A stretch of 64,000 nucleotides of DNA, taken from contig NZ_MWQK01000007.1 of assembly GCF_002210425.1 (NCBI RefSeq), positions 62,001-126,000 on the forward strand. Reading direction: 5' to 3'. A program made the translations under genes and the position numbers. The stretch is from Fibrobacter sp. UWB2 (GTDB lineage Bacteria; Fibrobacterota; Fibrobacteria; Fibrobacterales; Fibrobacteraceae). Positions 1-64,000 of this stretch are shown here, piece by piece. Below the pieces are notes generated by a model. That model had not been told where the DNA came from. It made no database searches and saw only the letters and a list, made by a program, of their open reading frames with translations. Position 1 is the first letter of the stretch. Each line of letters starts with the position of its first letter.

Positions 1-941
1 TCTTGCACAATCTGCACGCCGGCTTCGGTGAGGTCGCTGCAGCTGTTCGCCTTGAAAGTGATGCGGTAGAACGTGTTGGTCTTGCCGGTCACGCGATTCT
101 TTTCGGTACATGTCGTCTTGCACCAGGTGCGGCCTTTGCTTTTGGCTTCGGTAACGGCGTTGCGGAATTGCCTAAAGTCGTAAGTGCCTTCGGGCACAAG
201 GATTGTCACTGCATCGTTGCTCTGCAAGTACTTGCGGATGCTTGCGGAATCGCTTGCAATGACGACTTTGCCTGCGTCGCCACCTGTTGTGGTGACACCG
301 AAGCCCTCGGCTTTCACGTTGAAAGTGAAAAGTAAAACTGCTGTCGGGTCGGATTCATCGCTTGTCCAAATCCATTTCGCTTGTGTGTTTGCGGCGAAAT
401 TTTCGAGCGCACCGCCACTCGGGAGCTTGTTGTTTGCGTAAGAAAGCGTTGTGGCGCCACCCCATTGCGAGAGGTCGCGGCCCTTGTTTTTCCAGGAGTT
501 GTTGCTGACAACGGGCTTTGACTTCCAGCCACTGCCGGAATAGTAAGATTTGTCGAGGTCGTCAATTTGCACGAGAACGCCCGGGGCGCCTTTGCCGTTC
601 ACGCTCACGACAGAAATTGCGTTTTCGCCAGGCAAGAAAGTCATCGGGATAAAGCGCACTCGGCCTGCCTGGTTATCTTCGGCGAGGAGTGAACCGTTGT
701 GGTAGAGCCTGTAACCGCCATCGGCGACAATCCAAATGCCGGGACCATTCCCTGCATTGTAAGTGGCGGCAATCAGCTGCGAACCGACTTTGTCGCCACC
801 GCCGTAAGCGGCGTCGGACGGGAGCGTAACGACTTCAGAGGTTTGAATTTTTGCAGCCGCATCTGCCGCGTGTACTGCGGAAATTCCGAAAATTGAGACA
901 ACGCTTGCAAGCGCTATTTGACCAAAACCTTTCATACCCAT
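1..941 (-). CDS. Secreted pectate lyase (PL1-like), 3' end outside window
   Basis: The open frame runs from ATG at 941 off the left edge (313 codons visible). It begins with a signal peptide ending near SAVHAAD. About 190 residues of a beta-rich, probably carbohydrate-binding domain follow. From about residue 215 the sequence is typical of the start of PL1 pectate lyases (AEGFGVTTTGGDAGKVV, then ILVPEGTYDFR). Catalytic residues lie beyond the edge. Such enzymes cleave polygalacturonate by beta-elimination outside the cell. A second in-frame ATG at 935 is also possible; GAGGAA upstream could serve either. The 284-bp leader carries a 16-bp palindrome at 1157-1172 that is shared with the other lyase genes here. 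The family call is good; the exact subfamily is not determinable from the fragment. Confidence 0.8.
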   Translation of the reverse strand, partial: MGMKGFGQIALASVVSIFGISAVHAADAAAKIQTSEVVTLPSDAAYGGGDKVGSQLIAATYNAGNGPGIWIVADGGYRLYHNGSLLAEDNQAGRVRFIPMTFLPGENAISVVSVNGKGAPGVLVQIDDLDKSYYSGSGWKSKPVVSNNSWKNKGRDLSQWGGATTLSYANNKLPSGGALENFAANTQAKWIWTSDESDPTAVLLFTFNVKAEGFGVTTTGGDAGKVVIASDSASIRKYLQSNDAVTILVPEGTYDFRQFRNAVTEAKSKGRTWCKTTCTEKNRVTGKTNTFYRITFKANSCSDLTEAGVQIVQ

Positions 942-1225
942 TGTTCCTCACTTTTTTGCGATTACCCAACTTTTGGCTTGTTCCATCCCTTTATAGCAAT
1001 TAAGCCAGGCGTTACGGGCTGGCGTTTGAAGCCCGTATTGGGGGTGATGGAAGACCGCAAGGCGGGCTGCAATTAGGGGGATTATTCCCCCATACCCATA
1101 ATCTAAATCTTGCGGCGCGCACTTCAAAGCGCTTTTCTCGTGAAAGCTGATTTCTCGTTGTTTCTGGACAACGCTAAAGTCGCTTTTTTATACTCCGCAA
1201 AACATAATTTTCTTACATTTATGGC
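942..1225. other. Divergent intergenic region with hairpins and operator-like palindrome
   Basis: No gene is seen. It separates the left-edge pectate lyase (minus) from the TIGR02147 gene (plus). Visible structures are an inverted repeat ACGGGCT/AGCCCGT at 1014-1036, a GGGGG-ATTATT-CCCCC hairpin at 1076-1091, and the palindrome at 1157-1172. Confidence 0.6.
1157..1172. promoter_or_regulatory. Operator-like palindrome, copy 1 (GTTGTTTCTGGACAAC)
   Basis: This is one of four 16-bp sites of the form GTTGTC-N4-GACAAC, with one mismatch in the left arm. It lies 216 bp upstream of the pectate lyase start and 54 bp upstream of the divergent TIGR02147 gene. The flank on the gene side (GATTTCTC just before the palindrome on the plus strand) is the same as at the PL11 gene copy (9005-9020). 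Regulatory function is inferred. Confidence 0.55.
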
Positions 1226-2074
1226 ATGGGCGAAAAGAAACTAGGGAAAAAAATCTTCGAATACCTGGACTACCGGGAGTTTTTGAAGGATTATTATAGC
1301 GCAAAGAAGGAGGCGAACCCTGCCTTTTCGCTCCGCGTTTTCTCGGATAAAATCGGGTTCAAGGCCAAAGATTTCATCAGTCGCGTGATGAACGGTGACA
1401 AGAATCTTTCGAGCGCGAGCATCCCGAAAGTGGCTTCTGGGCTGCGCCTGGGTAAGCACGAGACCGAGTTTTTTATTGGGCTTGTGAAGTTCAATCAGGC
1501 GGAAACGATGGACGAGCGCAATGCTGCGTTTGAAGAAATGCAGGCGGCGCTCAAGGTGGTGCGCTTTTCCGAGAAACAGCATATTCTCGGGCATGCGCAG
1601 TACATGGTGTATTCGCATTGGCGGCACCTGATTATCCGCAGCCTTATCGGCATGTTCGGTTTTGACGGCGATTACGAAGCGCTTGCGAAAATGGTCCACC
1701 CGCATGTGACGGCGGACGAGGCAAAAAAATCGGTCAAGTTGCTCGAAGACTGTGAACTTATCAAGAAAGGGGATGACGGCAAATACGTGCTCACCGAGAG
1801 CGCGATTAGCACGGGGGACCGCACGTCAAAACTTGCGCTGCGCGGTTTCCACCAGCATTGTCTAAAGCTTGCTGCGGATTCTATTGATCGCGACCCGCCG
1901 GGCTCTCGTCATGTTTCTGGGCTTACGCTAGGCATTAGCCAGGAAGGTTACGAACGCATCGTGGAGCGCATCAACGCCTTCCGCAAGGAAATTGCGCTCA
2001 TCGCCGAAGAAGATAAGAATTCAGATAAAGTTTTTCAGTTGCAATTTGCGCTGTTCCCTGTTGGCGGAAAGTAA
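1226..2074 (+). CDS. TIGR02147/DUF4423 family putative regulator
   Basis: This 282-residue cytoplasmic protein has no signal peptide. The N-terminus carries the family motif FEYLDYREFLKDYY (residues 11-24). A segment at roughly 34-75 (FSLRVFSDKIGFKAKDFI, then IPKVASGLRLG) has the spacing of an XRE-like helix-turn-helix. The rest matches the helical DUF4423 region, which carries conserved blocks shared with the two other copies here (VHPHVTADEAKKSVKLLEDC compares with VVPQITTDEARDAVKKLLEW). The family is expanded in Fibrobacter and known mainly from that genus and some predatory bacteria; a DNA-binding role is inferred, not shown. No clear ribosome binding site precedes the ATG, as with the other two copies. 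Unlike them it has no lipoprotein partner downstream; a terminator follows. Confidence 0.85.
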   Translation: MGEKKLGKKIFEYLDYREFLKDYYSAKKEANPAFSLRVFSDKIGFKAKDFISRVMNGDKNLSSASIPKVASGLRLGKHETEFFIGLVKFNQAETMDERNAAFEEMQAALKVVRFSEKQHILGHAQYMVYSHWRHLIIRSLIGMFGFDGDYEALAKMVHPHVTADEAKKSVKLLEDCELIKKGDDGKYVLTESAISTGDRTSKLALRGFHQHCLKLAADSIDRDPPGSRHVSGLTLGISQEGYERIVERINAFRKEIALIAEEDKNSDKVFQLQFALFPVGGK

Positions 2075-2101
2075 TTTTTCTCTCTATCAAATCCTACAAC
2101 G

Positions 2102-2129
2102 AAACACCTCGGCGTTCGCCGAGGTGTTT
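2102..2129. terminator. Bidirectional terminator
   Basis: Perfect stem AAACACCTCGGC/GCCGAGGTGTTT with a 4-nt loop between convergent genes. It belongs to a family of near-identical CACCTCGRCG stems used also at 9038 and 18097. Confidence 0.85.
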
Positions 2130-2150
2130 TGGTTAGGTTGATGAGAATAT

Positions 2151-4790
2151 TTAAAACATTACTCTGTATGGAATTTGCTTTTCGAAGCGGCGGCCTTTCA
2201 GGTCGTGGAAACCTTGTTTGCGAGGGAACAGACGTAAATCATTGCGGTTTGCCGCTTGGCGATTCATAATTGCGGTAGTTGTTGAATCGCCGACTTCGGT
2301 GGAGTCTCCTGCAACAATAGTTGATATTGCAAGCTGTTGCGTCACGCCGATGTTGCGGCTAAAGGTGTCGCCTGCATTGTCCTTGAGCGTAAATTTGATG
2401 TAGCCCACGCCACCGAAGTTGTTGGCGAGTTTTATGGTGAGTTTGGATCCGTTCACGGTCGCCGTCACGCCTGTCGGGGCGTTCACGGTATAGGAGCCGT
2501 TATCGTAGCCCTTGGTAAATTGAGCAAGGTCAATGACCTGGGTTTCACCTTTTGCAAAAGTATAGTGCGCGCGGGCCATCCATTCAAGATAACGTTCGAG
2601 TTCCGTCCAACCGTCGCCAAGACGATCTTTGTTAGATTCGCTAAAGTCACCGCTCTTGGATTTCGGATTGTAACCGTACATATTTTCCCACCAGTCCGGG
2701 AGACCATCGAGATCGGAGTCGTAATCGTTTGCCCAGCTTGTGCTCGGATACGGTTCCCAGCCCTTGATATTCGCTGTGTCAACGGCGTCCGTTTCGCGGT
2801 CAGGGATTCCCTTGGTTTTGCCGACTGAACCCACGACGCTGTAAGTCCCGTTTTTGGTTTCCCTGATCATGCGTTGGTCATGATTATCGAGAATAGGCAT
2901 TGTTTGGCCTACATCGCTCAGCACGTCCTTGTATGCTGCCGATGCGCTTTGTACAGTGGCGTAAGAGGCGAAGAAAGGTTTGCTATTCCATGGTTCCCAA
3001 TCGAGAACTTGCCCGCCGCTCAGTGTGTATTCGCGTCCGCAGTTGTCGTTGTTCCCATTGCAAGTGAATGAACCGTTTGCGGCTTGCAAAATGTTGTTGT
3101 GGTAATAGTAAGCTTGCGAACCTTTGCCAGTTCCTTCAAATTGGGCGCGCAACGTATAGCCGTGAAGAGCTGTGCCTGCGCCTTCCTTGTAGTAATTGCC
3201 GACGAAGTTTACTTCGTGCGCTCCGCCATCGGTCACGCGACTTTTCCAATTGTAGACCACGTTGTTAAAAATGTCCAGGCGACCTGCATAATAGCCGTTA
3301 CCGTCTAGCCCACCGCCAAGACTCCAGTTGCGCCCTGCGTTGTGCGCCAGCAAGTTGTGGTGGAAACTCCCGATGTCGCCGCCGATTGTTGCTGCGTATC
3401 CATGCCCTGTTCCTGCTGCATAATTTTGGTGGTCAGCAACATCCAAGGCTTCCGAAATCAAAGTGCGTTGTAGCGTCAGGTTTTTGCCTCCGCGACTGCT
3501 GAACGCTTCGTCAATTGTCCAGCTGATACTTGCGTGATCAAGAATGCTGTGGTCGCCACCTGTAAGGCCCATGCCGTCGTAAGTGGCTCCGTAACCCAGG
3601 CGCACGCGCATAAAGCGGATAACCATATCTTTGCCCGTAAAGCCGATGGGAGCGCTTTTGATTGTAATTCCTTTACCCGGAGCTGTCTGCCCAGCAATCG
3701 TCACATAGTCCTGATTGCAGACCAAACGACTTTTGAGTTGTATTACGCCTGCGACTTTGAACATGATGGTTCGTGGACCGATATCTGCTGTACACGCTTC
3801 GCGCAAACTGCCGGCGCCATCGTCGTTCAGATTTGTTACGTACACGACTTTTCCGCCACGGCCACCGACCGCGTTACGACCATAGCCCTCGGCTCCATCA
3901 AACGCTAAACGCCCAGGCTTGAAAGACCAAACATTTCCTGCCGTAACCGTTCCGTTCGCATCGACCTCATCTACGCGCCAGTAGTAGGTCTGCAATGGAT
4001 TTGTGTCCGAAACTTTGTATGTCGCTGCCGTCTGCTCGCCTTTGTAAACGTCGGCTGTCGAGGTTGTCGCCTTTAAAACCGTTGCAGAATCCGTACCAAA
4101 ATAAACCTGATGTTTTTTTGCGGATTTCGCTGCAGTCCATGAAAGTGTCAAAGCTCCGTTTTCATGTGGTGCGTGGTAATCCAAATCCGTCGGAGAAGGG
4201 CCGATTGCCTGCGCCGCCACATTGGGAACATTCAATTCAAAACCGTTTAGGGTAATCGTACTCGTGTTTAGCTTTATGGCAGTCGATGCGCTTGCGCCGC
4301 TCACGGAAAAAGTTACATACGCGATCGCCGCCTCGCCTGTCGAAAGCGCTCGATTTGTTGGTTTGACCGAGGCTTGCTTTGAATTGTTCACATAGACATC
4401 AATGCTGTTACTTGCCGCAACGCCATCGACGTTGTTCAGGTACAAAAGGAGGCTGTGCGTCCCTGCTGCAAGATTCGAGAACGTGAGAGTAATGTTTCCG
4501 CCGCCTTCGACCATCACACCATCGCACACTAGTTTTGCATAGGAAGGTGATTGTACTCCGGCCTTGTACCAGTTCGCCTTGAGATTTCCGCTACCGGCGA
4601 CCTTGATTTTTACGCCCGAAAGTGTCGTATCTTTGGATGTGACGCCCGAAACCACCCACGGCACATAATTCGGCTCGGTCACCTCGCTCGAATTGCGTCC
4701 GCTCATGTCGAAATCAACTTTGACGATTGGCGAACCCGCGAAGGCATGCGCAGCGAGTCCCAAAACCAACATTGATTTAAAATATCCCAT
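2151..4790 (-). CDS. Multidomain secreted pectate lyase-like protein (PL1 type)
   Basis: This protein of 879 residues has a signal peptide (LGLAAHAFAG). Residues about 20-190 look like a galactose-binding or malectin-like beta domain, and about 205-290 like a fibronectin-III-type domain (ALTLSWTAAKSAKKHQVYFG, then YYWRVDEVD). The catalytic parallel beta-helix starts near LAFDGAEGYGRNAVGGRGG with VTNLNDDGAGSLREAC and YVTIAGQTAPGKGITI, typical of PL1 lyases of the subfamily-2 type. A cadherin-like beta domain follows, then the tail HDLKGRRFEKQIPYRVMF. That tail and its DNA are nearly identical to those of the lyase at 18149-19864. It probably cleaves pectic galacturonan at the cell surface. A palindrome shared by the lyase genes lies 70 bp upstream of the start. 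Confidence 0.85.
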   Translation of the reverse strand: MGYFKSMLVLGLAAHAFAGSPIVKVDFDMSGRNSSEVTEPNYVPWVVSGVTSKDTTLSGVKIKVAGSGNLKANWYKAGVQSPSYAKLVCDGVMVEGGGNITLTFSNLAAGTHSLLLYLNNVDGVAASNSIDVYVNNSKQASVKPTNRALSTGEAAIAYVTFSVSGASASTAIKLNTSTITLNGFELNVPNVAAQAIGPSPTDLDYHAPHENGALTLSWTAAKSAKKHQVYFGTDSATVLKATTSTADVYKGEQTAATYKVSDTNPLQTYYWRVDEVDANGTVTAGNVWSFKPGRLAFDGAEGYGRNAVGGRGGKVVYVTNLNDDGAGSLREACTADIGPRTIMFKVAGVIQLKSRLVCNQDYVTIAGQTAPGKGITIKSAPIGFTGKDMVIRFMRVRLGYGATYDGMGLTGGDHSILDHASISWTIDEAFSSRGGKNLTLQRTLISEALDVADHQNYAAGTGHGYAATIGGDIGSFHHNLLAHNAGRNWSLGGGLDGNGYYAGRLDIFNNVVYNWKSRVTDGGAHEVNFVGNYYKEGAGTALHGYTLRAQFEGTGKGSQAYYYHNNILQAANGSFTCNGNNDNCGREYTLSGGQVLDWEPWNSKPFFASYATVQSASAAYKDVLSDVGQTMPILDNHDQRMIRETKNGTYSVVGSVGKTKGIPDRETDAVDTANIKGWEPYPSTSWANDYDSDLDGLPDWWENMYGYNPKSKSGDFSESNKDRLGDGWTELERYLEWMARAHYTFAKGETQVIDLAQFTKGYDNGSYTVNAPTGVTATVNGSKLTIKLANNFGGVGYIKFTLKDNAGDTFSRNIGVTQQLAISTIVAGDSTEVGDSTTTAIMNRQAANRNDLRLFPRKQGFHDLKGRRFEKQIPYRVMF

Positions 4791-4847
4791 AACATACTCC
4801 CTGTTGCATAAAAAAATACCTTTGATTCAACATCGAGGGTAGAGCTC

Positions 4848-5078
4848 TTGAAAATTAAGGTTGTCCGTGGACTACGCTACCTTACCTTTACGACGGTTCC
4901 CGATTCTGTTAAGGGTGCAGAGCAGATTGTAACGGCTTGTAATTCCAAAAAATACACCAAGGATGTTGCGTCGTTTATTGCGGCGAAAGATTTGGTTCTT
5001 TATGTTGGCTTGGATAGTCGTCTAGTTCGCATCCTCGGTAAAAACGTGCAAAAGACATTCCGCATCAACAGGGAATAA
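4848..5078 (+). CDS. Small hypothetical protein (76 aa)
   Basis: An open frame from a TTG codon with AGGG about 8 bases upstream. The product is basic with alternating hydrophobic positions (LVLYVGLDSRLVRILG) and has no signal peptide or recognised domain. Composition looks protein-like and no overlapping gene competes for this stretch. Against it: the rare start codon, and the lyase-type palindrome that covers codons 5-10. It could be a short cytoplasmic protein or a chance ORF; no function is proposed. Confidence 0.4.
   Translation: MKIKVVRGLRYLTFTTVPDSVKGAEQIVTACNSKKYTKDVASFIAAKDLVLYVGLDSRLVRILGKNVQKTFRINRE
4860..4875. promoter_or_regulatory. Operator-like palindrome, copy 2 (GTTGTCCGTGGACTAC)
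   Basis: One mismatch from the perfect GTTGTC-N4-GACAAC form. It lies 70 bp upstream of the pectate lyase start at 4790. It also falls inside the first codons of the small plus-strand ORF at 4848, which weakens that ORF's proposed start. Confidence 0.55.
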
Positions 5079-5190
5079 GCGAAGGTATATTAGAAGCTGG
5101 AAAGCCCATTTAAACACCTTTTACACGGAAAATTTCAAGATTCCTTGTTTTAATCAACAAAAAATCTATTTTCCTTTAGAGGTGTTGTTT

Positions 5191-6603
5191 ATGGGATATG
5201 TTTGTAACTTTGCGAAGGGCGTTGCCCTTTTTTTTCCGCTATTTCTTTTTGCTTGCGGAAACTCTGAATCGGTGAATTTCATTTCGCCGAACGAATCGCT
5301 CGTTTCGTTTGGCGGCGAAGCCCAGAGTTCGTCCAGTGAACTTTTGCAAAGTTCATCTTCTTTGACGATTATACAGTCCTCGTCAATAATCACGCAGTCG
5401 TCCTCCTCATCGGTAATCGCGCAATCGTCATCTTCGCGGGTTCCCGTACAATCCTCATCTTCGGTTCTCCCTTCGCCTCCCAATAACGGAGTCCCTTACA
5501 TTCGTATTATAACTTATGATTCTGCAAATGTCGATAGCGCCTACGCTCTTTGTTCTGTTGAAATTGCTGGGAACGGAATTTATGAGGATTTAGCCCCTGC
5601 AAGTGGTAAAATCCGAACTCGTGGAAATTCTACGCGCCTCTGGTACCCTAAAAAGCCTTACCGCGTCAAACTTGATGCAAAGACTTCTGTTCTCGGACTC
5701 CCTGCCAATAAAGATTGGGTGTTGCTTGCGAATTATCGCGATCAAAGCAAATTCATGAATGCGGTTGCTTTTGATATGGCGCGTTACATGGGGAGCTTCG
5801 CTTTTGTGAGCGCCAACCGATTTGTCGAAGTTGAAATCAATGGCGAGTATATGGGCGTCTATCAACTTACTGAGCAAATTGAACGTGGGGTATCACGAGT
5901 CAATACGGGTAATGGAGGGGTGTTGTTGAGTCTTGACAAGGATGATGGACCGGAACTTTCACCGAGTGCCACGAATATTTTCTATAGCAAAATTTACAAG
6001 TTGCCTGTTGCCGTCAAGTACCCTAAAAATGTGACCGCAACGCAAATCGATACCATATCTGCGAACCTTGCAGTTTTGGAACAGGCTATTGCTAATTCCG
6101 ACTATGGCAGCGTTCAAAAACTCATGGATATCAGCAGCTTTATGGATTTTCTAATCTTGCAGGAATTGACGCACAATGTTGAATTAGAAGCCCCGCGCAG
6201 TATGTATTTGTATAAGGATTCTTCGGGTTTGTATCACATGGGGCCTGTATGGGATTTTGATGGTGGGTTTGCTTATAGCTGGGATGAAGATACCAAGAAA
6301 TACTTTGTTGATCAGGACTGGATTTTACATAGAAATCGGGCGGTTTCCGGATTCTTTATAAACTTGTTTGCAAATGAAAATTTCTTGGCTGATTACAAGG
6401 CTCGCTGGGATCAGCTTAAAACAAGTATTCTGGCTGATGTATTTTCAAAGCTAGACGATTATATGTTGCAAACACAAAAGGCTCTTGAAAATGATGCGAT
6501 AAAATGGACACCTGTCCGCAGTTACGTTGACGAAGTTCAAAGCCTCAAAAGCTGGCTTACTGAACGCGTGAACCGTTACGAGTCGGCTTTGCAAAAATAC
6601 TAG
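5191..6603 (+). CDS. CotH-family surface lipoprotein with Ser-rich linker
   Basis: This product has 470 residues from ATG 5191, preceded by AGAGGTG at good spacing; an upstream in-frame GTG is less likely. The N-terminus is a lipoprotein signal (LFLFAC). A linker of repeated SSSS blocks separated by short spacers follows (about 45-95). The body matches the CotH kinase-like family: IRTRGNSTRLWYPKKPYRVK, GVYQLTEQIERG and the diagnostic HMGPVWDFDGGFAY. CotH proteins act as atypical protein kinases in spore coats; family members on bacterial surfaces, and in cellulosome-type systems, are of unclear function. Here it sits among pectin-degrading enzymes, so a surface role in plant-wall breakdown is plausible but inferred. 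Confidence 0.85.
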   Translation: MGYVCNFAKGVALFFPLFLFACGNSESVNFISPNESLVSFGGEAQSSSSELLQSSSSLTIIQSSSIITQSSSSSVIAQSSSSRVPVQSSSSVLPSPPNNGVPYIRIITYDSANVDSAYALCSVEIAGNGIYEDLAPASGKIRTRGNSTRLWYPKKPYRVKLDAKTSVLGLPANKDWVLLANYRDQSKFMNAVAFDMARYMGSFAFVSANRFVEVEINGEYMGVYQLTEQIERGVSRVNTGNGGVLLSLDKDDGPELSPSATNIFYSKIYKLPVAVKYPKNVTATQIDTISANLAVLEQAIANSDYGSVQKLMDISSFMDFLILQELTHNVELEAPRSMYLYKDSSGLYHMGPVWDFDGGFAYSWDEDTKKYFVDQDWILHRNRAVSGFFINLFANENFLADYKARWDQLKTSILADVFSKLDDYMLQTQKALENDAIKWTPVRSYVDEVQSLKSWLTERVNRYESALQKY

Positions 6604-6615
6604 TTAACAAAAGTT

Positions 6616-6641
6616 CTCCCCTCGACATTCGCCGGGGGGAG
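6616..6641 (-). terminator. Terminator of the PL11 gene
   Basis: CTCCCC/GGGGAG stem; on the minus strand it is followed by ACTTTTGTT. It lies between convergent genes, and no T-tract follows on the plus strand. Confidence 0.6.
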
Positions 6642-6669
6642 GATGGGTTGGGTGTTGGATTAGCTTTCG

Positions 6670-8904
6670 TTATCTTGTTAGATAAAAACCACGATGTTTA
6701 CGTTGTTTCATAAGACGTCCTCGCAAATCATAAACGTGTCTAGAACCGTTCAGCAAAGCTCTTTCCGTACGAGGCTTTAGCGAAGTTGTTTTAGCATTCG
6801 GATCGTCTATGGTAAATTTCCCGCTGCGGGTTGCTTCGCCAAATTCCGCATCGCCACCCTTAGTCGTAATCGTGTAGGAGTACTCTCCGCTGACGGTTGG
6901 CGTTCCGCTGAAGTATAGGGAATTTGTCTGTGCATTCCATTTGGCTGTTACGCCTGCAGGGAGATTTTCAACAGTTGCGCCATCGGCGTTTTGAATTGCG
7001 AAAGTGAACGGGACAATCGAATCACCGAGTGCGATAGTTTGACTGCTGGAACCTGCGCCCTGCTTGATAATCGCGGCGGGTTTCGGTGTATGATCGCCGA
7101 TGAGCGTAATGTCAGGCGTCGGGAACTTGTCCTTATTGCCGTATAACCAAAATCCCAAATGTGGAGGCTGGTTGTAGGCTGTGTTTTGCCAGCTCATGCC
7201 GAGACGGTAAATCGGGTCGTGCGCAAGCGTGTACATACGGTGTTCCGTCGGAATCGTAGTTGTGTAGATGTAGAGCTTGGAAGCTCCGTCGTGTAGAATG
7301 ACTTCTTCGCGCCAGTCGCCTAAAATATCACCGCTAAAGTTCGGCGTAGCCTTGGTGGTGTTGCAACTGTTGCCCTGCATCTGAAAAAGCGTATTGCTCT
7401 GTTGCTTGGCATGGTCCCACTTGCTGATAGTCGTGTTGTCCAACAGTTCATCAAGTAAGTCACCGTCCCAATAAATGCGGAAATTATAAGCTGGGCGCTT
7501 GTCTGCTTTCCAAATTTTCCCCTTTACGGTATAGGTATTCCAGTTTGCGGCAGACCAAAGTTCGTGTCCGCGGTTCAGTGAATCCACATCGCCTGCGACG
7601 CCGCGTCCGTTATCACCCGAACTCGTTTCGTTAAAAAGTAGCTTGCCGGTACGGGCATCGTGCAAATCGTAGCCGTAGGGCTTTTCTTCGTGAACTTGCC
7701 AAACTTCAAGACCGGGATTATCGGGGTCGAGATCGCTCAAGTGCATCGCATCGCCGTGGCCCTTGCCTGTGCGGTACATGAATTTTCCATCGTGGTCAAC
7801 GGCGCAACTTCCTTCAATAATTTCATCAAAGCCGTCGCCATCCACGTCGCCTGCGGAAATGTTGTGATTGCCTTGCCCGTAACATTCCTGTCCGCTCGTG
7901 GCTGCGTTGTAATACCAGCGTTGCGAAAGGGTTTTGCCGTCCCAATCATAGGCGGTAATCGCCATGCGGGTGTAGTAACCGCGCTGGAAAACCATGCTCG
8001 GTTTCTTGCCATCGAGGTAGGCGTTTGTCGCGAGGAATCGATCCACGCGGTTACCGTAGCTATCGCCCCAGCTCTTGACCGTGCCGCGACCGGGATTGTA
8101 ATCGACCGTCGCCATTTCCTTACCAGTTTCGCCATTGAAAATGGTAAGCCATTCAGGTCCTGTGAGAATGTAGCCGTTTGAATTCCTGTAATCCTTGCTG
8201 TGGTCTGCACCCTTTGCAGAACCGAGTGATAAATAATTGCCGCTGCCGTCTTTTGTTCCGGGAGCGGTCTTTACCGCAAATTCAGCTTTGCCATCGCTAT
8301 CATAGTCGCCCACGAGCATCTGCGTGTAATGCGCCCCAGCGCGAATGTTTACGCCGAGATCGATGCGCCAAAGTTTTTTGCCGTTTATTTTGTAACAATC
8401 AATAATGACATTGCCGGTTTTGCCCTTCTGCGAATTGTCTTTAGAATTGCTCGGATCCCACTTGAGAATCAGCTCAAATTCTCCATCGCCGTCTACATCG
8501 CCTACCGCGATATCGTTCGGGCTGTAGGTGTAATCGCTCCCACCATTCGGACGGTCAAGATTTACGGTTAGATACTGATTACTCCAAACAGAAACTGCAG
8601 CATCCGCCGCCATTTCCTTGCCGCCGACAACAGCCTTCACCGAGTATTTGCTCGATGCTGTTCCTTTTGTATCTGTGTAGTTGCTTGCCTGTGAACCCGT
8701 AAAACTGGCGATCTTCTCGCCATCGCGGTACAGGTTAAAACCGGTCGTATTGCCGTCTGTTCCGAGAACTCGCCAACTGAGGAAAACCCCGTTAGTCGTC
8801 TTTACGGCGACCAAGCCGCGATTCAGCCATTCCATCTGGCGAGCCGCCTGCGTACTCCCTAGCCCAAGCGCTAGGGACAATCCCAAACACCAAATTTTGT
8901 TCAT
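6670..8904 (-). CDS. Rhamnogalacturonan lyase, family PL11
   Basis: This protein of 744 residues has a cleavable signal peptide (LALGLGSTQA). Mature sequence begins RQMEWLNRGLVAVKTTNGVF, the standard start of PL11 enzymes. A fibronectin-like segment follows, then the eight-bladed propeller with calcium-type repeats such as VGDVDGDGEFELILKWDPSN, VGDYDSDGKAEFAVKTAPGT and AGDVDGDGFDEIIEGSCAVD. Length of the catalytic part matches the family. These enzymes cut rhamnogalacturonan I by beta-elimination. The last 100 residues hold an Ig-like domain and a tail (VYDLRGRLMKQ, then GFYLTR) resembling secretion or sorting domains seen on the other enzymes here. A lyase-type palindrome lies 101 bp upstream. 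Confidence 0.93.
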   Translation of the reverse strand: MNKIWCLGLSLALGLGSTQAARQMEWLNRGLVAVKTTNGVFLSWRVLGTDGNTTGFNLYRDGEKIASFTGSQASNYTDTKGTASSKYSVKAVVGGKEMAADAAVSVWSNQYLTVNLDRPNGGSDYTYSPNDIAVGDVDGDGEFELILKWDPSNSKDNSQKGKTGNVIIDCYKINGKKLWRIDLGVNIRAGAHYTQMLVGDYDSDGKAEFAVKTAPGTKDGSGNYLSLGSAKGADHSKDYRNSNGYILTGPEWLTIFNGETGKEMATVDYNPGRGTVKSWGDSYGNRVDRFLATNAYLDGKKPSMVFQRGYYTRMAITAYDWDGKTLSQRWYYNAATSGQECYGQGNHNISAGDVDGDGFDEIIEGSCAVDHDGKFMYRTGKGHGDAMHLSDLDPDNPGLEVWQVHEEKPYGYDLHDARTGKLLFNETSSGDNGRGVAGDVDSLNRGHELWSAANWNTYTVKGKIWKADKRPAYNFRIYWDGDLLDELLDNTTISKWDHAKQQSNTLFQMQGNSCNTTKATPNFSGDILGDWREEVILHDGASKLYIYTTTIPTEHRMYTLAHDPIYRLGMSWQNTAYNQPPHLGFWLYGNKDKFPTPDITLIGDHTPKPAAIIKQGAGSSSQTIALGDSIVPFTFAIQNADGATVENLPAGVTAKWNAQTNSLYFSGTPTVSGEYSYTITTKGGDAEFGEATRSGKFTIDDPNAKTTSLKPRTERALLNGSRHVYDLRGRLMKQRKHRGFYLTR

Positions 8905-9004
8905 ATCCTATCCCTTTTATTAGCCGAAAAACCAAACAACAATAATCCGGCAAGATTAATATAAACCTGGATATTGGTGGTGTGCCTAATGAGCTCGATT
9001 TCTC

Positions 9005-9020
9005 GTTGTCTGCGGACAAC
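9005..9020. promoter_or_regulatory. Operator-like palindrome, copy 3 (GTTGTCTGCGGACAAC)
   Basis: A perfect 6-4-6 inverted repeat 101 bp upstream of the PL11 start. It shares an extended flank (AGCTCGATTTCTC) with copy 1, indicating a conserved control region rather than a chance palindrome. Confidence 0.6.
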
Positions 9021-9037
9021 TATTGGTCTTCAAAAAA

Positions 9038-9064
9038 GCACCCCGGCGCTTTCGCCGAGGTGCT
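9038..9064 (-). terminator. Terminator of the HExxH protein gene
   Basis: AGCACCTCGGCG/CGCCGGGGTGCT stem followed on the minus strand by TTTTTTG. It lies just below the stop of the gene ending at 9079. Confidence 0.8.
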
Positions 9065-9078
9065 GTGCTTTTGCTCGT

Positions 9079-11469
9079 TTATCTTGTTATGTTAATCGGT
9101 CTTGCTTCGCGGTAGCTGCCCGTCGTGATTTTTACGATGTAGGTGCCGCGCGGCATTTGACTCATGTTGAGCGAGCGCGTGTGCGTGCCTGCGTTTTGCA
9201 TTCCCGTGATTTCTTGTGCGAGCAATGCTCCGAATCCATTGAATAGGCTTATCTTCACATTGTCGCGATGCGGAAGCGTATAGCTGATTTCGAGATTCCC
9301 GTGATGGAGCGCAAGGTTCATGTGTGTCGAGACTTTGTTGAGTCCGTACATCAGTGCCGTGGTCTTTCCGCTTTCGTCGCTTCCAGTTTCGTTGGTGATG
9401 CTGATCGCGACTTTGAAAAGAACTGTTTTCCCGTTGTACGAGAGCCCTTGCGTAAAGTTGAACTTTTCGCCGTTGCTGACGCGGTTGGGGTAGTGGCCTA
9501 TCGCGAGAGTCCCGTTTGCCAAATCAGCTTCGCTGAATACATAGGCGGTTTCGCCCCATTCTACGACTTTGCCATCTTTGCTGAACCAATGGCCCGGTGT
9601 GTTTGCCGTGCTGTTGGTGACGATGTTTCTATCGCTTTCTAGTGCGAAGAATTGTGCCTGTGTGAGCGTTGCTGTGGTGAGTCCGAGTTTCTTCGCAACC
9701 TCGCTGATATCAAATTTTGCAGAAATGGTGGCGTAGTTGTCGTCAATCGGGAGTGTCGCTGTGATGTTGTATGTGGTTGCGCCGTCCGTGACGATTTTTG
9801 CAGAACTGCTAGAGCTCGCGGGCATCTCGCTGCTGCTCGAAGATTTCGGCGATACGGAACTGCTCGAACTTGTCGGTGCGTCTCCGAGTTCGGGCCACTT
9901 GTAATCAAGCTTGAAGTCGTTGTAGTACTTGACGTTTGCAGCCCCAGCGCCACTTACGCCCGTTTCCAATTTCAACTTATAATCGTAATGCAACTTGCGA
10001 ATTCCCGTGTTGCCAGTGTACTGGTAATCGGTATTCACGATTACCGCAAAAACCATCGGCGTGCCGTTCGTCGAAGAAGGCGTTTTGTCCAGGCGAAGCG
10101 TTGCAGAGCCCTCGCCCGTAATGGGTTCGCTATACACAGGTGTACCGTCGGTCGCGCGGTAGCACAGCAAGAAGTTCATATTCTTGTTGTTGGAATTAGC
10201 GCCGTTCGGGTAGAAACTCACCGTCACTTCTTTAGCGCCGTTTTGCACTTTCAGCGGAACCACGTTCGAGCCCGACCATCCCGGAGTCGTTTCTTGATTC
10301 GGTACAAGGTAACCGTTGCTTTCCGTTACCGTCTGGTAGGGCGTCATGGTCCAGGTGTAGCTTTTCCTGTTATTGTCCCACATGTCCTGTTCCCAGTAGG
10401 TGTCGCTTCCAAAATGCTGGTTCAGCAAATTCTTGATTTCGCCGGACCATTTTTTCATGTCAAGCATCGCAAGCCTTGCGCGGAATTCGGTAATGAGCCT
10501 GCGCACGCCCGCATCGCCAAGACCCTTGTCGAGGCCGTAGGTTTCGAGCAGGTATTTGGTCTTGCCGTAAGCGTTTCCGTAAATCCAGCGCACCGCACCC
10601 GTGCCGATCCACGTGCCGATAAACGTCGGGAAAATGTTGCTGTACTGCGAGCCGCCCAGCAGGTAACGCTGATTCTTACCGGTCACTCCACCGCCATCGG
10701 CGCCGCCACCAGGGCCACCGAAAGTACCGTCAATCAGCCAGCCCGAATAGGTTTCAATAGGCATAAACGGCGCAATGACCGTCGCCGCATTCAAGAATCC
10801 CATACCGCTGTAAACACCGTCGCGGTGGCTGAACATATCCTGCTGAATCCAGGTGTTGCCCGCTTCTTGGAACCAATGCGCATCCTTTGCGCCGGGGTAA
10901 CCGTTCGTCATCGAGTGGATTCCCTCATGAATCATCGCATCCATCTGCGCTACGCGATCACGGTAAGGGCAACTCGTATTGAAGCTATATAGCGGATAGA
11001 ACGAAGCGGCCACGGCCGTGTAGCCTGCTACCCATGTTTGCCAACCGCCCGTAGTATCCGTCTTTGCGCCACCGGCACACGTACCCGAGCCGTAGTAATA
11101 AACTGCGCTGTACTGGCCTTCTTGCGCTTGGGCATCCGGCGCCCATCCCATCTCATTGTACAAATACTCAAAATCGGTATCGTACTTCTTAAGAATCGAA
11201 TCAATCGTCACATCGGTAATGCGACTGTCGCGATCCTTGCCCCAGTAAAACGCCCACCACTTACCGGCCTTCTTTCCGGTAACGCCCGAACAATTGTTGT
11301 TGAACTTGGTCGGCGGTTGGATATCGCCCAGATTCGATTTCGTATCGTAATCCAGGTCGCTGCGATAGCCTGGCCATGTGTAAGCATCACCCGACGCCGC
11401 ATATACGTGAACACCTAGGGCAGCCGACAAAACGGCGCCCGGAATCCATCCCAAACAACTTTTTTGCAT
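9079..11469 (-). CDS. Large secreted DUF6055-type HExxH protein with DUF4859-like domain
   Basis: Start is taken as ATG 11469, because GGAG sits 6-7 bases upstream; the longer ATG at 11481 overlaps that site. The product is 796 residues. A signal peptide (VLSAALGVHVYAA) precedes a catalytic-looking domain containing HEGIH (about 181-185) and a Glu in WFQEAGN (about 202), the layout of a gluzincin zinc site. The N-terminal half resembles DUF6055 proteins. A Ser-rich linker (near 545-575) leads to a DUF4859-like beta domain and then a C-terminal sorting-type domain (MPRGTYIVKITTG). A protease role is suggested by the motif, but DUF6055 proteins are uncharacterised and the site could be structural. 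Family names come from memory of sequence patterns. Confidence 0.75.
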   Translation of the reverse strand: MQKSCLGWIPGAVLSAALGVHVYAASGDAYTWPGYRSDLDYDTKSNLGDIQPPTKFNNNCSGVTGKKAGKWWAFYWGKDRDSRITDVTIDSILKKYDTDFEYLYNEMGWAPDAQAQEGQYSAVYYYGSGTCAGGAKTDTTGGWQTWVAGYTAVAASFYPLYSFNTSCPYRDRVAQMDAMIHEGIHSMTNGYPGAKDAHWFQEAGNTWIQQDMFSHRDGVYSGMGFLNAATVIAPFMPIETYSGWLIDGTFGGPGGGADGGGVTGKNQRYLLGGSQYSNIFPTFIGTWIGTGAVRWIYGNAYGKTKYLLETYGLDKGLGDAGVRRLITEFRARLAMLDMKKWSGEIKNLLNQHFGSDTYWEQDMWDNNRKSYTWTMTPYQTVTESNGYLVPNQETTPGWSGSNVVPLKVQNGAKEVTVSFYPNGANSNNKNMNFLLCYRATDGTPVYSEPITGEGSATLRLDKTPSSTNGTPMVFAVIVNTDYQYTGNTGIRKLHYDYKLKLETGVSGAGAANVKYYNDFKLDYKWPELGDAPTSSSSSVSPKSSSSSEMPASSSSSAKIVTDGATTYNITATLPIDDNYATISAKFDISEVAKKLGLTTATLTQAQFFALESDRNIVTNSTANTPGHWFSKDGKVVEWGETAYVFSEADLANGTLAIGHYPNRVSNGEKFNFTQGLSYNGKTVLFKVAISITNETGSDESGKTTALMYGLNKVSTHMNLALHHGNLEISYTLPHRDNVKISLFNGFGALLAQEITGMQNAGTHTRSLNMSQMPRGTYIVKITTGSYREARPINITR

Positions 11470-11662
11470 AACACACTCCATTTTTATGCTATTTAGAGAA
11501 ATAATTTTTGGTGTGCCCTAGTGCAAGTTTTTAAGAAAAATGGAATGATTTTCTGTGTTAGAAGTGTGTAAATGTGTAAGAATAATTAATGAAATATATT
11601 GATTTAATTGTAATTTTGTGTATTTTATTGATTTTTGTGTAAAAATTTTCTAGTTTAAAACC

Positions 11663-12514
11663 ATGTGCATTGCGCTTGAACACTTGTTTGACTATGACGA
11701 CTTCCGCAAGTTCCTGCAAGACTATTTTGAGGAACAGAAGAAAATGCGGTCGGTGTTTTCGCATCGATTTTTTGCAGCAAAAGCGGGATTCAGTAGCTCT
11801 TCTTATTGCCTGAATGTTATCCGTGGGCGCTTCAATTTGACACCGAAATCCATCGAGAAAATTTCAAAGGCGATGGAATTTGAACCGTTGCAAAAGACGT
11901 ATTTTGAGGCGTTGGTGCAGTACAACCAGGCTCAACAAGTTGCCGAACGCGAACACGCTTGGAACCAGATTGTCCAGATTCGCAAGCAAATAGAATTTAC
12001 ACATGTCACGACTCGTGAACAGGGATACTTCGAAAAGTGGTATTATCCGATTGTGCGCGAGTTGGCGGTGTCATCGGATTGGAAAGGTGACTTCCGTGTG
12101 CTTGCGCGTTCTGTTGTGCCGCAGATAACGACGGATGAGGCTCGCGATGCGGTGAAAAAGCTGCTGGAATGGGGACTCTTGAAAAAAGAGGGTGAACGCT
12201 ATGTTGAAACATCGCAAATGCTCGATGCTTCGGAAATTCCGCCAATGGTTTTGCGACGAATCCGTCATGAGTATATGCAGCATGCGGTGGGTGCCGTAGA
12301 ATCCATGCCCAAAGACGAGCGCTTTGCTGCGTTCACGACTCTTGCGATGAGTGAAAAATCCTACAATTATGCGGTAGAGGTGCTGGAAGAAGCCCGCAAG
12401 AAAATTATTGCCCGTGCGGCAAATGATTCGGAGGTGGAACGCGTTTACGAAATGATGCTTGTGGCGTTCCCGATGAGCAAGAAAATAGGGAAGGAGGCGG
12501 AAAATGAAAAATAG
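11663..12514 (+). CDS. TIGR02147/DUF4423 family putative regulator (paired with lipoprotein)
   Basis: 283 residues, cytoplasmic. N-terminal motif LFDYDDFRKFLQDYFEEQKK aligns with the other two copies. An HTH-like stretch follows (FFAAKAGFSSSSYCLNVIRG), then the DUF4423 helical region (FEKWYYPIVRELAV; VVPQITTDEARDAVKKLLEW). The stop overlaps the start of the next gene by 11 bp, and that start has a strong AGGAGG, so the two are translationally coupled. The upstream DNA (11520-11660) is very AT-rich and likely holds the promoter. A regulator whose partner is an exported lectin-like lipoprotein is the simplest reading, inferred from context. Confidence 0.87.
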   Translation: MCIALEHLFDYDDFRKFLQDYFEEQKKMRSVFSHRFFAAKAGFSSSSYCLNVIRGRFNLTPKSIEKISKAMEFEPLQKTYFEALVQYNQAQQVAEREHAWNQIVQIRKQIEFTHVTTREQGYFEKWYYPIVRELAVSSDWKGDFRVLARSVVPQITTDEARDAVKKLLEWGLLKKEGERYVETSQMLDASEIPPMVLRRIRHEYMQHAVGAVESMPKDERFAAFTTLAMSEKSYNYAVEVLEEARKKIIARAANDSEVERVYEMMLVAFPMSKKIGKEAENEK

Positions 12515-13895
12515 GCGAGTTTATCTAAAGTTGTCGCGTAATTGCGTTGCGTGCGTGATGTCGCTTGCGTTTTCGTTGTCGTTCCTGGCTTGCTCGGATA
12601 GCGAAAATGTCGCCGGTGGCGTGACCGATATCGGGAATTCTATTGCAAGGGAGTCTGATACGCTGAGGTATTCCGGTGTAGTGCAGGACTTGCAGGGACG
12701 TGCTGTTCCTGCTGCGCGTGTCGTTGCCTACTTGGATAATTCGAAAGAAATTGTGGATTCGCTTGAAACGGTCGCTGATTCTACAGGATTCTTTAAGTTA
12801 GGTCCGATTTCGAGGATTTCGGCGAAAGGTTCGCCGCGTTTCTATGCGGAATCCAAAGGGCTGTCCGGTTTGCGTGGCGATGGACTCTCTGACGTAAGGT
12901 TGGATACGATTTGTATTGGTCCGCATAAGACTGTAAGCGGAAAAATTGCCGGGGCGACTTCTGGTTATATGCGCATTCCGGGAACGCATTTGCGCTCGCC
13001 GATTGCCGAGGACGGCTCCTTTGCGTTCGATTCCATCCCGTCGGGCTATAGAATGGACCTTGTGTACGTGCAGGATGATTCGGCAATCGCGCATTTTGAA
13101 TTCACGGCGCTTGAATCCAGGGATACGCTACGATTGCCTGAACTTTCGGTCAATGGGGAGTGGCTTACGAGCAACGATATGCCTGTTATTGCGGATTACT
13201 ACGGCTTCCATTATTACCTTCCGTATGATTATTATCTCCCGAATGGAGATGGCGACCCCGAAATAAAAGTTTTTCTCGGCATGGGAAGAGATGTCAACGT
13301 ACTCAACCACGATTCTTCCGTTGCAGGTAACGTAAACTATGTAGATGGTGTGAACGGCAAGGCGGTGCTTTTGGAACCGGGACAATTTATCGACTTGGAT
13401 ACGCTTAATCCAACGGGCGGCGACTTTACACTTTCGCTTTGGACCAAGTGGAATGGCCCTAACGGCGAACACCAGGTGTTGTTTTGCCAGCGAGCTTATT
13501 GGAGTGATTCTACATCGCGATTCCAGTGGCATTATGAGGTGAAGAGCGGAACGTTTGCCGTGATGAAGGGTATGCCGGACTACCCTGGGGCAGTGTATTT
13601 CGGGGATTCGACATCCGTGCCTGTCGGGGAGTGGGCTTTCCTTGTGCTCGTTTCCAAGAATCACAAGGTGAGCATGTATGTGAATGGCGAACCTATAGCA
13701 ATTGCGGGTTCCGATGGAACTGAATTTGCAGGGGGATTTGTGCCGAACGAGCTGAATCGTAACGTCCCCTTCCGCATCGGTGGCGATGAAATCGAGACTG
13801 AAACTTGGAATGGTGTGATTGACGAAGCTCGCGTTGAATCAATCGCCCGTAGCCCTGAATGGATCAATGCCATGTATGAGCGGCTGAAGCCTTAA
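12504..13895 (+). CDS. Lipoprotein with LamG-like (concanavalin-type) C-terminal domain
   Basis: 463 residues starting at ATG 12504 with AGGAGG 7-8 bases upstream. The lipobox is FLACSDSE. Two carboxypeptidase-regulatory-like beta domains follow (YSGVVQDLQGRAVPAARVVA near 55 and KTVSGKIAGATSGYMRIPG near 150). The C-terminal 190 residues match a LamG/concanavalin-type jelly roll: GGDFTLSLWTKWNG, WAFLVLVSKNHKVSMYVNGE and IDEARVESIARSPEWI. Such domains bind glycans or proteins at the surface. It has the same N-terminal plan as the lipoprotein at 14822, but a different lectin domain. Coupled to the TIGR02147 gene upstream. Confidence 0.8.
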   Translation: MKNRRVYLKLSRNCVACVMSLAFSLSFLACSDSENVAGGVTDIGNSIARESDTLRYSGVVQDLQGRAVPAARVVAYLDNSKEIVDSLETVADSTGFFKLGPISRISAKGSPRFYAESKGLSGLRGDGLSDVRLDTICIGPHKTVSGKIAGATSGYMRIPGTHLRSPIAEDGSFAFDSIPSGYRMDLVYVQDDSAIAHFEFTALESRDTLRLPELSVNGEWLTSNDMPVIADYYGFHYYLPYDYYLPNGDGDPEIKVFLGMGRDVNVLNHDSSVAGNVNYVDGVNGKAVLLEPGQFIDLDTLNPTGGDFTLSLWTKWNGPNGEHQVLFCQRAYWSDSTSRFQWHYEVKSGTFAVMKGMPDYPGAVYFGDSTSVPVGEWAFLVLVSKNHKVSMYVNGEPIAIAGSDGTEFAGGFVPNELNRNVPFRIGGDEIETETWNGVIDEARVESIARSPEWINAMYERLKP

Positions 13896-13946
13896 AATGT
13901 GTTTCCAAAAATTATGTATTTTGTAAATTATATATAAAAATTTACA

Positions 13947-13975
13947 TTGAAAAATTGATAATAATTGTTTATATT
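13947..13975 (+). promoter_or_regulatory. Candidate promoter of the second TIGR02147 operon
   Basis: TTGAAA and TATATT with a 17-bp spacer, in a strongly AT-rich stretch. A start of transcription near 13982 fits the ATG at 14013. Unconfirmed pattern match. Confidence 0.4.
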
Positions 13976-14012
13976 TTGGAATGTGATAGATGTTTCCAAA
14001 ATTAGTGTATTT

Positions 14013-14822
14013 ATGTATTTTGATTACCGCGATTTTATTCGCGCTGTTTTGGAAACTATGCAGTCAAAGGGGCTTTCGCTCCGTGCGATTCAAGAAAATG
14101 CGGGTGTTTCCGGTTCTGCGTTTTTCAGCCGAATCCTAGATGGCTCGCGCCCGCTGTCCATTGCGAATGCGAAAAATATCGCCAAGTCTTGGGGGCTTTC
14201 TGATGATGAATCGGATTACTTTCTCGATTTGGTGCGCTTCGGTAACGAAAAGAATGTAGATGTACGCGAAGAATTGTTGCGAAAGCTCCTTGCGGTCCGT
14301 GCGAACAATCAGGAATTTGCTCTGCAGGATTCTTCGCTCAAGTTTTTCTCGAAATGGTACTATCCCGTGTTGCGCGACTTGCTCCCTCTGCTTCCGCCAA
14401 ATATGCCGGCAGAAAAAATTGGACGCATGTTTACGCCAGTGCTTCGCGCTCCTCAGGTGGAAAGTGGTATTCGCTATTTGATGGAATCGGGATTCGTTAC
14501 GTTAGATGAAAATGGTGTATATCGTGTGGAACAGCCTATTGTTTCAACTCCGCCTCGCGTGCGTTCTACGATTTTACGCAAATACCATCTGAAAAATCTT
14601 GAAGTGAATAGTGAAGTTTATGATCTGTTCACAAGTGATGACCGCAGCGTTACGAGTGTTACGTGCAGTTTGTCTAAAGAAAGCTTTGAAAAAGTCCGCG
14701 AAGAAATTGCGAAACTTCGCGAAAAAATTCTTGCGTTATCTCGTGAAGAGAAAAATCCAGACCGTGTTTGCCATGTCGGGTTTCAGTTGGTGAACCGCGC
14801 CAAAGTCAAGGAGGTAAAGTAA
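14013..14822 (+). CDS. TIGR02147/DUF4423 family putative regulator (lipoprotein-GH5 operon)
   Basis: The start is uncertain. ATG 14013 (MYFDYRDFIRAVLETMQSKG) gives 269 residues and lies about 30 bases below a plausible promoter. GTG 13983 would add residues that align with the N-termini of the other copies, and TTG 13965 is less likely. The HTH-like region is LSLRAIQENAGVSGSAFFSR followed by ILDGSRPLSIANAKNIAKSW; the DUF4423 region includes FFSKWYYPVLRDLLPL. The stop codon shares one base with the next start (TAATG), so translation is coupled to the CBM-type lipoprotein, followed by a GH5 cellulase. It probably regulates this operon or a related set; that is inferred. Confidence 0.82.
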   Translation: MYFDYRDFIRAVLETMQSKGLSLRAIQENAGVSGSAFFSRILDGSRPLSIANAKNIAKSWGLSDDESDYFLDLVRFGNEKNVDVREELLRKLLAVRANNQEFALQDSSLKFFSKWYYPVLRDLLPLLPPNMPAEKIGRMFTPVLRAPQVESGIRYLMESGFVTLDENGVYRVEQPIVSTPPRVRSTILRKYHLKNLEVNSEVYDLFTSDDRSVTSVTCSLSKESFEKVREEIAKLREKILALSREEKNPDRVCHVGFQLVNRAKVKEVK

Positions 14823-16048
14823 TGTACCTCCGTAATGTTTTACGAAAACTGGCTTGGGTATTCCCTTTGGGTGTTGTGGCTTTTGTCGCAATCCTTTGTA
14901 TTTCGCTTGTTGGCTGTAGCGGAAATTCTGACATCGCAAACGGCACGGGTAGTAATGCTGGTGAAACTGAAATTGCAGGGATTATCACGGCGACAAATCA
15001 TGGGAAACCTTTGGTGAATGCGCTTGCCCGTGTGTGGATTTTGGACGAAGACTCCATGCATGTGGCGTATGAAGATTCTTTGGATAACAATGGTGTTCTT
15101 GAAATTAGGTCCGCTGTTCTTGGTGAAAAAGCGCCTGTCCAGCTTTTGGAAACGCGTTCGGGCGACTCGTTATCTACAATGCGCTGGGTCAATCTCGAAC
15201 GTAGTCCCGAACAAACCCTTTCTATTGCGGCAAGCGAATCCCTTAAGGGATCAATAACGAATAACGGTGCTGCTGTAGAAGGTGCAACTGTTTCCATTTT
15301 GGACAAGTCTGTTGTTACGGATGCAAACGGAAACTTTGAATTTAATGATTTGCCTGCGGGCGTGCATTACGCTTTTGTCGAAGGCTACTTCGGAAAGTTC
15401 TCGTACCAGATGGAAACTGGATTGAAAGAAGGTGCGACAACGAACAACATTAATCTCGCAGATAGCATTTTTACGGTTGTCGAAGATTTTGAAAACTGGA
15501 AAAAGCAGACATTTATCGGAAAAAGTTTTGGACAGGGCTGGTGGTTTATTTGCACAGACTCGTTGCAGGGTGGCGGAAGCCGTGCAAGCGCGGGTGTCGA
15601 TAGTGAAAATCTTTTTGTTTCTGGCGATAGCGCCAAAAGTGGAAAAAGCTTGCACGTCTCATTTGATATAGATGAGGAAACTTCGGGGCATTATGGAGTT
15701 ATCGGTTTTACGATTGGTGATGATTTTGATAAGGCTGAAATGTTTGCGTTCTATGATTTGCGTAAGGCGACTGCAATTTCGTTTGATGCCAGAGGTTCTG
15801 GAAAAATCTCGTTGCAGATAGTCAAACGCAGCGATAAAGGCGAACGTGAATATCACGAATCGTACTTTGTGACGCTTACGGAAAAATGGGAACATTTCAC
15901 GTTTACGGCAGATGATTTCGATACAGAACTTATTGCTGTCAATGCAATCAACATTCTCGTTATTGACGATACCGAAATTTACCTTGACAATATCCGCTTT
16001 GACGGTATTTCGCCCAGTATGTGGCCGAGTCTCGGGATGCGTTTTTAA
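14822..16048 (+). CDS. Lipoprotein with CBM11-like C-terminal domain
   Basis: 408 residues from ATG 14822, which is preceded by GGAGG inside the end of the regulator gene. The signal peptide has a lipobox (ISLVGCSGNS). Two carboxypeptidase-regulatory-like beta domains follow (AGIITATNHGKPLVNALARV; KGSITNNGAAVEGATVSILD). From about residue 220 (VVEDFENW) to the end (DDTEIYLDNIRFDG) the pattern is that of a CBM11/CIA30-like beta sandwich, the type that binds beta-glucans. The plan matches the lipoprotein at 12504 except for the binding domain. It is followed 27 bp later by a GH5 cellulase. A surface glycan receptor or enzyme-docking role is inferred from architecture and context. Confidence 0.8.
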   Translation: MYLRNVLRKLAWVFPLGVVAFVAILCISLVGCSGNSDIANGTGSNAGETEIAGIITATNHGKPLVNALARVWILDEDSMHVAYEDSLDNNGVLEIRSAVLGEKAPVQLLETRSGDSLSTMRWVNLERSPEQTLSIAASESLKGSITNNGAAVEGATVSILDKSVVTDANGNFEFNDLPAGVHYAFVEGYFGKFSYQMETGLKEGATTNNINLADSIFTVVEDFENWKKQTFIGKSFGQGWWFICTDSLQGGGSRASAGVDSENLFVSGDSAKSGKSLHVSFDIDEETSGHYGVIGFTIGDDFDKAEMFAFYDLRKATAISFDARGSGKISLQIVKRSDKGEREYHESYFVTLTEKWEHFTFTADDFDTELIAVNAINILVIDDTEIYLDNIRFDGISPSMWPSLGMRF

Positions 16049-16075
16049 AATTCTTTTTCACGTATAGGAGAGAGT

Positions 16076-17971
16076 ATGAAAAAGTCAAAAATGGCGATTG
16101 TCGCCTTGTGTGCGTTTGCCTTTGTGGGTAGCGCATTTGCAACAATTCAGCCCACGCGCGTAGGTCCCGTAAGTCAATACGGTGCTTTGCAAGCCGGCAA
16201 GAATTCCGCTGGCGAAGGCCGCATTTATGGAAGCGTGCAAGGCGTCAAAGATGGAGCCGAAGTTCAGGTACGCGGAATGAGCCTTACCTGGAGTATCTTT
16301 TGGCCAAACGGAATGTCGTTCTACGGCAATTCCTTTATTGATTCGCTTGTAGGCGAGTGGAATGTTGAACTTGTTCGCTCTGCAATGGGTTCCGTTGGAA
16401 ATTGGGGACAAGGGAATTACAAGACTCGTCCTGAATATTATTCCGCACAAATGGACACGGTCGTACAAGCGGCTATCAGAAACGATGTTTATGTTTTGGT
16501 GGACTGGCACAGTGAAGGAGGCTATTATAATTGCATTCACAAGGGTGTAAAACCGAAGTACGAATTTAATGATAATAAGGCTTGCTTTACGGCAAGTGAT
16601 GCCGCGAAATTCTTTGGGACCATGGCTCAACGTTATGGCAAATACCCGCATGTGATTTTTGAAATTTACAATGAACCGGTAAGTGAAAGTTGGAATGACC
16701 TCAAGGCTTATGCTGATACAGTCGTTCAGGAAATTCGTAAATATTCGGATAACTTAATTGTTGTAGGGACACCGATGTGGTCTTCTGCGGCTGGCGATGC
16801 TGTTGCAAATCCGGTCGTTGACAAGAATGTTGCTTACACGCATCATTTTTATGCCAATATGCATAACATCAATGAAACTTCGACTAGCCAGAATGCAAGC
16901 CCGAACAAGGCTATTGCTGCGGGTCTCAGTGTTTTCGTGACCGAATGGGGTTGGGTCGAAAAAGATATCAACGATGCCAAGACCAAGGCGAATGCCGATG
17001 CGTTCCTAAAATGGGTTGACGAAAAGAAACTTTCTACCGCCAAATGGGATGTCGAAAAACCGTATCTTGAAGATAATGATGACGACAACTATATCAAGGC
17101 GAACGTTCTTCCGCAAAAGATGACTTACACAAAGAACCTTGATTGGGCTTCGCAAATTAACGATGATCTCCCGTTTGCTCTCAAGACGACATCGACAGAT
17201 GCTACCGGAGAATGGAGCTTTATTACGGATGTGAGCGGTAGCGATGAACAGGGTGACCACGGTAATTCTAGTTTTGAAGATAACTCCGAAAATGGAATGG
17301 TCAAGATGGATAAAATCAAGCTTGATACGGTCGGCACGGCTTTTGACTATGCACCTTATGTGAATGCCGATTTTACTTTCAATTTTGATATTTCCAAGTG
17401 CAAAATGTTCAGCTACCGCTATAAAGGTACGAACCATCAATTTGTAGCCTATAGCGATTGGAATACGTCTACCGAAATTCTCGGTCAGGGACTTTGGGAT
17501 TATCCGTTTGTCGGCATGCCTTATTCTCCGGAATGGACAACCGCTTATGTGGATTTTGGCTGGATGGTCAATAATGGCTGGCAGGCTGATGTACCGACAA
17601 TTTTCTCTACAAAGTTGACGACGGCGCTCCGCTTTAGCGTTACCAACGTTGCGTTTGGCGATTATCTCTGGATTGATAGTCTCAAGTGCGTCGAAGATGT
17701 GTCCAATTACACGGTTATGGAAATCCCGGACGTTTTAAGTATCCCGACGGCGAGAATGGCTGCTCGCAATTTTGTTCGCGTGAATACTGACGGCTTGAAT
17801 ATCGTTGCGACGGGCGTTAAGAATGGAAGCCATTATTCGCTCTCCAATGTTCTTGGACAAACTTTGCGTGTGGGCGTGGCGAAAGCGGGCAATTTCTCGA
17901 TGACTGCGCCGCGTGCTGGTCGCTACATTCTCCGCATTGGAAATTCTGTCTATCCGGTAACGGTAAAGTAA
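16076..17971 (+). CDS. GH5 endoglucanase with CBM11-like module
   Basis: The start has AGGAGAG at good spacing. This 631-residue product has a signal peptide (CAFAFVGSAFA). The GH5 catalytic domain covers about 35-330: VRSAMG, LVDWHSEGGYY, the acid/base Glu200 in FEIYNEPV, His in YTHHFY, and the nucleophile Glu290 in VTEWGW. All expected active-site elements are visible. A beta domain (about 440-550, ending LWIDSLKCVED) resembles CBM11 and is related in pattern to the domain of the lipoprotein just upstream. The C-terminal 80 residues form a sorting-type domain (LSNVLGQTLR, then AGRYILRIGN). Secreted; cuts internal beta-1,4-glucan bonds. Same strand and short spacing suggest it shares the upstream operon. 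Confidence 0.93.
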   Translation: MKKSKMAIVALCAFAFVGSAFATIQPTRVGPVSQYGALQAGKNSAGEGRIYGSVQGVKDGAEVQVRGMSLTWSIFWPNGMSFYGNSFIDSLVGEWNVELVRSAMGSVGNWGQGNYKTRPEYYSAQMDTVVQAAIRNDVYVLVDWHSEGGYYNCIHKGVKPKYEFNDNKACFTASDAAKFFGTMAQRYGKYPHVIFEIYNEPVSESWNDLKAYADTVVQEIRKYSDNLIVVGTPMWSSAAGDAVANPVVDKNVAYTHHFYANMHNINETSTSQNASPNKAIAAGLSVFVTEWGWVEKDINDAKTKANADAFLKWVDEKKLSTAKWDVEKPYLEDNDDDNYIKANVLPQKMTYTKNLDWASQINDDLPFALKTTSTDATGEWSFITDVSGSDEQGDHGNSSFEDNSENGMVKMDKIKLDTVGTAFDYAPYVNADFTFNFDISKCKMFSYRYKGTNHQFVAYSDWNTSTEILGQGLWDYPFVGMPYSPEWTTAYVDFGWMVNNGWQADVPTIFSTKLTTALRFSVTNVAFGDYLWIDSLKCVEDVSNYTVMEIPDVLSIPTARMAARNFVRVNTDGLNIVATGVKNGSHYSLSNVLGQTLRVGVAKAGNFSMTAPRAGRYILRIGNSVYPVTVK

Positions 17972-17993
17972 TATTCATCTTTCTATCAAATCT

Positions 17994-18103
17994 TAGAATT
18001 GGCTTTGCCAATAAAAAGCACCCAAGCCGAGAGTCGCGGGCAAGCTTGCTTGCCCATGACCGAGGCGCAGTGCTTAGAATTGACTTTGTCAATAAAAAGC
18101 ACC
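17994..18103. repeat. Tandemly duplicated 29-bp hairpin unit between GH5 and PL1 genes
   Basis: The unit starting TAGAATTG occurs at 17994-18022 and 18075-18103 with two differences. Both differences fall in the short stem ATTGRC-TTT-GYCAAT and compensate each other, so pairing is kept. Between the copies lies a GGGCAAG-CTTG-CTTGCCC hairpin (18038-18055). Both copies run into GCACC, the left arm of a terminator stem. Confidence 0.65.
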
Positions 18104-18124
18104 TCGACGTTTGCCGAGGTGCTT
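18097..18124. terminator. Bidirectional terminator
   Basis: AAGCACCTCG/CGAGGTGCTT stem; on the minus strand it is followed by TTTTTATT. It ends the PL1 lyase gene and can serve the convergent GH5 gene. Confidence 0.8.
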
Positions 18125-18148
18125 GATTATTTGGATCGATGAGAACAG

Positions 18149-19864
18149 TTAAAATAAAACCCTGTACGGAATTTGCTTTTCGAAGCGGCGGCCTTTGAGG
18201 TCGTGGAACGTGTTCTTGCGCATTTGAGGCACGTTGCGGAATGTGTGGGCATTTTTGATTGCGGTTATTGAATCTTGCGCAGTTTCGCTGGAATCTTGCG
18301 GCGGATCGATAGCGCTCGCGGACTTTTCGACGAGTATTTCTACGCGGCCTGTGTATTCGGTGTTGTCGTTTCCTTTGACGGTGTACTTGAATGAGGCGAG
18401 TCCTTTGAAGTCTTTGTCGGGTGTGAATCGGGCGGTATAGCCGTCTTTCTGCAATTCGACGGAGGCGTTTTCTGCGGCAGATACACTGTAGGTGGGCTTG
18501 ACGCTTTGGAATCCGCGAGTGATTGTACGCAAGTCAAAATCGAGCGTCCCGTTGCCAGCGACTTGTGCGTGCATCGCGCCGAGCCAGTTGATGTATTTTT
18601 CAATGCGGACGTAGCCGTCGTCTTCCTTGACCATGGCGTCGTCTTTGGCGGTGTCGTAGCCCATCGCATTTTCGAAGTAGTCGGGCATTCCGTCCTTGTC
18701 GCTATCTGTTGCTGCTTTCCCGGCGATGACTTCGCCCCAGCCGTTGTTGGTCTTGAGACCCATGGCGCCTACGGATTTTACGAGCGCGCCTTCCTTGCCA
18801 AGCGTGCCGACTTGGTGCCAGATAAGCGAATCAATGTCGTCGTAGGGGAGGACGCCACTTTGCGAGGTTACGTAGCGCCAGGCGCTTGCCGCACTCATCA
18901 TCGGGCCTTTTGTCGTAAGCTCGTTCCACGGATTTTTCAGTTCTTCGCCAGGTCCCTGGTAGTAATAAATGCTTGTTGGCCCGCCATTGAGCACTCCGTC
19001 GCGGTTTTTGTCGATTAGGTTTCCGCTTGCGTAAATGCTCTGGTTTTTATCGACCTGAAACCACTCGTTTTTGCCTTCTGGACCATAGACAAAGTAGTTG
19101 TTCACGATGTCGTGCTTGAATTTTGCACTAGTGTGTGTCGTGTAGCCCGCTTCGAAGTTGTAAAGGATGTTGTTGACGAAAATGTCGTTAATCTTGTCGA
19201 GCGGGTTTCTGTTGTGCGTATTCACGAAGGCGTTGTAGTACCACGCCCAAGTACCGTCAATGGATTCGATGTGTGCGCCGAACTGTTGGCCAATCGGGTT
19301 TGCAATGAGCGAATTCTGCACAGTGATGCCAGTGACACGGTAGTCGGCGTTGTCCGAAGAGCCTCCGAAGTTATTCCACGGAGCAAGTTCTACCGAGCAA
19401 TGGTCCACAATGACGTTTTTGGCATCGTAGAGGTTGAGCGCGTCGTCTTTGGTGCTTGCCGTATTTTCTCCAGGTCGGATGCGCAAGTAACGGATGATGA
19501 TATTGCTCTGCTTGCCTGTCGAAAGTTTTCCGCCGTGAATGGCGATCCCCTCGCCTGGGGCTGTCTGCCCGGCAATGGTGATGTTCGACTTGATCGAAAC
19601 GGCAGTTTTGATATTGATGATGCCGCCAACGTCAAAAACGACAATGCGGTTCCCTTGGCTAACCGCATCGCGGAATGAGCCTGCGCCGTCATCGTTCAAG
19701 TTTGTTACATGGTAAACGGTGCCTGCGCGCCCGCCCGTAACGTTTGCGCCAAATCCCAGCGCTTCAGGAAACGCGAGCGGCTCGGCGCTTGCTTCTATAC
19801 ACCAAAACGATAAACAGAGCGCCGAAACCGCGAAATTTCGCTTAAAACCAAAAGAATATCCCAT
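18149..19864 (-). CDS. Secreted pectate lyase-like protein (PL1 type)
   Basis: The chosen start is ATG 19864 (MGYSFGFKRNFAVS), with AAGGG upstream, giving 571 residues; a TTG six bases earlier is less likely. After the signal peptide the catalytic beta-helix starts at once: LAFPEALGFGANVTGGRAG, VYHVTNLNDDGAGSFRDAV and ITIAGQTAPGEGIAIHGG, the pattern of PL1 subfamily-2-like lyases. It lacks the N-terminal accessory domains of the lyase at 2151-4790. It shares that protein's C-terminal cadherin-like domain and its tail (HDLKGRRFEKQIPYRVLF), which is nearly identical at DNA level. It probably cleaves pectic substrates outside the cell. The lyase-type palindrome overlaps the likely -35 region. 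Confidence 0.85.
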   Translation of the reverse strand: MGYSFGFKRNFAVSALCLSFWCIEASAEPLAFPEALGFGANVTGGRAGTVYHVTNLNDDGAGSFRDAVSQGNRIVVFDVGGIINIKTAVSIKSNITIAGQTAPGEGIAIHGGKLSTGKQSNIIIRYLRIRPGENTASTKDDALNLYDAKNVIVDHCSVELAPWNNFGGSSDNADYRVTGITVQNSLIANPIGQQFGAHIESIDGTWAWYYNAFVNTHNRNPLDKINDIFVNNILYNFEAGYTTHTSAKFKHDIVNNYFVYGPEGKNEWFQVDKNQSIYASGNLIDKNRDGVLNGGPTSIYYYQGPGEELKNPWNELTTKGPMMSAASAWRYVTSQSGVLPYDDIDSLIWHQVGTLGKEGALVKSVGAMGLKTNNGWGEVIAGKAATDSDKDGMPDYFENAMGYDTAKDDAMVKEDDGYVRIEKYINWLGAMHAQVAGNGTLDFDLRTITRGFQSVKPTYSVSAAENASVELQKDGYTARFTPDKDFKGLASFKYTVKGNDNTEYTGRVEILVEKSASAIDPPQDSSETAQDSITAIKNAHTFRNVPQMRKNTFHDLKGRRFEKQIPYRVLF

Positions 19865-19901
19865 AAACAACCCTTATATTGCAATATACTGAAAAAATAC
19901 C

Positions 19902-19921
19902 ATTGTTTTGAAGAAAACAAT
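19902..19921 (-). promoter_or_regulatory. Leader hairpin of the PL1 lyase gene
   Basis: A perfect ATTGTTTT-CTTC-AAAACAAT inverted repeat (read on the minus strand) between promoter and start codon, followed by GGTATTTTTTC. It is AT-rich and so weak; an attenuator or protein-binding role is possible but unproven. Confidence 0.35.
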
Positions 19922-19925
19922 CTAC

Positions 19926-19955
19926 CATTATAATAAATAGTTGTCTATAGACAAC
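19926..19955 (-). promoter_or_regulatory. PL1 promoter with operator-like palindrome, copy 4 (GTTGTCTATAGACAAC)
   Basis: A perfect 16-bp palindrome at 19940-19955, 76 bp upstream of the lyase start. On the minus strand TTGTCT inside the palindrome, a 16-bp spacer and TATAAT form a reasonable -35/-10 pair, so a bound protein would contact the -35 region. Confidence 0.55.
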
Positions 19956-20094
19956 GGCTACTTGCGCCCTTCAAAATAGCTGATTAATCAGTGATTAAAT
20001 CGATTAATCACTTTTTGCACTAAGTTTAAATTGCCGTTTTTTGGCCTTAAATCGCCAATTTTTGCATTGGCATAGAATTTGCAATTATAGCAGT

Positions 20095-20550
20095 ATGAAA
20101 GTATATCTAGATAATTGCTGCTTTAATCGTCCTTACGACAATCAAAGTTATTTGACTATATCCATAGAGACTCTGGCTAAATTGCAAATTCAGGCGCTTA
20201 TAAAAGCGGAAAAGTTGATGTTAGCATCGTCTTTTATCCTTGAATATGAAAATTTCTGCAATCCATATCCCGATAGAAAGGCTGCTATTCAACAATTTTT
20301 AGATGAAAATGTGGTGGACTATGTGGGGCGAAATCTGTCGGACCAGGTCGTTTTAAATGCAAAAAAAATTATGGCGACGGGTGTAAAAATGAAAGACGCT
20401 TGCCATATAGCATGTGCAGAAATGATGAATTGTGATTATCTTTTAAGTACGGATAAGCGGATGCTGAAATACAAAAGTGAATCCATGGAATTGTTAAACC
20501 CTATAGAGTTCATAGATTTAGTGAGTGGAGGTCTAGAAAATGATAACTGA
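20095..20550 (+). CDS. PIN-domain protein (VapC-like)
   Basis: 151 residues from ATG 20095 (MKVYLDNCCFNRPYDNQSYL); the longer upstream frame has no start signals. The acidic residues expected of a PIN nuclease are present: Asp6, Glu50 or Glu52, Asp101 in KDACHIACAEM and Asp120 in YLLSTDKRM. PIN toxins cleave tRNA or other RNA when freed from an antitoxin. Its stop overlaps the next gene by 11 bp, so the two are co-translated. In most VapBC modules the antitoxin comes first; here the PIN gene leads. It may be a toxin or a housekeeping PIN protein. Confidence 0.82.
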   Translation: MKVYLDNCCFNRPYDNQSYLTISIETLAKLQIQALIKAEKLMLASSFILEYENFCNPYPDRKAAIQQFLDENVVDYVGRNLSDQVVLNAKKIMATGVKMKDACHIACAEMMNCDYLLSTDKRMLKYKSESMELLNPIEFIDLVSGGLENDN

Positions 20551-20761
20551 AATTACACCACCTGCTACTATTGAATTGTTAAATAGGGGAATGGAATGCT
20601 TGATTCGCGAAATGGGAATTGTCGATGCGGAATATTTCATAGCTGCAGTGCAAAGAGAGCGTTTCGACTACACCAAGTGGCAACGCGAGCATTTTGACAA
20701 AGCCGATTTGCGTTCTTTCGTGGATAAAGCCGCTTCTTTTGCCGAGGAAAACGGGAAATAA
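20540..20761 (+). CDS. Small partner of the PIN protein (possible antitoxin)
   Basis: This 73-residue acidic protein (MITEITPPATIELLNRGMEC) starts inside the end of the PIN gene. A helical stretch carries MGIVDAEYFIAAVQRE, then FDYTKWQREHFDKAD, a pattern I associate with small proteins encoded next to PIN domains. No recognisable ribbon-helix-helix or AbrB DNA-binding motif is visible. The antitoxin role rests on position and overlap alone. Confidence 0.65.
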   Translation: MITEITPPATIELLNRGMECLIREMGIVDAEYFIAAVQRERFDYTKWQREHFDKADLRSFVDKAASFAEENGK

Positions 20762-20800
20762 CTTGACCCCTTTTTCCCATTTTACTACATTTGTGCCACT

Positions 20801-21328
20801 TTGAGAATAAATATCGCACAAAAACTTACTGATTCCGAAGACCAACGAGTGGTCTGGTCCCATGCCGACGCTCCTGAAATCTTCGACGAACTGCACCTCA
20901 AGGGCGATCTGGTAGCCGAGGTGCTGGTTAGCCCCGAAGGCAACGGCAAGTGCCTTGTGACCGGTACTATCTCTGGAGTGCAAACACTCACTTGTGTCCG
21001 CAGCCTGGATCTTTTTGACCGTCCGTTCGAAACCGAGATTGTTGTCGAGGTGGAACGCGGAGCATGCGCTGCACAGGAACTTCATGACGACGACGATGAT
21101 GTTTTCGCCTACACGATTCCGCAGACACAGGACTTCGTAGATGTTTCCGAGTGCGTCCGACAGCTGGTGACCCTACAGGAACCCATTGCGCCCGTGAAAA
21201 ATCCTGACGAAGATTTTATCTTTGTAACAAACAATCAAGCTGGCGATGGTGCCGATGCTGAAAAGCCGCTCGACCCCCGCTGGGAAAAACTCAAAGCTCT
21301 TAAGAGCAAAATGGAAAACAGGAGTTAA
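20801..21328 (+). CDS. yceD: YceD/DUF177 family protein
   Basis: 175 residues; TTG 20801 is the only reasonable start ([20 protein letters not shown]). It is acidic, with [20 protein letters not shown] and [20 protein letters not shown], the beta region usual in DUF177, and a tail rich in Asp and Glu. DUF177 genes nearly always precede rpmF, as here, where two bases separate the stop from the rpmF start. The family is linked to 23S rRNA accumulation; Cys residues of the CxxC type seen in some members are absent apart from single ones. Confidence 0.85.
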
Positions 21329-21330
21329 AA

Positions 21331-21519
21331 ATGGCAGTACCTAAGAGAAAAACTTCGACCGCTCGTCGTGACAAGCGCCGCACCCACTGGAAGATGGAAG
21401 TGCCGGCTATGGCTACCTGCGATCATTGCGGTTCCGTGAAGCGTCCGCATCGCGTGTGCCCGGTTTGCGGCTTCTACAACGGTGTGGAAGTTGTTGACAT
21501 GAAGGGTGCCGAAGCTTAA
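21331..21519 (+). CDS. rpmF: Ribosomal protein bL32
   Basis: 62 residues: [20 protein letters not shown] is the standard start. A zinc ribbon is formed by CDHC and CPVC, so this is the Cys4 (zinc-binding) form. It is part of the large ribosomal subunit. Order DUF177-rpmF-plsX is the widely conserved bacterial arrangement. Confidence 0.97.
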
Positions 21520-21533
21520 TCTAGGAGGAATCC

Positions 21534-22517
21534 GTGATCAAAGTTGCACTGGATGCCATGGGTGGCGATTACGCCCCGAGTGTTTGTATTGAAGGCGCCG
21601 TTAGCGCAGTCAAGAAAAACCCCAATATTCATGTGGTTCTCTGCGGACCGGAGGCCGAGGTCAAGGCTTCTCTCGAGAAGCTTGGTTACACCGGCAATCA
21701 GATTTCCGTAGTTGATGCTCCGGACCTCGTGGCTATGGATGAACATCCTGTCATGGTGGTCAAGAAGAAGCAGCATTCTGGCTTGGTGACTTGCGTTGCC
21801 TTGCAGAAAAAAGGTCTTGTGGACGCTTCCGTCAGTGCCGGTAACTCTGGCGCTATGATGGCTAGCTGCCTCATGATCCTCGGTAAGACTTGCGACGAGT
21901 TCTCCCGTCCGCCTATCGGGGTTGCACTTCCGACAAAGGATCGCCGCATTGTGTTGGTCGATGGCGGTGCAAACGTTGATGAACGTGCTTCCACTCTCGT
22001 TGACTTTGCCATTGCAGGTTCTGCATTCGCCGAAGCTTACCTCGGAATCGAAAATCCGAAGGTTGGCCTCTTGAACATGGGCGAAGAAGAACACAAGGGC
22101 CCGGCGGTTCTCCAGGAAACATACCAGCTCCTCAAGTCCGCCCCGGTTAACTTTATGGGTAACATCGAAGGTCGCGACCTCATCGCAGGTAAGGCCGACG
22201 TTGTTGCGACTTCTGGCTATACGGGTAACGTTGTGCTCAAGCTCCTGGAAGGTTTCTTCGAAATGCACCAGGAAATGTTCGGCACGATCGACACTCCGGC
22301 TGGCAAGCGTTTCTCCGAAATGTGGGACTACCGCGCTACGGGTGGCGCCTTGTTGCTTGGCCTCAATGGCATTGGCATCATCGCTCACGGCCGTTCCGAT
22401 GCTCTCGCTATCGAAAAGGCTGTTGAAGTGGCTGCCAAGTATGCCGAAGCCGACGTTGCCAACAAGGTCAACGCTCGCCTCGCTGCAATCAAGTCCGAGG
22501 AAGCTCCTAAAGCATAG
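21534..22517 (+). CDS. plsX: Phosphate acyltransferase PlsX
   Basis: 327 residues, GTG start with AGGAGG 6 bases upstream. VALDAMGGDYAPSVCIEGAV at the N-terminus, SAGNSGAMMASCLMILGKT and the C-terminal ALLLGLNGIGIIAHGRSDA are diagnostic. PlsX converts acyl-ACP to acyl-phosphate for the first step of phospholipid synthesis. It is a peripheral membrane enzyme. A terminator follows, so the downstream fabG is probably transcribed separately. fabH and fabD, often next in this cluster, are absent here. Confidence 0.97.
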   Translation: MIKVALDAMGGDYAPSVCIEGAVSAVKKNPNIHVVLCGPEAEVKASLEKLGYTGNQISVVDAPDLVAMDEHPVMVVKKKQHSGLVTCVALQKKGLVDASVSAGNSGAMMASCLMILGKTCDEFSRPPIGVALPTKDRRIVLVDGGANVDERASTLVDFAIAGSAFAEAYLGIENPKVGLLNMGEEEHKGPAVLQETYQLLKSAPVNFMGNIEGRDLIAGKADVVATSGYTGNVVLKLLEGFFEMHQEMFGTIDTPAGKRFSEMWDYRATGGALLLGLNGIGIIAHGRSDALAIEKAVEVAAKYAEADVANKVNARLAAIKSEEAPKA

Positions 22518-22551
22518 CTTTTGTCTGCATTAAGACTTTAGTTGCAATTAG

Positions 22552-22583
22552 ACGGATCTAGTGAACGCTAGGTCCGTTTTTTG
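22552..22583 (+). terminator. Terminator after plsX
   Basis: ACGGATCTAG/CTAGGTCCGT stem (one bulged pair) followed by TTTTTTG. Confidence 0.8.
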
Positions 22584-22676
22584 TTATCTTGGGTAACAAA
22601 TAAATATGCTTTGGACGAACCGTCTGGCACCGGTGGCGTGACGGCTATTCTAAGCTTAAATCATTTGTATTCACCC

Positions 22677-22693
22677 ATGACACTTAATGTCAT
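22677..22693. promoter_or_regulatory. Inverted repeat upstream of fabG
   Basis: ATGACA-CTTAA-TGTCAT, perfect arms, directly before the AGGAGG of fabG. It could be an operator or a small hairpin near the ribosome binding site; no known fatty-acid regulator site was recognised. Confidence 0.35.
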
Positions 22694-22711
22694 ACAGGAG
22701 GTCAATTTATA

Positions 22712-23440
22712 ATGCCTACGAAGTCTATTGTGACTGGCGCATCTCGCGGTATCGGTCTTGCCATTGCAAGAGAACTTGCTGCTCGCGGCTCTGACGTTGT
22801 TCTTATTTCCCGTGGTGGCTGCCCGGAACAGGCCGAAGCTATCGCCAAGGAATTCGGCGTCAAGACGTTCACGTTCGCATGCGACGTGAGCAACTCCGAC
22901 TCTGTGAAGGACGCTTTCAAACAAGCTATCGACGCACTGGGTGGCGTGGACTGCCTCGTGAACAACGCTGGCATCACCCGTGACGGCCTCGTACTTCGCA
23001 TGAAGGACGAAGATTTCGATAACGTTATCGCAACGGACCTCCGCTCGACGTTCCTTTGCACCAGAGCCGTCCTCAGGACGATGATGGGCGCCCGCAAAGG
23101 CAGCATCGTGAACATTGCAAGCTTGAACGGTATCAGAACTCAGGCTGGCCAGGCCAACTACGCTGCTGCTAAGGCTGGTGTGATCGGCATGACCAAGTCC
23201 AACTCCATGGAATTCGGCTCTCGCGGTATTACCGTGAACGCTGTCGCTCCGGGATTCATCGATACGGACATGACCGCCGCCATGAGTGAAGAAACTCGTG
23301 CAAAATATGCCGCCCAGATTCCGCTTGGCCGCCTCGGTCAGCCGGAAGATGTTGCCAAGGCTGTCGCATTTTTGGCCTCCGACGATGCCAAATACATTAC
23401 CGGACAGGTAATTGGTGTCGATGGGGGCTTGAACGCTTAA
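22712..23440 (+). CDS. fabG: 3-oxoacyl-ACP reductase FabG
   Basis: 242 residues; AGGAGG lies about 10 bases upstream. The short-chain dehydrogenase hallmarks are clear: TGASRGIGLAIARELA for cofactor binding, NNAGITRDGLVLRM, catalytic Ser in IVNIASLNG, and YAAAKAG with the catalytic Tyr and Lys; GRLGQPEDVAKAVAFLASD near the C-terminus is typical of FabG. It reduces 3-ketoacyl-ACP with NADPH in fatty acid elongation. Followed 47 bp later by acpP. Confidence 0.95.
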   Translation: MPTKSIVTGASRGIGLAIARELAARGSDVVLISRGGCPEQAEAIAKEFGVKTFTFACDVSNSDSVKDAFKQAIDALGGVDCLVNNAGITRDGLVLRMKDEDFDNVIATDLRSTFLCTRAVLRTMMGARKGSIVNIASLNGIRTQAGQANYAAAKAGVIGMTKSNSMEFGSRGITVNAVAPGFIDTDMTAAMSEETRAKYAAQIPLGRLGQPEDVAKAVAFLASDDAKYITGQVIGVDGGLNA

Positions 23441-23487
23441 CAACATTTTATTAAATTTGGACAAAACTTTTTCCCATGGAGAAAAAA

Positions 23488-23727
23488 ATGAACGAAGAAA
23501 TTTTCAAGAAGGTCACGGACGTGATCGTTGCTAAGTTGGAAGTCAAGGCTGAAGATGTCAAGCCCGAATCTGAATTCGGTAATGACCTCGGTGCTGACTC
23601 CCTGGACCGTGTTGAACTCGTGATGGCCCTCGAAGACGAATTCGATGTCGAAATCCTCGATTCCGACGCTGAAAAGTTCCAGAAGGTTTCTGACGTTGTT
23701 GCTTTCCTCGAAGCACACAAGAAGTAA
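23488..23727 (+). CDS. acpP: Acyl carrier protein
   Basis: The start is taken as ATG 23488 because GGAG lies 6-7 bases before it; the upstream in-frame ATG 23476 is part of that site. The product is 79 residues, the usual size. GADSLDRVELVMALEDEFDV holds the Ser that receives phosphopantetheine. Acidic throughout. It carries the growing acyl chain in fatty acid synthesis, in line with its neighbours plsX and fabG. Confidence 0.96.
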   Translation: MNEEIFKKVTDVIVAKLEVKAEDVKPESEFGNDLGADSLDRVELVMALEDEFDVEILDSDAEKFQKVSDVVAFLEAHKK

Positions 23728-23776
23728 TCTAGTTTTACTTTAGCCCGCATCCGTTGGGCAAAGAAAGAGCTTTGGG

Positions 23777-23803
23777 TCCCCGGTTCCGCCGGGGATTCTT
23801 TTT
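23777..23803 (+). terminator. Terminator after acpP
   Basis: TCCCCGG-TTCC-GCCGGGGA stem followed by TTCTTTTTTT. Confidence 0.88.
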
Positions 23804-24006
23804 TTATTCTTGTCATGCCTGACACTTTGTCATGCCGGACTCCGTTCTCTTTGACCACTTAGAACTTTGACGCTTTGCGTCAGCATCTTCGGCTCAATCA
23901 TGACAGTCTGCAAGCAGCCTGTCGCGACACTCGCCTTGAATGCAACTAGTTCTTATGTGGTCATGATCCGCGAATGGGGACGGCATCGCCTTCTCGTTTA
24001 TGAAAG

Positions 24007-24037
24007 GGAGGTGCCCGTTCTATGACGGGCATGACAA
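24007..24037 (-). repeat. Dispersed hairpin repeat, inverted copy
   Basis: Read on the minus strand: TTGTCATGCCCG, loop, CGGGCACCTCC. Same family as 24900-24953, 26814-26862 and 49894-49924. Confidence 0.6.
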
Positions 24038-24081
24038 ATATGTAAATTGTACATCAGTCTAAAACTCATAAGGAGATTCTG

Positions 24082-24894
24082 TTGGAAGAACAAAACCTGC
24101 TCCACAAGATTCTTAAACTCTGGTTTCGCCAGAAGTCCGGTGACGGGCTTGAGGCTAAGCTTGGGTACAGATTCCGCGATCCAGAACTGCTGGCTCATGC
24201 ACTCGTCCACCGCTCGTTCCTCGTCGGGAAAGATGTCCCGTACGCAAGCAACAACGAGCGCCTGGAGTTCCTCGGCGATTCCGTCCTCAACATGCTTACG
24301 ACGGAATTCCTGTACAGGACTTATCCGAGCGATCCGGAGGGCGAACTCTCCAAGCGCAAGAGCGCGATAGTCTCGGGACACGCCTGCGCCCAATCGTCCA
24401 AGGAATGGGACCTGAGCGAATACGTGAAAATTGGAAAGTCCGAAGCCAAGATGGGTGGTCGCGGCAAGGAAAGCATCCTCGCTGATGCCTATGAAGCTGT
24501 GCTTGGCGCCGTCTATCTCGATGGCGGTCTCGAAGAAGTCCGTGCCATTTTGAACAAGTTCCATTTCCCGCGCGTGCAAGAAATCATCAGTGCAACCGAC
24601 TTTGTGAACTACAAAAGCGAACTTCTGGAATTTTGCCAGGGCAAATTGCGCTGCTCTCCGGAGTACGTGATTGTCGGTGAAGAAGGTCCGGAACACCAGA
24701 AAGTGTTTACGGTCGAAGTGGTCGTGAACGGCAAATCGTATGCCCGCGGTCAAGGCCCGAACAAGAAGAAGGCGGAACAGGAAGCCTCCCGCCTGTCGCT
24801 TGAAACGCTCAAGGCAGAAGCCGCCGAAGCCGATGCTAAAAAAGCCGCCGCACCCAAAGTCAAACAACCCGCGCACCATATCGGATTGCCGTAG
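24082..24894 (+). CDS. rnc: Ribonuclease III
   Basis: 270 residues; TTG start with AAGGAG about 7 bases upstream. The RNase III signature NERLEFLGDSVLNML is at 58-72, with further metal-site residues in ILADAYEAVLGAVYLDGG. A double-stranded RNA-binding domain covers about 170-245 (NYKSELLEFCQGKL, GPNKKKAEQEASRLSLETL). The last 25 residues are an Ala/Lys-rich tail beyond the family's usual end. It cleaves double-stranded RNA in rRNA maturation. Position after acpP matches many bacterial genomes. Confidence 0.96.
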   Translation: MEEQNLLHKILKLWFRQKSGDGLEAKLGYRFRDPELLAHALVHRSFLVGKDVPYASNNERLEFLGDSVLNMLTTEFLYRTYPSDPEGELSKRKSAIVSGHACAQSSKEWDLSEYVKIGKSEAKMGGRGKESILADAYEAVLGAVYLDGGLEEVRAILNKFHFPRVQEIISATDFVNYKSELLEFCQGKLRCSPEYVIVGEEGPEHQKVFTVEVVVNGKSYARGQGPNKKKAEQEASRLSLETLKAEAAEADAKKAAAPKVKQPAHHIGLP

Positions 24895-24899
24895 TTGAT

Positions 24900-24953
24900 T
24901 GTCATGCCCGCCGGAGCCTGTGCTGAGCGCAGTCGAAGTAAGCGGGCATCTCC
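24900..24953 (+). repeat. Dispersed hairpin repeat, copy A
   Basis: TGTCATGCCCGC and GCGGGCATCTCC arms enclosing about 30 bases, just after the rnc stop. It could also act as an mRNA 3' stem. Confidence 0.65.
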
Positions 24954-24973
24954 TTTTTATTATCTTGTCTCTC

Positions 24974-26800
24974 ATGAATACATTCTCCCTCCGCTCTTTA
25001 CTTGCCGTCCCGATGGCGGCAGCTCTCGCTTTTGCTCTTGCCGCCTGCAATGAATCCGGTGATTCCAAATCTGGGCAAGCCGCGAAGTCTAAAAAAGGCA
25101 CCGCCGTTTCCGAAGCCGATTGCCCGATTCTCCCGCTCGATTCTACGGCAACCGGCGAGTTCGACCCGATTGCCTCCAAGGAAGCCCGCGCTTGCGGTTC
25201 TATCACGCTTTGGGGCTCCGCTATGCCGAAGTCTTTCAACATGTGGGAAGACTACAATAGCTTCTCTGCTGAGCTCATGAACATGATGTTCGAACCGCTC
25301 GTGAGCCTGCATACCACCGAAGACCGCGAAGTCGGCATTCTCGCTGACAAGTGGGAAGTCTCCGAAGACGGCAGAACGTTCACGTTCCATGTGGACCCGC
25401 GCGCGAAGTGGAGCGATGGCAAGTCCATCACCGCTGAAGATGTGCAGTTCTACTATGACGTCATCATGGACGAAAAGAATCTCACGCCGATTTTCAAGGT
25501 GGGTCTCAGCCGCTTTGAACGCCCGGAAGTTGTCGATAGCTTGACGGTCCGCATGACCGCGAAGGAATCGCATTGGGGCAACTTCTGGGAAGCCGCCGGC
25601 ATGCTTGCATTCCCGAAGCACGTGTGGGGTGGCAAGGACTTCAACAAGATCCGTTATGAGTTCCCGGTCGTTTCTGGTCCGTACATTATCAAGACGTTCC
25701 GTGAAGACCGCTTTGTCGAACTCCAGCGCCGCAGCGACTGGTGGGGCTTCAAGAAAAACTGGAACCATGGCAAGTACAACTTCCAGAAAATCCGCTACCG
25801 CTTCATGAACGACCAGACCAAGGCGCTTGAAGCTTTCAAGAAGCAGGACTTCAACGCCTACGCCATTTACACGAGCAGCATCTGGATGAAACAGACCGAC
25901 TTTGATGCTGTCAAGAAGGGCTGGGCTGTCAAGCAGCGCATCTACAACAAGGAACCGATTGGCTTCCAGGGCATGGCCATCAACCTTCGCAAACCGCAGT
26001 TCCAGGATGTCCGCGTCCGCCGTGCTCTCTCGTATCTCTTGAATCGTGAAGCGATGAACGAAAAGTACATGTACGGCCAGTACTTCCTCCTCAACAGTTA
26101 CTATCCGGACCTGTGGGCGAATAACCAGAACCCGACGGCGCCTGTCTACAGCTACAATCCCGAAAAGGCTCGCGCGCTCTTTGCCGAAGCGGGCTACAAG
26201 GTGAATGGGGAAGGCGTTCTCGAAAAGGACGGCAAGCCGTTTGCGATTAACTTCATCACGAGTCAGGAAGACTTGCGCCACCTCACGCTTTTCCAGGAAG
26301 ACTTGAAGAAGGTGGGCGTTGTGGCGACCATCGAACAGATGAGCCAGAGCACGCTCCGCAAGCGCTTGGACGATGCTGACTTTGACCTTTACTGGGTGAA
26401 CTGGGGGGCTGGCCGCCTCCGCGACCCGGAAGCTAGCTGGATTTCTACGACTGCCATGCAGAAGGGCACGAACAACCTCGCCGGCGTTCAGGACAAGGTT
26501 GTCGATAGTCTCATCAACTTGCAGAAGACGGAATTCGACCTCGCGAAGCGCAATGAAATCTTGAAGGCGCTCGATAACCGCCTTGCCGAAATCGTCCCGT
26601 ACGTGCTGATGTGGCAATGCGACCATCATCGCATCCTCTACTGGAACCGCTACGGCACGCCCGAAAAGATTCTCGACCAGTTCAATCGCGAAGACGCAAT
26701 ACCTGTTTACTGGTGGGTGGATCCGGTCAAGTCCGCCGCACTCGATAAGGCGATGAAATCCGGAGAAAGCCTCCCCATCCCGCCGTTCGATATCCGCTAA
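24974..26800 (+). CDS. ABC transporter solute-binding lipoprotein, family 5 (peptide/nickel type)
   Basis: 608 residues from ATG 24974; the longer frame begins inside a repeat. Lipobox FALAACNES. Family 5 features include LADKWEVSEDGRTFTFHVDP, KWSDGKSITAEDVQFYYDVI and VRRALSYLLNREAMNEKYM. Such proteins capture oligopeptides or other solutes for an ABC importer; the substrate cannot be told from sequence. No permease or ATPase gene is next to it, so its partners are elsewhere or it acts alone. Many aromatic residues (Trp, Tyr) in the C-terminal half. Confidence 0.9.
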   Translation: MNTFSLRSLLAVPMAAALAFALAACNESGDSKSGQAAKSKKGTAVSEADCPILPLDSTATGEFDPIASKEARACGSITLWGSAMPKSFNMWEDYNSFSAELMNMMFEPLVSLHTTEDREVGILADKWEVSEDGRTFTFHVDPRAKWSDGKSITAEDVQFYYDVIMDEKNLTPIFKVGLSRFERPEVVDSLTVRMTAKESHWGNFWEAAGMLAFPKHVWGGKDFNKIRYEFPVVSGPYIIKTFREDRFVELQRRSDWWGFKKNWNHGKYNFQKIRYRFMNDQTKALEAFKKQDFNAYAIYTSSIWMKQTDFDAVKKGWAVKQRIYNKEPIGFQGMAINLRKPQFQDVRVRRALSYLLNREAMNEKYMYGQYFLLNSYYPDLWANNQNPTAPVYSYNPEKARALFAEAGYKVNGEGVLEKDGKPFAINFITSQEDLRHLTLFQEDLKKVGVVATIEQMSQSTLRKRLDDADFDLYWVNWGAGRLRDPEASWISTTAMQKGTNNLAGVQDKVVDSLINLQKTEFDLAKRNEILKALDNRLAEIVPYVLMWQCDHHRILYWNRYGTPEKILDQFNREDAIPVYWWVDPVKSAALDKAMKSGESLPIPPFDIR

Positions 26801-26813
26801 CTTGCACTCAAAC

Positions 26814-26862
26814 TTGTCATGCCCGTCCCGGAACAAGTCCGGGATGACAGTCGGGCATCTCC
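26814..26862 (+). repeat. Dispersed hairpin repeat, copy B
   Basis: TTGTCATGCCCG to CGGGCATCTCC with a nested CCCGGA/TCCGGG hairpin inside, in the 3' region of the solute-binding protein gene. Confidence 0.65.
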
Positions 26863-26880
26863 ATCTTGTCATTTAACGCA

Positions 26881-26907
26881 AAAAGTCCCGGCATCGCCGG
26901 GACTTTT
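26881..26907. terminator. Bidirectional terminator
   Basis: AAAAGTCCCGGC-ATC-GCCGGGACTTTT, a perfect stem between convergent genes. Confidence 0.9.
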
Positions 26908-26933
26908 GCAATAGATGGATAAAGATTCTTGAA

Positions 26934-27701
26934 TTAGAAGCTTGCGTTGAAGGATGCTTCCAACGTAATCGGGGTCTTCTTGTTGCCATAGAAGTGCAGC
27001 AAGTAGTCCTTACCGAAGCCGAAGAGTGCGCACAAGTCGGCAGAGAACATGTCTGTAATCTTGAAGTTTGCACCAACGTACGGGAAGAAGCCCACGTCAC
27101 CACTGGTGTCGCCATTCTTGTGACCATCATACTTCGGGTCGCCAAGAGCAATCTTGAAGCTTGCGCCAACGTACGGGCTGATGATCGGGGAAACAATCGG
27201 ATCCAATTCAGCAGCGATAGTCAACTGCATCGGGCCCTTGACCTTGTCGTCGCCTTCCGTGTTGAAGCCGAGGCCGAGTTCAGAACCGAAGTCGAGGTTG
27301 CCGAACTTCTGGGAGTACTGGCCACCGAAATAGAAACCAAAACCGTCGTCATTGATTTCGTCCTTGCCAGTCGGGAAGGTCATGTCGAGGAATGCGGCTA
27401 CAGTCGGGATGATCTGGTAGCGGGCACCGAACGACAGGTTCTTCATACCATCGCCATTGGTGTCTTCACCGTCCCACTTGGTGAACACCATGTAGGGGAG
27501 GCTGAGGGTGAGTTCCAAGTTCTGCACCGGGACGAAGCGGCCCTTGAGGGTGAGCTGGAGGTCCTTGTACTTGTCCTGCATATCGAAGTCAGCGACGAGC
27601 TTGGCATCGCCATGCATGGCTTCGGGAACCGGGAAGTAGCTATAGGTAGCAAAACTGGTGGATGCAAGAAGAGCTGCACCGAGGATGATTTTTTTTAACA
27701 T
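26934..27701 (-). CDS. Outer-membrane beta-barrel-like protein
   Basis: 255 residues with a signal peptide (ILGAALLASTSFA). The rest alternates hydrophobic and polar residues in long strands rich in Gly and aromatic residues, and ends in Phe (EASFNASF), as outer-membrane barrels do. Motifs FLDMTFPTGKDEINDDGFGF and FYFGGQYSQKFGNLDFGSEL are shared in pattern with the neighbour at 27858-28691, so the two are paralogues. Function is unknown; a porin or structural barrel role is inferred. Confidence 0.75.
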   Translation of the reverse strand: MLKKIILGAALLASTSFATYSYFPVPEAMHGDAKLVADFDMQDKYKDLQLTLKGRFVPVQNLELTLSLPYMVFTKWDGEDTNGDGMKNLSFGARYQIIPTVAAFLDMTFPTGKDEINDDGFGFYFGGQYSQKFGNLDFGSELGLGFNTEGDDKVKGPMQLTIAAELDPIVSPIISPYVGASFKIALGDPKYDGHKNGDTSGDVGFFPYVGANFKITDMFSADLCALFGFGKDYLLHFYGNKKTPITLEASFNASF

Positions 27702-27780
27702 ATTAACTCCATAGGATGGTTTATTTCGTTTAAATATAGATAAAAACTATAAAAATTGTGAAAATCTGTAAATAAAAATA

Positions 27781-27805
27781 AACCAGCCGGAGTAATCGAC
27801 TGGTT
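27781..27805 (-). terminator. Terminator of the upstream barrel gene
   Basis: AACCAG/CTGGTT stem with additional CG pair; on the minus strand followed by TATTTTTATTT. Confidence 0.65.
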
Positions 27806-27857
27806 TTAAAGAATTTTAGACTTTTATTTTTTTATGTCGTTAGCCTAAACGAGAGGA

Positions 27858-28691
27858 CTAGAACTTGAATTCCATATCCAGGGTAAAGCCAAGAGCGTCG
27901 CCTTCCATACCGATTTGGACGCCGTTGTCCTTAGCCTTTTTCTTCAAATCCTGGCTGCGGGCGATAATTTGGCCGTTGAGGCTCATATTGTCGTTGATGT
28001 TGAAGGTGGCGCCAATCCAGAACTTGAACTGGTTGGACCAGTCATCGTGCAGGTCCACGTCCTTGTTGCCGTTGTAGTATTCGGACTTGAAAAGACGGAG
28101 CCAGAACTGGCCGCCGACCATAAGCGTAAGCGGGGCGGAGGGGAGCGTGTAGTCGAATTCACCGCCCAGGCGGAGTTCGAGGCCTCTTTCGAGGTTGTGG
28201 TGTTCAAAGCCCCAGAAAATACCGGCTTCGGTTCCGTAAGCGGCACCCTTGATAGAGTTGATGTTGTTGTGGTGCTGGGCTCCAAAGTAGAGGTACATTT
28301 CACCGTTGCTCGGAGCGGTTGTGCCTACACCCTTGACCTTGTCCTTACCAATCGGGAGGTTAAAGTCGAGGAAAAGGTAAAGTTCCGGGTCCAAGGCAAA
28401 ACGTGCGCCAATCACCAGGTCGCGAAGACCGCTACCGCCATCGGAGCAAGCGTCGCAATCCGTTTCGCCCCAGAACTGGTAGCCAAAACCTTGCAGAGAA
28501 AGTTCAAATTGCGGAGTCACGTTCATACGGGCGCCGACTCTAAGGCCCATCTGGGACCAGTCATCGTCTGTATCGTAGTAAAGGCCTGCCTTGAAAGAAC
28601 CCTGATTGTTCTGAAGAAGGCCGAAATAATCCCATGTTGCAAAGCTGGACGAAACAATCACAGCCGCCAAGAGAATAATCTTTTTGATCAT
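27858..28691 (-). CDS. Outer-membrane beta-barrel-like protein (paralogue)
   Basis: 277 residues with a signal peptide (LLAAVIVSSSFA). Strand-like repeats such as DDWSQMGLRVGARMNVTPQF, LYLFLDFNLPIGKDKVKG and LELRLGGEFDY, and a terminal Phe (FTLDMEFKF), indicate an outer-membrane barrel. A CDAC pair in TDCDACSDGG sits in a probable loop. Related in pattern to the gene at 26934-27701; a terminator separates them, so each is likely transcribed separately. Confidence 0.75.
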   Translation of the reverse strand: MIKKIILLAAVIVSSSFATWDYFGLLQNNQGSFKAGLYYDTDDDWSQMGLRVGARMNVTPQFELSLQGFGYQFWGETDCDACSDGGSGLRDLVIGARFALDPELYLFLDFNLPIGKDKVKGVGTTAPSNGEMYLYFGAQHHNNINSIKGAAYGTEAGIFWGFEHHNLERGLELRLGGEFDYTLPSAPLTLMVGGQFWLRLFKSEYYNGNKDVDLHDDWSNQFKFWIGATFNINDNMSLNGQIIARSQDLKKKAKDNGVQIGMEGDALGFTLDMEFKF

Positions 28692-28906
28692 TTTAACTCC
28701 TATGAAACACCTTGTTGGTTGCCCCTAATTTAGTAAACCGAAGTCCCCAAAGCAATTAAATATTTGTAAGCAAATTTTCATCTCCGTGCTAATTGTCACA
28801 ATTGATGTTTTTTGCTTACAATGACGGTTGCCAAAGTCGTCTTAAAAATTATTTTTACAAGTAAGAGGTGTGCTGTTATTTGTGGCGCGCAAAAAAGAGG
28901 GCTTGA

Positions 28907-31900
28907 ATGAATTATTTAACACGTCTGCTGCTTGGTTTAGGTTTGGCCGTCCCGATGTCTGCACTTGCTGCGGAACCCCCGCTGAATTGGGCCAAGTCCG
29001 TGTATTTGAATCTTGGCTATAGCGCCGAAGATAACGCTCTTTACCTGAAACAGAAAAATGAAAAATGTACCATCGGATCGGTAAATGAGGATGGTGTTGA
29101 ATGCGTCAATTTTGCGCAGGTGAAGGCTGATTTCCCCGTGTCGGATGCTTTCGTTAAAGTACTTCGTATGGATCTTGGTGGGAACAAGTTTGGATTTCGA
29201 TGGAGAACGAATCCCGATCCCGATATGAAACAGTCATCCACCTTGGTCTTGGCGTCCGATCTTGATTTCCATGAGCTTCAAGCCGGGGTCTGTGTAGAAG
29301 ATCATTTCGCGCCTGATTTTACAGGAAAGGTATTTGATGGTAGCGGCTATATTATTTCAAATCTCTGCAAGACCATCGATGACCAGACGGGTTCCTCGGT
29401 AGGCTTGTTTAAGGAGATTTCTAATGCTATCGTTAAGAACGTGGCTTTCTCAGATGTGCAATTTGTGACTTCGACGTTGAACTCTTCTGACTTGGGTGCT
29501 AAGTATTTCCCTGTTGGGGCGCTTGCCGGAAAAATTTATAAGAGCGAAGTGAATGGCGTTGATTTGAATAATGTGGTCATCCAGGGGCCGCTCGCCGGTG
29601 GTCTTGCCGGTGTCATTGAGGAATCGTTGATCTCGAACTTTTATGCGTATGGAACTAATAACGTAGTAAAAGTTTCAAATGAAATCCAAGTGATCGATGG
29701 CTATGTTGGTGAATGTGAAGGTTGTGGTATTTCATATACTAATGGGTATAAGGCCCTTGTTGGCGGTCTTGCCGGTGTTACTTACCAAACCTCTTTTGAC
29801 AACATCAATTTGCAGGTCGATGTCCGAAACAAGGCTGCTGTTGACTTGTCGAGCGTGGGTGGCCTTGTGGGCTTGTATGTCACCAAGGGTAACCAGAACT
29901 ATGAAGACTACAAAGAATTTAAAATCAATAAGATTTCTATCAAGGGACCCAACACCGCGACGGGGCCTGTTGTTGCTGGTGGTATATCAATGGGTGGCTT
30001 GCTTGGCGAAGTTAAGCGAATTGATTCGAATAACTACCCTAAATCAAGTTTGATTATCCAGGAGGCAAATGTCGAAAATCTGAAAGCTTCGCAAAGCATA
30101 TTCAAAATGACTTTGCCTAAAGCGACTTATCTTGGCGGCCTTATAGGGAACGGTGATATATGCAATAGTGGAAAGCTGGAAATATCGAACGCTTCTGTAA
30201 CGGATTTCGAGATAACAGAAGCCGTAAAGAAAAATGGAATTTATCAGTATTATATGGGTGGTATTGCCGGTTATGCAGGGTGTGACCATGTGAATAATTC
30301 GTCATCGACTGATTTGTATTTGACTCTTACAAAATCGAAGGCTACAGGTTCAATTAATCTGAGTGCTAAGGAACCCGACATTGCGTCGACCGCTGAAGTT
30401 CATGTATCGGCTTCGATTGGTGGCCTTGTGGGTGCTGCTGTTATTGCCGGAAACGAAGATGCTGTGGCTGAGAACGAAATAAGCGTTGGCATTACTTACG
30501 ATGTAAAGAAAACGAATACCAAAATAGCCGAAGCTTCGGAGAAGGTTTATATTGGCGGTGCGTTTGGTACTGTGAATACGTATAATTCGTCGGCGGTTGT
30601 AAAAGGCTTGCGTACTACAAACTACATCAAGGTTGTCGATGATGGTGTTGACTCCTATGTGGGTGGAGTTATCGGTAAATTCCCTTTGGTTAGCAGTGGT
30701 AATTCAAAGATTTCGTTTAAGGATGTTCAGGTTGGGCCGAGAAGTTCAAAGAAATCGATTCTTTTGGACTATGAGGCTTTTGGTACTCCTGGATATGACA
30801 GTTATGCCTCTGTGGGTGGTCTCTGCGGAGATTGTTCCCTGATTGGCGAAATTGTACAAAGTTCGGTCAAGGGACATTTTAACAAATTAGATGGCGAAAA
30901 CGGATCTTTTGAGAAAAAGGCCTTTAGCCTGGGTGGTCTTGTTGGAAAATCAAGGGCTGCAGAAGCAATAACTGTAAAGAATACCTATTCGAATGGTAAC
31001 ATTTCTGATGGGTTTGCCGTTGAAAAAGCTGATGAAGAAGCTCCCAAAAATAAAGTGGGTTACCTGTTTGGCGAAATCCCGGGAATTCAAGGACAAAAGG
31101 AATCCATACTTATTTCGAATTTCCATTATGGTGTAGATAACGTTGCTGCTATTGGTGATGCGGATGGTTCCAGTGTTAAAAACTTTACAGAGGGCAATTT
31201 TGGCGAATTCACCGCTACAAATAATGTGCGCAATGGTGCAAAAACGGAATTGACGGCTAAAAATAACGGCTATGTCTCTAAAGACTATATGGAATCGTCA
31301 AATTTTGCGGCGTTCCTGAACAGCCTCTGGACTGAATCCGAAGATATGGTGTGGGCCTATTCTAATGATGCGGGGGGATTGCCGTTCTTTGGAACTCCAT
31401 CGACGGAGCAGATTGTCTCGACGGTTCCTGTAGTGTTCAAGGATGGTGATGCTGTTCTATTAGTCAAAATTGGTGATAAACTTGTTGATGTCCAGAATGT
31501 GAAAGTGGGTGATGCCGCCGTGGCTCCTGCAACTCCTGCGTCGAAGGATGGCAAGTGCTTTGACAAGTGGAGCGAAGACTATACTCACATCATGGCTGCG
31601 GTAGATATTCTTGCCCAATATAAGGTTTGCACGTATACAGTTGTGTTTACAAATGAAGATGGGACGAAAACATTTGATACGCAGACGATTGAATACAACA
31701 AAAATGCAACGGCTCCTACGGATCTAGAATTGCCCGAAGGCCAGTGCTTCGATAGCTGGGACGGAACTTATACAAGTGTAAAGTCTGATTTGACCATTAA
31801 GGCCAAAACGGCTCCTTGCACCTATACGGTTAAATTTACAGATGAAGCCGGAACAAAGGTCTTTAAGACGCAGACTGTTGAATACAACAAAGATGCAACC

Positions 31901-33862
31901 GCTCCTACAGATCTAGAATTGCCCGAAGGCAAGTGCTTCGACAGCTGGAACGGAACTTATACAAATGTAAAGTCTGATCTGACCGTCAAGGTGAAGACTA
32001 AAGCTTGCGGAAATTCCAGCAGTTCTAGCAGCGGAAATACTTCGGAATCCTCGAGTTCTTCGAGTGCGGGCAATGGTGGCAATTCTTCTAGCGCTGGTAA
32101 CGGCAACGCATCTAGTAGCAGCGCCGGGAATGACTCCAGCAGCTCGAGCGAAGATAAGTCTAGCAGTTCTTCTGCAACGTCAAGCTCCAGTAGTTCTGTT
32201 AATGACGAATCGAGCTCTAGCAGTGCAGAACATAAAAAGTATCTGCTCGATATTGCCGAGCCGACGGCAACGCAGGACGGTAAGGGCCTCCGTATGCAAT
32301 TCGATAGCCTGCTTGCAAATATGTCTGAAAATGTCGATTACCACATTCAGGTGGTTTCGCAGAAGGGAATTTACCTCGATACCATTGTCGATGGAAAAAC
32401 GGTGGGTGATGTCAAGAACGGAACTTGGCGCCTCGACCCGGCTCCTGCTGGCAGATATACTGTGACCTTCATGATTACGGATGGCGTTGATTCCATCCCT
32501 TACTCAAAAACCTTCACGTCTATGGAAAGTCAAGAAGTCGCTACTCATTCTTGGCAGACGCTTTCTCTGTACGCCTTCTGCCGCGACAAGGGCGACGAAT
32601 GCCTGTCTGAACTGGAAGCACGTTTTGCTCGCCAGCAGCAGAACTGGGCTGCTGAACAATGTGAAGAGATGAAGGCGCAAGTCAAGAACGGCACCGCTCC
32701 TGACGATGATTACTTCTATCGTGAAATGGATGATGCCTGTGCACAGGCAAATGGCTTGAACGCTACGACGGCTGTCTACTGGTGGGATGAATCGAATCCG
32801 GTTGGCGATTACTGGCAATACCGCAAGTTCAGCGTGAACGACAAGTTCGATTCCACTCGCGGTTACTGGTATGGCCCGATTGATAACGAGCCGCTGGTGA
32901 TGAGCCTTGAAACGCCAGACATGAAGGACGAAATTGTCTGGAAACTGGAAAATAAGTATTCTGGTTGGAATCTCGTGGCAAATCCGTTTGGCTGGTATGT
33001 GACCTTGCCGAAAGAAAAGGGCCTTCAGTTCTACAAATGGGATCCTGAAGTTTGCTCTTACAAAGAACCGGATACGCTTGGACCATATGAAGCCATCTGG
33101 GTTCACACGGATAAATCTATGACGTATCGCATTCCGCTGAAGGCCGCAATTGTTCTCGAAGAAGAAAAGAAGTCCTTGAACAAGAGCGTGGCTGCTGAAG
33201 AGTGGAATCTCCGTGTCGTCTTGGCTGACAATAATGGCAAACGCGACTCTTGGAACGAACTTGCTGTCGGAACAGCCTCGTCTTTGGGCGAACCGCCTGC
33301 AGGTATGGGTGATCGCGTGAACCTCTCCATTATGGATGGCAAAAAGCGCCTTGTCAAGAGCGTGAAGCCGAATGCCGATGACCTCGAATGGGATCTCGAA
33401 GTGAGTGCAACGACCACTCGTGAGGGCCATTTGAGCTTCGAAGGCCTCGAAGGAGTCTGGGCGAAGGGCTTACATGTCTATGCGACCGTCGATAACGAAA
33501 CTGTAGAAGTCGTGAAGGACCGTCCGCTGGATGTAAAACTCTCGTCGAAGACTAAGAATGTCTCTGTTCGAGTGACCAAGAGTGCAGTAGTTGCTGCCGC
33601 AACGAAGAGCCTTCTCAAGGGTCTCCGCGTGAATCAGACTCCGAATGTCTTGAACGTCGGCTTCGATGCCGCCGCCAAGCTCGCCGGTGCTAAGGTGAAA
33701 ATCAGTGTCGTGGGTATCGATGGCCGAATTGTGGCGACTGGCAATGCTGTTGCCAATGCGGGCACGAACGCCATTGCCATGAAAAAGCCCAAGCAAGGGG
33801 TCTACTTCGTGAAGGTCAAGGTCGGTAGCCAGAGTGCCGTCACCCGCATTATGGTCCGATAA
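28907..33862 (+). CDS. Very large secreted adhesin-like protein with GLUG-like and InlB-like repeats
   Basis: 1,651 residues; AGAGGG lies 5 bases before the ATG and a signal peptide ends at SALAA. From about 140 to 800 a motif of the type VGGLVG recurs about every 50-60 residues (GGLAGVTYQTSF, IGGLVGAAV, LGGLVGKSR), like GLUG repeats that build a beta-helix. At 908-1033 two 63-residue repeats (EYNKNATAPTDLELPEGQCF and its near copy) resemble InlB/Listeria-Bacteroides repeats. A Ser/Gly-rich linker (about 1034-1105) leads to a C-terminal part with a sorting-type domain (QGVYFVKVKVGSQSAVTRIM). Probably surface-exposed and adhesive; no catalytic domain is recognised. Confidence 0.82.
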   Translation: MNYLTRLLLGLGLAVPMSALAAEPPLNWAKSVYLNLGYSAEDNALYLKQKNEKCTIGSVNEDGVECVNFAQVKADFPVSDAFVKVLRMDLGGNKFGFRWRTNPDPDMKQSSTLVLASDLDFHELQAGVCVEDHFAPDFTGKVFDGSGYIISNLCKTIDDQTGSSVGLFKEISNAIVKNVAFSDVQFVTSTLNSSDLGAKYFPVGALAGKIYKSEVNGVDLNNVVIQGPLAGGLAGVIEESLISNFYAYGTNNVVKVSNEIQVIDGYVGECEGCGISYTNGYKALVGGLAGVTYQTSFDNINLQVDVRNKAAVDLSSVGGLVGLYVTKGNQNYEDYKEFKINKISIKGPNTATGPVVAGGISMGGLLGEVKRIDSNNYPKSSLIIQEANVENLKASQSIFKMTLPKATYLGGLIGNGDICNSGKLEISNASVTDFEITEAVKKNGIYQYYMGGIAGYAGCDHVNNSSSTDLYLTLTKSKATGSINLSAKEPDIASTAEVHVSASIGGLVGAAVIAGNEDAVAENEISVGITYDVKKTNTKIAEASEKVYIGGAFGTVNTYNSSAVVKGLRTTNYIKVVDDGVDSYVGGVIGKFPLVSSGNSKISFKDVQVGPRSSKKSILLDYEAFGTPGYDSYASVGGLCGDCSLIGEIVQSSVKGHFNKLDGENGSFEKKAFSLGGLVGKSRAAEAITVKNTYSNGNISDGFAVEKADEEAPKNKVGYLFGEIPGIQGQKESILISNFHYGVDNVAAIGDADGSSVKNFTEGNFGEFTATNNVRNGAKTELTAKNNGYVSKDYMESSNFAAFLNSLWTESEDMVWAYSNDAGGLPFFGTPSTEQIVSTVPVVFKDGDAVLLVKIGDKLVDVQNVKVGDAAVAPATPASKDGKCFDKWSEDYTHIMAAVDILAQYKVCTYTVVFTNEDGTKTFDTQTIEYNKNATAPTDLELPEGQCFDSWDGTYTSVKSDLTIKAKTAPCTYTVKFTDEAGTKVFKTQTVEYNKDATAPTDLELPEGKCFDSWNGTYTNVKSDLTVKVKTKACGNSSSSSSGNTSESSSSSSAGNGGNSSSAGNGNASSSSAGNDSSSSSEDKSSSSSATSSSSSSVNDESSSSSAEHKKYLLDIAEPTATQDGKGLRMQFDSLLANMSENVDYHIQVVSQKGIYLDTIVDGKTVGDVKNGTWRLDPAPAGRYTVTFMITDGVDSIPYSKTFTSMESQEVATHSWQTLSLYAFCRDKGDECLSELEARFARQQQNWAAEQCEEMKAQVKNGTAPDDDYFYREMDDACAQANGLNATTAVYWWDESNPVGDYWQYRKFSVNDKFDSTRGYWYGPIDNEPLVMSLETPDMKDEIVWKLENKYSGWNLVANPFGWYVTLPKEKGLQFYKWDPEVCSYKEPDTLGPYEAIWVHTDKSMTYRIPLKAAIVLEEEKKSLNKSVAAEEWNLRVVLADNNGKRDSWNELAVGTASSLGEPPAGMGDRVNLSIMDGKKRLVKSVKPNADDLEWDLEVSATTTREGHLSFEGLEGVWAKGLHVYATVDNETVEVVKDRPLDVKLSSKTKNVSVRVTKSAVVAAATKSLLKGLRVNQTPNVLNVGFDAAAKLAGAKVKISVVGIDGRIVATGNAVANAGTNAIAMKKPKQGVYFVKVKVGSQSAVTRIMVR
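31628..32005 (+). repeat. Two tandem 189-bp coding repeats
   Basis: Units 31628-31816 and 31817-32005, in frame (63 codons each), most alike over the second half of the unit. They encode the InlB-like modules of the large adhesin-like protein. Confidence 0.85.
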
Positions 33863-33908
33863 ATCAGTCTAGCCGAACGCAAGTTTAATTACTAAATTTG
33901 CGCTCGTT

Positions 33909-35531
33909 ATGACAAAAGCAAAACTCATCAAACTCATTATTGCATCGGTGCTCGCCATCGCTGCCCTCTTCGTCCCGTACGAAGCCCTCGGCTTCGTGGG
34001 TGACACGGCCTTGAACCCTCTCGAAATTCGCGTCATCGCAATCTTTGTGATGGCTGCCCTTTTCTGGATTCTCCAACCGTTCCCGATCTGGTCTACTTCC
34101 ATGTTCGTGATCGTGTTGATGATTCTTACGCTTTCGAACTCGGCTCTTATCCCGTTCCGCGTGGAAGGCGTTGATCCGCTCAAGTTCAAGGACATCATGG
34201 CAACATTTGCCAACCCGATTATCATGCTCTTCTTGGGCGGCTTCTTCCTTGCTTCTGCCGCTTGCAAGTACAACATGGACAAGAACCTTGCCCGCGTGCT
34301 CTTGAAGCCGTTCGGCAAGGACCCGAAGTGGGTGCTCCTTGGCCTCATGATTATTACGGCTGTGTTCTCCATGTTCATGAGCAACACCGCTACTGCCGCT
34401 ATGATGCTCGCCATCCTCGGCCCGGTGCTCAAGCTCTTTGATGAAAATGACCGCGGTAAAGCTGCTTTTGCTCTTGCCATCCCGCTCGGTGCAAACATCG
34501 GTGGTATGGGTACTCCGATCGGTACGCCTCCTAACGCCATCGCTCTTGGCGCTCTCCAGTCCAGCGGTTTCAATATCTCGTTTGGCCAGTGGATGGAATT
34601 CGGTGTTCCGTATGTGATTATTATGATGGTTCTCGCTTGGCTCTTGCTCCTCAAGCTCTACCCGATCAAGATGAAGGAAATGAACCTCGATATCGAAGGT
34701 GCTGAAGGCTTTGACAAGAGCCCGCGCGCTATCATCGTTTACATTACCTTTGCTGTGTGCGTGATTTTGTGGGTGACGGGTAGCAAGGTTCACGGTCTTA
34801 ACGACAACGTGATTGCTATGATTCCGATGGCTGTGTTTGCTTTGACGGGTGTGATTACTAAGAAAGACCTCAACGAAATGAGCTGGGACGTTCTTTGGCT
34901 CGTGGCTGGTGGTTTTGCTCTTGGTCTCGGTTTGCAGCAGACTGGTCTTGCAAAGGACCTCATCAACGCTATTCCGTTCAATACCTGGTCTCCGGTCGTC
35001 CTCATGGTCGGTTGCGGCTTCATCTGCCTCTTCATGGCAAACTTCATGAGCCACACCTCTACGGCTAGCTTGCTCGTCCCGATCTTCATCGTCGTGGCCG
35101 TGAGCTGCAAGGACAACCTCGCTCCGCTCGGTGGCGTGACCTCCTTGATGGTCGCTGTCGCATTCGCTAGCTCCCTCGGTATGTGCCTCCCGATTTCTAC
35201 ACCGCCTAACGCACTTGCCCACGCAACGGGTTACACGGATACGCGTGGCATGGCTATCACGGGTATCGTGATGGGTATCGGCGGTCTCGTTCTCTCCTGG
35301 ATTATGATGTTCGGCCTTTCTAAGGTGAACTTCTTCGAAGATCCGGCTGAAGCTGCTGCCGCTCCGGCTGCTGTAACTGCTCCGGCACCTGCCGCACCTG
35401 TTTATGCAAAGCCTGCCGAAGTTGCTGCTCCGGCGGAAACGATTGCTGAACCGGCTGCTGATAGCGCCGCTGTCGCTATTCCGGCTGACTCTGCCGCTAA
35501 GGTTGTGGTCACGGATTCTACAGCTAAGTAA
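33909..35531 (+). CDS. DASS-family anion (dicarboxylate/sulfate-type) transporter
   Basis: 540 residues, about 11-13 membrane segments. The two sodium/substrate motifs of the DASS/SLC13 family are visible: MSNTATAAMMLAI and, in the repeat, MSHTSTASLLVPI, with GTPIGTPPNAIALG and LPISTPPNALAHA after them. Members move C4-dicarboxylates, citrate or sulfate with sodium, or exchange them. Because Fibrobacter excretes succinate, a dicarboxylate substrate is attractive but unproven. The C-terminal 65 residues, after the last helix, are an Ala/Pro/Glu-rich extension (AAAAPAAVTAPAPAAPVYAK) unusual for the family. Confidence 0.9.
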   Translation: MTKAKLIKLIIASVLAIAALFVPYEALGFVGDTALNPLEIRVIAIFVMAALFWILQPFPIWSTSMFVIVLMILTLSNSALIPFRVEGVDPLKFKDIMATFANPIIMLFLGGFFLASAACKYNMDKNLARVLLKPFGKDPKWVLLGLMIITAVFSMFMSNTATAAMMLAILGPVLKLFDENDRGKAAFALAIPLGANIGGMGTPIGTPPNAIALGALQSSGFNISFGQWMEFGVPYVIIMMVLAWLLLLKLYPIKMKEMNLDIEGAEGFDKSPRAIIVYITFAVCVILWVTGSKVHGLNDNVIAMIPMAVFALTGVITKKDLNEMSWDVLWLVAGGFALGLGLQQTGLAKDLINAIPFNTWSPVVLMVGCGFICLFMANFMSHTSTASLLVPIFIVVAVSCKDNLAPLGGVTSLMVAVAFASSLGMCLPISTPPNALAHATGYTDTRGMAITGIVMGIGGLVLSWIMMFGLSKVNFFEDPAEAAAAPAAVTAPAPAAPVYAKPAEVAAPAETIAEPAADSAAVAIPADSAAKVVVTDSTAK

Positions 35532-35540
35532 TTGAAAATG

Positions 35541-35607
35541 TCACCCCGGCCACCGTGCCGGGGGCGCCATCTACGAAAATCGCTCGGGTAACCCCCGGGC
35601 TTTTTTT
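35541..35607 (+). terminator. Double hairpin terminator after the DASS transporter gene
   Basis: A CCCCGGC/GCCGGGG hairpin (about 35543-35564) and a second GCTCGGG/CCCGGGC hairpin (35582-35600) followed by TTTTTTT. Confidence 0.8.
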
Positions 35608-35762
35608 GTATATAACGTCTGTATGTAAAAACTTGTTCACAAAAGTAGCTGCTTTGGATAAGATATTATCTTCCTTTATATCAAAATAGCCCAAATGGGT
35701 TATTGCAATGTAAGGTTGTTGTAAGTAAATTCTAAACAACCTAAACAAAAAGGAAAACGAAA

Positions 35763-36800
35763 ATGGCTAAAAAAGTGAAAAAAGCTGGAAAATTCTCTGT
35801 AAATGACTTGCTCCCGGGTGATATCTTAGCGTTTAAGGGAGACCCTGAAGATACTATTAGTAAACTTATCATGAAATTTACAGGTTCCGATGTGTCGCAT
35901 GGAGCAATCTTTGTTCAAAAAGAAGAATGTGTCCTTGCTGAAGCGGGCCTTGGTGGAATTCATGCAACTCGAACGAGAGACGATTCTACTGCTCGTGAAG
36001 CTTATGTGATGCGCCATAACAAGGCAAGTAAAAAGGGTGTTGATGCTGTTGTGCCGTTTGCCAAGGATTACGTGCTCCAGGATCTTCCGTATCCGTATTC
36101 TGACTTGATTCTTTTGGGCTTGATTCTTATTTTCAAGCAGAAGGTTACAAAACCGCTTGTATCTCGAGTTGTTGTTGAATTCTTGTGCTTGGTTGCTGCA
36201 GAACTCAAGAAAATCATCGAAGACAAGAACACCCCGGGTAAGCATACGATGGTGTGCTCTTCCTATGTTTACCAGTGCTATCTGGATGCATCCAAGAAGA
36301 ATCCGGCTCTCAAGCTGAAAATCAAGGACGGTGATGTTGGCTTTAAGGATCATCCCCTTATTGGTCGCAAGTCGAAATCGTTCTCGCTCTTCGATATGTA
36401 TGCCGACTACGTCGCATCGCATGAAGACGAATGCAAGAAGGATTTCAAGGCTAAAAAGCTTGAGCCTGCAAAGAAGCTCCGCTCCAAGAAAGAAATTTTG
36501 GCCGATTTGGAAAAGCTTGTCTTAAGTAAGGGTGCCGATAAGCTTCCGGAATTGACTCCTGAAACACTTTCTGTTGTTGTAGATATCATTAATGCCGTTA
36601 AGGATGTCATCCAGGCCTTGGTGACGTTCGTGAAGGGCGACCGCGTATCGTTCTCGGAAATGATGAAGGTTGCAAGAGAACAGCAGTCCATGTTCATAAC
36701 GCCGAATGATTTGGTCCAGCACGTGACAAACGCTAAAAACGTTGGCATGGTCAAGCTTGGCCGTTATGGTGGCGAATACGACGATAACTGGAAAAAGTAA
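35763..36800 (+). CDS. Permuted NlpC/P60-like (YiiX/DUF830-type) protein
   Basis: 345 residues, no signal peptide. LLPGDILAFKGDPEDTISKL, followed by the catalytic-type His in GSDVSHGAIF and Cys in HTMVCSSYVYQCYLD, is the order seen in permuted papain-like NlpC/P60 proteins (His before Cys). These hydrolyse amide or thioester bonds in cell-wall peptides or lipids; the substrate here is unknown. The last 110 residues are Lys-rich and helical without a recognised domain. AAGGA lies about 8 bases before the ATG. Single-gene unit between terminators. Confidence 0.72.
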   Translation: MAKKVKKAGKFSVNDLLPGDILAFKGDPEDTISKLIMKFTGSDVSHGAIFVQKEECVLAEAGLGGIHATRTRDDSTAREAYVMRHNKASKKGVDAVVPFAKDYVLQDLPYPYSDLILLGLILIFKQKVTKPLVSRVVVEFLCLVAAELKKIIEDKNTPGKHTMVCSSYVYQCYLDASKKNPALKLKIKDGDVGFKDHPLIGRKSKSFSLFDMYADYVASHEDECKKDFKAKKLEPAKKLRSKKEILADLEKLVLSKGADKLPELTPETLSVVVDIINAVKDVIQALVTFVKGDRVSFSEMMKVAREQQSMFITPNDLVQHVTNAKNVGMVKLGRYGGEYDDNWKK

Positions 36801-36811
36801 GAGTTAAGATT

Positions 36812-36833
36812 AAGCCCGCTTGCCGGGCTTTCT
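36812..36833 (+). terminator. Terminator of the NlpC/P60-like gene
   Basis: AAGCCCG-CTTG-CCGGGCTT stem followed by TCTCTTTG. Confidence 0.65.
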
Positions 36834-36860
36834 CTTTGCAATCAGATCTGTGAAAAAAAA

Positions 36861-36887
36861 ACCTCGCTTTTCAGCGAGGCTTTTTTC
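36861..36887. terminator. Bidirectional terminator next to tRNA-Val
   Basis: CCTCGCT-TTTC-AGCGAGG stem with TTTTTT on the plus side and T9 on the minus side; it ends the tRNA transcript. Confidence 0.85.
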
Positions 36888-36889
36888 AG

Positions 36890-36963
<74 letters not shown>

Positions 36964-37062
36964 ATTAAGGTAGCCCAATATTAGAAAAAGATTGAGCTCT
37001 TGTCAAGGGTGGTTGGCGATAAAAATCAAAAAAGTTTAAGTCGCCGTTAGAAAATTTCGCTT

Positions 37063-37581
37063 TTAGCGGTCATCCTCTGCAATCCAGTAGTGCAGTCGGC
37101 CTTTAAATAGAATCGGGGGTAGGCTCTCGTCGCACATTCCATGCCTGCAGTCCGTAAAATGCAGGTTGATGTTTGCAGTCCATTTCGTGTCGTCTTTCTG
37201 GTCTATCGTCACGTAATTGTTGTCGCTGGTGAGAAACGCCTTGGGAGTACCGTCGATTTGGATCCAGGTGTAGCTTTGAACGGCCGAATTCTGGGCGAGC
37301 TTGGGCTCGTTCACCATGATGCTCAACTGATGATTGTTTTCGCTGCGCTCGGACGGGAACGTTACCAGCAGGTAATGGTGGCGATTGCGTATGAATGGGA
37401 TTTCCACATCGTCTCTTTCGAGTTCTTGCGTGATTTCTTCGCCGTTGTCGATGCTGTACTTGATGAATCCGCCGCCTTTGACTTCCCAGCTGTCGTTGAT
37501 GCCGCTGCATGCGGTTAGGCTTGCGGCGATTCCTGCAATCCCCGCGAATTCCAAATAATGCTTTAAAGAGGCGAACTTCAT
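37063..37581 (-). CDS. Small lipoprotein, unknown function
   Basis: 172 residues with a lipoprotein signal (AGIAASLTACSGIND). The mature part is a single beta-rich domain with conserved-looking Trp residues (INDSWEVKGGGFIKYSI; HYWIAEDDR) and a Cys pair in DCRHGMCDE. It is similar in size and plan to GldH-like lipoproteins of gliding bacteria, but the match is too weak to name. It lies below a DUF6941-like gene on the same strand, separated by a terminator. Confidence 0.75.
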   Translation of the reverse strand: MKFASLKHYLEFAGIAGIAASLTACSGINDSWEVKGGGFIKYSIDNGEEITQELERDDVEIPFIRNRHHYLLVTFPSERSENNHQLSIMVNEPKLAQNSAVQSYTWIQIDGTPKAFLTSDNNYVTIDQKDDTKWTANINLHFTDCRHGMCDESLPPILFKGRLHYWIAEDDR

Positions 37582-37600
37582 GGTTTTAAAATAGAAAAAA

Positions 37601-37622
37601 CGCCGGGCGTTGATGCTCGGCG
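37601..37622 (-). terminator. Terminator of the DUF6941-like gene
   Basis: CGCCGAGC/GCCCGGCG stem, on the minus strand followed by TTTTTTCTATTTT. Confidence 0.75.
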
Positions 37623-37644
37623 CTCTCTAGTCTTTTGTTTTGTC

Positions 37645-38106
37645 TTATGCTCTTCCGTCAACACCGTTTTCGTCGGCCTGCGGCGGCTGCTGATTCTGTT
37701 GGGCGAGGCGCGGGTCTTCGAGGATGTAAAGCGGGAGCGTTGCAAGTTCTTCGTTGTCCACGACGAGTCTAACGATGTACTTGTCCGGGCGCTTGAACTG
37801 CAGGCGCTGCATGTTTAAAACCATGTTCACGGCAGCTGTATCAAAGCCCTGAACGACCGGCAAAAGTTCGATTTCGGACTGCATCGGCGGTACAATCGGG
37901 TGTCCAACAACGTCTTCAATCGAGAGGCTCAACTGGTGCGTGCCTGCTTCGGAACGCTGGTAGCGCAAGCGGAAGGCGGCAGAGCACTGCGGGATCACAA
38001 GCGGGAACTTAGCGAAAATTCGGTCGAATGCTCCAAGGATGTTCAAACGTCCACCGACGTCGTTGGCAGTGGCGGCATCACAGATGGCGGCAATTTCAAT
38101 ATTCAT
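37645..38106 (-). CDS. DUF6941-like cytoplasmic protein
   Basis: 153 residues starting MNIEIAAICDAATANDVGGR. The pattern AAICDAATANDVGGRLNILG is that of DUF6941 proteins, small beta proteins of unknown role. A Gln/Pro-rich tail (AQQNQQPPQADE) follows the domain. No signal peptide. No functional call is possible; the family name is from memory of the N-terminal motif. Confidence 0.7.
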   Translation of the reverse strand: MNIEIAAICDAATANDVGGRLNILGAFDRIFAKFPLVIPQCSAAFRLRYQRSEAGTHQLSLSIEDVVGHPIVPPMQSEIELLPVVQGFDTAAVNMVLNMQRLQFKRPDKYIVRLVVDNEELATLPLYILEDPRLAQQNQQPPQADENGVDGRA

Positions 38107-38177
38107 TATGGGGTCTCCAAGTATTAGATAAATGTTTAACTAAATTATAATTATATTCCGAAAAAGACGAGGATTTT

Positions 38178-39029
38178 ATGCAAGAAATTCCACTTTGGTA
38201 CTGGTTAATTGTGTTTTTTGGCCTTGGCGCTTGCGTCGGGAGCTTCTATAACGTCATTGTTTACCGTATGCCGCGCGGAATTTCCCTGATTAACCCTCCT
38301 TCGCACTGCCCGCTTTGCAAAAAGAGAATCCCGATTCGCTACAATTTGCCGATTGTGGGGTGGCTTTGGCTGCGTGGTAAGAGTGCTTGCTGCAAACGGC
38401 CGATTAGCGTGATTTACCCGATTGGCGAGAGCCTTTGCGGTTTGCTTGGTGCACTTGCTCTTTATGCGGCGGCAGGCTTCGGGACGGACTTTTCGCGACC
38501 GGTCTTGTCGCCTGAGGTTTGGGCGGATGCGGCTGCGATGTTCTGGCTTTTGCTTGGCGCATACCCCGTTTGTGCGGTCGATTGCAAGTACAAACTGATT
38601 CCCGATTCCATCTCGGTCGGCGGAATTGTTGCGGGCCTTTTGATTTCGCTTGTGCCGGGTGGCGTGACGCCTCTCCAAAGCTTGATTGGTGCTGTTGTTG
38701 CGGGTGGCGGACTTTATCTGCTCGGCTGGATTGCGACTAAGGTGCTCAAGAAAGACGCAATGGGTTTTGGCGATGTCAAGCTCTTGGCGGGCTATGGTGC
38801 GCTTATGGGCGTGACTGGCGCTGTAGAAACTCTCTTGGTTGCAGCCCTGCTTGGCATTGTGGTGATGGTTCCGTACGGGATGCTTGCCGCAAAAAAAGCG
38901 GCCAAAAACAAGAATAGCGAGGAAGCCGGGCAAATTCCTTTCGGACCGTTCCTCGCCATTGCAGCCCCGATTATTTATCTCTGGGGCTCAGCGCTTGTGG
39001 ATGCTTATTTAAAGTACGTTTTAAATTAA
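38178..39029 (+). CDS. pilD: Type IV prepilin peptidase
   Basis: 283 residues, polytopic membrane protein. N-terminal GACVGSFYNVIVYRMPRGIS, the zinc-type Cys pairs in SHCPLCKKRIPI and SACCKRPISVIYP, and the two aspartyl-protease motifs (AVDCKYKLIPD and GFGDVKLLAGYG) are all present. The enzyme cuts prepilin-type leaders after Gly and methylates the new N-terminus. Likely substrates in this window are the minor pilin and giant pilin-like proteins at 50374-58507. Stands alone, not in a pil cluster. Named pilD by role. Confidence 0.95.
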   Translation: MQEIPLWYWLIVFFGLGACVGSFYNVIVYRMPRGISLINPPSHCPLCKKRIPIRYNLPIVGWLWLRGKSACCKRPISVIYPIGESLCGLLGALALYAAAGFGTDFSRPVLSPEVWADAAAMFWLLLGAYPVCAVDCKYKLIPDSISVGGIVAGLLISLVPGGVTPLQSLIGAVVAGGGLYLLGWIATKVLKKDAMGFGDVKLLAGYGALMGVTGAVETLLVAALLGIVVMVPYGMLAAKKAAKNKNSEEAGQIPFGPFLAIAAPIIYLWGSALVDAYLKYVLN

Positions 39030-39032
39030 TCG

Positions 39033-40337
39033 TTATTTCTTCTTCTTTCCGGGTCTCTGCGGCATGAAGGGGCTTTTGGCGTTTGGTTCGCTTGATCCCT
39101 TTGCCGAAACCGTTTCTTGACTTGTGACCACGGAATCGCCGACGCTCAGTCCCTTGAGAATCTGGACATTCACGCCATCGCTAAGACCAATCTTCACGCG
39201 GCGTGGAGCGGCCTTGCCGTTGATGTTAATCCACACGTGGTCGCCTTCAAGCTTGGGCTTCTTGTGCTTTTTCTTGGCACCTGTACCCGGAGCTCCGCCC
39301 GGTCCCATGCCAGGAGGCGGGGGCGGGAAGTTGTCACCTGCGACTGTAGAATCGGCGGCCTTGCGCGGTGGGCGAGGCATATCCTTCGGATCAACCATCG
39401 GGGTTCCTTCGGCGGGCGTAAACTTGAGAGCCTTGACCGGAATTGTAACGGCATCTGTGATTTCTTGAGTGACGATTGTGCAGGTGGCGGTCATGCCCGG
39501 TAAGAGCTTTTGTTCCGGGTTCTCGGCGGTAATCACGACGGTGTAAGTCACCACATTGCTTGTTGTCGTCGGGTTCAGACGGACTTCTTGCACGGTGCCG
39601 TGGAACGTGTCGTTCTGGAATGCGTCAACAGTAAACGTCACACGCTGACCTTGTTTAACTTGTCCGATGTCCGCTTCGTCCACGTCTGCCATGACTTTCA
39701 TCTGGCTCAAGTCTTTTGCAATCACGAACAACGTCGGCGTGCTCATGGAAGCGGCAACGGTCTGTCCGACATCTACGGCGCGTTTCAGCACAACGCCGTC
39801 AATCGGGCTCTTGATGGTCGCGTAGCTCAAGTTCAAACGAGCCTGGGCGACTTCGTTCTTACGCTGTTCCAAGGAGAGCTTTGCGGCGTTTAAGTTGTAT
39901 TCAGCTTGTTCCAATTCGACTGCGCTTGCGCTCTTGCTTGCGGCGAGCCTCTTGATGCGGTCGTACGTGCTTTGTTTGTAATTCAATTCGTTTTCGGCGC
40001 TCTTGTAAGAGATTGTCGCCTGCTTCAAGGTCGACTGTAACTTAGACTTGTCAAGTTCGGCAATGACTTGGCCTTTCTTGACCTTGGAATTGAAATCAAC
40101 GTTGATTTTGGCAATGTCGCCAGAAACCTGCGTACCGACTTCCACCTGGTCCACCGGCTCTAACGAACCCGTTGCAGAAATGGTCGTCTTAATGGTATCC
40201 GTGACCACCTTGGAGCTGATGAGGGCGCCAACCTGGCTTGTGGTGTTCCCGTCAAAGAAAATTGACTTGACGCCGAGGGCAACTCCTGCCAAAACGGCGA
40301 TGACGATGATGATTTTCAAGAGTTTTTTCATAAGCAT
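39033..40337 (-). CDS. HlyD/MacA-type periplasmic adaptor
   Basis: 434 residues (ATG 40337 or 40331). One N-terminal membrane anchor (IIIVIAVLAGVALGV), then the adaptor core: GSLEPVDQVEVGTQVSGDIA, a coiled-coil hairpin (about 100-180) and the second lipoyl half with YATIKSPIDGVVLKRAVDVG, characteristic of MacA-like members. Near the C-terminus a Pro/Gly/Lys-rich insert (PPPPPGMGPGGAPG) is unusual. Adaptors join an inner-membrane transporter to an outer-membrane channel; no MacB-like or TolC-like gene is adjacent here (convergent with pilD, divergent from CDF). Confidence 0.9.
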   Translation of the reverse strand: MLMKKLLKIIIVIAVLAGVALGVKSIFFDGNTTSQVGALISSKVVTDTIKTTISATGSLEPVDQVEVGTQVSGDIAKINVDFNSKVKKGQVIAELDKSKLQSTLKQATISYKSAENELNYKQSTYDRIKRLAASKSASAVELEQAEYNLNAAKLSLEQRKNEVAQARLNLSYATIKSPIDGVVLKRAVDVGQTVAASMSTPTLFVIAKDLSQMKVMADVDEADIGQVKQGQRVTFTVDAFQNDTFHGTVQEVRLNPTTTSNVVTYTVVITAENPEQKLLPGMTATCTIVTQEITDAVTIPVKALKFTPAEGTPMVDPKDMPRPPRKAADSTVAGDNFPPPPPGMGPGGAPGTGAKKKHKKPKLEGDHVWININGKAAPRRVKIGLSDGVNVQILKGLSVGDSVVTSQETVSAKGSSEPNAKSPFMPQRPGKKKK

Positions 40338-40424
40338 TAGAAAAATAGTAACATTGTTTTTTTATTACATCTATTTTGATGATTTGGGAGCACGTAAGGT
40401 TGCAAATTTTCTAGCTTAAAGGTC

Positions 40425-41354
40425 ATGACTCGTGTACGCAAAAAAGACGATAGTTCAGAAGTCCGCAAAGTGACTTGGGTGGGGCTTGGCTGGAACGCCG
40501 CGCTCTCCGTGGCCAAGTTTGTTGTGGGCGTGGTGGGAAACTCCCAGGCGCTCGTTGCAGATGCTATCCATAGTGCATCTGATTTTGTGACCGATGTCGC
40601 CGTGATTGTTGGCAGTCACTTTTGGAACTCGCCACCGGATGCCGAGCACCCTTACGGACACCGCCGATTTGAAACGCTCATTACGATTGGTATTGGGCTT
40701 GCCGTTGCCGCCGTGGGTATTGGCATTGGATATAAGGCCGTCCTTGCGTTGTTGGCGGGTGAGGCATCGCACCCGGAAACGTCCGTTGCGGTGATGGCTT
40801 TTGCTTCCATTGTCGTAAAAGAAATTCTCTTCCGCTATACGCGAAATGCCGGGCGAAAAATCCGCAGCCAGGTGCTTGAGGCAAATGCTTGGCACCACCG
40901 TAGTGACTCTTTTAGCTCGATTCCCGTGCTTGTGGCGGTCGTTTTTGCCATTTTGCTCCCGCAGCTTTGGTTCGCGGATTCCGTCGGTGCACTTGTCGTT
41001 GCTTTTTTCGTGATTCATTCTGCGATTGAAATTGCGGCTCCGGGGCTTAGGCAGCTTGTGGACCGTGGCGCAAATCCCGATGTCTTGGGCAAGTTGCGGA
41101 GTGTGGCGCTTTCGCACCCGAAGGTCATCAGTTTGCATGGGCTCCGTTCCCGCTACGTCGGGAGTGATTTGCATGTGGACGTGCATATTGTGGTCGATGA
41201 CCAAATGACACTGAAAGATGCCCATGACGTTGCCGAAGAGGTCGAACAGTTGCTCATCGATTCGAACGAAAATGTCGTCGATGCCCTCGTGCACATTGAT
41301 CCCTACAACGCCAATCGCGCCGCCCAGGGCGAAATCAAAACAATTGAAAAGTAA
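40425..41354 (+). CDS. CDF-family divalent metal exporter
   Basis: 309 residues with six membrane segments. The CDF metal site is marked by ALVADAIHSASDFVTDVAVI and HPYGHRRFE, with a second half in ANAWHHRSDSFSSIPVLVAV. A cytoplasmic ferredoxin-like domain covers about 210-300 (LHVDVHIVVDDQMTLKDAH). Exports Zn, Fe, Mn or Cd in exchange for protons; which metal is not clear. Not part of an operon. Confidence 0.93.
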   Translation: MTRVRKKDDSSEVRKVTWVGLGWNAALSVAKFVVGVVGNSQALVADAIHSASDFVTDVAVIVGSHFWNSPPDAEHPYGHRRFETLITIGIGLAVAAVGIGIGYKAVLALLAGEASHPETSVAVMAFASIVVKEILFRYTRNAGRKIRSQVLEANAWHHRSDSFSSIPVLVAVVFAILLPQLWFADSVGALVVAFFVIHSAIEIAAPGLRQLVDRGANPDVLGKLRSVALSHPKVISLHGLRSRYVGSDLHVDVHIVVDDQMTLKDAHDVAEEVEQLLIDSNENVVDALVHIDPYNANRAAQGEIKTIEK

Positions 41355-41726
41355 TTACTTAGTGCCTTCGGCACAGTTACTAGTTAATAGTTAGTAGTTA
41401 CTAGAAGTTTCTACGTAAACATTTCAAGTAACTATGGTTATTGCGTCGTATTGTTTTTAAATGAATGTATAAATGTTCGTCGAGAGAATAAAGCGTCGGC
41501 CAAGGATGGGGAGGGTGCAGGGAGGGGCCCGTGCGGCCTTCGCAACTCTGAGCTGGGGCCCCGCCCGCATGAAGTTCATTTTAAATTAAAAAGGCTTTGG
41601 GCGTAAGCCCATATCACTTTTCACACCAGTAAATATTCCAATGTGGTATTAGGACTTTGGCGATTCTGCCTCGCTGGAATCGTGTTTCTATTTATATTAA
41701 TTTGGTGCAAGTAGCGAGGTTTGATT
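41355..41726 (+). other. Intergenic region with GC-rich inverted segments
   Basis: No gene recognised. A short repetitive stretch GTTACTAGTTAATAGTTAG at about 41376-41394 and a hairpin AGTGCCTTCGGCACAGT near 41360 follow the CDF gene. At 41520-41565 a very GC-rich stretch has GGGGCCC and GGGGCCCC about 25 bases apart, out of line with its AT-rich flanks; it could form a long hairpin or a small RNA. Nothing else stands out. Confidence 0.5.
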
Positions 41727-42560
41727 ATGGTACTCGACGAATTTTACAAGTTGAATAATGGGCAGCGAATCCCGAAAATTGCTTTGGGTACATGGCAAAC
41801 CCCAAATGACGTGGCGGCAACCGCTGTTGCGACCGCTATTGATGCGGGCTATCGCCATATTGATACCGCAATCGCCTACGAAAATGAGGCGGGAGTCGGT
41901 GCTGGGCTCAAGGCGGCGCTAAAATCGACTGGAATTCACCGTGAAAGCATTTTTATCACGACGAAAATTCCTGCCGAAGTCAAGAATTATGCTGATACGG
42001 TACGCTGTATCCAGGAATCAATGGATCGCTTGGATGCATGCCATATCGACATGATGCTCATCCATGCTCCGCGTCCATGGGCCGAAATGGGCGTCCCTAA
42101 CGGAAACCATTATTACCGTGAAAATGTGGATGTCTGGAATGCGCTAGAAGAAGCTTACGAAGCGGGTAAAATCCGTGCAATTGGCGTTTCGAATTTTGAA
42201 ATTGATGACTTGAACAATTTGCTGGCGGGAACCCGCGTGGTGCCGGCGGTGAATCAGATTCGCGTTCACATCGGTCATGTGCCGACGGAACTGATTGACT
42301 TTTGTGAACAGGTCGGAATCCTGGTGGAAGCGTATTCGCCCAATGCGACGGGGCGCCTATTGAAAGTGCCCGAAGTCTGTGCGATGGCGGAAAAGTACCA
42401 CGTTTCGGTGCCGCAACTTGCAAGCCGCTTTGTGTTGCAACTTGGGCTTTTGCCGCTCCCGAAATCTGTACACGAAGAGCGCATCCGTCAGAACGCTAAG
42501 CTTGATTTCGAAATCAATTCGAACGACATGGCTGCATTGCTAGAACTCGACGGACTGTAA
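41727..42560 (+). CDS. Aldo/keto reductase
   Basis: 277 residues from ATG 41727, preceded by GCGAGG at good spacing; the TTG six bases earlier is not needed. The AKR tetrad is visible: Asp and Tyr in GYRHIDTAIAYENEAGVG, Lys in FITTKIPAEV and His in DMMLIHAPRPW. GVSNFEIDDLNNLL and the C-terminal LPLPKSVHEERIRQNAKLDF also fit. Most like 2,5-diketo-gluconate-reductase type AKRs, which reduce small aldehydes or keto sugars with NADPH. Single gene ending in a strong terminator. Confidence 0.93.
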   Translation: MVLDEFYKLNNGQRIPKIALGTWQTPNDVAATAVATAIDAGYRHIDTAIAYENEAGVGAGLKAALKSTGIHRESIFITTKIPAEVKNYADTVRCIQESMDRLDACHIDMMLIHAPRPWAEMGVPNGNHYYRENVDVWNALEEAYEAGKIRAIGVSNFEIDDLNNLLAGTRVVPAVNQIRVHIGHVPTELIDFCEQVGILVEAYSPNATGRLLKVPEVCAMAEKYHVSVPQLASRFVLQLGLLPLPKSVHEERIRQNAKLDFEINSNDMAALLELDGL

Positions 42561-42609
42561 TGCAACGCGTCGTTCTGAGGCTTGCCGATCCAGTTGAATT
42601 TTGAAACGC

Positions 42610-42641
42610 AAAAGTCCCGCTCCATAGGAGCGGGACCTTTT
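42610..42641. terminator. Bidirectional terminator
   Basis: AAAAGTCCCGCTCC-ATA-GGAGCGGGACCTTTT stem between convergent genes. Confidence 0.88.
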
Positions 42642-42685
42642 GTTTTTGCATGAACGTCGCCCCTGGCGGGGCGCCTCCTTTCTCT

Positions 42686-44890
42686 CTACCTTACGTTCAC
42701 GCGTTTAGTGTTGTTCCCCACTTTCACAATGTACGAACCTGCGGTCGGAACTTTCACGCGGGTGTCAATGCTGTTCAGCTTGCCTGCAGAAAGCACTTGG
42801 CCGTTCATGTCCATGACTGCAAAGCGCTTTGCGAGACTCGGCTTTTCTGTGGTAATCGTGATTTCCTGTGCGCCAGATTTCATCACGCTGAATGCGCTTG
42901 TGCTGCTTAGTGCAACTCTGCGTTCGGCGATGGATGCTTCGGATTTGGCAGCGAATGAAATTGCAGCCTGCTCATCGCCAATCTTGATAATGAGGTAATA
43001 CATACCTGGTGCGAGGCTTTCTGTCAATCGCTTTTCGTTGACAATGGGACGCGTTGGGTTGCTGACGTTGAATATACTGTCGAGTTGGATTGGATTTGCG
43101 GCAAATTCTTCTTCGCTAATGAGAGTCTTAGTGGGATCATTGCCGGTTGCATCCGTGGTGAACAAGAATGAAATTTTAGGCTTTGTGGGGAAGTCTGCGG
43201 TATCGCATACCGTAACTTGGGGTACGCAAGAACCGTTATGGTTTTCTGTGTAGCAAACTTTGTATTCGTTGTTTCCGGTCCTGCGCCATTCTTCCATATT
43301 TTGTTTGCTTTCCAAAGAAATTCCAGCATTTTGATCCATGTACAGCATATTTGTACTGATTCGGAGGTCACTAGACGGTGCGCGACGATTGCAAGTGAAA
43401 ATGTCAATGTCGTAGATGCTGTCTTGCTTTGCGTTTGGCAAGAACTTGTCTACATCAACATAGCCCGGTGCAGAAAGGTGGTTGCCACCAATATCGACTG
43501 CTAACTTGTTATCAATGAATACCCAGATATCGTCGTTACCGCTGATGCTGAACCTTGCACCCTTCTTGTATTTGAACTGGGCGTGTGTTTCGGAACAGAA
43601 GTGGTGGTTACGTCCGCCGTTTCCGTTGCCCCCGACATTAGATGTCCAACGCGAAACGCCATTAATGCCTATACCGCCTGGGGTTTCTGTACCTTCTGTG
43701 TAAATTGGCCAATTGGTGGGGACCTGCTCTGGGCAGCTCCAGCCGAATACGCAATCGATCGTGGAATTGATGCTCTTGATGAAAGTCTCGGTTTCGGCGG
43801 CATCGGCGAACATTCCGTTGCAGTCGTGGCCCTTATCCCAGCCTGGGCCGTTACAGATTGTATTGATTAATGGAATTTGTTCGGTCGGATCCAATGCGCG
43901 AAGCTTGGTGCCGTAGAATATAGGACCTTCGGCGTTGCGCTTGGTGCGTGCTGCCGGGAGCGGCTTTTGACTTGCATTCGCGTATTCGAGCTTGCTGTCG
44001 GTTGTTGCTTCTACAGGGAAGAAACCTCCCATTACAGCAGTTTTGAGTCCAGGAACAACGAATTCATCCGAGTTAAAATCCCAGCCTTTGTTTGTACGGA
44101 TGAATGGAATATCGAAACAGGTTGTTTCGTTCACGCCTTCGGTGTAATTGAACAACTGGTTGAAATACTTTTCGTCGATAAAGCATTTTTTGCCTGCTGC
44201 AGAGAGTTTTGGCTTCTTTGTTGCTTTGTCCAAAGTGTCTTCTACAAGGCCTGTCGTGACGCCTATGCAGTCGTAGATGGCTTTGATTGCAGTTTCTACT
44301 TCTACACCTTGTGCTGCTGTTCCTGACACGGCTTGACAGCCTTCACCGCCTGCGGCGTAGCAGGAGAATGCGGGGTGTAAACTGGCGTCTGTATCGTAAA
44401 TCATTGTGGAAAGGACGAATTCGCAGGTGCCTTCGATTGCTGGCCTTACTGTACTCCAACCATATAATTCTGCTGGAAGTGAGGCGGCTTGTCTTTCGTC
44501 AGCGACAAAGTAGAGCGCGTTTGAAAAGTTGGGCTCTCCTGCGTAAACCAGAAAAAGAGCGTCAAGATTTATGGGGTCGGCTGCTTCACCGTTTAAGTAT
44601 CCGGCTTCGCCTCTGAGACCAATGGCGTGCTTAAATTGGTCATCACCTTCCGTATAAAAGAATGCTTTTTTGGGAAGGTCTTCATCAACGTAACGTCTAG
44701 TGAACCATCCGCAATGATCCGAATCTGGAGTGAGTTCGTGCGCTTTGCCGTCTTCGTAGATTAATGGGGTGGATGTGTTCCACGTGGCGTTGTCGGGCAA
44801 GAATACGTGCAACTCGCGGACTGTTTCAGCCCATGTGCTTGACACTCCCAACGCTATAAAAGATGCGGTTATGGCTTTAGCCAGTTTCAT
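42686..44890 (-). CDS. Fibro-slime domain protein
   Basis: 734 residues with a signal peptide (FIALGVSSTWA). The fibro-slime (TIGR02148) domain occupies about 430-545: HAQFKYKKGARFSISGNDDI, WVFIDNKLAVDIGGNH and DIDIFTCNRRAPSSDLRIST. The fold is PA14-like. Fibro-slime proteins of F. succinogenes are among surface proteins linked to attachment to cellulose. The N-terminal 400 residues are Cys-rich (about 20 Cys) with no assigned domain. The C-terminus is a sorting-type domain (AGSYIVKVGNNTKRVNVR). Probably an outer-surface or slime component. Unique promoter, no operon partner seen. Confidence 0.9.
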   Translation of the reverse strand: MKLAKAITASFIALGVSSTWAETVRELHVFLPDNATWNTSTPLIYEDGKAHELTPDSDHCGWFTRRYVDEDLPKKAFFYTEGDDQFKHAIGLRGEAGYLNGEAADPINLDALFLVYAGEPNFSNALYFVADERQAASLPAELYGWSTVRPAIEGTCEFVLSTMIYDTDASLHPAFSCYAAGGEGCQAVSGTAAQGVEVETAIKAIYDCIGVTTGLVEDTLDKATKKPKLSAAGKKCFIDEKYFNQLFNYTEGVNETTCFDIPFIRTNKGWDFNSDEFVVPGLKTAVMGGFFPVEATTDSKLEYANASQKPLPAARTKRNAEGPIFYGTKLRALDPTEQIPLINTICNGPGWDKGHDCNGMFADAAETETFIKSINSTIDCVFGWSCPEQVPTNWPIYTEGTETPGGIGINGVSRWTSNVGGNGNGGRNHHFCSETHAQFKYKKGARFSISGNDDIWVFIDNKLAVDIGGNHLSAPGYVDVDKFLPNAKQDSIYDIDIFTCNRRAPSSDLRISTNMLYMDQNAGISLESKQNMEEWRRTGNNEYKVCYTENHNGSCVPQVTVCDTADFPTKPKISFLFTTDATGNDPTKTLISEEEFAANPIQLDSIFNVSNPTRPIVNEKRLTESLAPGMYYLIIKIGDEQAAISFAAKSEASIAERRVALSSTSAFSVMKSGAQEITITTEKPSLAKRFAVMDMNGQVLSAGKLNSIDTRVKVPTAGSYIVKVGNNTKRVNVR

Positions 44891-45052
44891 TTGTTTCCTC
44901 CTTATTACAACTTGGTATATTTTAAAATATAAAATAAAGTTTTCAAAAGATGAAATTTATGACAAAATTCTTTCTTTTTTAAGTTGTAGGAAATTTTGAC
45001 GTATCATTGGTGTATCATATAAAGTATATGCAACACAATGTTGCATTAAGAC

Positions 45053-45087
45053 AAAAAATCCGCTCCTTTGGGAAGGGGCGGATTTTT
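45053..45087 (-). terminator. Terminator of the HMGL-like gene
   Basis: AAATCCGC-CCCTT/AAGG-GCGGATTT stem, T6 on the minus strand. Confidence 0.85.
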
Positions 45088-45109
45088 GAATGGTTATTTT
45101 GAATGAAAT

Positions 45110-46051
45110 TTAGTCGTTAATCATGTGTTCGTAGAATTTACGATACATGTCCTTTTCTTCGGTCTTGCGGACGGCAATAGCGTCTTGCGGATGGCGGTTG
45201 AGCATACCCGTGATCATCTGCGGGATGATGTAACCCCATTCGTACTTGCTCTGCAACGGCAAGAAGAGTTCCTGGATGGCGTCAAGAACCGGGCGTAGAT
45301 CGTACTTCGGATTCTTGAGGAAACCGAGGAGGAGTTCCGTGGTGCAGTTGCCTGCGCCGCGGCCCATGCCGGACACGGAGCCGTCGAGGTAGTCGACGTG
45401 GTTGATAATAGCCTGGATCGTGTTGGAGAAGGCGAGCTGCTGGTTGTTGTGGCCATGGAAGCCGAACTTCTTGTTCTTCACGATGCCCTTGTAGCGGGCG
45501 AGTTCCTTATCGATGTCCTCCTGGTAGAAAGCGCCGAAGCTGTCGACGAGGTAAAGCACGTCGGCCTTGCATTCTTCGTTGACCTGGTGGAGGGCTTCGT
45601 CAAGTTCCGGACCGCGGTCGCGGCTCACGGCCATGATGTTGAGCGTCGTTTCATAGCCCATGTCGTGGAAGGCGTTCACCATGCTGATGCCCTTGTCGAT
45701 GTTCTTGACGTAGCTTGCCACGCGGAACATCTGGTACGGACTTTCGGAAGCGGGCTTCACGGCATCCATGTTGACGCGGCCCACGTCAGCCATCACGGCC
45801 ATCTTCATCTTGGAATCGATGCCATCCTTGACTTTCCAGAGGAGATCGTCATCGCAGAACTTCCACGGACCGTATTCCTTCGGGTCGAAGAGTTCCGGGG
45901 AGTTCTTGTAACCCATTTCCATGTAGTCTACGCCGGCTGCGGTGAGAAGGGTGTACAATCTACGCACGAATTCAAGAGAAAAATCGTGCTTGTTGACGAG
46001 ACCGCCATCGCGGATCGTGCAGTCGAGAACTTTAATTGTTTCGTAGTACAT
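45110..46051 (-). CDS. HMGL-like aldolase (pyruvate carboxylase/DRE-TIM family)
   Basis: 313 residues. LDCTIRDGGLVNKHDF carries the Asp-Arg-x metal/catalytic signature of the DRE-TIM metallolyases, and FGFHGHNNQQLAFSNTIQAI holds the His-x-His metal ligands. Family members include 4-hydroxy-2-oxovalerate aldolase, HMG-CoA lyase and homocitrate/isopropylmalate synthases; this is closest in pattern to HMGL-like aldolases without a second domain. Substrate unknown. Single gene with its own terminator. Confidence 0.85.
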   Translation of the reverse strand: MYYETIKVLDCTIRDGGLVNKHDFSLEFVRRLYTLLTAAGVDYMEMGYKNSPELFDPKEYGPWKFCDDDLLWKVKDGIDSKMKMAVMADVGRVNMDAVKPASESPYQMFRVASYVKNIDKGISMVNAFHDMGYETTLNIMAVSRDRGPELDEALHQVNEECKADVLYLVDSFGAFYQEDIDKELARYKGIVKNKKFGFHGHNNQQLAFSNTIQAIINHVDYLDGSVSGMGRGAGNCTTELLLGFLKNPKYDLRPVLDAIQELFLPLQSKYEWGYIIPQMITGMLNRHPQDAIAVRKTEEKDMYRKFYEHMIND

Positions 46052-46531
46052 GGTTGTGTCTTCTGTTTTTGATTGTTGAAGTCTGAGACGTCATTCTGAG
46101 CGATGAAATCGCGAAGAATCCAGTCATTTTTCTTTACATCGCAAAGATAGGTTCTGAAATTTCACCGGTCAATAAAAATTTTATGGTTGCTGAAAAATAA
46201 TTGTTATTTAACGTAAAATCTGCGTTAAAATGATAAGTTGAGGCTTTTTACGTTGATTTTTATGGGTGTGTCCGTAACAAAAACATTCCATTTGGGAATC
46301 AATTGCTATAAAACCCCTATAATAAATTGCGGTTTTAGGTGGCTGTGAAAGATCTCTCGGTAGGGCTTAAGGTGATTTGTTTTATAATCTACGCAAAAAT
46401 TGCGTTTAATAGTATTCACGAAAAATAATGGTTCCCCTCCCTGACGGTCGAGGATGACTGCTTCAGAATGACCAAAACGGTATACTCAATCTTTACTTTT
46501 TCTTAAAGCCTTGTGAATTTATATTTAGCGC
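46052..46531 (+). other. Long intergenic region with GTCATTCTGA-type repeats
   Basis: 480 bases without a gene. Two segments share a dispersed motif: GACGTCATTCTGAGCG (near 46088) and its inverse CTTCAGAATGACC (near 46461). A TATAAT (about 46317) lies in AT-rich DNA that may hold promoter elements for the GH9 gene. Nothing else recognisable. Confidence 0.5.
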
Positions 46532-48694
46532 ATGCGTATCTATAAGCTTTCCCCGATTTTTTCGGCCGCAGTTCTTTTGAGCGCGGGCGTTGCCTCTGCC
46601 GAAACCAAGTTTTTCTACAATCAGGTTGGTTACGATGTCGACCAGCCGATTTCCGTGATTGTCCAAAGCGAGAATCTTGCGGATGGTGCTGAATTTAGCG
46701 TGATGTCGGGTGGGACGGCTGTCAAGACGGGTAAGCTCTCGACGGGTTCGAATCCGGACAACTGGCTGAATAGTGGCAAGTTTTATGTGGCGGATTTGAC
46801 TGGCCTTAAGGCGGGCAAGTACACGCTCCAGGTTTCCGAGAATGGTCAAACGCAGAATTCGGGCGAATTTACGGTTGAAGAAAACGCGCTTGCGAAAAAT
46901 ACGCTTGCAACGGTACTTAATTACTTCTATGAAGACCGTGCGGATGACCCGACTGTTGAAGGTTGGGACAAGAACATGTCCGTTTACAAGTCCGACAAAA
47001 AGCTTGATGTGCATGGCGGCTGGTACGATGCAAGCGGCGATGTGAGCAAGTATTTTAGTCATCTCTCTTATGCGAACTACTTGAATCCGCAGCAGATTCC
47101 TTTGACGGTTTGGTCGCTTGCCTTTGCCTCGGAACGCATCCCGAATTTGCTAGGCTCGACTGCGACTAAGGCAAAAACGGCTGATGAAGCCGCTTATGGC
47201 GCGGATTTTTTGGTGCGTATGCTTGCCGAAGAAGGTTACTTTTACATGACCGTGTTTGACAACTGGGGCTCACCTTTTGGCAAACGTGAAATTTGTGCGT
47301 TCAGCGGTAAGGATGGCGATAAGAGTGCCGATTACCAGACTGCGTTCCGCGAAGGCGGTGGCATGGCAATTGCTGCGCTTGCAAGTGCGGCGAGACTTAA
47401 CCTGAAAGGTGACTTTACAAGCGAACAATACTTGGCAGCGGCTGAAAAGGCATATAAGCATTTGTCCGAAAAACAGGGAATCGGCAAATCATGTGCCTAC
47501 TGCGACGATGGTAAAGAAAACATCATTGACGATTACACAGCGCTTTTGGCGGCGACGGAACTTTATGCGGCGACCAAGACGCAGAGCTATTTGGATGATG
47601 CTTATGACCGTGCCGAACACTTGGCATCTCGTGTCAGTAAAGATGGCTATTTCTGGAGCGATGATGCGAAGACTCGTCCGTTCTGGCATGCAAGCGATGC
47701 GGGGCTTCCGTTGGTTGCCCTTGCTCGTTATAGTGAGGTTGTTGGCGCTATTGACGAAGATGCCGGCATAGAAGTTCATGGTCGGCCATTCCCTTATTGG
47801 GTTTGCCTTACTATGATTGGTGGTGGTTGCGTGAACGAATCTATCGATAATGTTCGTAATGCCATTAGGTCTCATTTTGACTGGCTTGTTAAAATTACGA
47901 ATAAGGTTGATAACCCGTTTGGTTATGCCCGCCAGACTTACAAGACTCAGGACAAAATAAAGGATGGATTCTTTATCCCGCACGATAATGAAAGTAATTA
48001 TTGGTGGCAGGGTGAAGATGCTCGCCTTGCAAGTCTTTCTGCGGCGATAATGTACGCAAATCGCATTATTGACGGCGAATATAGGAATGTTACCACGAGT
48101 GATGTGCTAAAATATGCTACGGATCAGCTCGACTGGATTTTGGGCAAGAACCCGTATGCAACGTGCATGATGTACGGCAAGGGACTTAAGAATCCGAAAA
48201 AGTATGATGGCCAGTCCGAATACGACGCGACGCTTGAAGGCGGCATTGCAAACGGCATTACCGGCAAGAATCAGGATGGCTCGGGCATTGCCTGGACTGA
48301 CGACGGCGTTGGTGCAGTGGGCTTTGATTCTGAAAAGGAATCTTGGCAGGTGTGGCGCTGGGATGAACAGTGGCTGCCGCACAGCACATGGTACTTGATG
48401 GCGCTCGTGGAACGCTATGATGAAGTGACAAAGCCTGTGGAATTCTCTGTTGGACTTCCGAAGTCTGTGGCTGCGGCAAAGTTCGGCATCTCGCTAGTTG
48501 GCAAGACGCTCTCGCTTGATTTGCCGAAATCCGCGGTGGGGCGTTCCGTCAAGATTTTGAATGTGCAGGGCAAAGTACAAATGCAAAAGATCGCCCAAAG
48601 CAAGAACGAAACGATGAACGTGAACGCACTCAAGAGCGGACTTTATCTTGTGCAAATTCAGGGTTTCTCCGCCAAGAAGTTTGTTGTAAAGTAA
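46532..48694 (+). CDS. GH9 cellulase with N-terminal Ig-like domain
   Basis: 720 residues with a signal peptide (VLLSAGVASA). An Ig-like CelD_N domain covers about 25-110 (FFYNQVGYDVDQPISV). The GH9 catalytic domain begins near 120; HGGWYDASGDVSKYFSHLSY holds the catalytic Asp pair, Asp166 and Asp170, with one extra residue between the usual DAGD positions (DASGD). Later elements are YWWQGEDARLASLSAAIMYA and LDWILGKNPYATCMMYGKG. The C-terminal 75 residues form a sorting-type domain (SGLYLVQIQGFSAKKFVVK). Secreted; hydrolyses beta-1,4-glucan. It lies between an HMGL-like gene and pheS, with no operon partner. Confidence 0.93.
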   Translation: MRIYKLSPIFSAAVLLSAGVASAETKFFYNQVGYDVDQPISVIVQSENLADGAEFSVMSGGTAVKTGKLSTGSNPDNWLNSGKFYVADLTGLKAGKYTLQVSENGQTQNSGEFTVEENALAKNTLATVLNYFYEDRADDPTVEGWDKNMSVYKSDKKLDVHGGWYDASGDVSKYFSHLSYANYLNPQQIPLTVWSLAFASERIPNLLGSTATKAKTADEAAYGADFLVRMLAEEGYFYMTVFDNWGSPFGKREICAFSGKDGDKSADYQTAFREGGGMAIAALASAARLNLKGDFTSEQYLAAAEKAYKHLSEKQGIGKSCAYCDDGKENIIDDYTALLAATELYAATKTQSYLDDAYDRAEHLASRVSKDGYFWSDDAKTRPFWHASDAGLPLVALARYSEVVGAIDEDAGIEVHGRPFPYWVCLTMIGGGCVNESIDNVRNAIRSHFDWLVKITNKVDNPFGYARQTYKTQDKIKDGFFIPHDNESNYWWQGEDARLASLSAAIMYANRIIDGEYRNVTTSDVLKYATDQLDWILGKNPYATCMMYGKGLKNPKKYDGQSEYDATLEGGIANGITGKNQDGSGIAWTDDGVGAVGFDSEKESWQVWRWDEQWLPHSTWYLMALVERYDEVTKPVEFSVGLPKSVAAAKFGISLVGKTLSLDLPKSAVGRSVKILNVQGKVQMQKIAQSKNETMNVNALKSGLYLVQIQGFSAKKFVVK

Positions 48695-48729
48695 GACTCT
48701 CCGAGAGTGAATACTTTAGAGTGAAAATA

Positions 48730-48758
48730 AAAAAGCGAACCTTGCGGTTCGCTTTTTT
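48730..48758. terminator. Bidirectional terminator
   Basis: AAAAAGCGAACC-TTGC-GGTTCGCTTTTTT between convergent GH9 and pheS. Confidence 0.9.
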
Positions 48759-48798
48759 GCTTAAATATTGCCGGCGAAAATCGTCGCCTGCGCAATCC

Positions 48799-49821
48799 TT
48801 AGAACTGGCTGAGGAAGCGTTGGTCGTTTGCCGTGAGGAGGCCGATTTCCGGGATTTCGTGGCGGAGCATGGCGATACGGTCAAGACCGAAACCGAATGC
48901 AAAGCCGGTGAACTTTTCAGCATCGATGCCGCAGTTCTTGAACACGTTCGGATCCACAGAGCCGCAACCACCGATTTCCATCCAGCCCGTGCCCTTGCAA
49001 CGACGGCAGCCTTTGCCACCGCAGAATACGCAGCTTACGTCCATTTCTGCGGACGGTTCCGTGAACGGGAAGAAGCTCGGACGGAAGCGAGTCTTGACGC
49101 CTGCGCCAAAGAGTTTGTTCATGAACACCTGGAGCACGCCCTTGAGGTCGGCGAAGCTAATGTTTTCGTCAACGACAAGACCTTCGCACTGCTGGAACAT
49201 CGGAGCGTGGGTAGCATCGTTATCGACGCGGAACACGTGGCCCGGAGCGATCATGCGGAAAGGCGGCTTGTGCGTTTCCATGTAGTGAATCTGGGTGCCC
49301 GACGTGTGCGTGCGGAGCATGACCTTGTTGTCCACGTAGAACGTGTCCTGCATGTCGCGGCTCGGATGGTCAGGCGGAGTGTTGAGAGCTTCAAAGTTGT
49401 ACCAATCCGTTTCGATGTCACGACCGAAGTCCACATCAAAACCCATCTGTGCAAAGAAGTCGATGATTTCTTCGCGGACGTCGTACAGCGGATGCGTAGA
49501 ACCGGCCGCGATGCCAGCGCCCGGGAGCGTGATATCGACAGCGCCGCTAGCGAGCTTCTTCTGGAGTGCGGCTTCGTTTGCGGTTTCGATAGCCTTGTCG
49601 ATTGCTTCGGAAACGGCAACCTTCAGTTCGTTCACGAGCTTGCCGTAAGCGGGGCGTTCTTCGGCGCTGAGCGAACCCATCTGCTTCATGAGGTCCGTGA
49701 CGGCGCCCTTCTTGCCGAGGTACTTTACGCGGAGATTGTTGACCGCTTCTTGATTGGTGAGGTCCGTTTGTGCAAGTTCTGCATCAAAGGCCTGCTTGAC
49801 ATTGTTAATAGCTTCACTCAT
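48799..49821 (-). CDS. pheS: Phenylalanine-tRNA ligase alpha subunit
   Basis: 340 residues. N-terminal coiled-coil segment, then class II motifs: LPGAGIAAGSTHPLYDVREE, FQQCEGLVVDENISFADLKG (motif 2 area) and FGFGLDRIAMLRHEIPEIGL (motif 3). CVFCGGKGCRRCKGTGWMEI is an unusual Cys-rich insert near 270-290 that could bind zinc. It charges tRNA-Phe with PheT. pheT is not next to it in this window, whereas the two genes are usually paired. Confidence 0.95.
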   Translation of the reverse strand: MSEAINNVKQAFDAELAQTDLTNQEAVNNLRVKYLGKKGAVTDLMKQMGSLSAEERPAYGKLVNELKVAVSEAIDKAIETANEAALQKKLASGAVDITLPGAGIAAGSTHPLYDVREEIIDFFAQMGFDVDFGRDIETDWYNFEALNTPPDHPSRDMQDTFYVDNKVMLRTHTSGTQIHYMETHKPPFRMIAPGHVFRVDNDATHAPMFQQCEGLVVDENISFADLKGVLQVFMNKLFGAGVKTRFRPSFFPFTEPSAEMDVSCVFCGGKGCRRCKGTGWMEIGGCGSVDPNVFKNCGIDAEKFTGFAFGFGLDRIAMLRHEIPEIGLLTANDQRFLSQF

Positions 49822-49893
49822 AGTACGGCGAAATTTAGAAAAATAGCGGCTTTATTGCACGAGTTTCGCCTAAAAAATCAACTTTTATCGCAA

Positions 49894-49924
49894 TTGTCAT
49901 GCCTGCCTCAGTGCAGGCATCTCC
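49894..49924 (+). repeat. Dispersed hairpin repeat, copy C
   Basis: TTGTCATGCCTGC/GCAGGCATCTCC, short loop, between pheS and the ArsR-type gene; the arm bases have changed in step with each other compared with the other copies (CCTGC/GCAGG). Confidence 0.65.
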
Positions 49925-49957
49925 TTATGCATCTCGAATTACAGATATGCTTCGTAA

Positions 49958-50245
49958 CTACAAGTCTTCGTTGCAAATGTCGCCGAGCGCTGTTTGAATG
50001 TCGAAAATCGTATCTGGATTGAGCATGTAGAACGTTTTTTGCCCCTCGCGGCGGGCAATCACGAATTTCCCATCGACAAGAGCCTTCATGTCGTGCGAAA
50101 GCGTCGGTTGCGATACGCGGAAAGCCTTTAGAATTTCGCTGGCGCACATTTCGCTGTTCGATAGCAAGTTGATGATTTTGAGGCGCTTGGAATCAGCCAA
50201 AACCTTAAGCTGTTTTGCAATTTTTGTATAGTTGTTTTTATTCAT
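49958..50245 (-). CDS. ArsR-family transcriptional regulator
   Basis: 95 residues from ATG 50245; the longer upstream frame has no start signals. Winged-helix ArsR pattern: LKVLADSKRLKIINLLSNSE, CASEILKAFRVSQPTLSHDM (helix-turn-helix) and VIARREGQKTFYMLN (wing). A single Cys (MCASE) at the usual metal-sensor position is present, without the full CxC motif, so the ligand is unclear. A near-perfect 20-bp palindrome 8 bp before the start is a likely autoregulatory operator. No obvious target gene lies next to it. Confidence 0.9.
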   Translation of the reverse strand: MNKNNYTKIAKQLKVLADSKRLKIINLLSNSEMCASEILKAFRVSQPTLSHDMKALVDGKFVIARREGQKTFYMLNPDTIFDIQTALGDICNEDL

Positions 50246-50253
50246 GTATTTAA

Positions 50254-50273
50254 ATATAGAAATTTTTCTATAT
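50254..50273. promoter_or_regulatory. Candidate ArsR operator (ATATAGAAATTTTTCTATAT)
   Basis: 20-bp palindrome with one mismatch, directly upstream of the ArsR start; it contains a TATAGA-type -10 on the minus strand. Typical placement for autorepression by ArsR proteins. Confidence 0.55.
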
Positions 50274-50292
50274 AAGTCGATAGGTTTTGATG

Positions 50293-50312
50293 TTTTTTTT
50301 TTGGGGGGGGGG
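50293..50312 (+). repeat. T10-G10 homopolymer tract
   Basis: Ten T followed by ten G between the ArsR gene and the terminator of the giant pilin-like gene. Prone to slippage; its distance from any start codon is over 40 bases. Confidence 0.7.
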
Positions 50313-50327
50313 AGTGTGGGTGTAAAA

Positions 50328-50353
50328 AAAAAGCTCCCCGACGGGGAGCTTTT
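50328..50353 (-). terminator. Terminator of the giant pilin-like gene
   Basis: AAAAGCTCCCC-GTC-GGGGAGCTTTT, then T run on the minus strand. Confidence 0.88.
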
Positions 50354-50373
50354 GGGGGAGGGGATGAAATGGT

Positions 50374-53300
50374 TTACCAATCGTGTCTACAGTACATGCC
50401 TTTGCCTTGTGGTGTTGATTGATTAGAGTTTGGTGCTGGGGATGTTTTTGGAGCGAGTATCTCTACATTTGCGATGTATCCATTGTAGCATTTGGTATTT
50501 TGCCCGTCAACGGTCTTTCCTTGAGTTTGGTTGGATTGAACTTCTACAAGCATACCGTTGTATCTCATTTGACAATCGTAATAATTCCATTCGGCATTGG
50601 GACATTTACATATTAATTGTCCTGAATTTTTATTTCCTGTGCATGCAATTTTGTGCGTTCCCTCACTAATGAAAGTCCAATTACCTCCGTAAGTGAGTTC
50701 GATATCTCCACTTTGTTGGCTTTGGAAAGACACATTGAAGTTACAAGAATAGTTGTGTCCTTCGTTGTCCGAAACCTCAAAACGATAAGTTCTAGTTCCT
50801 GTAGCGTTATTGTCGTAGAAAAATAGTTCATTGTTTTCGTTTTTCTGTACATTGTTGTAGAGTATTTTGTATTCGCAATCTGTACAATCCGAAGTATGGC
50901 CATTTATGGTAATCTGAGCGCTTGCACTCACATTGATAATGTTTTCTGGATTTTGATTGGTGATTGTTGTAGGGCAAGTTGCTGAAAGAGTCGAAGTTAC
51001 TGATAGAGTTTTTGTACACGTTTGTGTTTCCCCACCATTGATTGTGATGGAGTACCTATAGGTTCCGGATCCCGCCATTCCTGGAGTATAAGAATATGCA
51101 AGGCTTGTTTCATTACTTGAACCGCTTTGACCGGCAAAAACATTACCTAATGGGTCGGTAACTCCGAAGGTATAGGTGTATTGGATTTCATCGGGGTTGC
51201 TGATGCTAACTGTGAATGATCCATTATTGTCTACTTCGCTTGATTCGCAGTTGATTGTTGGTGGGGTTTTCTGGACACCGTCTTCAACGTTGAAATCGGC
51301 AGTGCAGGACTGTGCCCACATTGATGCGTATGGTCCATTTCCGAACCAAGTTTCAACCTTGTATTGATGTTCGCCACTGGAAGGCTTTGTGTCTGATGAT
51401 ATGTTTTGGTTGGATCCTAATTTTGCACTGCCTTCTTTTATAACATCGTCGTCTAAGGATACTCTATAATTGGCTGTTACTCTATCCCAGCCAGGTCCGA
51501 GCCTTGGTTCACCGATTTTAAATGAGAATGTAGGTGCATCACTGCCTGTGGTAATGTTTGTTGGGATTACGCTACAGGTGGGTGTAAATGTTCCTAAATT
51601 TTCTCCTGTGACTGTGCAAGAAACTGTGGAACCATTGTTGTCCAAAGCTGTTACTGTAAAGGAGGGGGCGCTGCCCAACCAATAGTAACCGTTTTCCTTA
51701 TATGTTAAGAACGTCTCTGAATTTGTGCATCCGATGATGTTTTCAAGGGGTTCTATATTGTTGTCTGATGATGTGTAAGAGCATTTTATGCTTGGACTCA
51801 TCGGGTGGACTTTTACATCGACTTTCCACCCTTTATTAGGATCAAAATGCGCTTTTTCACATTCAATAGAAAGCTTGTTTGAGCATTTGTTTGCTATATG
51901 GATGTTTTTAATATAGATGTTGTTGTCGCTTGTAATAATGATTTTTGAAACATGCTGTGGATCAAATCCAAAAACGTTTGATAAAATGTCAATTCCAATT
52001 TCGTGATGTCCGGCAGTACTGATTAATCTTGACGAACTTTTTATTCCGTTTGTTGACTGTAATTGAATTTCCAAATTAGCGTTAAGGTTATTGTTTTCGT
52101 CATTTGAGTCGTCTGTTTCAATATCAATATGCAAAATGGAGCCACGCATGTTTATGTATCCATCGCCATTTTCTTCTGTTGAAATTTCTTCAGGAACGTT
52201 GCTTGTTAAATATATGGGCTTATCAGGTATAGAAAGTTCACTTGAGCAATTAGTAACCTTTCCAACCCAGAATGTGCCACAGCTATAGTATTCTTTAGCA
52301 AGGTCCAGACTTGTAACTTCTCCTGGACAAACGACTTTTACGGATGCATCTTGGGCCCTTTTATCATCATCTACAAGGTATCCATGAGCTCCTTCCGCTG
52401 TAAATTTGTAATTGCTTCCCGACAATGTCGCTCCGATTTCTCCAGGTTCGCCTGTGCCGTTTACGCAGAGAGATGTTGCATTGTCACATCCGTTGTAGTG
52501 GTATTCTATTACACAATTTTTATCAGTAAACCAACTGGATATAATGACTTTGGGGGTGACCTCTTCATTAAGGGGAACCGTTTCGCCTACATATTTGTCA
52601 GCGAAGGAACATGATATCGAGGGAAGTTCCCAGCATTGGTCATTGAACGAGGCTGATGTCCAGCCATTATCAAATATTTTAAATTCAGGATCTGCTAAAC
52701 TGAAACCAACGTAGGTATGTGTAATGTCGTTGAACCCAAAGTCCTTGATACTGAGTTCGCCGGACCATGCTTTGTTATTTACGCTAGCATTAACCGTTAA
52801 TAAATCTTTATTGTCGATTGTGAAAGCCACTTTGATGAAATCCGTGCTGGATATGGGTACATTCAATACGTCTTTTCCTTTTGGAATAAGTTTGCAATCA
52901 CCTTGATTTTTATTGTTTATTGCTTGGCCAACCACTTTGCAAACTCGGAATGTTAAGTCTCCTGAGCTTTTTCCTGCAGTACTAGTTCCATAAACGTTTA
53001 GTATTAAGTGTTCTTTCCCGTTACTCCTAAAAATAAATCCCGTATTTAAGAATTCATTTGGATTTGAACTTGCAAGAATGGCTGTTTGTATAAGGGCGTT
53101 CATTGTACCATATTGTCCTGCATTCTTGTTTCTGAGAATTACCGATACTTTTCCGCTCTGATTGTTTCCATTCTGGTTATTGGGGGCGAAAATAGAGCCT
53201 GAGCCAAAATTAGGTCGAATGTAATTGGAATTGTTTCCTTTGCCATTGTTGTGGTATGTCATTAGCCAGTGTGATTTTGGTTGTTTGCTGTTTCTAGGAT

Positions 53301-56300
53301 CGCATACTTGCCCTCCTTCAATAATTGTTGCGCATGTATCTATGCAGTTTTCCGCGTCAGTGTCGCAAAATGCCGTTGTTTGTGAAAAATCATCGTAATA
53401 GCAATGGGATTCAACACCGTAATCAGCAGTAATTGTATGACTGCTGTAGAATCTGAATTCTTCTTCATCATTGTAATAGGTAGATTTTGAGCAATTATCT
53501 CCAGAACATCTCCAAAAAGCAAAACTTTCTTTGTCTTCACCGTAATCCTCATGAGAAATGATAATTGGAGCGCCTGCGATGATGTTATATTGGCAAGGAT
53601 AGGGGGTGCTGTTTTTTGTGCAACGGTGCTCAGTAGATGTCATTTGGTCGTAAACGCGAACATACGTGTCGTCATCTTTGTTGTCATTGAGCTTGACTGT
53701 CAGTTCCACTTTTTTGTGTTTTAGTGATGCGTAAAGATTTTGAGATTCACCACTGTGTGGTTCATCGATGCTATTGTTGTCTGTTGGTATGACGATTTCG
53801 CAGTTGGATGGAATATCGGATTCGTTTACGGATACAAGAGAAATTGCCGTATTCGTTAGGCATGACCACCGGTCATTTTTGACAATTTCACTACAGCCTG
53901 TACCACTGACCGTAATCCATTCACCCTCATAGATGCAGTCTGGATAATGGCTTTTTTCTAGAGTCGCTGCATCACAAGTGAAGTTATCACAGTAGTCGGA
54001 TATGGAGGCTCTGGTTATATATAAATGGCCTCTTACGTAAACATGATGAGTGTTTTTAGAGCCTCCGATGATGCATTGCTCAGTTGGCGTAGTTAAAGAT
54101 ATGTGAATGTCTCCGTCTTGAGCATCTGCTTCTGTTGATACCTTTAAGACATCGATTATTTGATCTTCGGACGCATTAGGTGTAACTTCTACGGTGTAAT
54201 AATGTCTACCGGAAAATCCTCCTGAGCGTTCCTTGATGTAGGTTGCTCCACTAGGTGGCGTAACAGTCCATCCAGAAGGAATGTCTCCAAAAGAAAAATC
54301 AAATTTTATTTTTCCGTTGACGGCTTTGGATTTGTCGATTTTTACGGATACGGTGACTTCTTCTCCTAATTCTAGTGATTGATCACGTTCTGTGAAATTG
54401 ACTTCTGGGAGATCACCACTTGCGTCTGAAACTACAACGTAGAATGGGATATCGCCATAGTTTTGTGATTTATATTCGCATCTGTGCGTACCGACGTCCA
54501 AATAGGAAGATGTGTACATTTTCCCTGTTGGTGGAATAGAAGGATTGCATGACACGTTTGAAGCGTTCTTGACTTCGTTTGCTCCATTTAAGTTGATGAC
54601 AGAATAGTAGTCTGCTAATGTTCCTGGTGCATCTTTTGGGAGATAAATGATGCGAGGAAGGATTAATATTGAAGGATCTAGTTCTGCAGCATCTGCAGGT
54701 GTATCTTCTGATGACTTGTATTGTGTTTCAAGAGTTATTCCTAGCTGTGGTGCAATGGATATAAAGTAAGGGTCTTTCCCGTTAATGGCTCCTTCTGCTG
54801 ATGCTGAACTTGTCGGTTCGGCGACAGAAGATGAACTTGTGGCTACACCTCCACAATTAGTGACAGAAGCGTCGCAAATAATTCTGCTTTGGTTGAGGCT
54901 GTTGAGCAAATCATGGTTGAATTTCATTTCCTTATTTGATGTGAGTGCCGCAACTTTTGAACAACTTGCGGCTTCAGCGTAGACGGAACCGCTAAGGGTT
55001 GCGTTGTTGAAGAGAATGCCTCCACTCGGAGATATAGAATTGTCTGCCGCATTGTATGATGATGAGCCTACATTTCCCTTTGTGTAAATGAAGTAGTTGT
55101 AAGTGTCGGTTCCTTGTCCGACTATTTCTCCTGCGCCTTCTTGTAAGTACAGAAATACATAATCATTGATGCCTGCTGTGGGTGGGGGCGCCATTTGCGA
55201 GGGCTTGTTTGTTACGATGATTATGAATTTTCCTTTAAGTCCTTCTGAATAATCCTTTTTTTGTGTGGATGTAACCTTTACAACTAAATACCCATTATAG
55301 AGATCAGTTTTCTTTTTTTCTTCATCTTTGATATTTGTATCATAACAGCTATTTGCGTTTGTAACAAAGTTTTCGTCCATTTCTGTGATGTCTTTAGCAC
55401 ATCCTTTATTTGCATAATCTTCGAATGCATCGTATGCAGTTTTTAAAATATCATCAACTTTAAATTTAGCTCCATCGCATCCTGGTTTTTCTTTCCATAT
55501 GTCGTAGCAAACTTTTCTTACAGAGTCGGCACAGGCTATTGGTCTTGATGATGGTAAATTGTGTGTGACAGTACCATTTGACTTAAACCATGGCGATACA
55601 TGGCATTCTGGGCGAAATTTGTCATTGTTGTGAATACAATAGGGGGACCTTTTTTGTGGAAATCCGTCTCCATAATTGTATTCTGCCCATGTATTTGGTT
55701 CATTTGTTTTGTGATAGACTTTGCCACCTATAAAATAGGCCCCCATAGCCGAAGGCGATTCCCATGCACCTGCGGTTCTATTTTTCCAATATGTATTGTT
55801 GTATTCTTTAAATTCGACATCTGTTACTCCTGGCTCAACGTAATAAAAGTAGTACATATCTGAATTCGGTGCGATATAGCCGTATGGAGTTCTTGAATCA
55901 TCATGCCAATAGTCCCATTGGTGGTATTCTCTTTCAGAACTATTTGAGTTTTTATTGTAACAGCCGTATTGTCCATAACCAATTGATATAGGATTACTGC
56001 AGTGTTGTCTGTAACTTGAGTTTTCTATAAATGTTTTATTTTCTCTCAGTTTTACGTAATCGCGATGAGGGTAAGCATCTATAATATATACTTTAGATGA
56101 ATTCTTGTTGCCTAAGATGATTTTATTATAGTGCTCGTGAAAATCCCCATGATTTGGATCTCTTGCATAGAAAGAATATGGGTGTGTAATCCAGACATCT
56201 CCATCAACACGAAAGTCGCAGTTGTATTGTGTAGTCGTGCCTTGCATTCCGCCAATTTGAACTTGTGCATTTGGGCCAAGGCACAGATTTCCTTCAATTG

Positions 56301-57165
56301 TAAAAGCCGCACTTCCTGTACCCATGCTAGTTTTGACTTTATTATTGGATGTCATGTTTCCGCCAATTCTGATTTCTCTATTTTGGTCCTGTTCCAGAAC
56401 TCCATCAAAATAGGCGTGGTTTGAAACACCTATGGCGTTCTTTGTGCCAAATTGTTTTGAAGTCCCTGCTACATAGATGTTTGCGGCGTCAATGCCGTTA
56501 TCTGCAAATAAATCACCTCCGAAACAGCCTGTTCCGTAAATGTAGACGTTGTTACCGGATAGTTTTGCGTTACCTGTGATAATGATGTTCTTGTCAATTC
56601 CAAGAGGATTTCCGTACCAGTTTCCGTTAATGAGCATTGATGATAGTTTTGCCGATCCGTGGTTGGAAATAGAAGCTCCGAAGTAGGAGTAATCATAAGC
56701 GATATTTTTAATTTCGACTTCTTCTTCTGGAGGAGTGACTTGGTAAAGTCCTGAAACGTTAATTATGGCTGCTTCTGTGTATTTGGAATTGTCACGAGAA
56801 ATACCTTCGGATAGTATCTTTAATTTGTGGTGTCCGTTGATTTCTGTTACGCCTGTAAGCCATACGTTAAAATTTTGCTTTCTGTTTATGTGGGCTGCGA
56901 CGCGACTGTTTAGCAATATCGGCTGTTTCCCATTCAAAAGGTATTGCTTTATTAAGGCGCCGACATCATTTGCGTTATTGGTCATCCAAGCTCTGATACT
57001 CTGAATGCCTGCATTGGCGCTCAGCCTTGCTTCTTGTATTTCCATTCTAGAGGAGGACGACTTGTTTTCGGATGTCAGCCATTTGAATGTAGCTGTTGCG
57101 GCAATTGTCGCAACAAGCATGAATAGAAGAACTGTTATAAGAGAAACACCTTTTTTGTTAAACAT
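50374..57165 (-). CDS. Giant protein with prepilin-like (PilX/GspK-type) N-terminus
   Basis: 2,263 residues from ATG 57165, with AGGAG 7 bases upstream; the longer frame overlaps the previous gene. MFNKKGVSLITVLLFMLVAT shows a prepilin-type leader (Gly then hydrophobic helix) but lacks Glu5, as in PilX/GspK proteins; ARLSANAGIQSIRAWMTNN fits the helix that follows. Beyond about 150 it is almost wholly beta-rich: right-handed-helix-like turns near 150-330, Ser-rich linkers (SSSSVAEPTSSASAE), a lectin-like domain near 1360-1500, and Ig-like repeats to the C-terminus, with many Cys. Such a fusion of a minor pilin anchor and a long adhesin-like body suggests a pilus-tip or surface adhesin. Second in an operon with a PilW-like gene 10 bp upstream. 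Confidence 0.85.
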   Translation of the reverse strand: MFNKKGVSLITVLLFMLVATIAATATFKWLTSENKSSSSRMEIQEARLSANAGIQSIRAWMTNNANDVGALIKQYLLNGKQPILLNSRVAAHINRKQNFNVWLTGVTEINGHHKLKILSEGISRDNSKYTEAAIINVSGLYQVTPPEEEVEIKNIAYDYSYFGASISNHGSAKLSSMLINGNWYGNPLGIDKNIIITGNAKLSGNNVYIYGTGCFGGDLFADNGIDAANIYVAGTSKQFGTKNAIGVSNHAYFDGVLEQDQNREIRIGGNMTSNNKVKTSMGTGSAAFTIEGNLCLGPNAQVQIGGMQGTTTQYNCDFRVDGDVWITHPYSFYARDPNHGDFHEHYNKIILGNKNSSKVYIIDAYPHRDYVKLRENKTFIENSSYRQHCSNPISIGYGQYGCYNKNSNSSEREYHQWDYWHDDSRTPYGYIAPNSDMYYFYYVEPGVTDVEFKEYNNTYWKNRTAGAWESPSAMGAYFIGGKVYHKTNEPNTWAEYNYGDGFPQKRSPYCIHNNDKFRPECHVSPWFKSNGTVTHNLPSSRPIACADSVRKVCYDIWKEKPGCDGAKFKVDDILKTAYDAFEDYANKGCAKDITEMDENFVTNANSCYDTNIKDEEKKKTDLYNGYLVVKVTSTQKKDYSEGLKGKFIIIVTNKPSQMAPPPTAGINDYVFLYLQEGAGEIVGQGTDTYNYFIYTKGNVGSSSYNAADNSISPSGGILFNNATLSGSVYAEAASCSKVAALTSNKEMKFNHDLLNSLNQSRIICDASVTNCGGVATSSSSVAEPTSSASAEGAINGKDPYFISIAPQLGITLETQYKSSEDTPADAAELDPSILILPRIIYLPKDAPGTLADYYSVINLNGANEVKNASNVSCNPSIPPTGKMYTSSYLDVGTHRCEYKSQNYGDIPFYVVVSDASGDLPEVNFTERDQSLELGEEVTVSVKIDKSKAVNGKIKFDFSFGDIPSGWTVTPPSGATYIKERSGGFSGRHYYTVEVTPNASEDQIIDVLKVSTEADAQDGDIHISLTTPTEQCIIGGSKNTHHVYVRGHLYITRASISDYCDNFTCDAATLEKSHYPDCIYEGEWITVSGTGCSEIVKNDRWSCLTNTAISLVSVNESDIPSNCEIVIPTDNNSIDEPHSGESQNLYASLKHKKVELTVKLNDNKDDDTYVRVYDQMTSTEHRCTKNSTPYPCQYNIIAGAPIIISHEDYGEDKESFAFWRCSGDNCSKSTYYNDEEEFRFYSSHTITADYGVESHCYYDDFSQTTAFCDTDAENCIDTCATIIEGGQVCDPRNSKQPKSHWLMTYHNNGKGNNSNYIRPNFGSGSIFAPNNQNGNNQSGKVSVILRNKNAGQYGTMNALIQTAILASSNPNEFLNTGFIFRSNGKEHLILNVYGTSTAGKSSGDLTFRVCKVVGQAINNKNQGDCKLIPKGKDVLNVPISSTDFIKVAFTIDNKDLLTVNASVNNKAWSGELSIKDFGFNDITHTYVGFSLADPEFKIFDNGWTSASFNDQCWELPSISCSFADKYVGETVPLNEEVTPKVIISSWFTDKNCVIEYHYNGCDNATSLCVNGTGEPGEIGATLSGSNYKFTAEGAHGYLVDDDKRAQDASVKVVCPGEVTSLDLAKEYYSCGTFWVGKVTNCSSELSIPDKPIYLTSNVPEEISTEENGDGYINMRGSILHIDIETDDSNDENNNLNANLEIQLQSTNGIKSSSRLISTAGHHEIGIDILSNVFGFDPQHVSKIIITSDNNIYIKNIHIANKCSNKLSIECEKAHFDPNKGWKVDVKVHPMSPSIKCSYTSSDNNIEPLENIIGCTNSETFLTYKENGYYWLGSAPSFTVTALDNNGSTVSCTVTGENLGTFTPTCSVIPTNITTGSDAPTFSFKIGEPRLGPGWDRVTANYRVSLDDDVIKEGSAKLGSNQNISSDTKPSSGEHQYKVETWFGNGPYASMWAQSCTADFNVEDGVQKTPPTINCESSEVDNNGSFTVSISNPDEIQYTYTFGVTDPLGNVFAGQSGSSNETSLAYSYTPGMAGSGTYRYSITINGGETQTCTKTLSVTSTLSATCPTTITNQNPENIINVSASAQITINGHTSDCTDCEYKILYNNVQKNENNELFFYDNNATGTRTYRFEVSDNEGHNYSCNFNVSFQSQQSGDIELTYGGNWTFISEGTHKIACTGNKNSGQLICKCPNAEWNYYDCQMRYNGMLVEVQSNQTQGKTVDGQNTKCYNGYIANVEILAPKTSPAPNSNQSTPQGKGMYCRHDW

Positions 57166-57175
57166 TGCTACACTC

Positions 57176-58507
57176 CTAATCTCTGGGTCCATTGCTGGGT
57201 ATAGACACAATAGCTGTCTCTGTACCTGTTTCGCCATTTTTGTTTATGGCGATTTCTATTTTTAGGGCTTTTACATTTTTTTTGTCTGCGATGGCAAGAA
57301 TCTCATCTGTAAATGTGTAATTTGAACTTGCTATTTTTCTGAGCTTTATATTGGCTAAGTTTATATTTCCTGCAGATGCAACAGGTGAAAAACTCGCAAA
57401 TGTAAATGCCAAGCATACGCCTTCGATGGTTTCGTTGGTTGTGAAGCGCATTTTACGAAGTCCTGTATCTTTGCTGTCGCCAACTGTTGGTGGGTAAAAT
57501 TGAAAGTCGCTAAGGCTACTAGGCTTGTTTCCGTTTTCTGCATATCTAAAACCGACGGCCATGTGATCTCGTCCTGGGCAAAACATTCGACTAGGGTCAT
57601 TTTCTGTAAGAGGCATTGAAAACGAAATTTCGTACTCAATATAAGGCTCTAGAGTTATTTGAGTACACTGAAAATTCCAGGAGGTAATATCGTCACTTTG
57701 ATTAGCCAAGAAAACTTGGTTTGCTTTAATTTGGTCTTTATTTGTAATGGGGATGTTTGCATCAAAATCGTAGTTCATGGAAAAACCTGATAGTCTGATA
57801 GTTTCTCCTCCATTTGGAGGGTCGATATTGATGGGCTCAAAATTGCCATCTCCAAAACGCGAAATGAGTTTGAATGCTTTTACGGATTCAGAACTTGACG
57901 GAAGAACACTAGTCATTGTGACTGTTGTACTTGGTTTGGCGGGTGTAATTTTAAATTTGTCAATACCCTCGGCGATTATTACTATTGCGGAATCTGTTGA
58001 TGGGCAATTTTCATCTTCGGTGTTTGAAACTAATGTTCGACAGGCTCTTTTTAAAACATTGTCTTCCACAAACCAGGTTACTTGTTCTACGGCGTCATAC
58101 GCACCTGAGCTTGTGTAGCGCAAACGACGCATTGTAATTTTGTCTAATCCCGTACCGCCATCGTTTTGCGTGATTATAAATGAAGATGAGTCTTTATCGG
58201 AGTCTGTGATATTGTCGGGATCCATATATACGTCATGCATATGAGCTGTGCTGAAAACATTCATTGAGGTAATAGTCGGATCATCAGTTTCTGTGGAACT
58301 TTTTGCGCCGAGTTGTGCTATATCGTCTTTTAATATCGAGGATACATTCCCAACAATTTGGTTTGCCTGCAGCATGCTCTGCGTCCTAATTCGCATTTTG
58401 GTGCTATCGCTGAATGCCTGCCCTGCAATGAGGACAATACCTCCAAGAAGGGCTATGTAGACCATCAGCTCCATGAGGGTAAAACCAGTTTTAAATTTAA
58501 AATTCAT
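57176..58507 (-). CDS. Minor pilin-like protein (PilW/GspJ-type N-terminus)
   Basis: 443 residues from ATG 58507, with AGAGGA upstream; the longer frame starts inside an untranslated region. MNFKFKTGFTLMELMVYIAL is a classic prepilin leader: cleavage after Gly8, Phe+1 and Glu+5. The region after the helix (TQSMLQANQIVGNVSSILKD) matches PilW/GspJ-type minor pilins. The C-terminal 250 residues are beta-rich; LEPYIEYEISFSMP, VEGVCLAFTFASFSPV suggest a carbohydrate-binding-like beta sandwich fused to the pilin. The giant pilin-like gene follows after 10 bp. Processing by the prepilin peptidase at 38178 is likely. Confidence 0.88.
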   Translation of the reverse strand: MNFKFKTGFTLMELMVYIALLGGIVLIAGQAFSDSTKMRIRTQSMLQANQIVGNVSSILKDDIAQLGAKSSTETDDPTITSMNVFSTAHMHDVYMDPDNITDSDKDSSSFIITQNDGGTGLDKITMRRLRYTSSGAYDAVEQVTWFVEDNVLKRACRTLVSNTEDENCPSTDSAIVIIAEGIDKFKITPAKPSTTVTMTSVLPSSSESVKAFKLISRFGDGNFEPINIDPPNGGETIRLSGFSMNYDFDANIPITNKDQIKANQVFLANQSDDITSWNFQCTQITLEPYIEYEISFSMPLTENDPSRMFCPGRDHMAVGFRYAENGNKPSSLSDFQFYPPTVGDSKDTGLRKMRFTTNETIEGVCLAFTFASFSPVASAGNINLANIKLRKIASSNYTFTDEILAIADKKNVKALKIEIAINKNGETGTETAIVSIPSNGPRD

Positions 58508-58600
58508 TTTAATTCCTCTACACCACATCGTTTTTACCATTAAAAATAAGTTTTTTGGAAATAAAATGAAAAAATATTTTTTCAGCGTGGCTAGTATCAC

Positions 58601-58634
58601 CAAAAAAGGAACCCCGAAGGGTTCCTTTTTTGAA
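58601..58634 (-). terminator. Terminator of the single-chain ABC importer gene
   Basis: AAAAAAGGAACC-CCGAA-GGGTTCCTTTTTT. The same sequence, with its flank GAATGCTT, recurs at 61528-61567. Confidence 0.9.
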
Positions 58635-58637
58635 TGC

Positions 58638-61451
58638 TTAGTCGACAGTCATGGTAAGTGTCGAAGAATCCTCTGTAATTTGAATATTCTGACAGTACTT
58701 TTTCAACATACTGACTGACAGCAGGTTTTTATCGGATTCAAGGATTGTCGGATCAATTTTTTCTGCACTGACAATCGATATCCTTGAAAATCCGTCTTTT
58801 TCGGAGTATTCCAGTGAAACTTTCAAACCAGGAACAGGTTTCACAATGGAGAGAGCCTCTTCAATGGAGTGTTCTACGGCTTCAATATGCATTCTAGAAC
58901 AATTAAACATTTCGCAGAACGACTTCATCTGCGCCATCATGGCATACCAGTCAAATTGTTCACTGTTAATCTGGAAAGTCGATTCATGAATTTGGTGAAT
59001 GAACTTGCGGGTCTTTTCGCGTTGCGGGTGTTCAAAAATCTGCTCCGGTGTTCCCTCTTCGTAAACAACACCTTCGTCAAAGTAACAGACGCGAGTACTC
59101 ACTAAACGTGCAAAACGCATTTCATGAGTAACAATAAGCATCGTGATTCCTTCGCGGGCAAGGCGGGTCATCACCGCGAGCACTTCGCTTACCATTGTCG
59201 GGTCAAGTGCCGAAGTGGGTTCGTCGAACAATAGAATTTCAGGATGCATTGCCAACGCTCTTGCAATGGCGACACGCTGCTTTTGACCACCAGAAAGGTC
59301 TTCGGGCATGGAGTTTGCCTTTTCGCCCAAGCCCACCATATTCAAAAGTTTCCTTGCCTCAGCCTCAGCTTCGTTTCGGGACATCCCCAACAACTTCATC
59401 GGCGAAATGGTAATGTTATCTAAAATAGTCATACCTTCAAAAAGGTTGAACGACTGGAAGACCATTCCCATTTTTTGACGAATTATGGGAACATTGGCCT
59501 TGGGCGACAAAATGTTTACGCCCTGAATGAAAATGTCTCCGCTTGTAGGCTTTTCTAACAGGTTTAAGCATCTTAAGAAGGTACTCTTTCCAGTGCCCGA
59601 AGGGCCGATAATAGAAATGACATCCCCCTTGTGCACTTCGAGATTCAGGTCTTTTTGTACAAGCAAATCTCCATATTTCTTTTGCAGATGCGAAACAGAA
59701 ATTAGAGCTTTAGAGGAATCTTTTTCAAAACGGGGAGGCTCCTTACGTGAAAGGCGGAGTCGAACGACAACGAAAATGCCCAGGCCGACAAAGAGTGCGC
59801 TTAGGACAAGTGCGATTGTCCATGGATTTCCTGTTTTTTTAGATTCCGCATTAATCGGTAGCTCGTTAGAATCTTTTCTGACAAACGCCATTTCGACCTG
59901 ATCATAATAGGGTTCCGAAAACAGGACCTCTTGAGCGCGTTCTTCAGTTTGTCCGATTCCTGCAATAACAACATCACCTTTCTTTGCCGACAGGTATGGA
60001 ATAAGCGCATCATATTCTATCACATCTATAACAATGGACCGCCCAATAACGTCACCAAACATCATTCCGAGTTCTACCTCAAAACCCGAGGGCTTTCCGT
60101 TCACAATGAGGTTATAGGGAGGGTATGCACCTTCGGTGGCGACGCGTATCGGAGCCCCGCTTAAATGGGTCGCTTTTTGTGTAGGAATCGGATGTTTGGA
60201 GGGATCCGCACCGCGAAGCCACTTGTTGATTAACGAATCCAGCTCTCCAGTATTCTTAATTTGTTTAAGAAAGTCGTTGAATTCTTTCTGCAAGGCCGTA
60301 TTCGTTTTTTCAAACAAAGCACAAAGTCCATATGTTTCGTCTGTAAAAGACAATGTATCCACAGGGATTCCACTCTGCATGGCATTCAGGATGACCGCTT
60401 TGTCTTCTACCCCAAAATCAGCACGGCCGTTAACCACCGCTGTAAACGCGTCTGGTGTTGTCATCACTCGTAGCATTTTAGTGTTGCGGAAAATATCATC
60501 TGCAGCATAGTCCGCTTCGGTCCCCAATTGCACGACCATCGTCGCATTTTGCATATCTTCAAGAGTGCGAATCGTTTTTGCTACAGTCGAAGAGTTTTGA
60601 GTAGTGTTGCTAGATTCGCCGAAATTAAACAAACAGAAAAATGCGAGCAAAACAGCTGTAATGCCGGTGCACCAATAACGCTTGATAGCTAGATTTTTTA
60701 TCATAAAGCCGATTGCCCAGGCCACGATAAAGTAAATGACAGCCGAAACGATGAGTGGAACGAACGCTTCGTAAGTACGTGAACGGACGATATCGCATGT
60801 ACGAGTCAGGTCAATGACGGCAATATAGCCCACGATACTCGTTTCTTTAAGCAGGGCAACCACTTCGCCTTGATAGACCGGTAAACCTCTCTTGATGACT
60901 TGACCCAAAATGATTCTAAAGAAAGTTTGTCTAGGGGTGTGCCCCAAGGCAAGACCAGCTTCTGTCTGCCCATAATTGATATTTTCGATGGCGGAGCGAA
61001 AAATTTCACTAAAATAGGCCGATGTATTGATACCGAAAGTGATGATGGCCACAAGGACACCCGAAGCGTTGAACGGAGAAAGAAACACGTAAAACATCAG
61101 CAGGAGTAGCACCAGCACAGGGACCCCTTCTATCACATCTACATAGATAGCAGCAAAACGCTGAAGGAGCTTAAATTTGCTTAGGCGCATCCAACATACA
61201 AAGCCCCCTAATATCGTTCCTATAATGGTTGCAAAAATGGTGATAGTCAACGTTATCTGTAAACCCTCAAGAATCATCTTGTAACGATCCTCTACGATAA
61301 AGTTTTTTTGGAAGCTAGCGACAATAGAATTCCAAAGACCGGAATCTGCCGCCAAAGGCAAACTATCGCTCACATTTTGGGCAAAAGCCCCTTGTGCCAA
61401 TAAGCATAAAACAGCAGCGAATACAAAAAAGAATGAGGCGTAGTCTTTCAT
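58638..61451 (-). CDS. Single-chain amino-acid-type ABC importer (permease, permuted binding domain, ATPase)
   Basis: 937 residues from ATG 61451 (AAGGAG upstream). Signal peptide, then a HisM/GlnP-type permease domain (about 60-260) with the EAA loop [20 protein letters not shown]. After a further helix the periplasmic part reads lobe 2 of a family-3 solute-binding protein first (about 293-414: [20 protein letters not shown] to [13 protein letters not shown]) and lobe 1 second (433-528: [38 protein letters not shown]). A helix (about 544-566) leads to a full ABC ATPase: Walker [10 protein letters not shown] (616-624), [15 protein letters not shown], Walker [15 protein letters not shown] last domain of about 110 residues is unassigned. 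It would import polar amino acids or similar solutes. Not an operon. Confidence 0.92.
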
Positions 61452-61527
61452 AAGCGCTCCTTTTCCCCTTTCCAATATTTTTTCTGTTACAACAATTAAA
61501 TGTACATTAGAAAAAAAGAAAATGGAA

Positions 61528-61567
61528 CAAAAAAGGAACCCCGAAGGGTTCCTTTTTTTGAATGCTT
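61528..61567 (-). terminator. Terminator of gpmI
   Basis: Same AAAAAAGGAACC-CCGAA-GGGTTCCTTTTTTT hairpin as at 58601-58634 including downstream GAATGCTT; one extra T. Confidence 0.9.
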
Positions 61568-61605
61568 GAGGATTGCTTTGCCCTTACGGGCTTGCAATGA
61601 CGTCA

Positions 61606-63240
61606 TTACTTGATGATGAGCATGGAATCGTCCCAAGCTTCGTGCTTTTCGAGGCCGAGGAGGTTGGCCGTCGTTGCTGCGATGTTGGAAAGACCCCAGT
61701 CGCCTTCCTTGAGGCCGAGCTTGCCGCCCGTTACGTTATCGTAAAGGATGCACGGTACCTTGTTGAGGGTGTGGCTCGTCTTGGCCTTGAAGGAACCGTC
61801 CTTGTTGACCTTCGGCATGCCGGTCTTCTTGTCGATTTCGTACATTTCGTCGGCGTTACCGTGGTCAGCCGTGATGATAGCAACACCACCGAGGGCGTCG
61901 ATCACCGGGAGCAAGCGGGCGAGGCCGATGTCCACAGCTTCGATAGCCATCGTAGCAGCGCGGAAGGAACCGGTATGGCCCACCATGTCGCCGTTCGGGA
62001 AGTTGCAGCGGAGAGTCTGATACTTGCCGCTCTTCAAAGCTTCGATCATGGCGTCGGTGATTTCGGCAGCCTTCATCCACGGGCGCTGTTCGAACGGAAC
62101 AACGTCAGATTCAATTTCGAGGTAGGTTTCGCCGTCGAACTTGCTGGAACGGTTACCATTCCAGAAGTAGGTCACGTGGCCGTACTTTTGCGTTTCGGAG
62201 CAGGCGAACTGCTTCACGCCAGTTTCGGCAAGCCATTCACCGCTGGTTTCCTTGATGGCCGGAGGCGGAACGAGGAAACGGTTCGGGAGCTTGAGGTCAC
62301 CGTCGTACTGGAGCATGCCTGCGTAGCAGACGTGCGGGAAGCGCTTGCGGTCAAATTCATTGAAGGATTCTTCTTCGAAGGCGCGCGTGATTTCGATAGC
62401 GCGGTCGCCACGGAAGTTGAAGAACACCACGGAGTCGCCATCGTTGATGGTGCCAACCGGAGCGCCGTCCTTAGCAATCACGAACGGCGGGAGGTCCTGG
62501 TCAATAGCCTTGGTTTCGCCGCGGAGGGTTTCGATAGCCTGCGTAGCGTTGTCGAAGTAGCGGCCTTCGCCGAGCACGTGGGTCTTCCAGCCGAGTTCCA
62601 CCATCTTCCAGTTAGCGTTGTAACGGTCCATGGTGATCTGCATACGGCCACCGCCAGAAGCGATGCAAACGTCGAATTCCGGGCTGCGGAGTTCGTCGAG
62701 GAACTTTTCGAACGGGCCGACGTAATCGAGAGCGGAGGTTTCCGGAACGTCACGACCGTCGAGGAGAATGTGGACGCGAACCTTCTTGACGCCTTCCTTC
62801 TTAGCCTGGGCAACCATAGCCTTGAGGTGAGCGATGTTGGAGTGAACGTTACCATCGCTGAAGAGGCCGATGAAGTGGAGAACCGTGTTCTTTTCACGAA
62901 CGTTGCCGGAGATTTCCTTCCAAGCATCGCGATCGAAAATGTCGCCGCTGTTGATGGCGTCTGCAACGAGGGCTGCACCCTGGTTGTAAACCTGGCCAGC
63001 ACCGATAGCGTTGTGGCCGACTTCGGAGTTACCCATGTCTTCGTTGGTCGGCATACCGACGGCGCGACCGTGGGCCTTCAAGAGAACGTTCGGGTACATC
63101 TTGAAGAGGTTGTCGAGAGTCGGGGTGCGGGCTGCCTTGATGGCGTTGCCTTCGACCTTATCGGTGATACCAAAACCGTCCATCACGATGGTGACGACCG
63201 GGCCCTTGATGCCAGGGAAGTTGGAAAGTTTCTTGAGCAT
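61606..63240 (-). CDS. gpmI: 2,3-bisphosphoglycerate-independent phosphoglycerate mutase
   Basis: 544 residues. Metal and catalytic motifs of the alkaline phosphatase superfamily are seen: Asp21 in VVTIVMDGFGITD, Ser72 in MGNSEVGHNAIGAGQVYNQG and the C-terminal VAIITADHGNADEMYE with SHTLNKVPCILYD. Length fits the family. It interconverts 3- and 2-phosphoglycerate in glycolysis using Mn. Single gene with its own terminator. No anomalies. Confidence 0.97.
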   Translation of the reverse strand: MLKKLSNFPGIKGPVVTIVMDGFGITDKVEGNAIKAARTPTLDNLFKMYPNVLLKAHGRAVGMPTNEDMGNSEVGHNAIGAGQVYNQGAALVADAINSGDIFDRDAWKEISGNVREKNTVLHFIGLFSDGNVHSNIAHLKAMVAQAKKEGVKKVRVHILLDGRDVPETSALDYVGPFEKFLDELRSPEFDVCIASGGGRMQITMDRYNANWKMVELGWKTHVLGEGRYFDNATQAIETLRGETKAIDQDLPPFVIAKDGAPVGTINDGDSVVFFNFRGDRAIEITRAFEEESFNEFDRKRFPHVCYAGMLQYDGDLKLPNRFLVPPPAIKETSGEWLAETGVKQFACSETQKYGHVTYFWNGNRSSKFDGETYLEIESDVVPFEQRPWMKAAEITDAMIEALKSGKYQTLRCNFPNGDMVGHTGSFRAATMAIEAVDIGLARLLPVIDALGGVAIITADHGNADEMYEIDKKTGMPKVNKDGSFKAKTSHTLNKVPCILYDNVTGGKLGLKEGDWGLSNIAATTANLLGLEKHEAWDDSMLIIK

Positions 63241-63280
63241 ATTTACTCCGTGTTTGAATTTACGAGCTCAAATATAAAAA

Positions 63281-63311
63281 AAAGGACCCTCACAGAGGAG
63301 GGGCCTTTTAA
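63281..63311 (-). terminator. Terminator of the right-edge gene
   Basis: AAAAGGCCCCTCC/GGGTCCTTTT imperfect stem; followed by T run on the minus strand. Confidence 0.75.
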
Positions 63312-63329
63312 AGGGTTTTCGTTTTTGGA

Positions 63330-64000
63330 CTACTGAGCAGTCGTGTAGATGAGAATCTTCATCGGTCTGTTGTTGTTTGCGTCCTTCTTATCTTCGCCCT
63401 TATCCATTGCAATGAATGCGTAGAAACCGGAGTTCGGGTTGGTGTACGGATCGTATGTATCCTTGATGCCTACGAAGAACTGGTCGTTGATGCTGGTAAA
63501 GTCGGGGTAGGTTTCCTGCAAGGAATTCTTATTGTAGAGGAAGTCCGTTGTTGTTGCGTTGGTGGGCTGATATTTCTTATTGTAGTCGTTTAAGATATCG
63601 TTGTCCTGCTTGTTGGCATAGAGGGCGAACTTGACGCCGGTTGTGCTGGACAAGCCGATTGTGGACGCACCTACGTTGAAGCAGATGTCACCTGCATCAG
63701 CAGGGGATCTTGTAGCAATGTCGATGCACTTATTGATCTTGGTGTTGATTTCAACCGTGAAGCTATCGAGCGGGACGCCTGTGACTTCCGGAGCTTCAGA
63801 AGAGGAGCTTTCCGGTGCCAAGCACCACTTGCTCGGGCGTTCGAACGGAATCTTTTCGATAGAGACGGACGGTTCAGTAACGCCGTCTTCGACAACTGCT
63901 GTAACGATGAGTTCGAAACTACCACATTCGGTATAGCCAGTTTCGAGGTTGGACATAAGGCCCCATTCCTGGAGCGGAACTGTCTGGATAAAGGTGTTTG
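63330..64000 (-). CDS. Hypothetical secreted protein, 5' end outside window
   Basis: The open frame continues off the right edge (at least 222 residues; an internal Met at 63956 is not the start since the frame stays open upstream). The visible part is beta-rich with a Ser cluster (APESSSSEAPEV), Cys residues (YTECGSFELIVTAVV, KCIDIATRSP, DICFN), and ends in NNRPMKILIYTTAQ. Such composition is usual for surface proteins in this genus. No domain is recognised, and the signal peptide lies outside the window. Confidence 0.7.
   Translation of the reverse strand, partial: NTFIQTVPLQEWGLMSNLETGYTECGSFELIVTAVVEDGVTEPSVSIEKIPFERPSKWCLAPESSSSEAPEVTGVPLDSFTVEINTKINKCIDIATRSPADAGDICFNVGASTIGLSSTTGVKFALYANKQDNDILNDYNKKYQPTNATTTDFLYNKNSLQETYPDFTSINDQFFVGIKDTYDPYTNPNSGFYAFIAMDKGEDKKDANNNRPMKILIYTTAQ

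Follow-up and report, generated by a model that had tools for sequence, protein, structure and literature searches.

Within a 64,000-nucleotide window (the whole stretch of Fibrobacter sp. UWB2 DNA that was analysed) lies a two-gene unit in which a J-type (PilW-like) prepilin with a large extension (W; 443 residues, 57176–58507, minus strand) is followed by a giant K-type (PilX/GspK-like) prepilin (X; 2,263 residues, 50374–57165, minus strand). On balance we favour a reading in which X is a giant modular tip pilin, with W-X forming the J-K end of the Fibrobacter type IV pilus (T4P) minor-pilin tip complex, and serves as an adhesin under diversifying exchange. By sequence X is a modular pilin of the K type, extreme in size, which the whole family has in common and which is exchanged together with W as a two-gene cassette.

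A giant prepilin with a K-type leader

X is defined by its frame, its leader and its homologues. It begins with an ATG at 57165, 5' of which stands an RBS-like GGAG, and continues without an internal stop. The preliminary description had placed a 2,263-residue frame after a PilW-like pilin, and its coordinates are right; a frame break separating leader from body was looked for, and X is one intact frame. Full-length homologous frames across the Fibrobacteraceae rule out a chance or broken frame.

The leader reads MFNKKG^VSLITVLLFMLVATIAATATF, with the cleavage mark after Gly6, a residue that is invariant among 20 aligned homologues. Glu5 is lacking: position +5 is Thr in the window protein and A, T or V, never Glu, in all 41 homologues. 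A leader ending in Gly, a hydrophobic helix and no Glu at +5 are among the marks of a K-type pilin, and the proposal of a PilX/GspK-like leader is borne out by profile searches, PilX_N matching the window protein at E=7e-4 and 16 of 20 homologues (best E=2.5e-8), with weak GspK matches in 13 of the 20. By sequence, then, the leader is of the PilX/GspK "K" type. In type IV filaments a K subunit without Glu5 caps the H-I-J-K complex at the filament tip (PMC10191384, PMC9934059).

W upholds the earlier claim of a W-type minor pilin partner: Glu5 is present as normal, N_methyl matches 20/20 homologues, and W lies directly 5' of X in each of the 41 giant loci examined in Fibrobacteraceae. At these loci W is 410–490 residues long and the W-X gap runs from -71 to +15 nt; in the window, 10 nt separate the W stop from the X start codon. 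The full order H-I-W-X, which is that of the T4P tip tetrad H-I-J-K, is found in at least 17 giant loci. In the window's genome H and I are located on another contig (C5), behind a gene that by eye is RecJ-like, and W-X adjoins pheS, apart from H-I. Distances among W proteins correlate with those among X proteins (Mantel r 0.78, 0/2,000 permutations), as expected of co-inherited, possibly fitted partners. The G+C content is 40% in the pair, 48% in the window as a whole and 56–57% in pheS and gpmI. The pair is bounded by an intrinsic terminator after X (50329–50353, minus strand) and by the terminator of the gene upstream of W (58598–58632, minus strand). A promoter scan performed no better than on shuffled sequences.

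Pilus machinery

The prepilin peptidase that the preliminary description had seen in the window is a PilD of 283 residues (38178–39029, plus strand; Pfam A24_N_bact 7e-28, Peptidase_A24 3e-15). The same genome has PilM, PilO and PilQ in one cluster (contig C2), and besides PilD it encodes pilins, PilC and PilB/PilT-like ATPases. For strain S85 and relatives an earlier catalogue of core T4P genes exists, covering PilB, C, D, M, N, O, Q, T and pilins (PMC4704652). The S85 genome paper judged the T4P set incomplete and linked S85 adhesion to T4P pilins (PMC3079729).

A second, T2SS-like secretin operon (L052, contig C4) encodes its own 332-residue K-like protein and two small pilin-like proteins, and X therefore most likely serves the T4P. 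This bears on the very improbable alternative that X is the K subunit of a type II secretion pseudopilus and stays in the periplasm, a view to which the weak GspK matches lend something: that system is already supplied with a small K-like gene and pilin-like genes, and a body of 2,000 residues is without an evident pseudopilus role. The K-like protein of the second operon (8522–9520, minus strand, of L052) weakly matches a FapA beta-solenoid domain (E=3e-4, below the cut-off).

Two further observations concern pilins and secretion. On contig C6 (L054) two leaderless pilin bodies (8444–8800 and 9658–10011, both minus strand) lie beside intact pilins in the opposite orientation (5798–6325 and 10651–11178, both plus strand). 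The leaderless bodies start exactly at the point where the shared core of the intact pilin stops, with short 77–88% DNA identity at the junction, and they resemble silent pilin cassettes such as pilS in Neisseria. Within the window, a 720-residue protein that by eye is cellulase-like (46532–48694, plus strand) ends in a sorting-like tail, GLYLVQIQGFSAKKFVVK, which by sequence is suggestive of type IX secretion.

Spread and growth of the pair

Giant frames homologous to X are present in 36 of the 37 genomes searched within the genus, and the 41 homologues examined in Fibrobacteraceae are mostly 2,000–2,800 residues long. When 168 genomes of the phylum were searched with PilX_N, frames from Fibrobacteraceae were nearly always of about 1,900–2,970 residues, the few shorter ones including contig-cut or broken copies; frames from outside the family had 654–803 residues or fewer than 200. 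In one genome (G155, locus L075) the giant X is split into overlapping frames of 1,562 and 796 residues (6113–10801 and 10623–13013, plus strand) by a frameshift, whether genuine or introduced during assembly. The search for W was positive in 76 of 80 genus genomes and in 40/40 of good quality, at one to three copies each. At two loci outside the family (L081 and L083) W has 281 and 269 residues.

A genome of the same order (G038, locus L086) carries an X of 1,500 residues (5272–9774, minus strand) beside a W of 464 residues. The N-terminal module of this X can still be recognised (E=9e-15), and the protein is an intermediate between the family's giants and the K proteins of 650–800 residues seen elsewhere in the phylum. 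Because relatives outside the family and G038 have smaller or intermediate pairs, W and X appear from their sequences to have grown together, in steps.

The body of X

Conservation falls along the protein. The leader, hydrophobic helix and pilin-like module (residues 1–145; 56731–57165, minus strand) are the best conserved part, with pairwise identity of 0.70 over residues 1–40, then 0.53 and then 0.42; the first cysteine is at residue 214 and the pilin module is thus Cys-free. A short-stranded region, delimited by conservation and a weak model (residues 146–795; 54781–56730, minus strand), follows; it contains a hypervariable stretch at about 360–520 with identity of only 0.07–0.11, a helical segment at about 547–621 and a Ser-rich linker at about 776–791. 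Further on are a Cys-containing domain (residues 1250–1515; 52621–53418, minus strand), a beta-sandwich-like module with no meaningful sequence match (residues 1645–1765; 51871–52233, minus strand) and a beta-rich, fast-evolving C-terminal region (residues about 1870–2263; 50374–51557, minus strand) with identity of 0.04–0.21, falling to 0.04–0.12 in the last 100 residues. The body was rightly called Cys-rich, X having 62 cysteines, many of them invariant among homologues.

The same description had called the body lectin- and Ig-like, for which no sequence library gives support. Beyond the leader, searches with single proteins and with profiles, of X and of its lectin-like and CBM-like parts, gave no meaningful match in Pfam, NCBIfam or PDB; CBM, LamG and fibro-slime (TIGR02148) domains were not found in Pfam and NCBIfam sequence searches, and the PF05567 beta-propeller of PilC/PilY1 is absent from the Pfam matches. 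For A6 the best PDB matches, to the SSB1 chaperone (E=0.002), lack plausibility and were taken as chance. Alignment with hhalign showed no relation between the lectin-like part of X and a LamG protein encoded in the window, nor between the part termed CBM-like and W.

Two AlphaFold models of parts of X were built, each on three-sequence alignments, and both are weak. The model of residues 1245–1870 (mean pLDDT 53) has fold matches to the SraP ligand-binding region, the Aap lectin, VIP36 and galectin-8, and with low confidence residues 1250–1515 may resemble ConA-like lectins. As the fold matches come from weak models, lectin-like is to be taken as a lead. What stands of the earlier interpretation is the pilin-anchored giant with its W partner, the unbroken frame and the prepilin peptidase, with further support from the tetrad in relatives and from the T4P machinery of the genome; the lectin content is reduced to the fold of a weak model. 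The model of residues 1–795 (mean pLDDT 39) has a helix at 9–63, pilin-like strands at 100–134 and a run of short strands at 190–360. A fold search with it gave no match; its phosphatase hits were set aside as chance, a model at this pLDDT being unusable for such a search. A beta-solenoid in residues 146–795 is possible from this model, as a lead weaker than the lectin-like one.

The short strands would suit the idea that X is the tip of a competence pilus that captures DNA, like Thermus ComZ, a pilin of the K type in which a large beta-solenoid is present (PMC6561018). We regard this as improbable, since the 1–795 model returned no fold match for a beta-solenoid and the other 1,500 residues of X are without parallel in ComZ. 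That X is a dedicated adhesin for cellulose or the plant wall, its diversity of classes mirroring different plant polymers, is an idea that goes back to the preliminary description and that the fibre-degrading habit of the family, the reportedly somewhat higher expression of S85 T4P pilin genes on cellulose (PMC4668043) and the ConA-like fold matches would suit. It nonetheless seems unlikely given the lack of CBM, LamG and fibro-slime sequence matches in X, and near-identical genomes with different X classes (see below) would be odd for one fixed substrate.

Exchange of the W-X cassette

Seventeen genomes close to the window at pheS (92–100% DNA identity; PheS 98.5–100% at the amino acid level where complete) were compared. 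Their X proteins fall into seven classes and, leaving apart the genome G113 discussed below, are 25–58% identical to the window's X, with W at 41–71%; in most of the 17 the W-X cassette adjoins pheS. Partnerships are not fixed. One X class is accompanied by different partner classes in G133, G004 and G001/G148, and another occurs with two different partners or alone.

G113 belongs to another species and carries the window's W-X at 99.2% identity over 8,300 bp, in a block whose two edges are the terminators that flank the pair, one upstream of W and one after X. Outside the block, identity between the two genomes is 82–94% across some 15 kb of nearby genes and 86% at gpmI. A 99.2% block ending at terminators between such flanks is, on the sequence evidence, the product of a recent transfer that took in the W-X transcription unit and nothing else. 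Part of the class pattern probably goes back to old paralogy followed by differential loss, an account that does not extend to the G113 block. From these comparisons W-X emerges as an exchangeable cassette, kept family-wide and swapped between species as a block. Neither the family-wide giant nor a cassette that changes class between near-identical genomes was part of the preliminary description.

G113 also lacks the gene that separates gpmI from W in the window. The open reading frame there, of 945 residues (58638–61475, minus strand), by eye resembles a fused amino-acid ABC transporter with permease, binding protein and ATPase, and is flanked by near-identical terminators at about 58630–58600 and 61558–61529. 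Since matching terminators flank a gene that is missing in G113, terminators may be recombination sites. Elsewhere in the window a G+C-rich stretch of about 100 bases (41477–41592) recurs in many copies at 85–100% identity in 7/7 Fibrobacter genomes checked; it has no Rfam match and its predicted fold is no better than those of shuffles.

Swapping of W-X suggests a fast-changing tip that grips, or is recognised by, the outside world. The force behind exchange might instead be kin recognition, or pressure from phages or protists, with the tip as receptor or antigen and adhesion secondary. Seven X classes beside a near-invariant PheS, and the transfer of a whole cassette at 99.2% between genomes 82–94% identical nearby, would be in keeping with such pressure; cassette exchange would suit niche adaptation too, and we consider this account possible though short of probable. 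Cellulose is one possible ligand of X, and the exchange pattern also fits phage or neighbour recognition; overall it fits variable tip recognition better than a fixed cellulose-binding device.

A model for the pilus tip

In the reading of X as a tip pilin, processing, disulphides, tip position, adhesion and ligand are points that we infer. PilD would cleave X after Gly6, and its Glu5-less helix would cap the H-I-J-K complex that initiates pilus assembly, assembly being started, as in the tip complexes already known, by X together with W, I and H. With the helix of X capping the initiating complex, its body would be the first part out through the secretin; that some 240 kDa can pass is assumed. 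The disulphide-stiffened body of about 2,000 residues would then be displayed at the tip of the pilus and act there as a long, modular adhesin, with the enlarged W as the matched partner that seats it. X may thereby do the job of PilY1 elsewhere: PilY1 (PF05567) was detected in 0/168 phylum genomes, in a search run without a positive control, making X a natural candidate for the tip adhesin. W-X pairs may diversify, and be swapped as whole cassettes, because the body would meet plant polymers, other cells and phages.

Parallels exist in other pili. X resembles PilX/GspK-type minor pilins in its leader, its lack of Glu5 and its place as last gene of the tetrad, but these are typically a few hundred residues long, to which X adds about 2,000; relatives in the phylum outside the family have 650–800. 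Streptococcus sanguinis PilB and PilC (PMC8179133, PMC9934059) are likewise pilins that carry non-pilin modules for tip display, Ig-like and ConA-like lectin modules in the case of PilC; unlike X they are of about 50 kDa, have Glu5 and contain recognisable domains. The survey of modular pilins names as its most extreme multi-domain case a protein of 860 residues (PMC8179133), although it was keyed on another leader motif and may have missed the X family. Thermus thermophilus ComZ (PMC6561018) shares with X a K-like pilin fold, a large inserted module and a proposed tip location; ComZ is smaller, with a proven beta-solenoid and DNA as ligand, whereas in X a solenoid is only possible and a 1,500-residue body is added. 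PilC/PilY1 shares with X a very large, modular build and a proposed place on top of the tip tetrad, but is not a pilin and has the PF05567 beta-propeller, which was not found in X. In the open-access literature we found no paper naming PilX in Fibrobacter, and the accessible S85 papers do not name the X protein.

Fibrobacter holds on to plant fibre without a cellulosome, and how it does so has long been asked; pili have been implicated, and the accessible literature names no pilus tip adhesin for the genus. The conserved unit with its giant K-type pilin, present in each Fibrobacter genome of good quality, offers a concrete adhesion candidate, and this pilin has over double the length of the multi-domain pilin that the published survey gives as its most extreme case. 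Exchange from terminator to terminator amounts to a natural experiment in which near-identical strains bear different pilus tips. We tentatively propose that in Fibrobacter the J-K cassettes, one to three per genome in differing combinations and swapped between strains and species on a common pilus machine, may constitute a combinatorial repertoire of giant tip proteins that sets what each strain's pili recognise.
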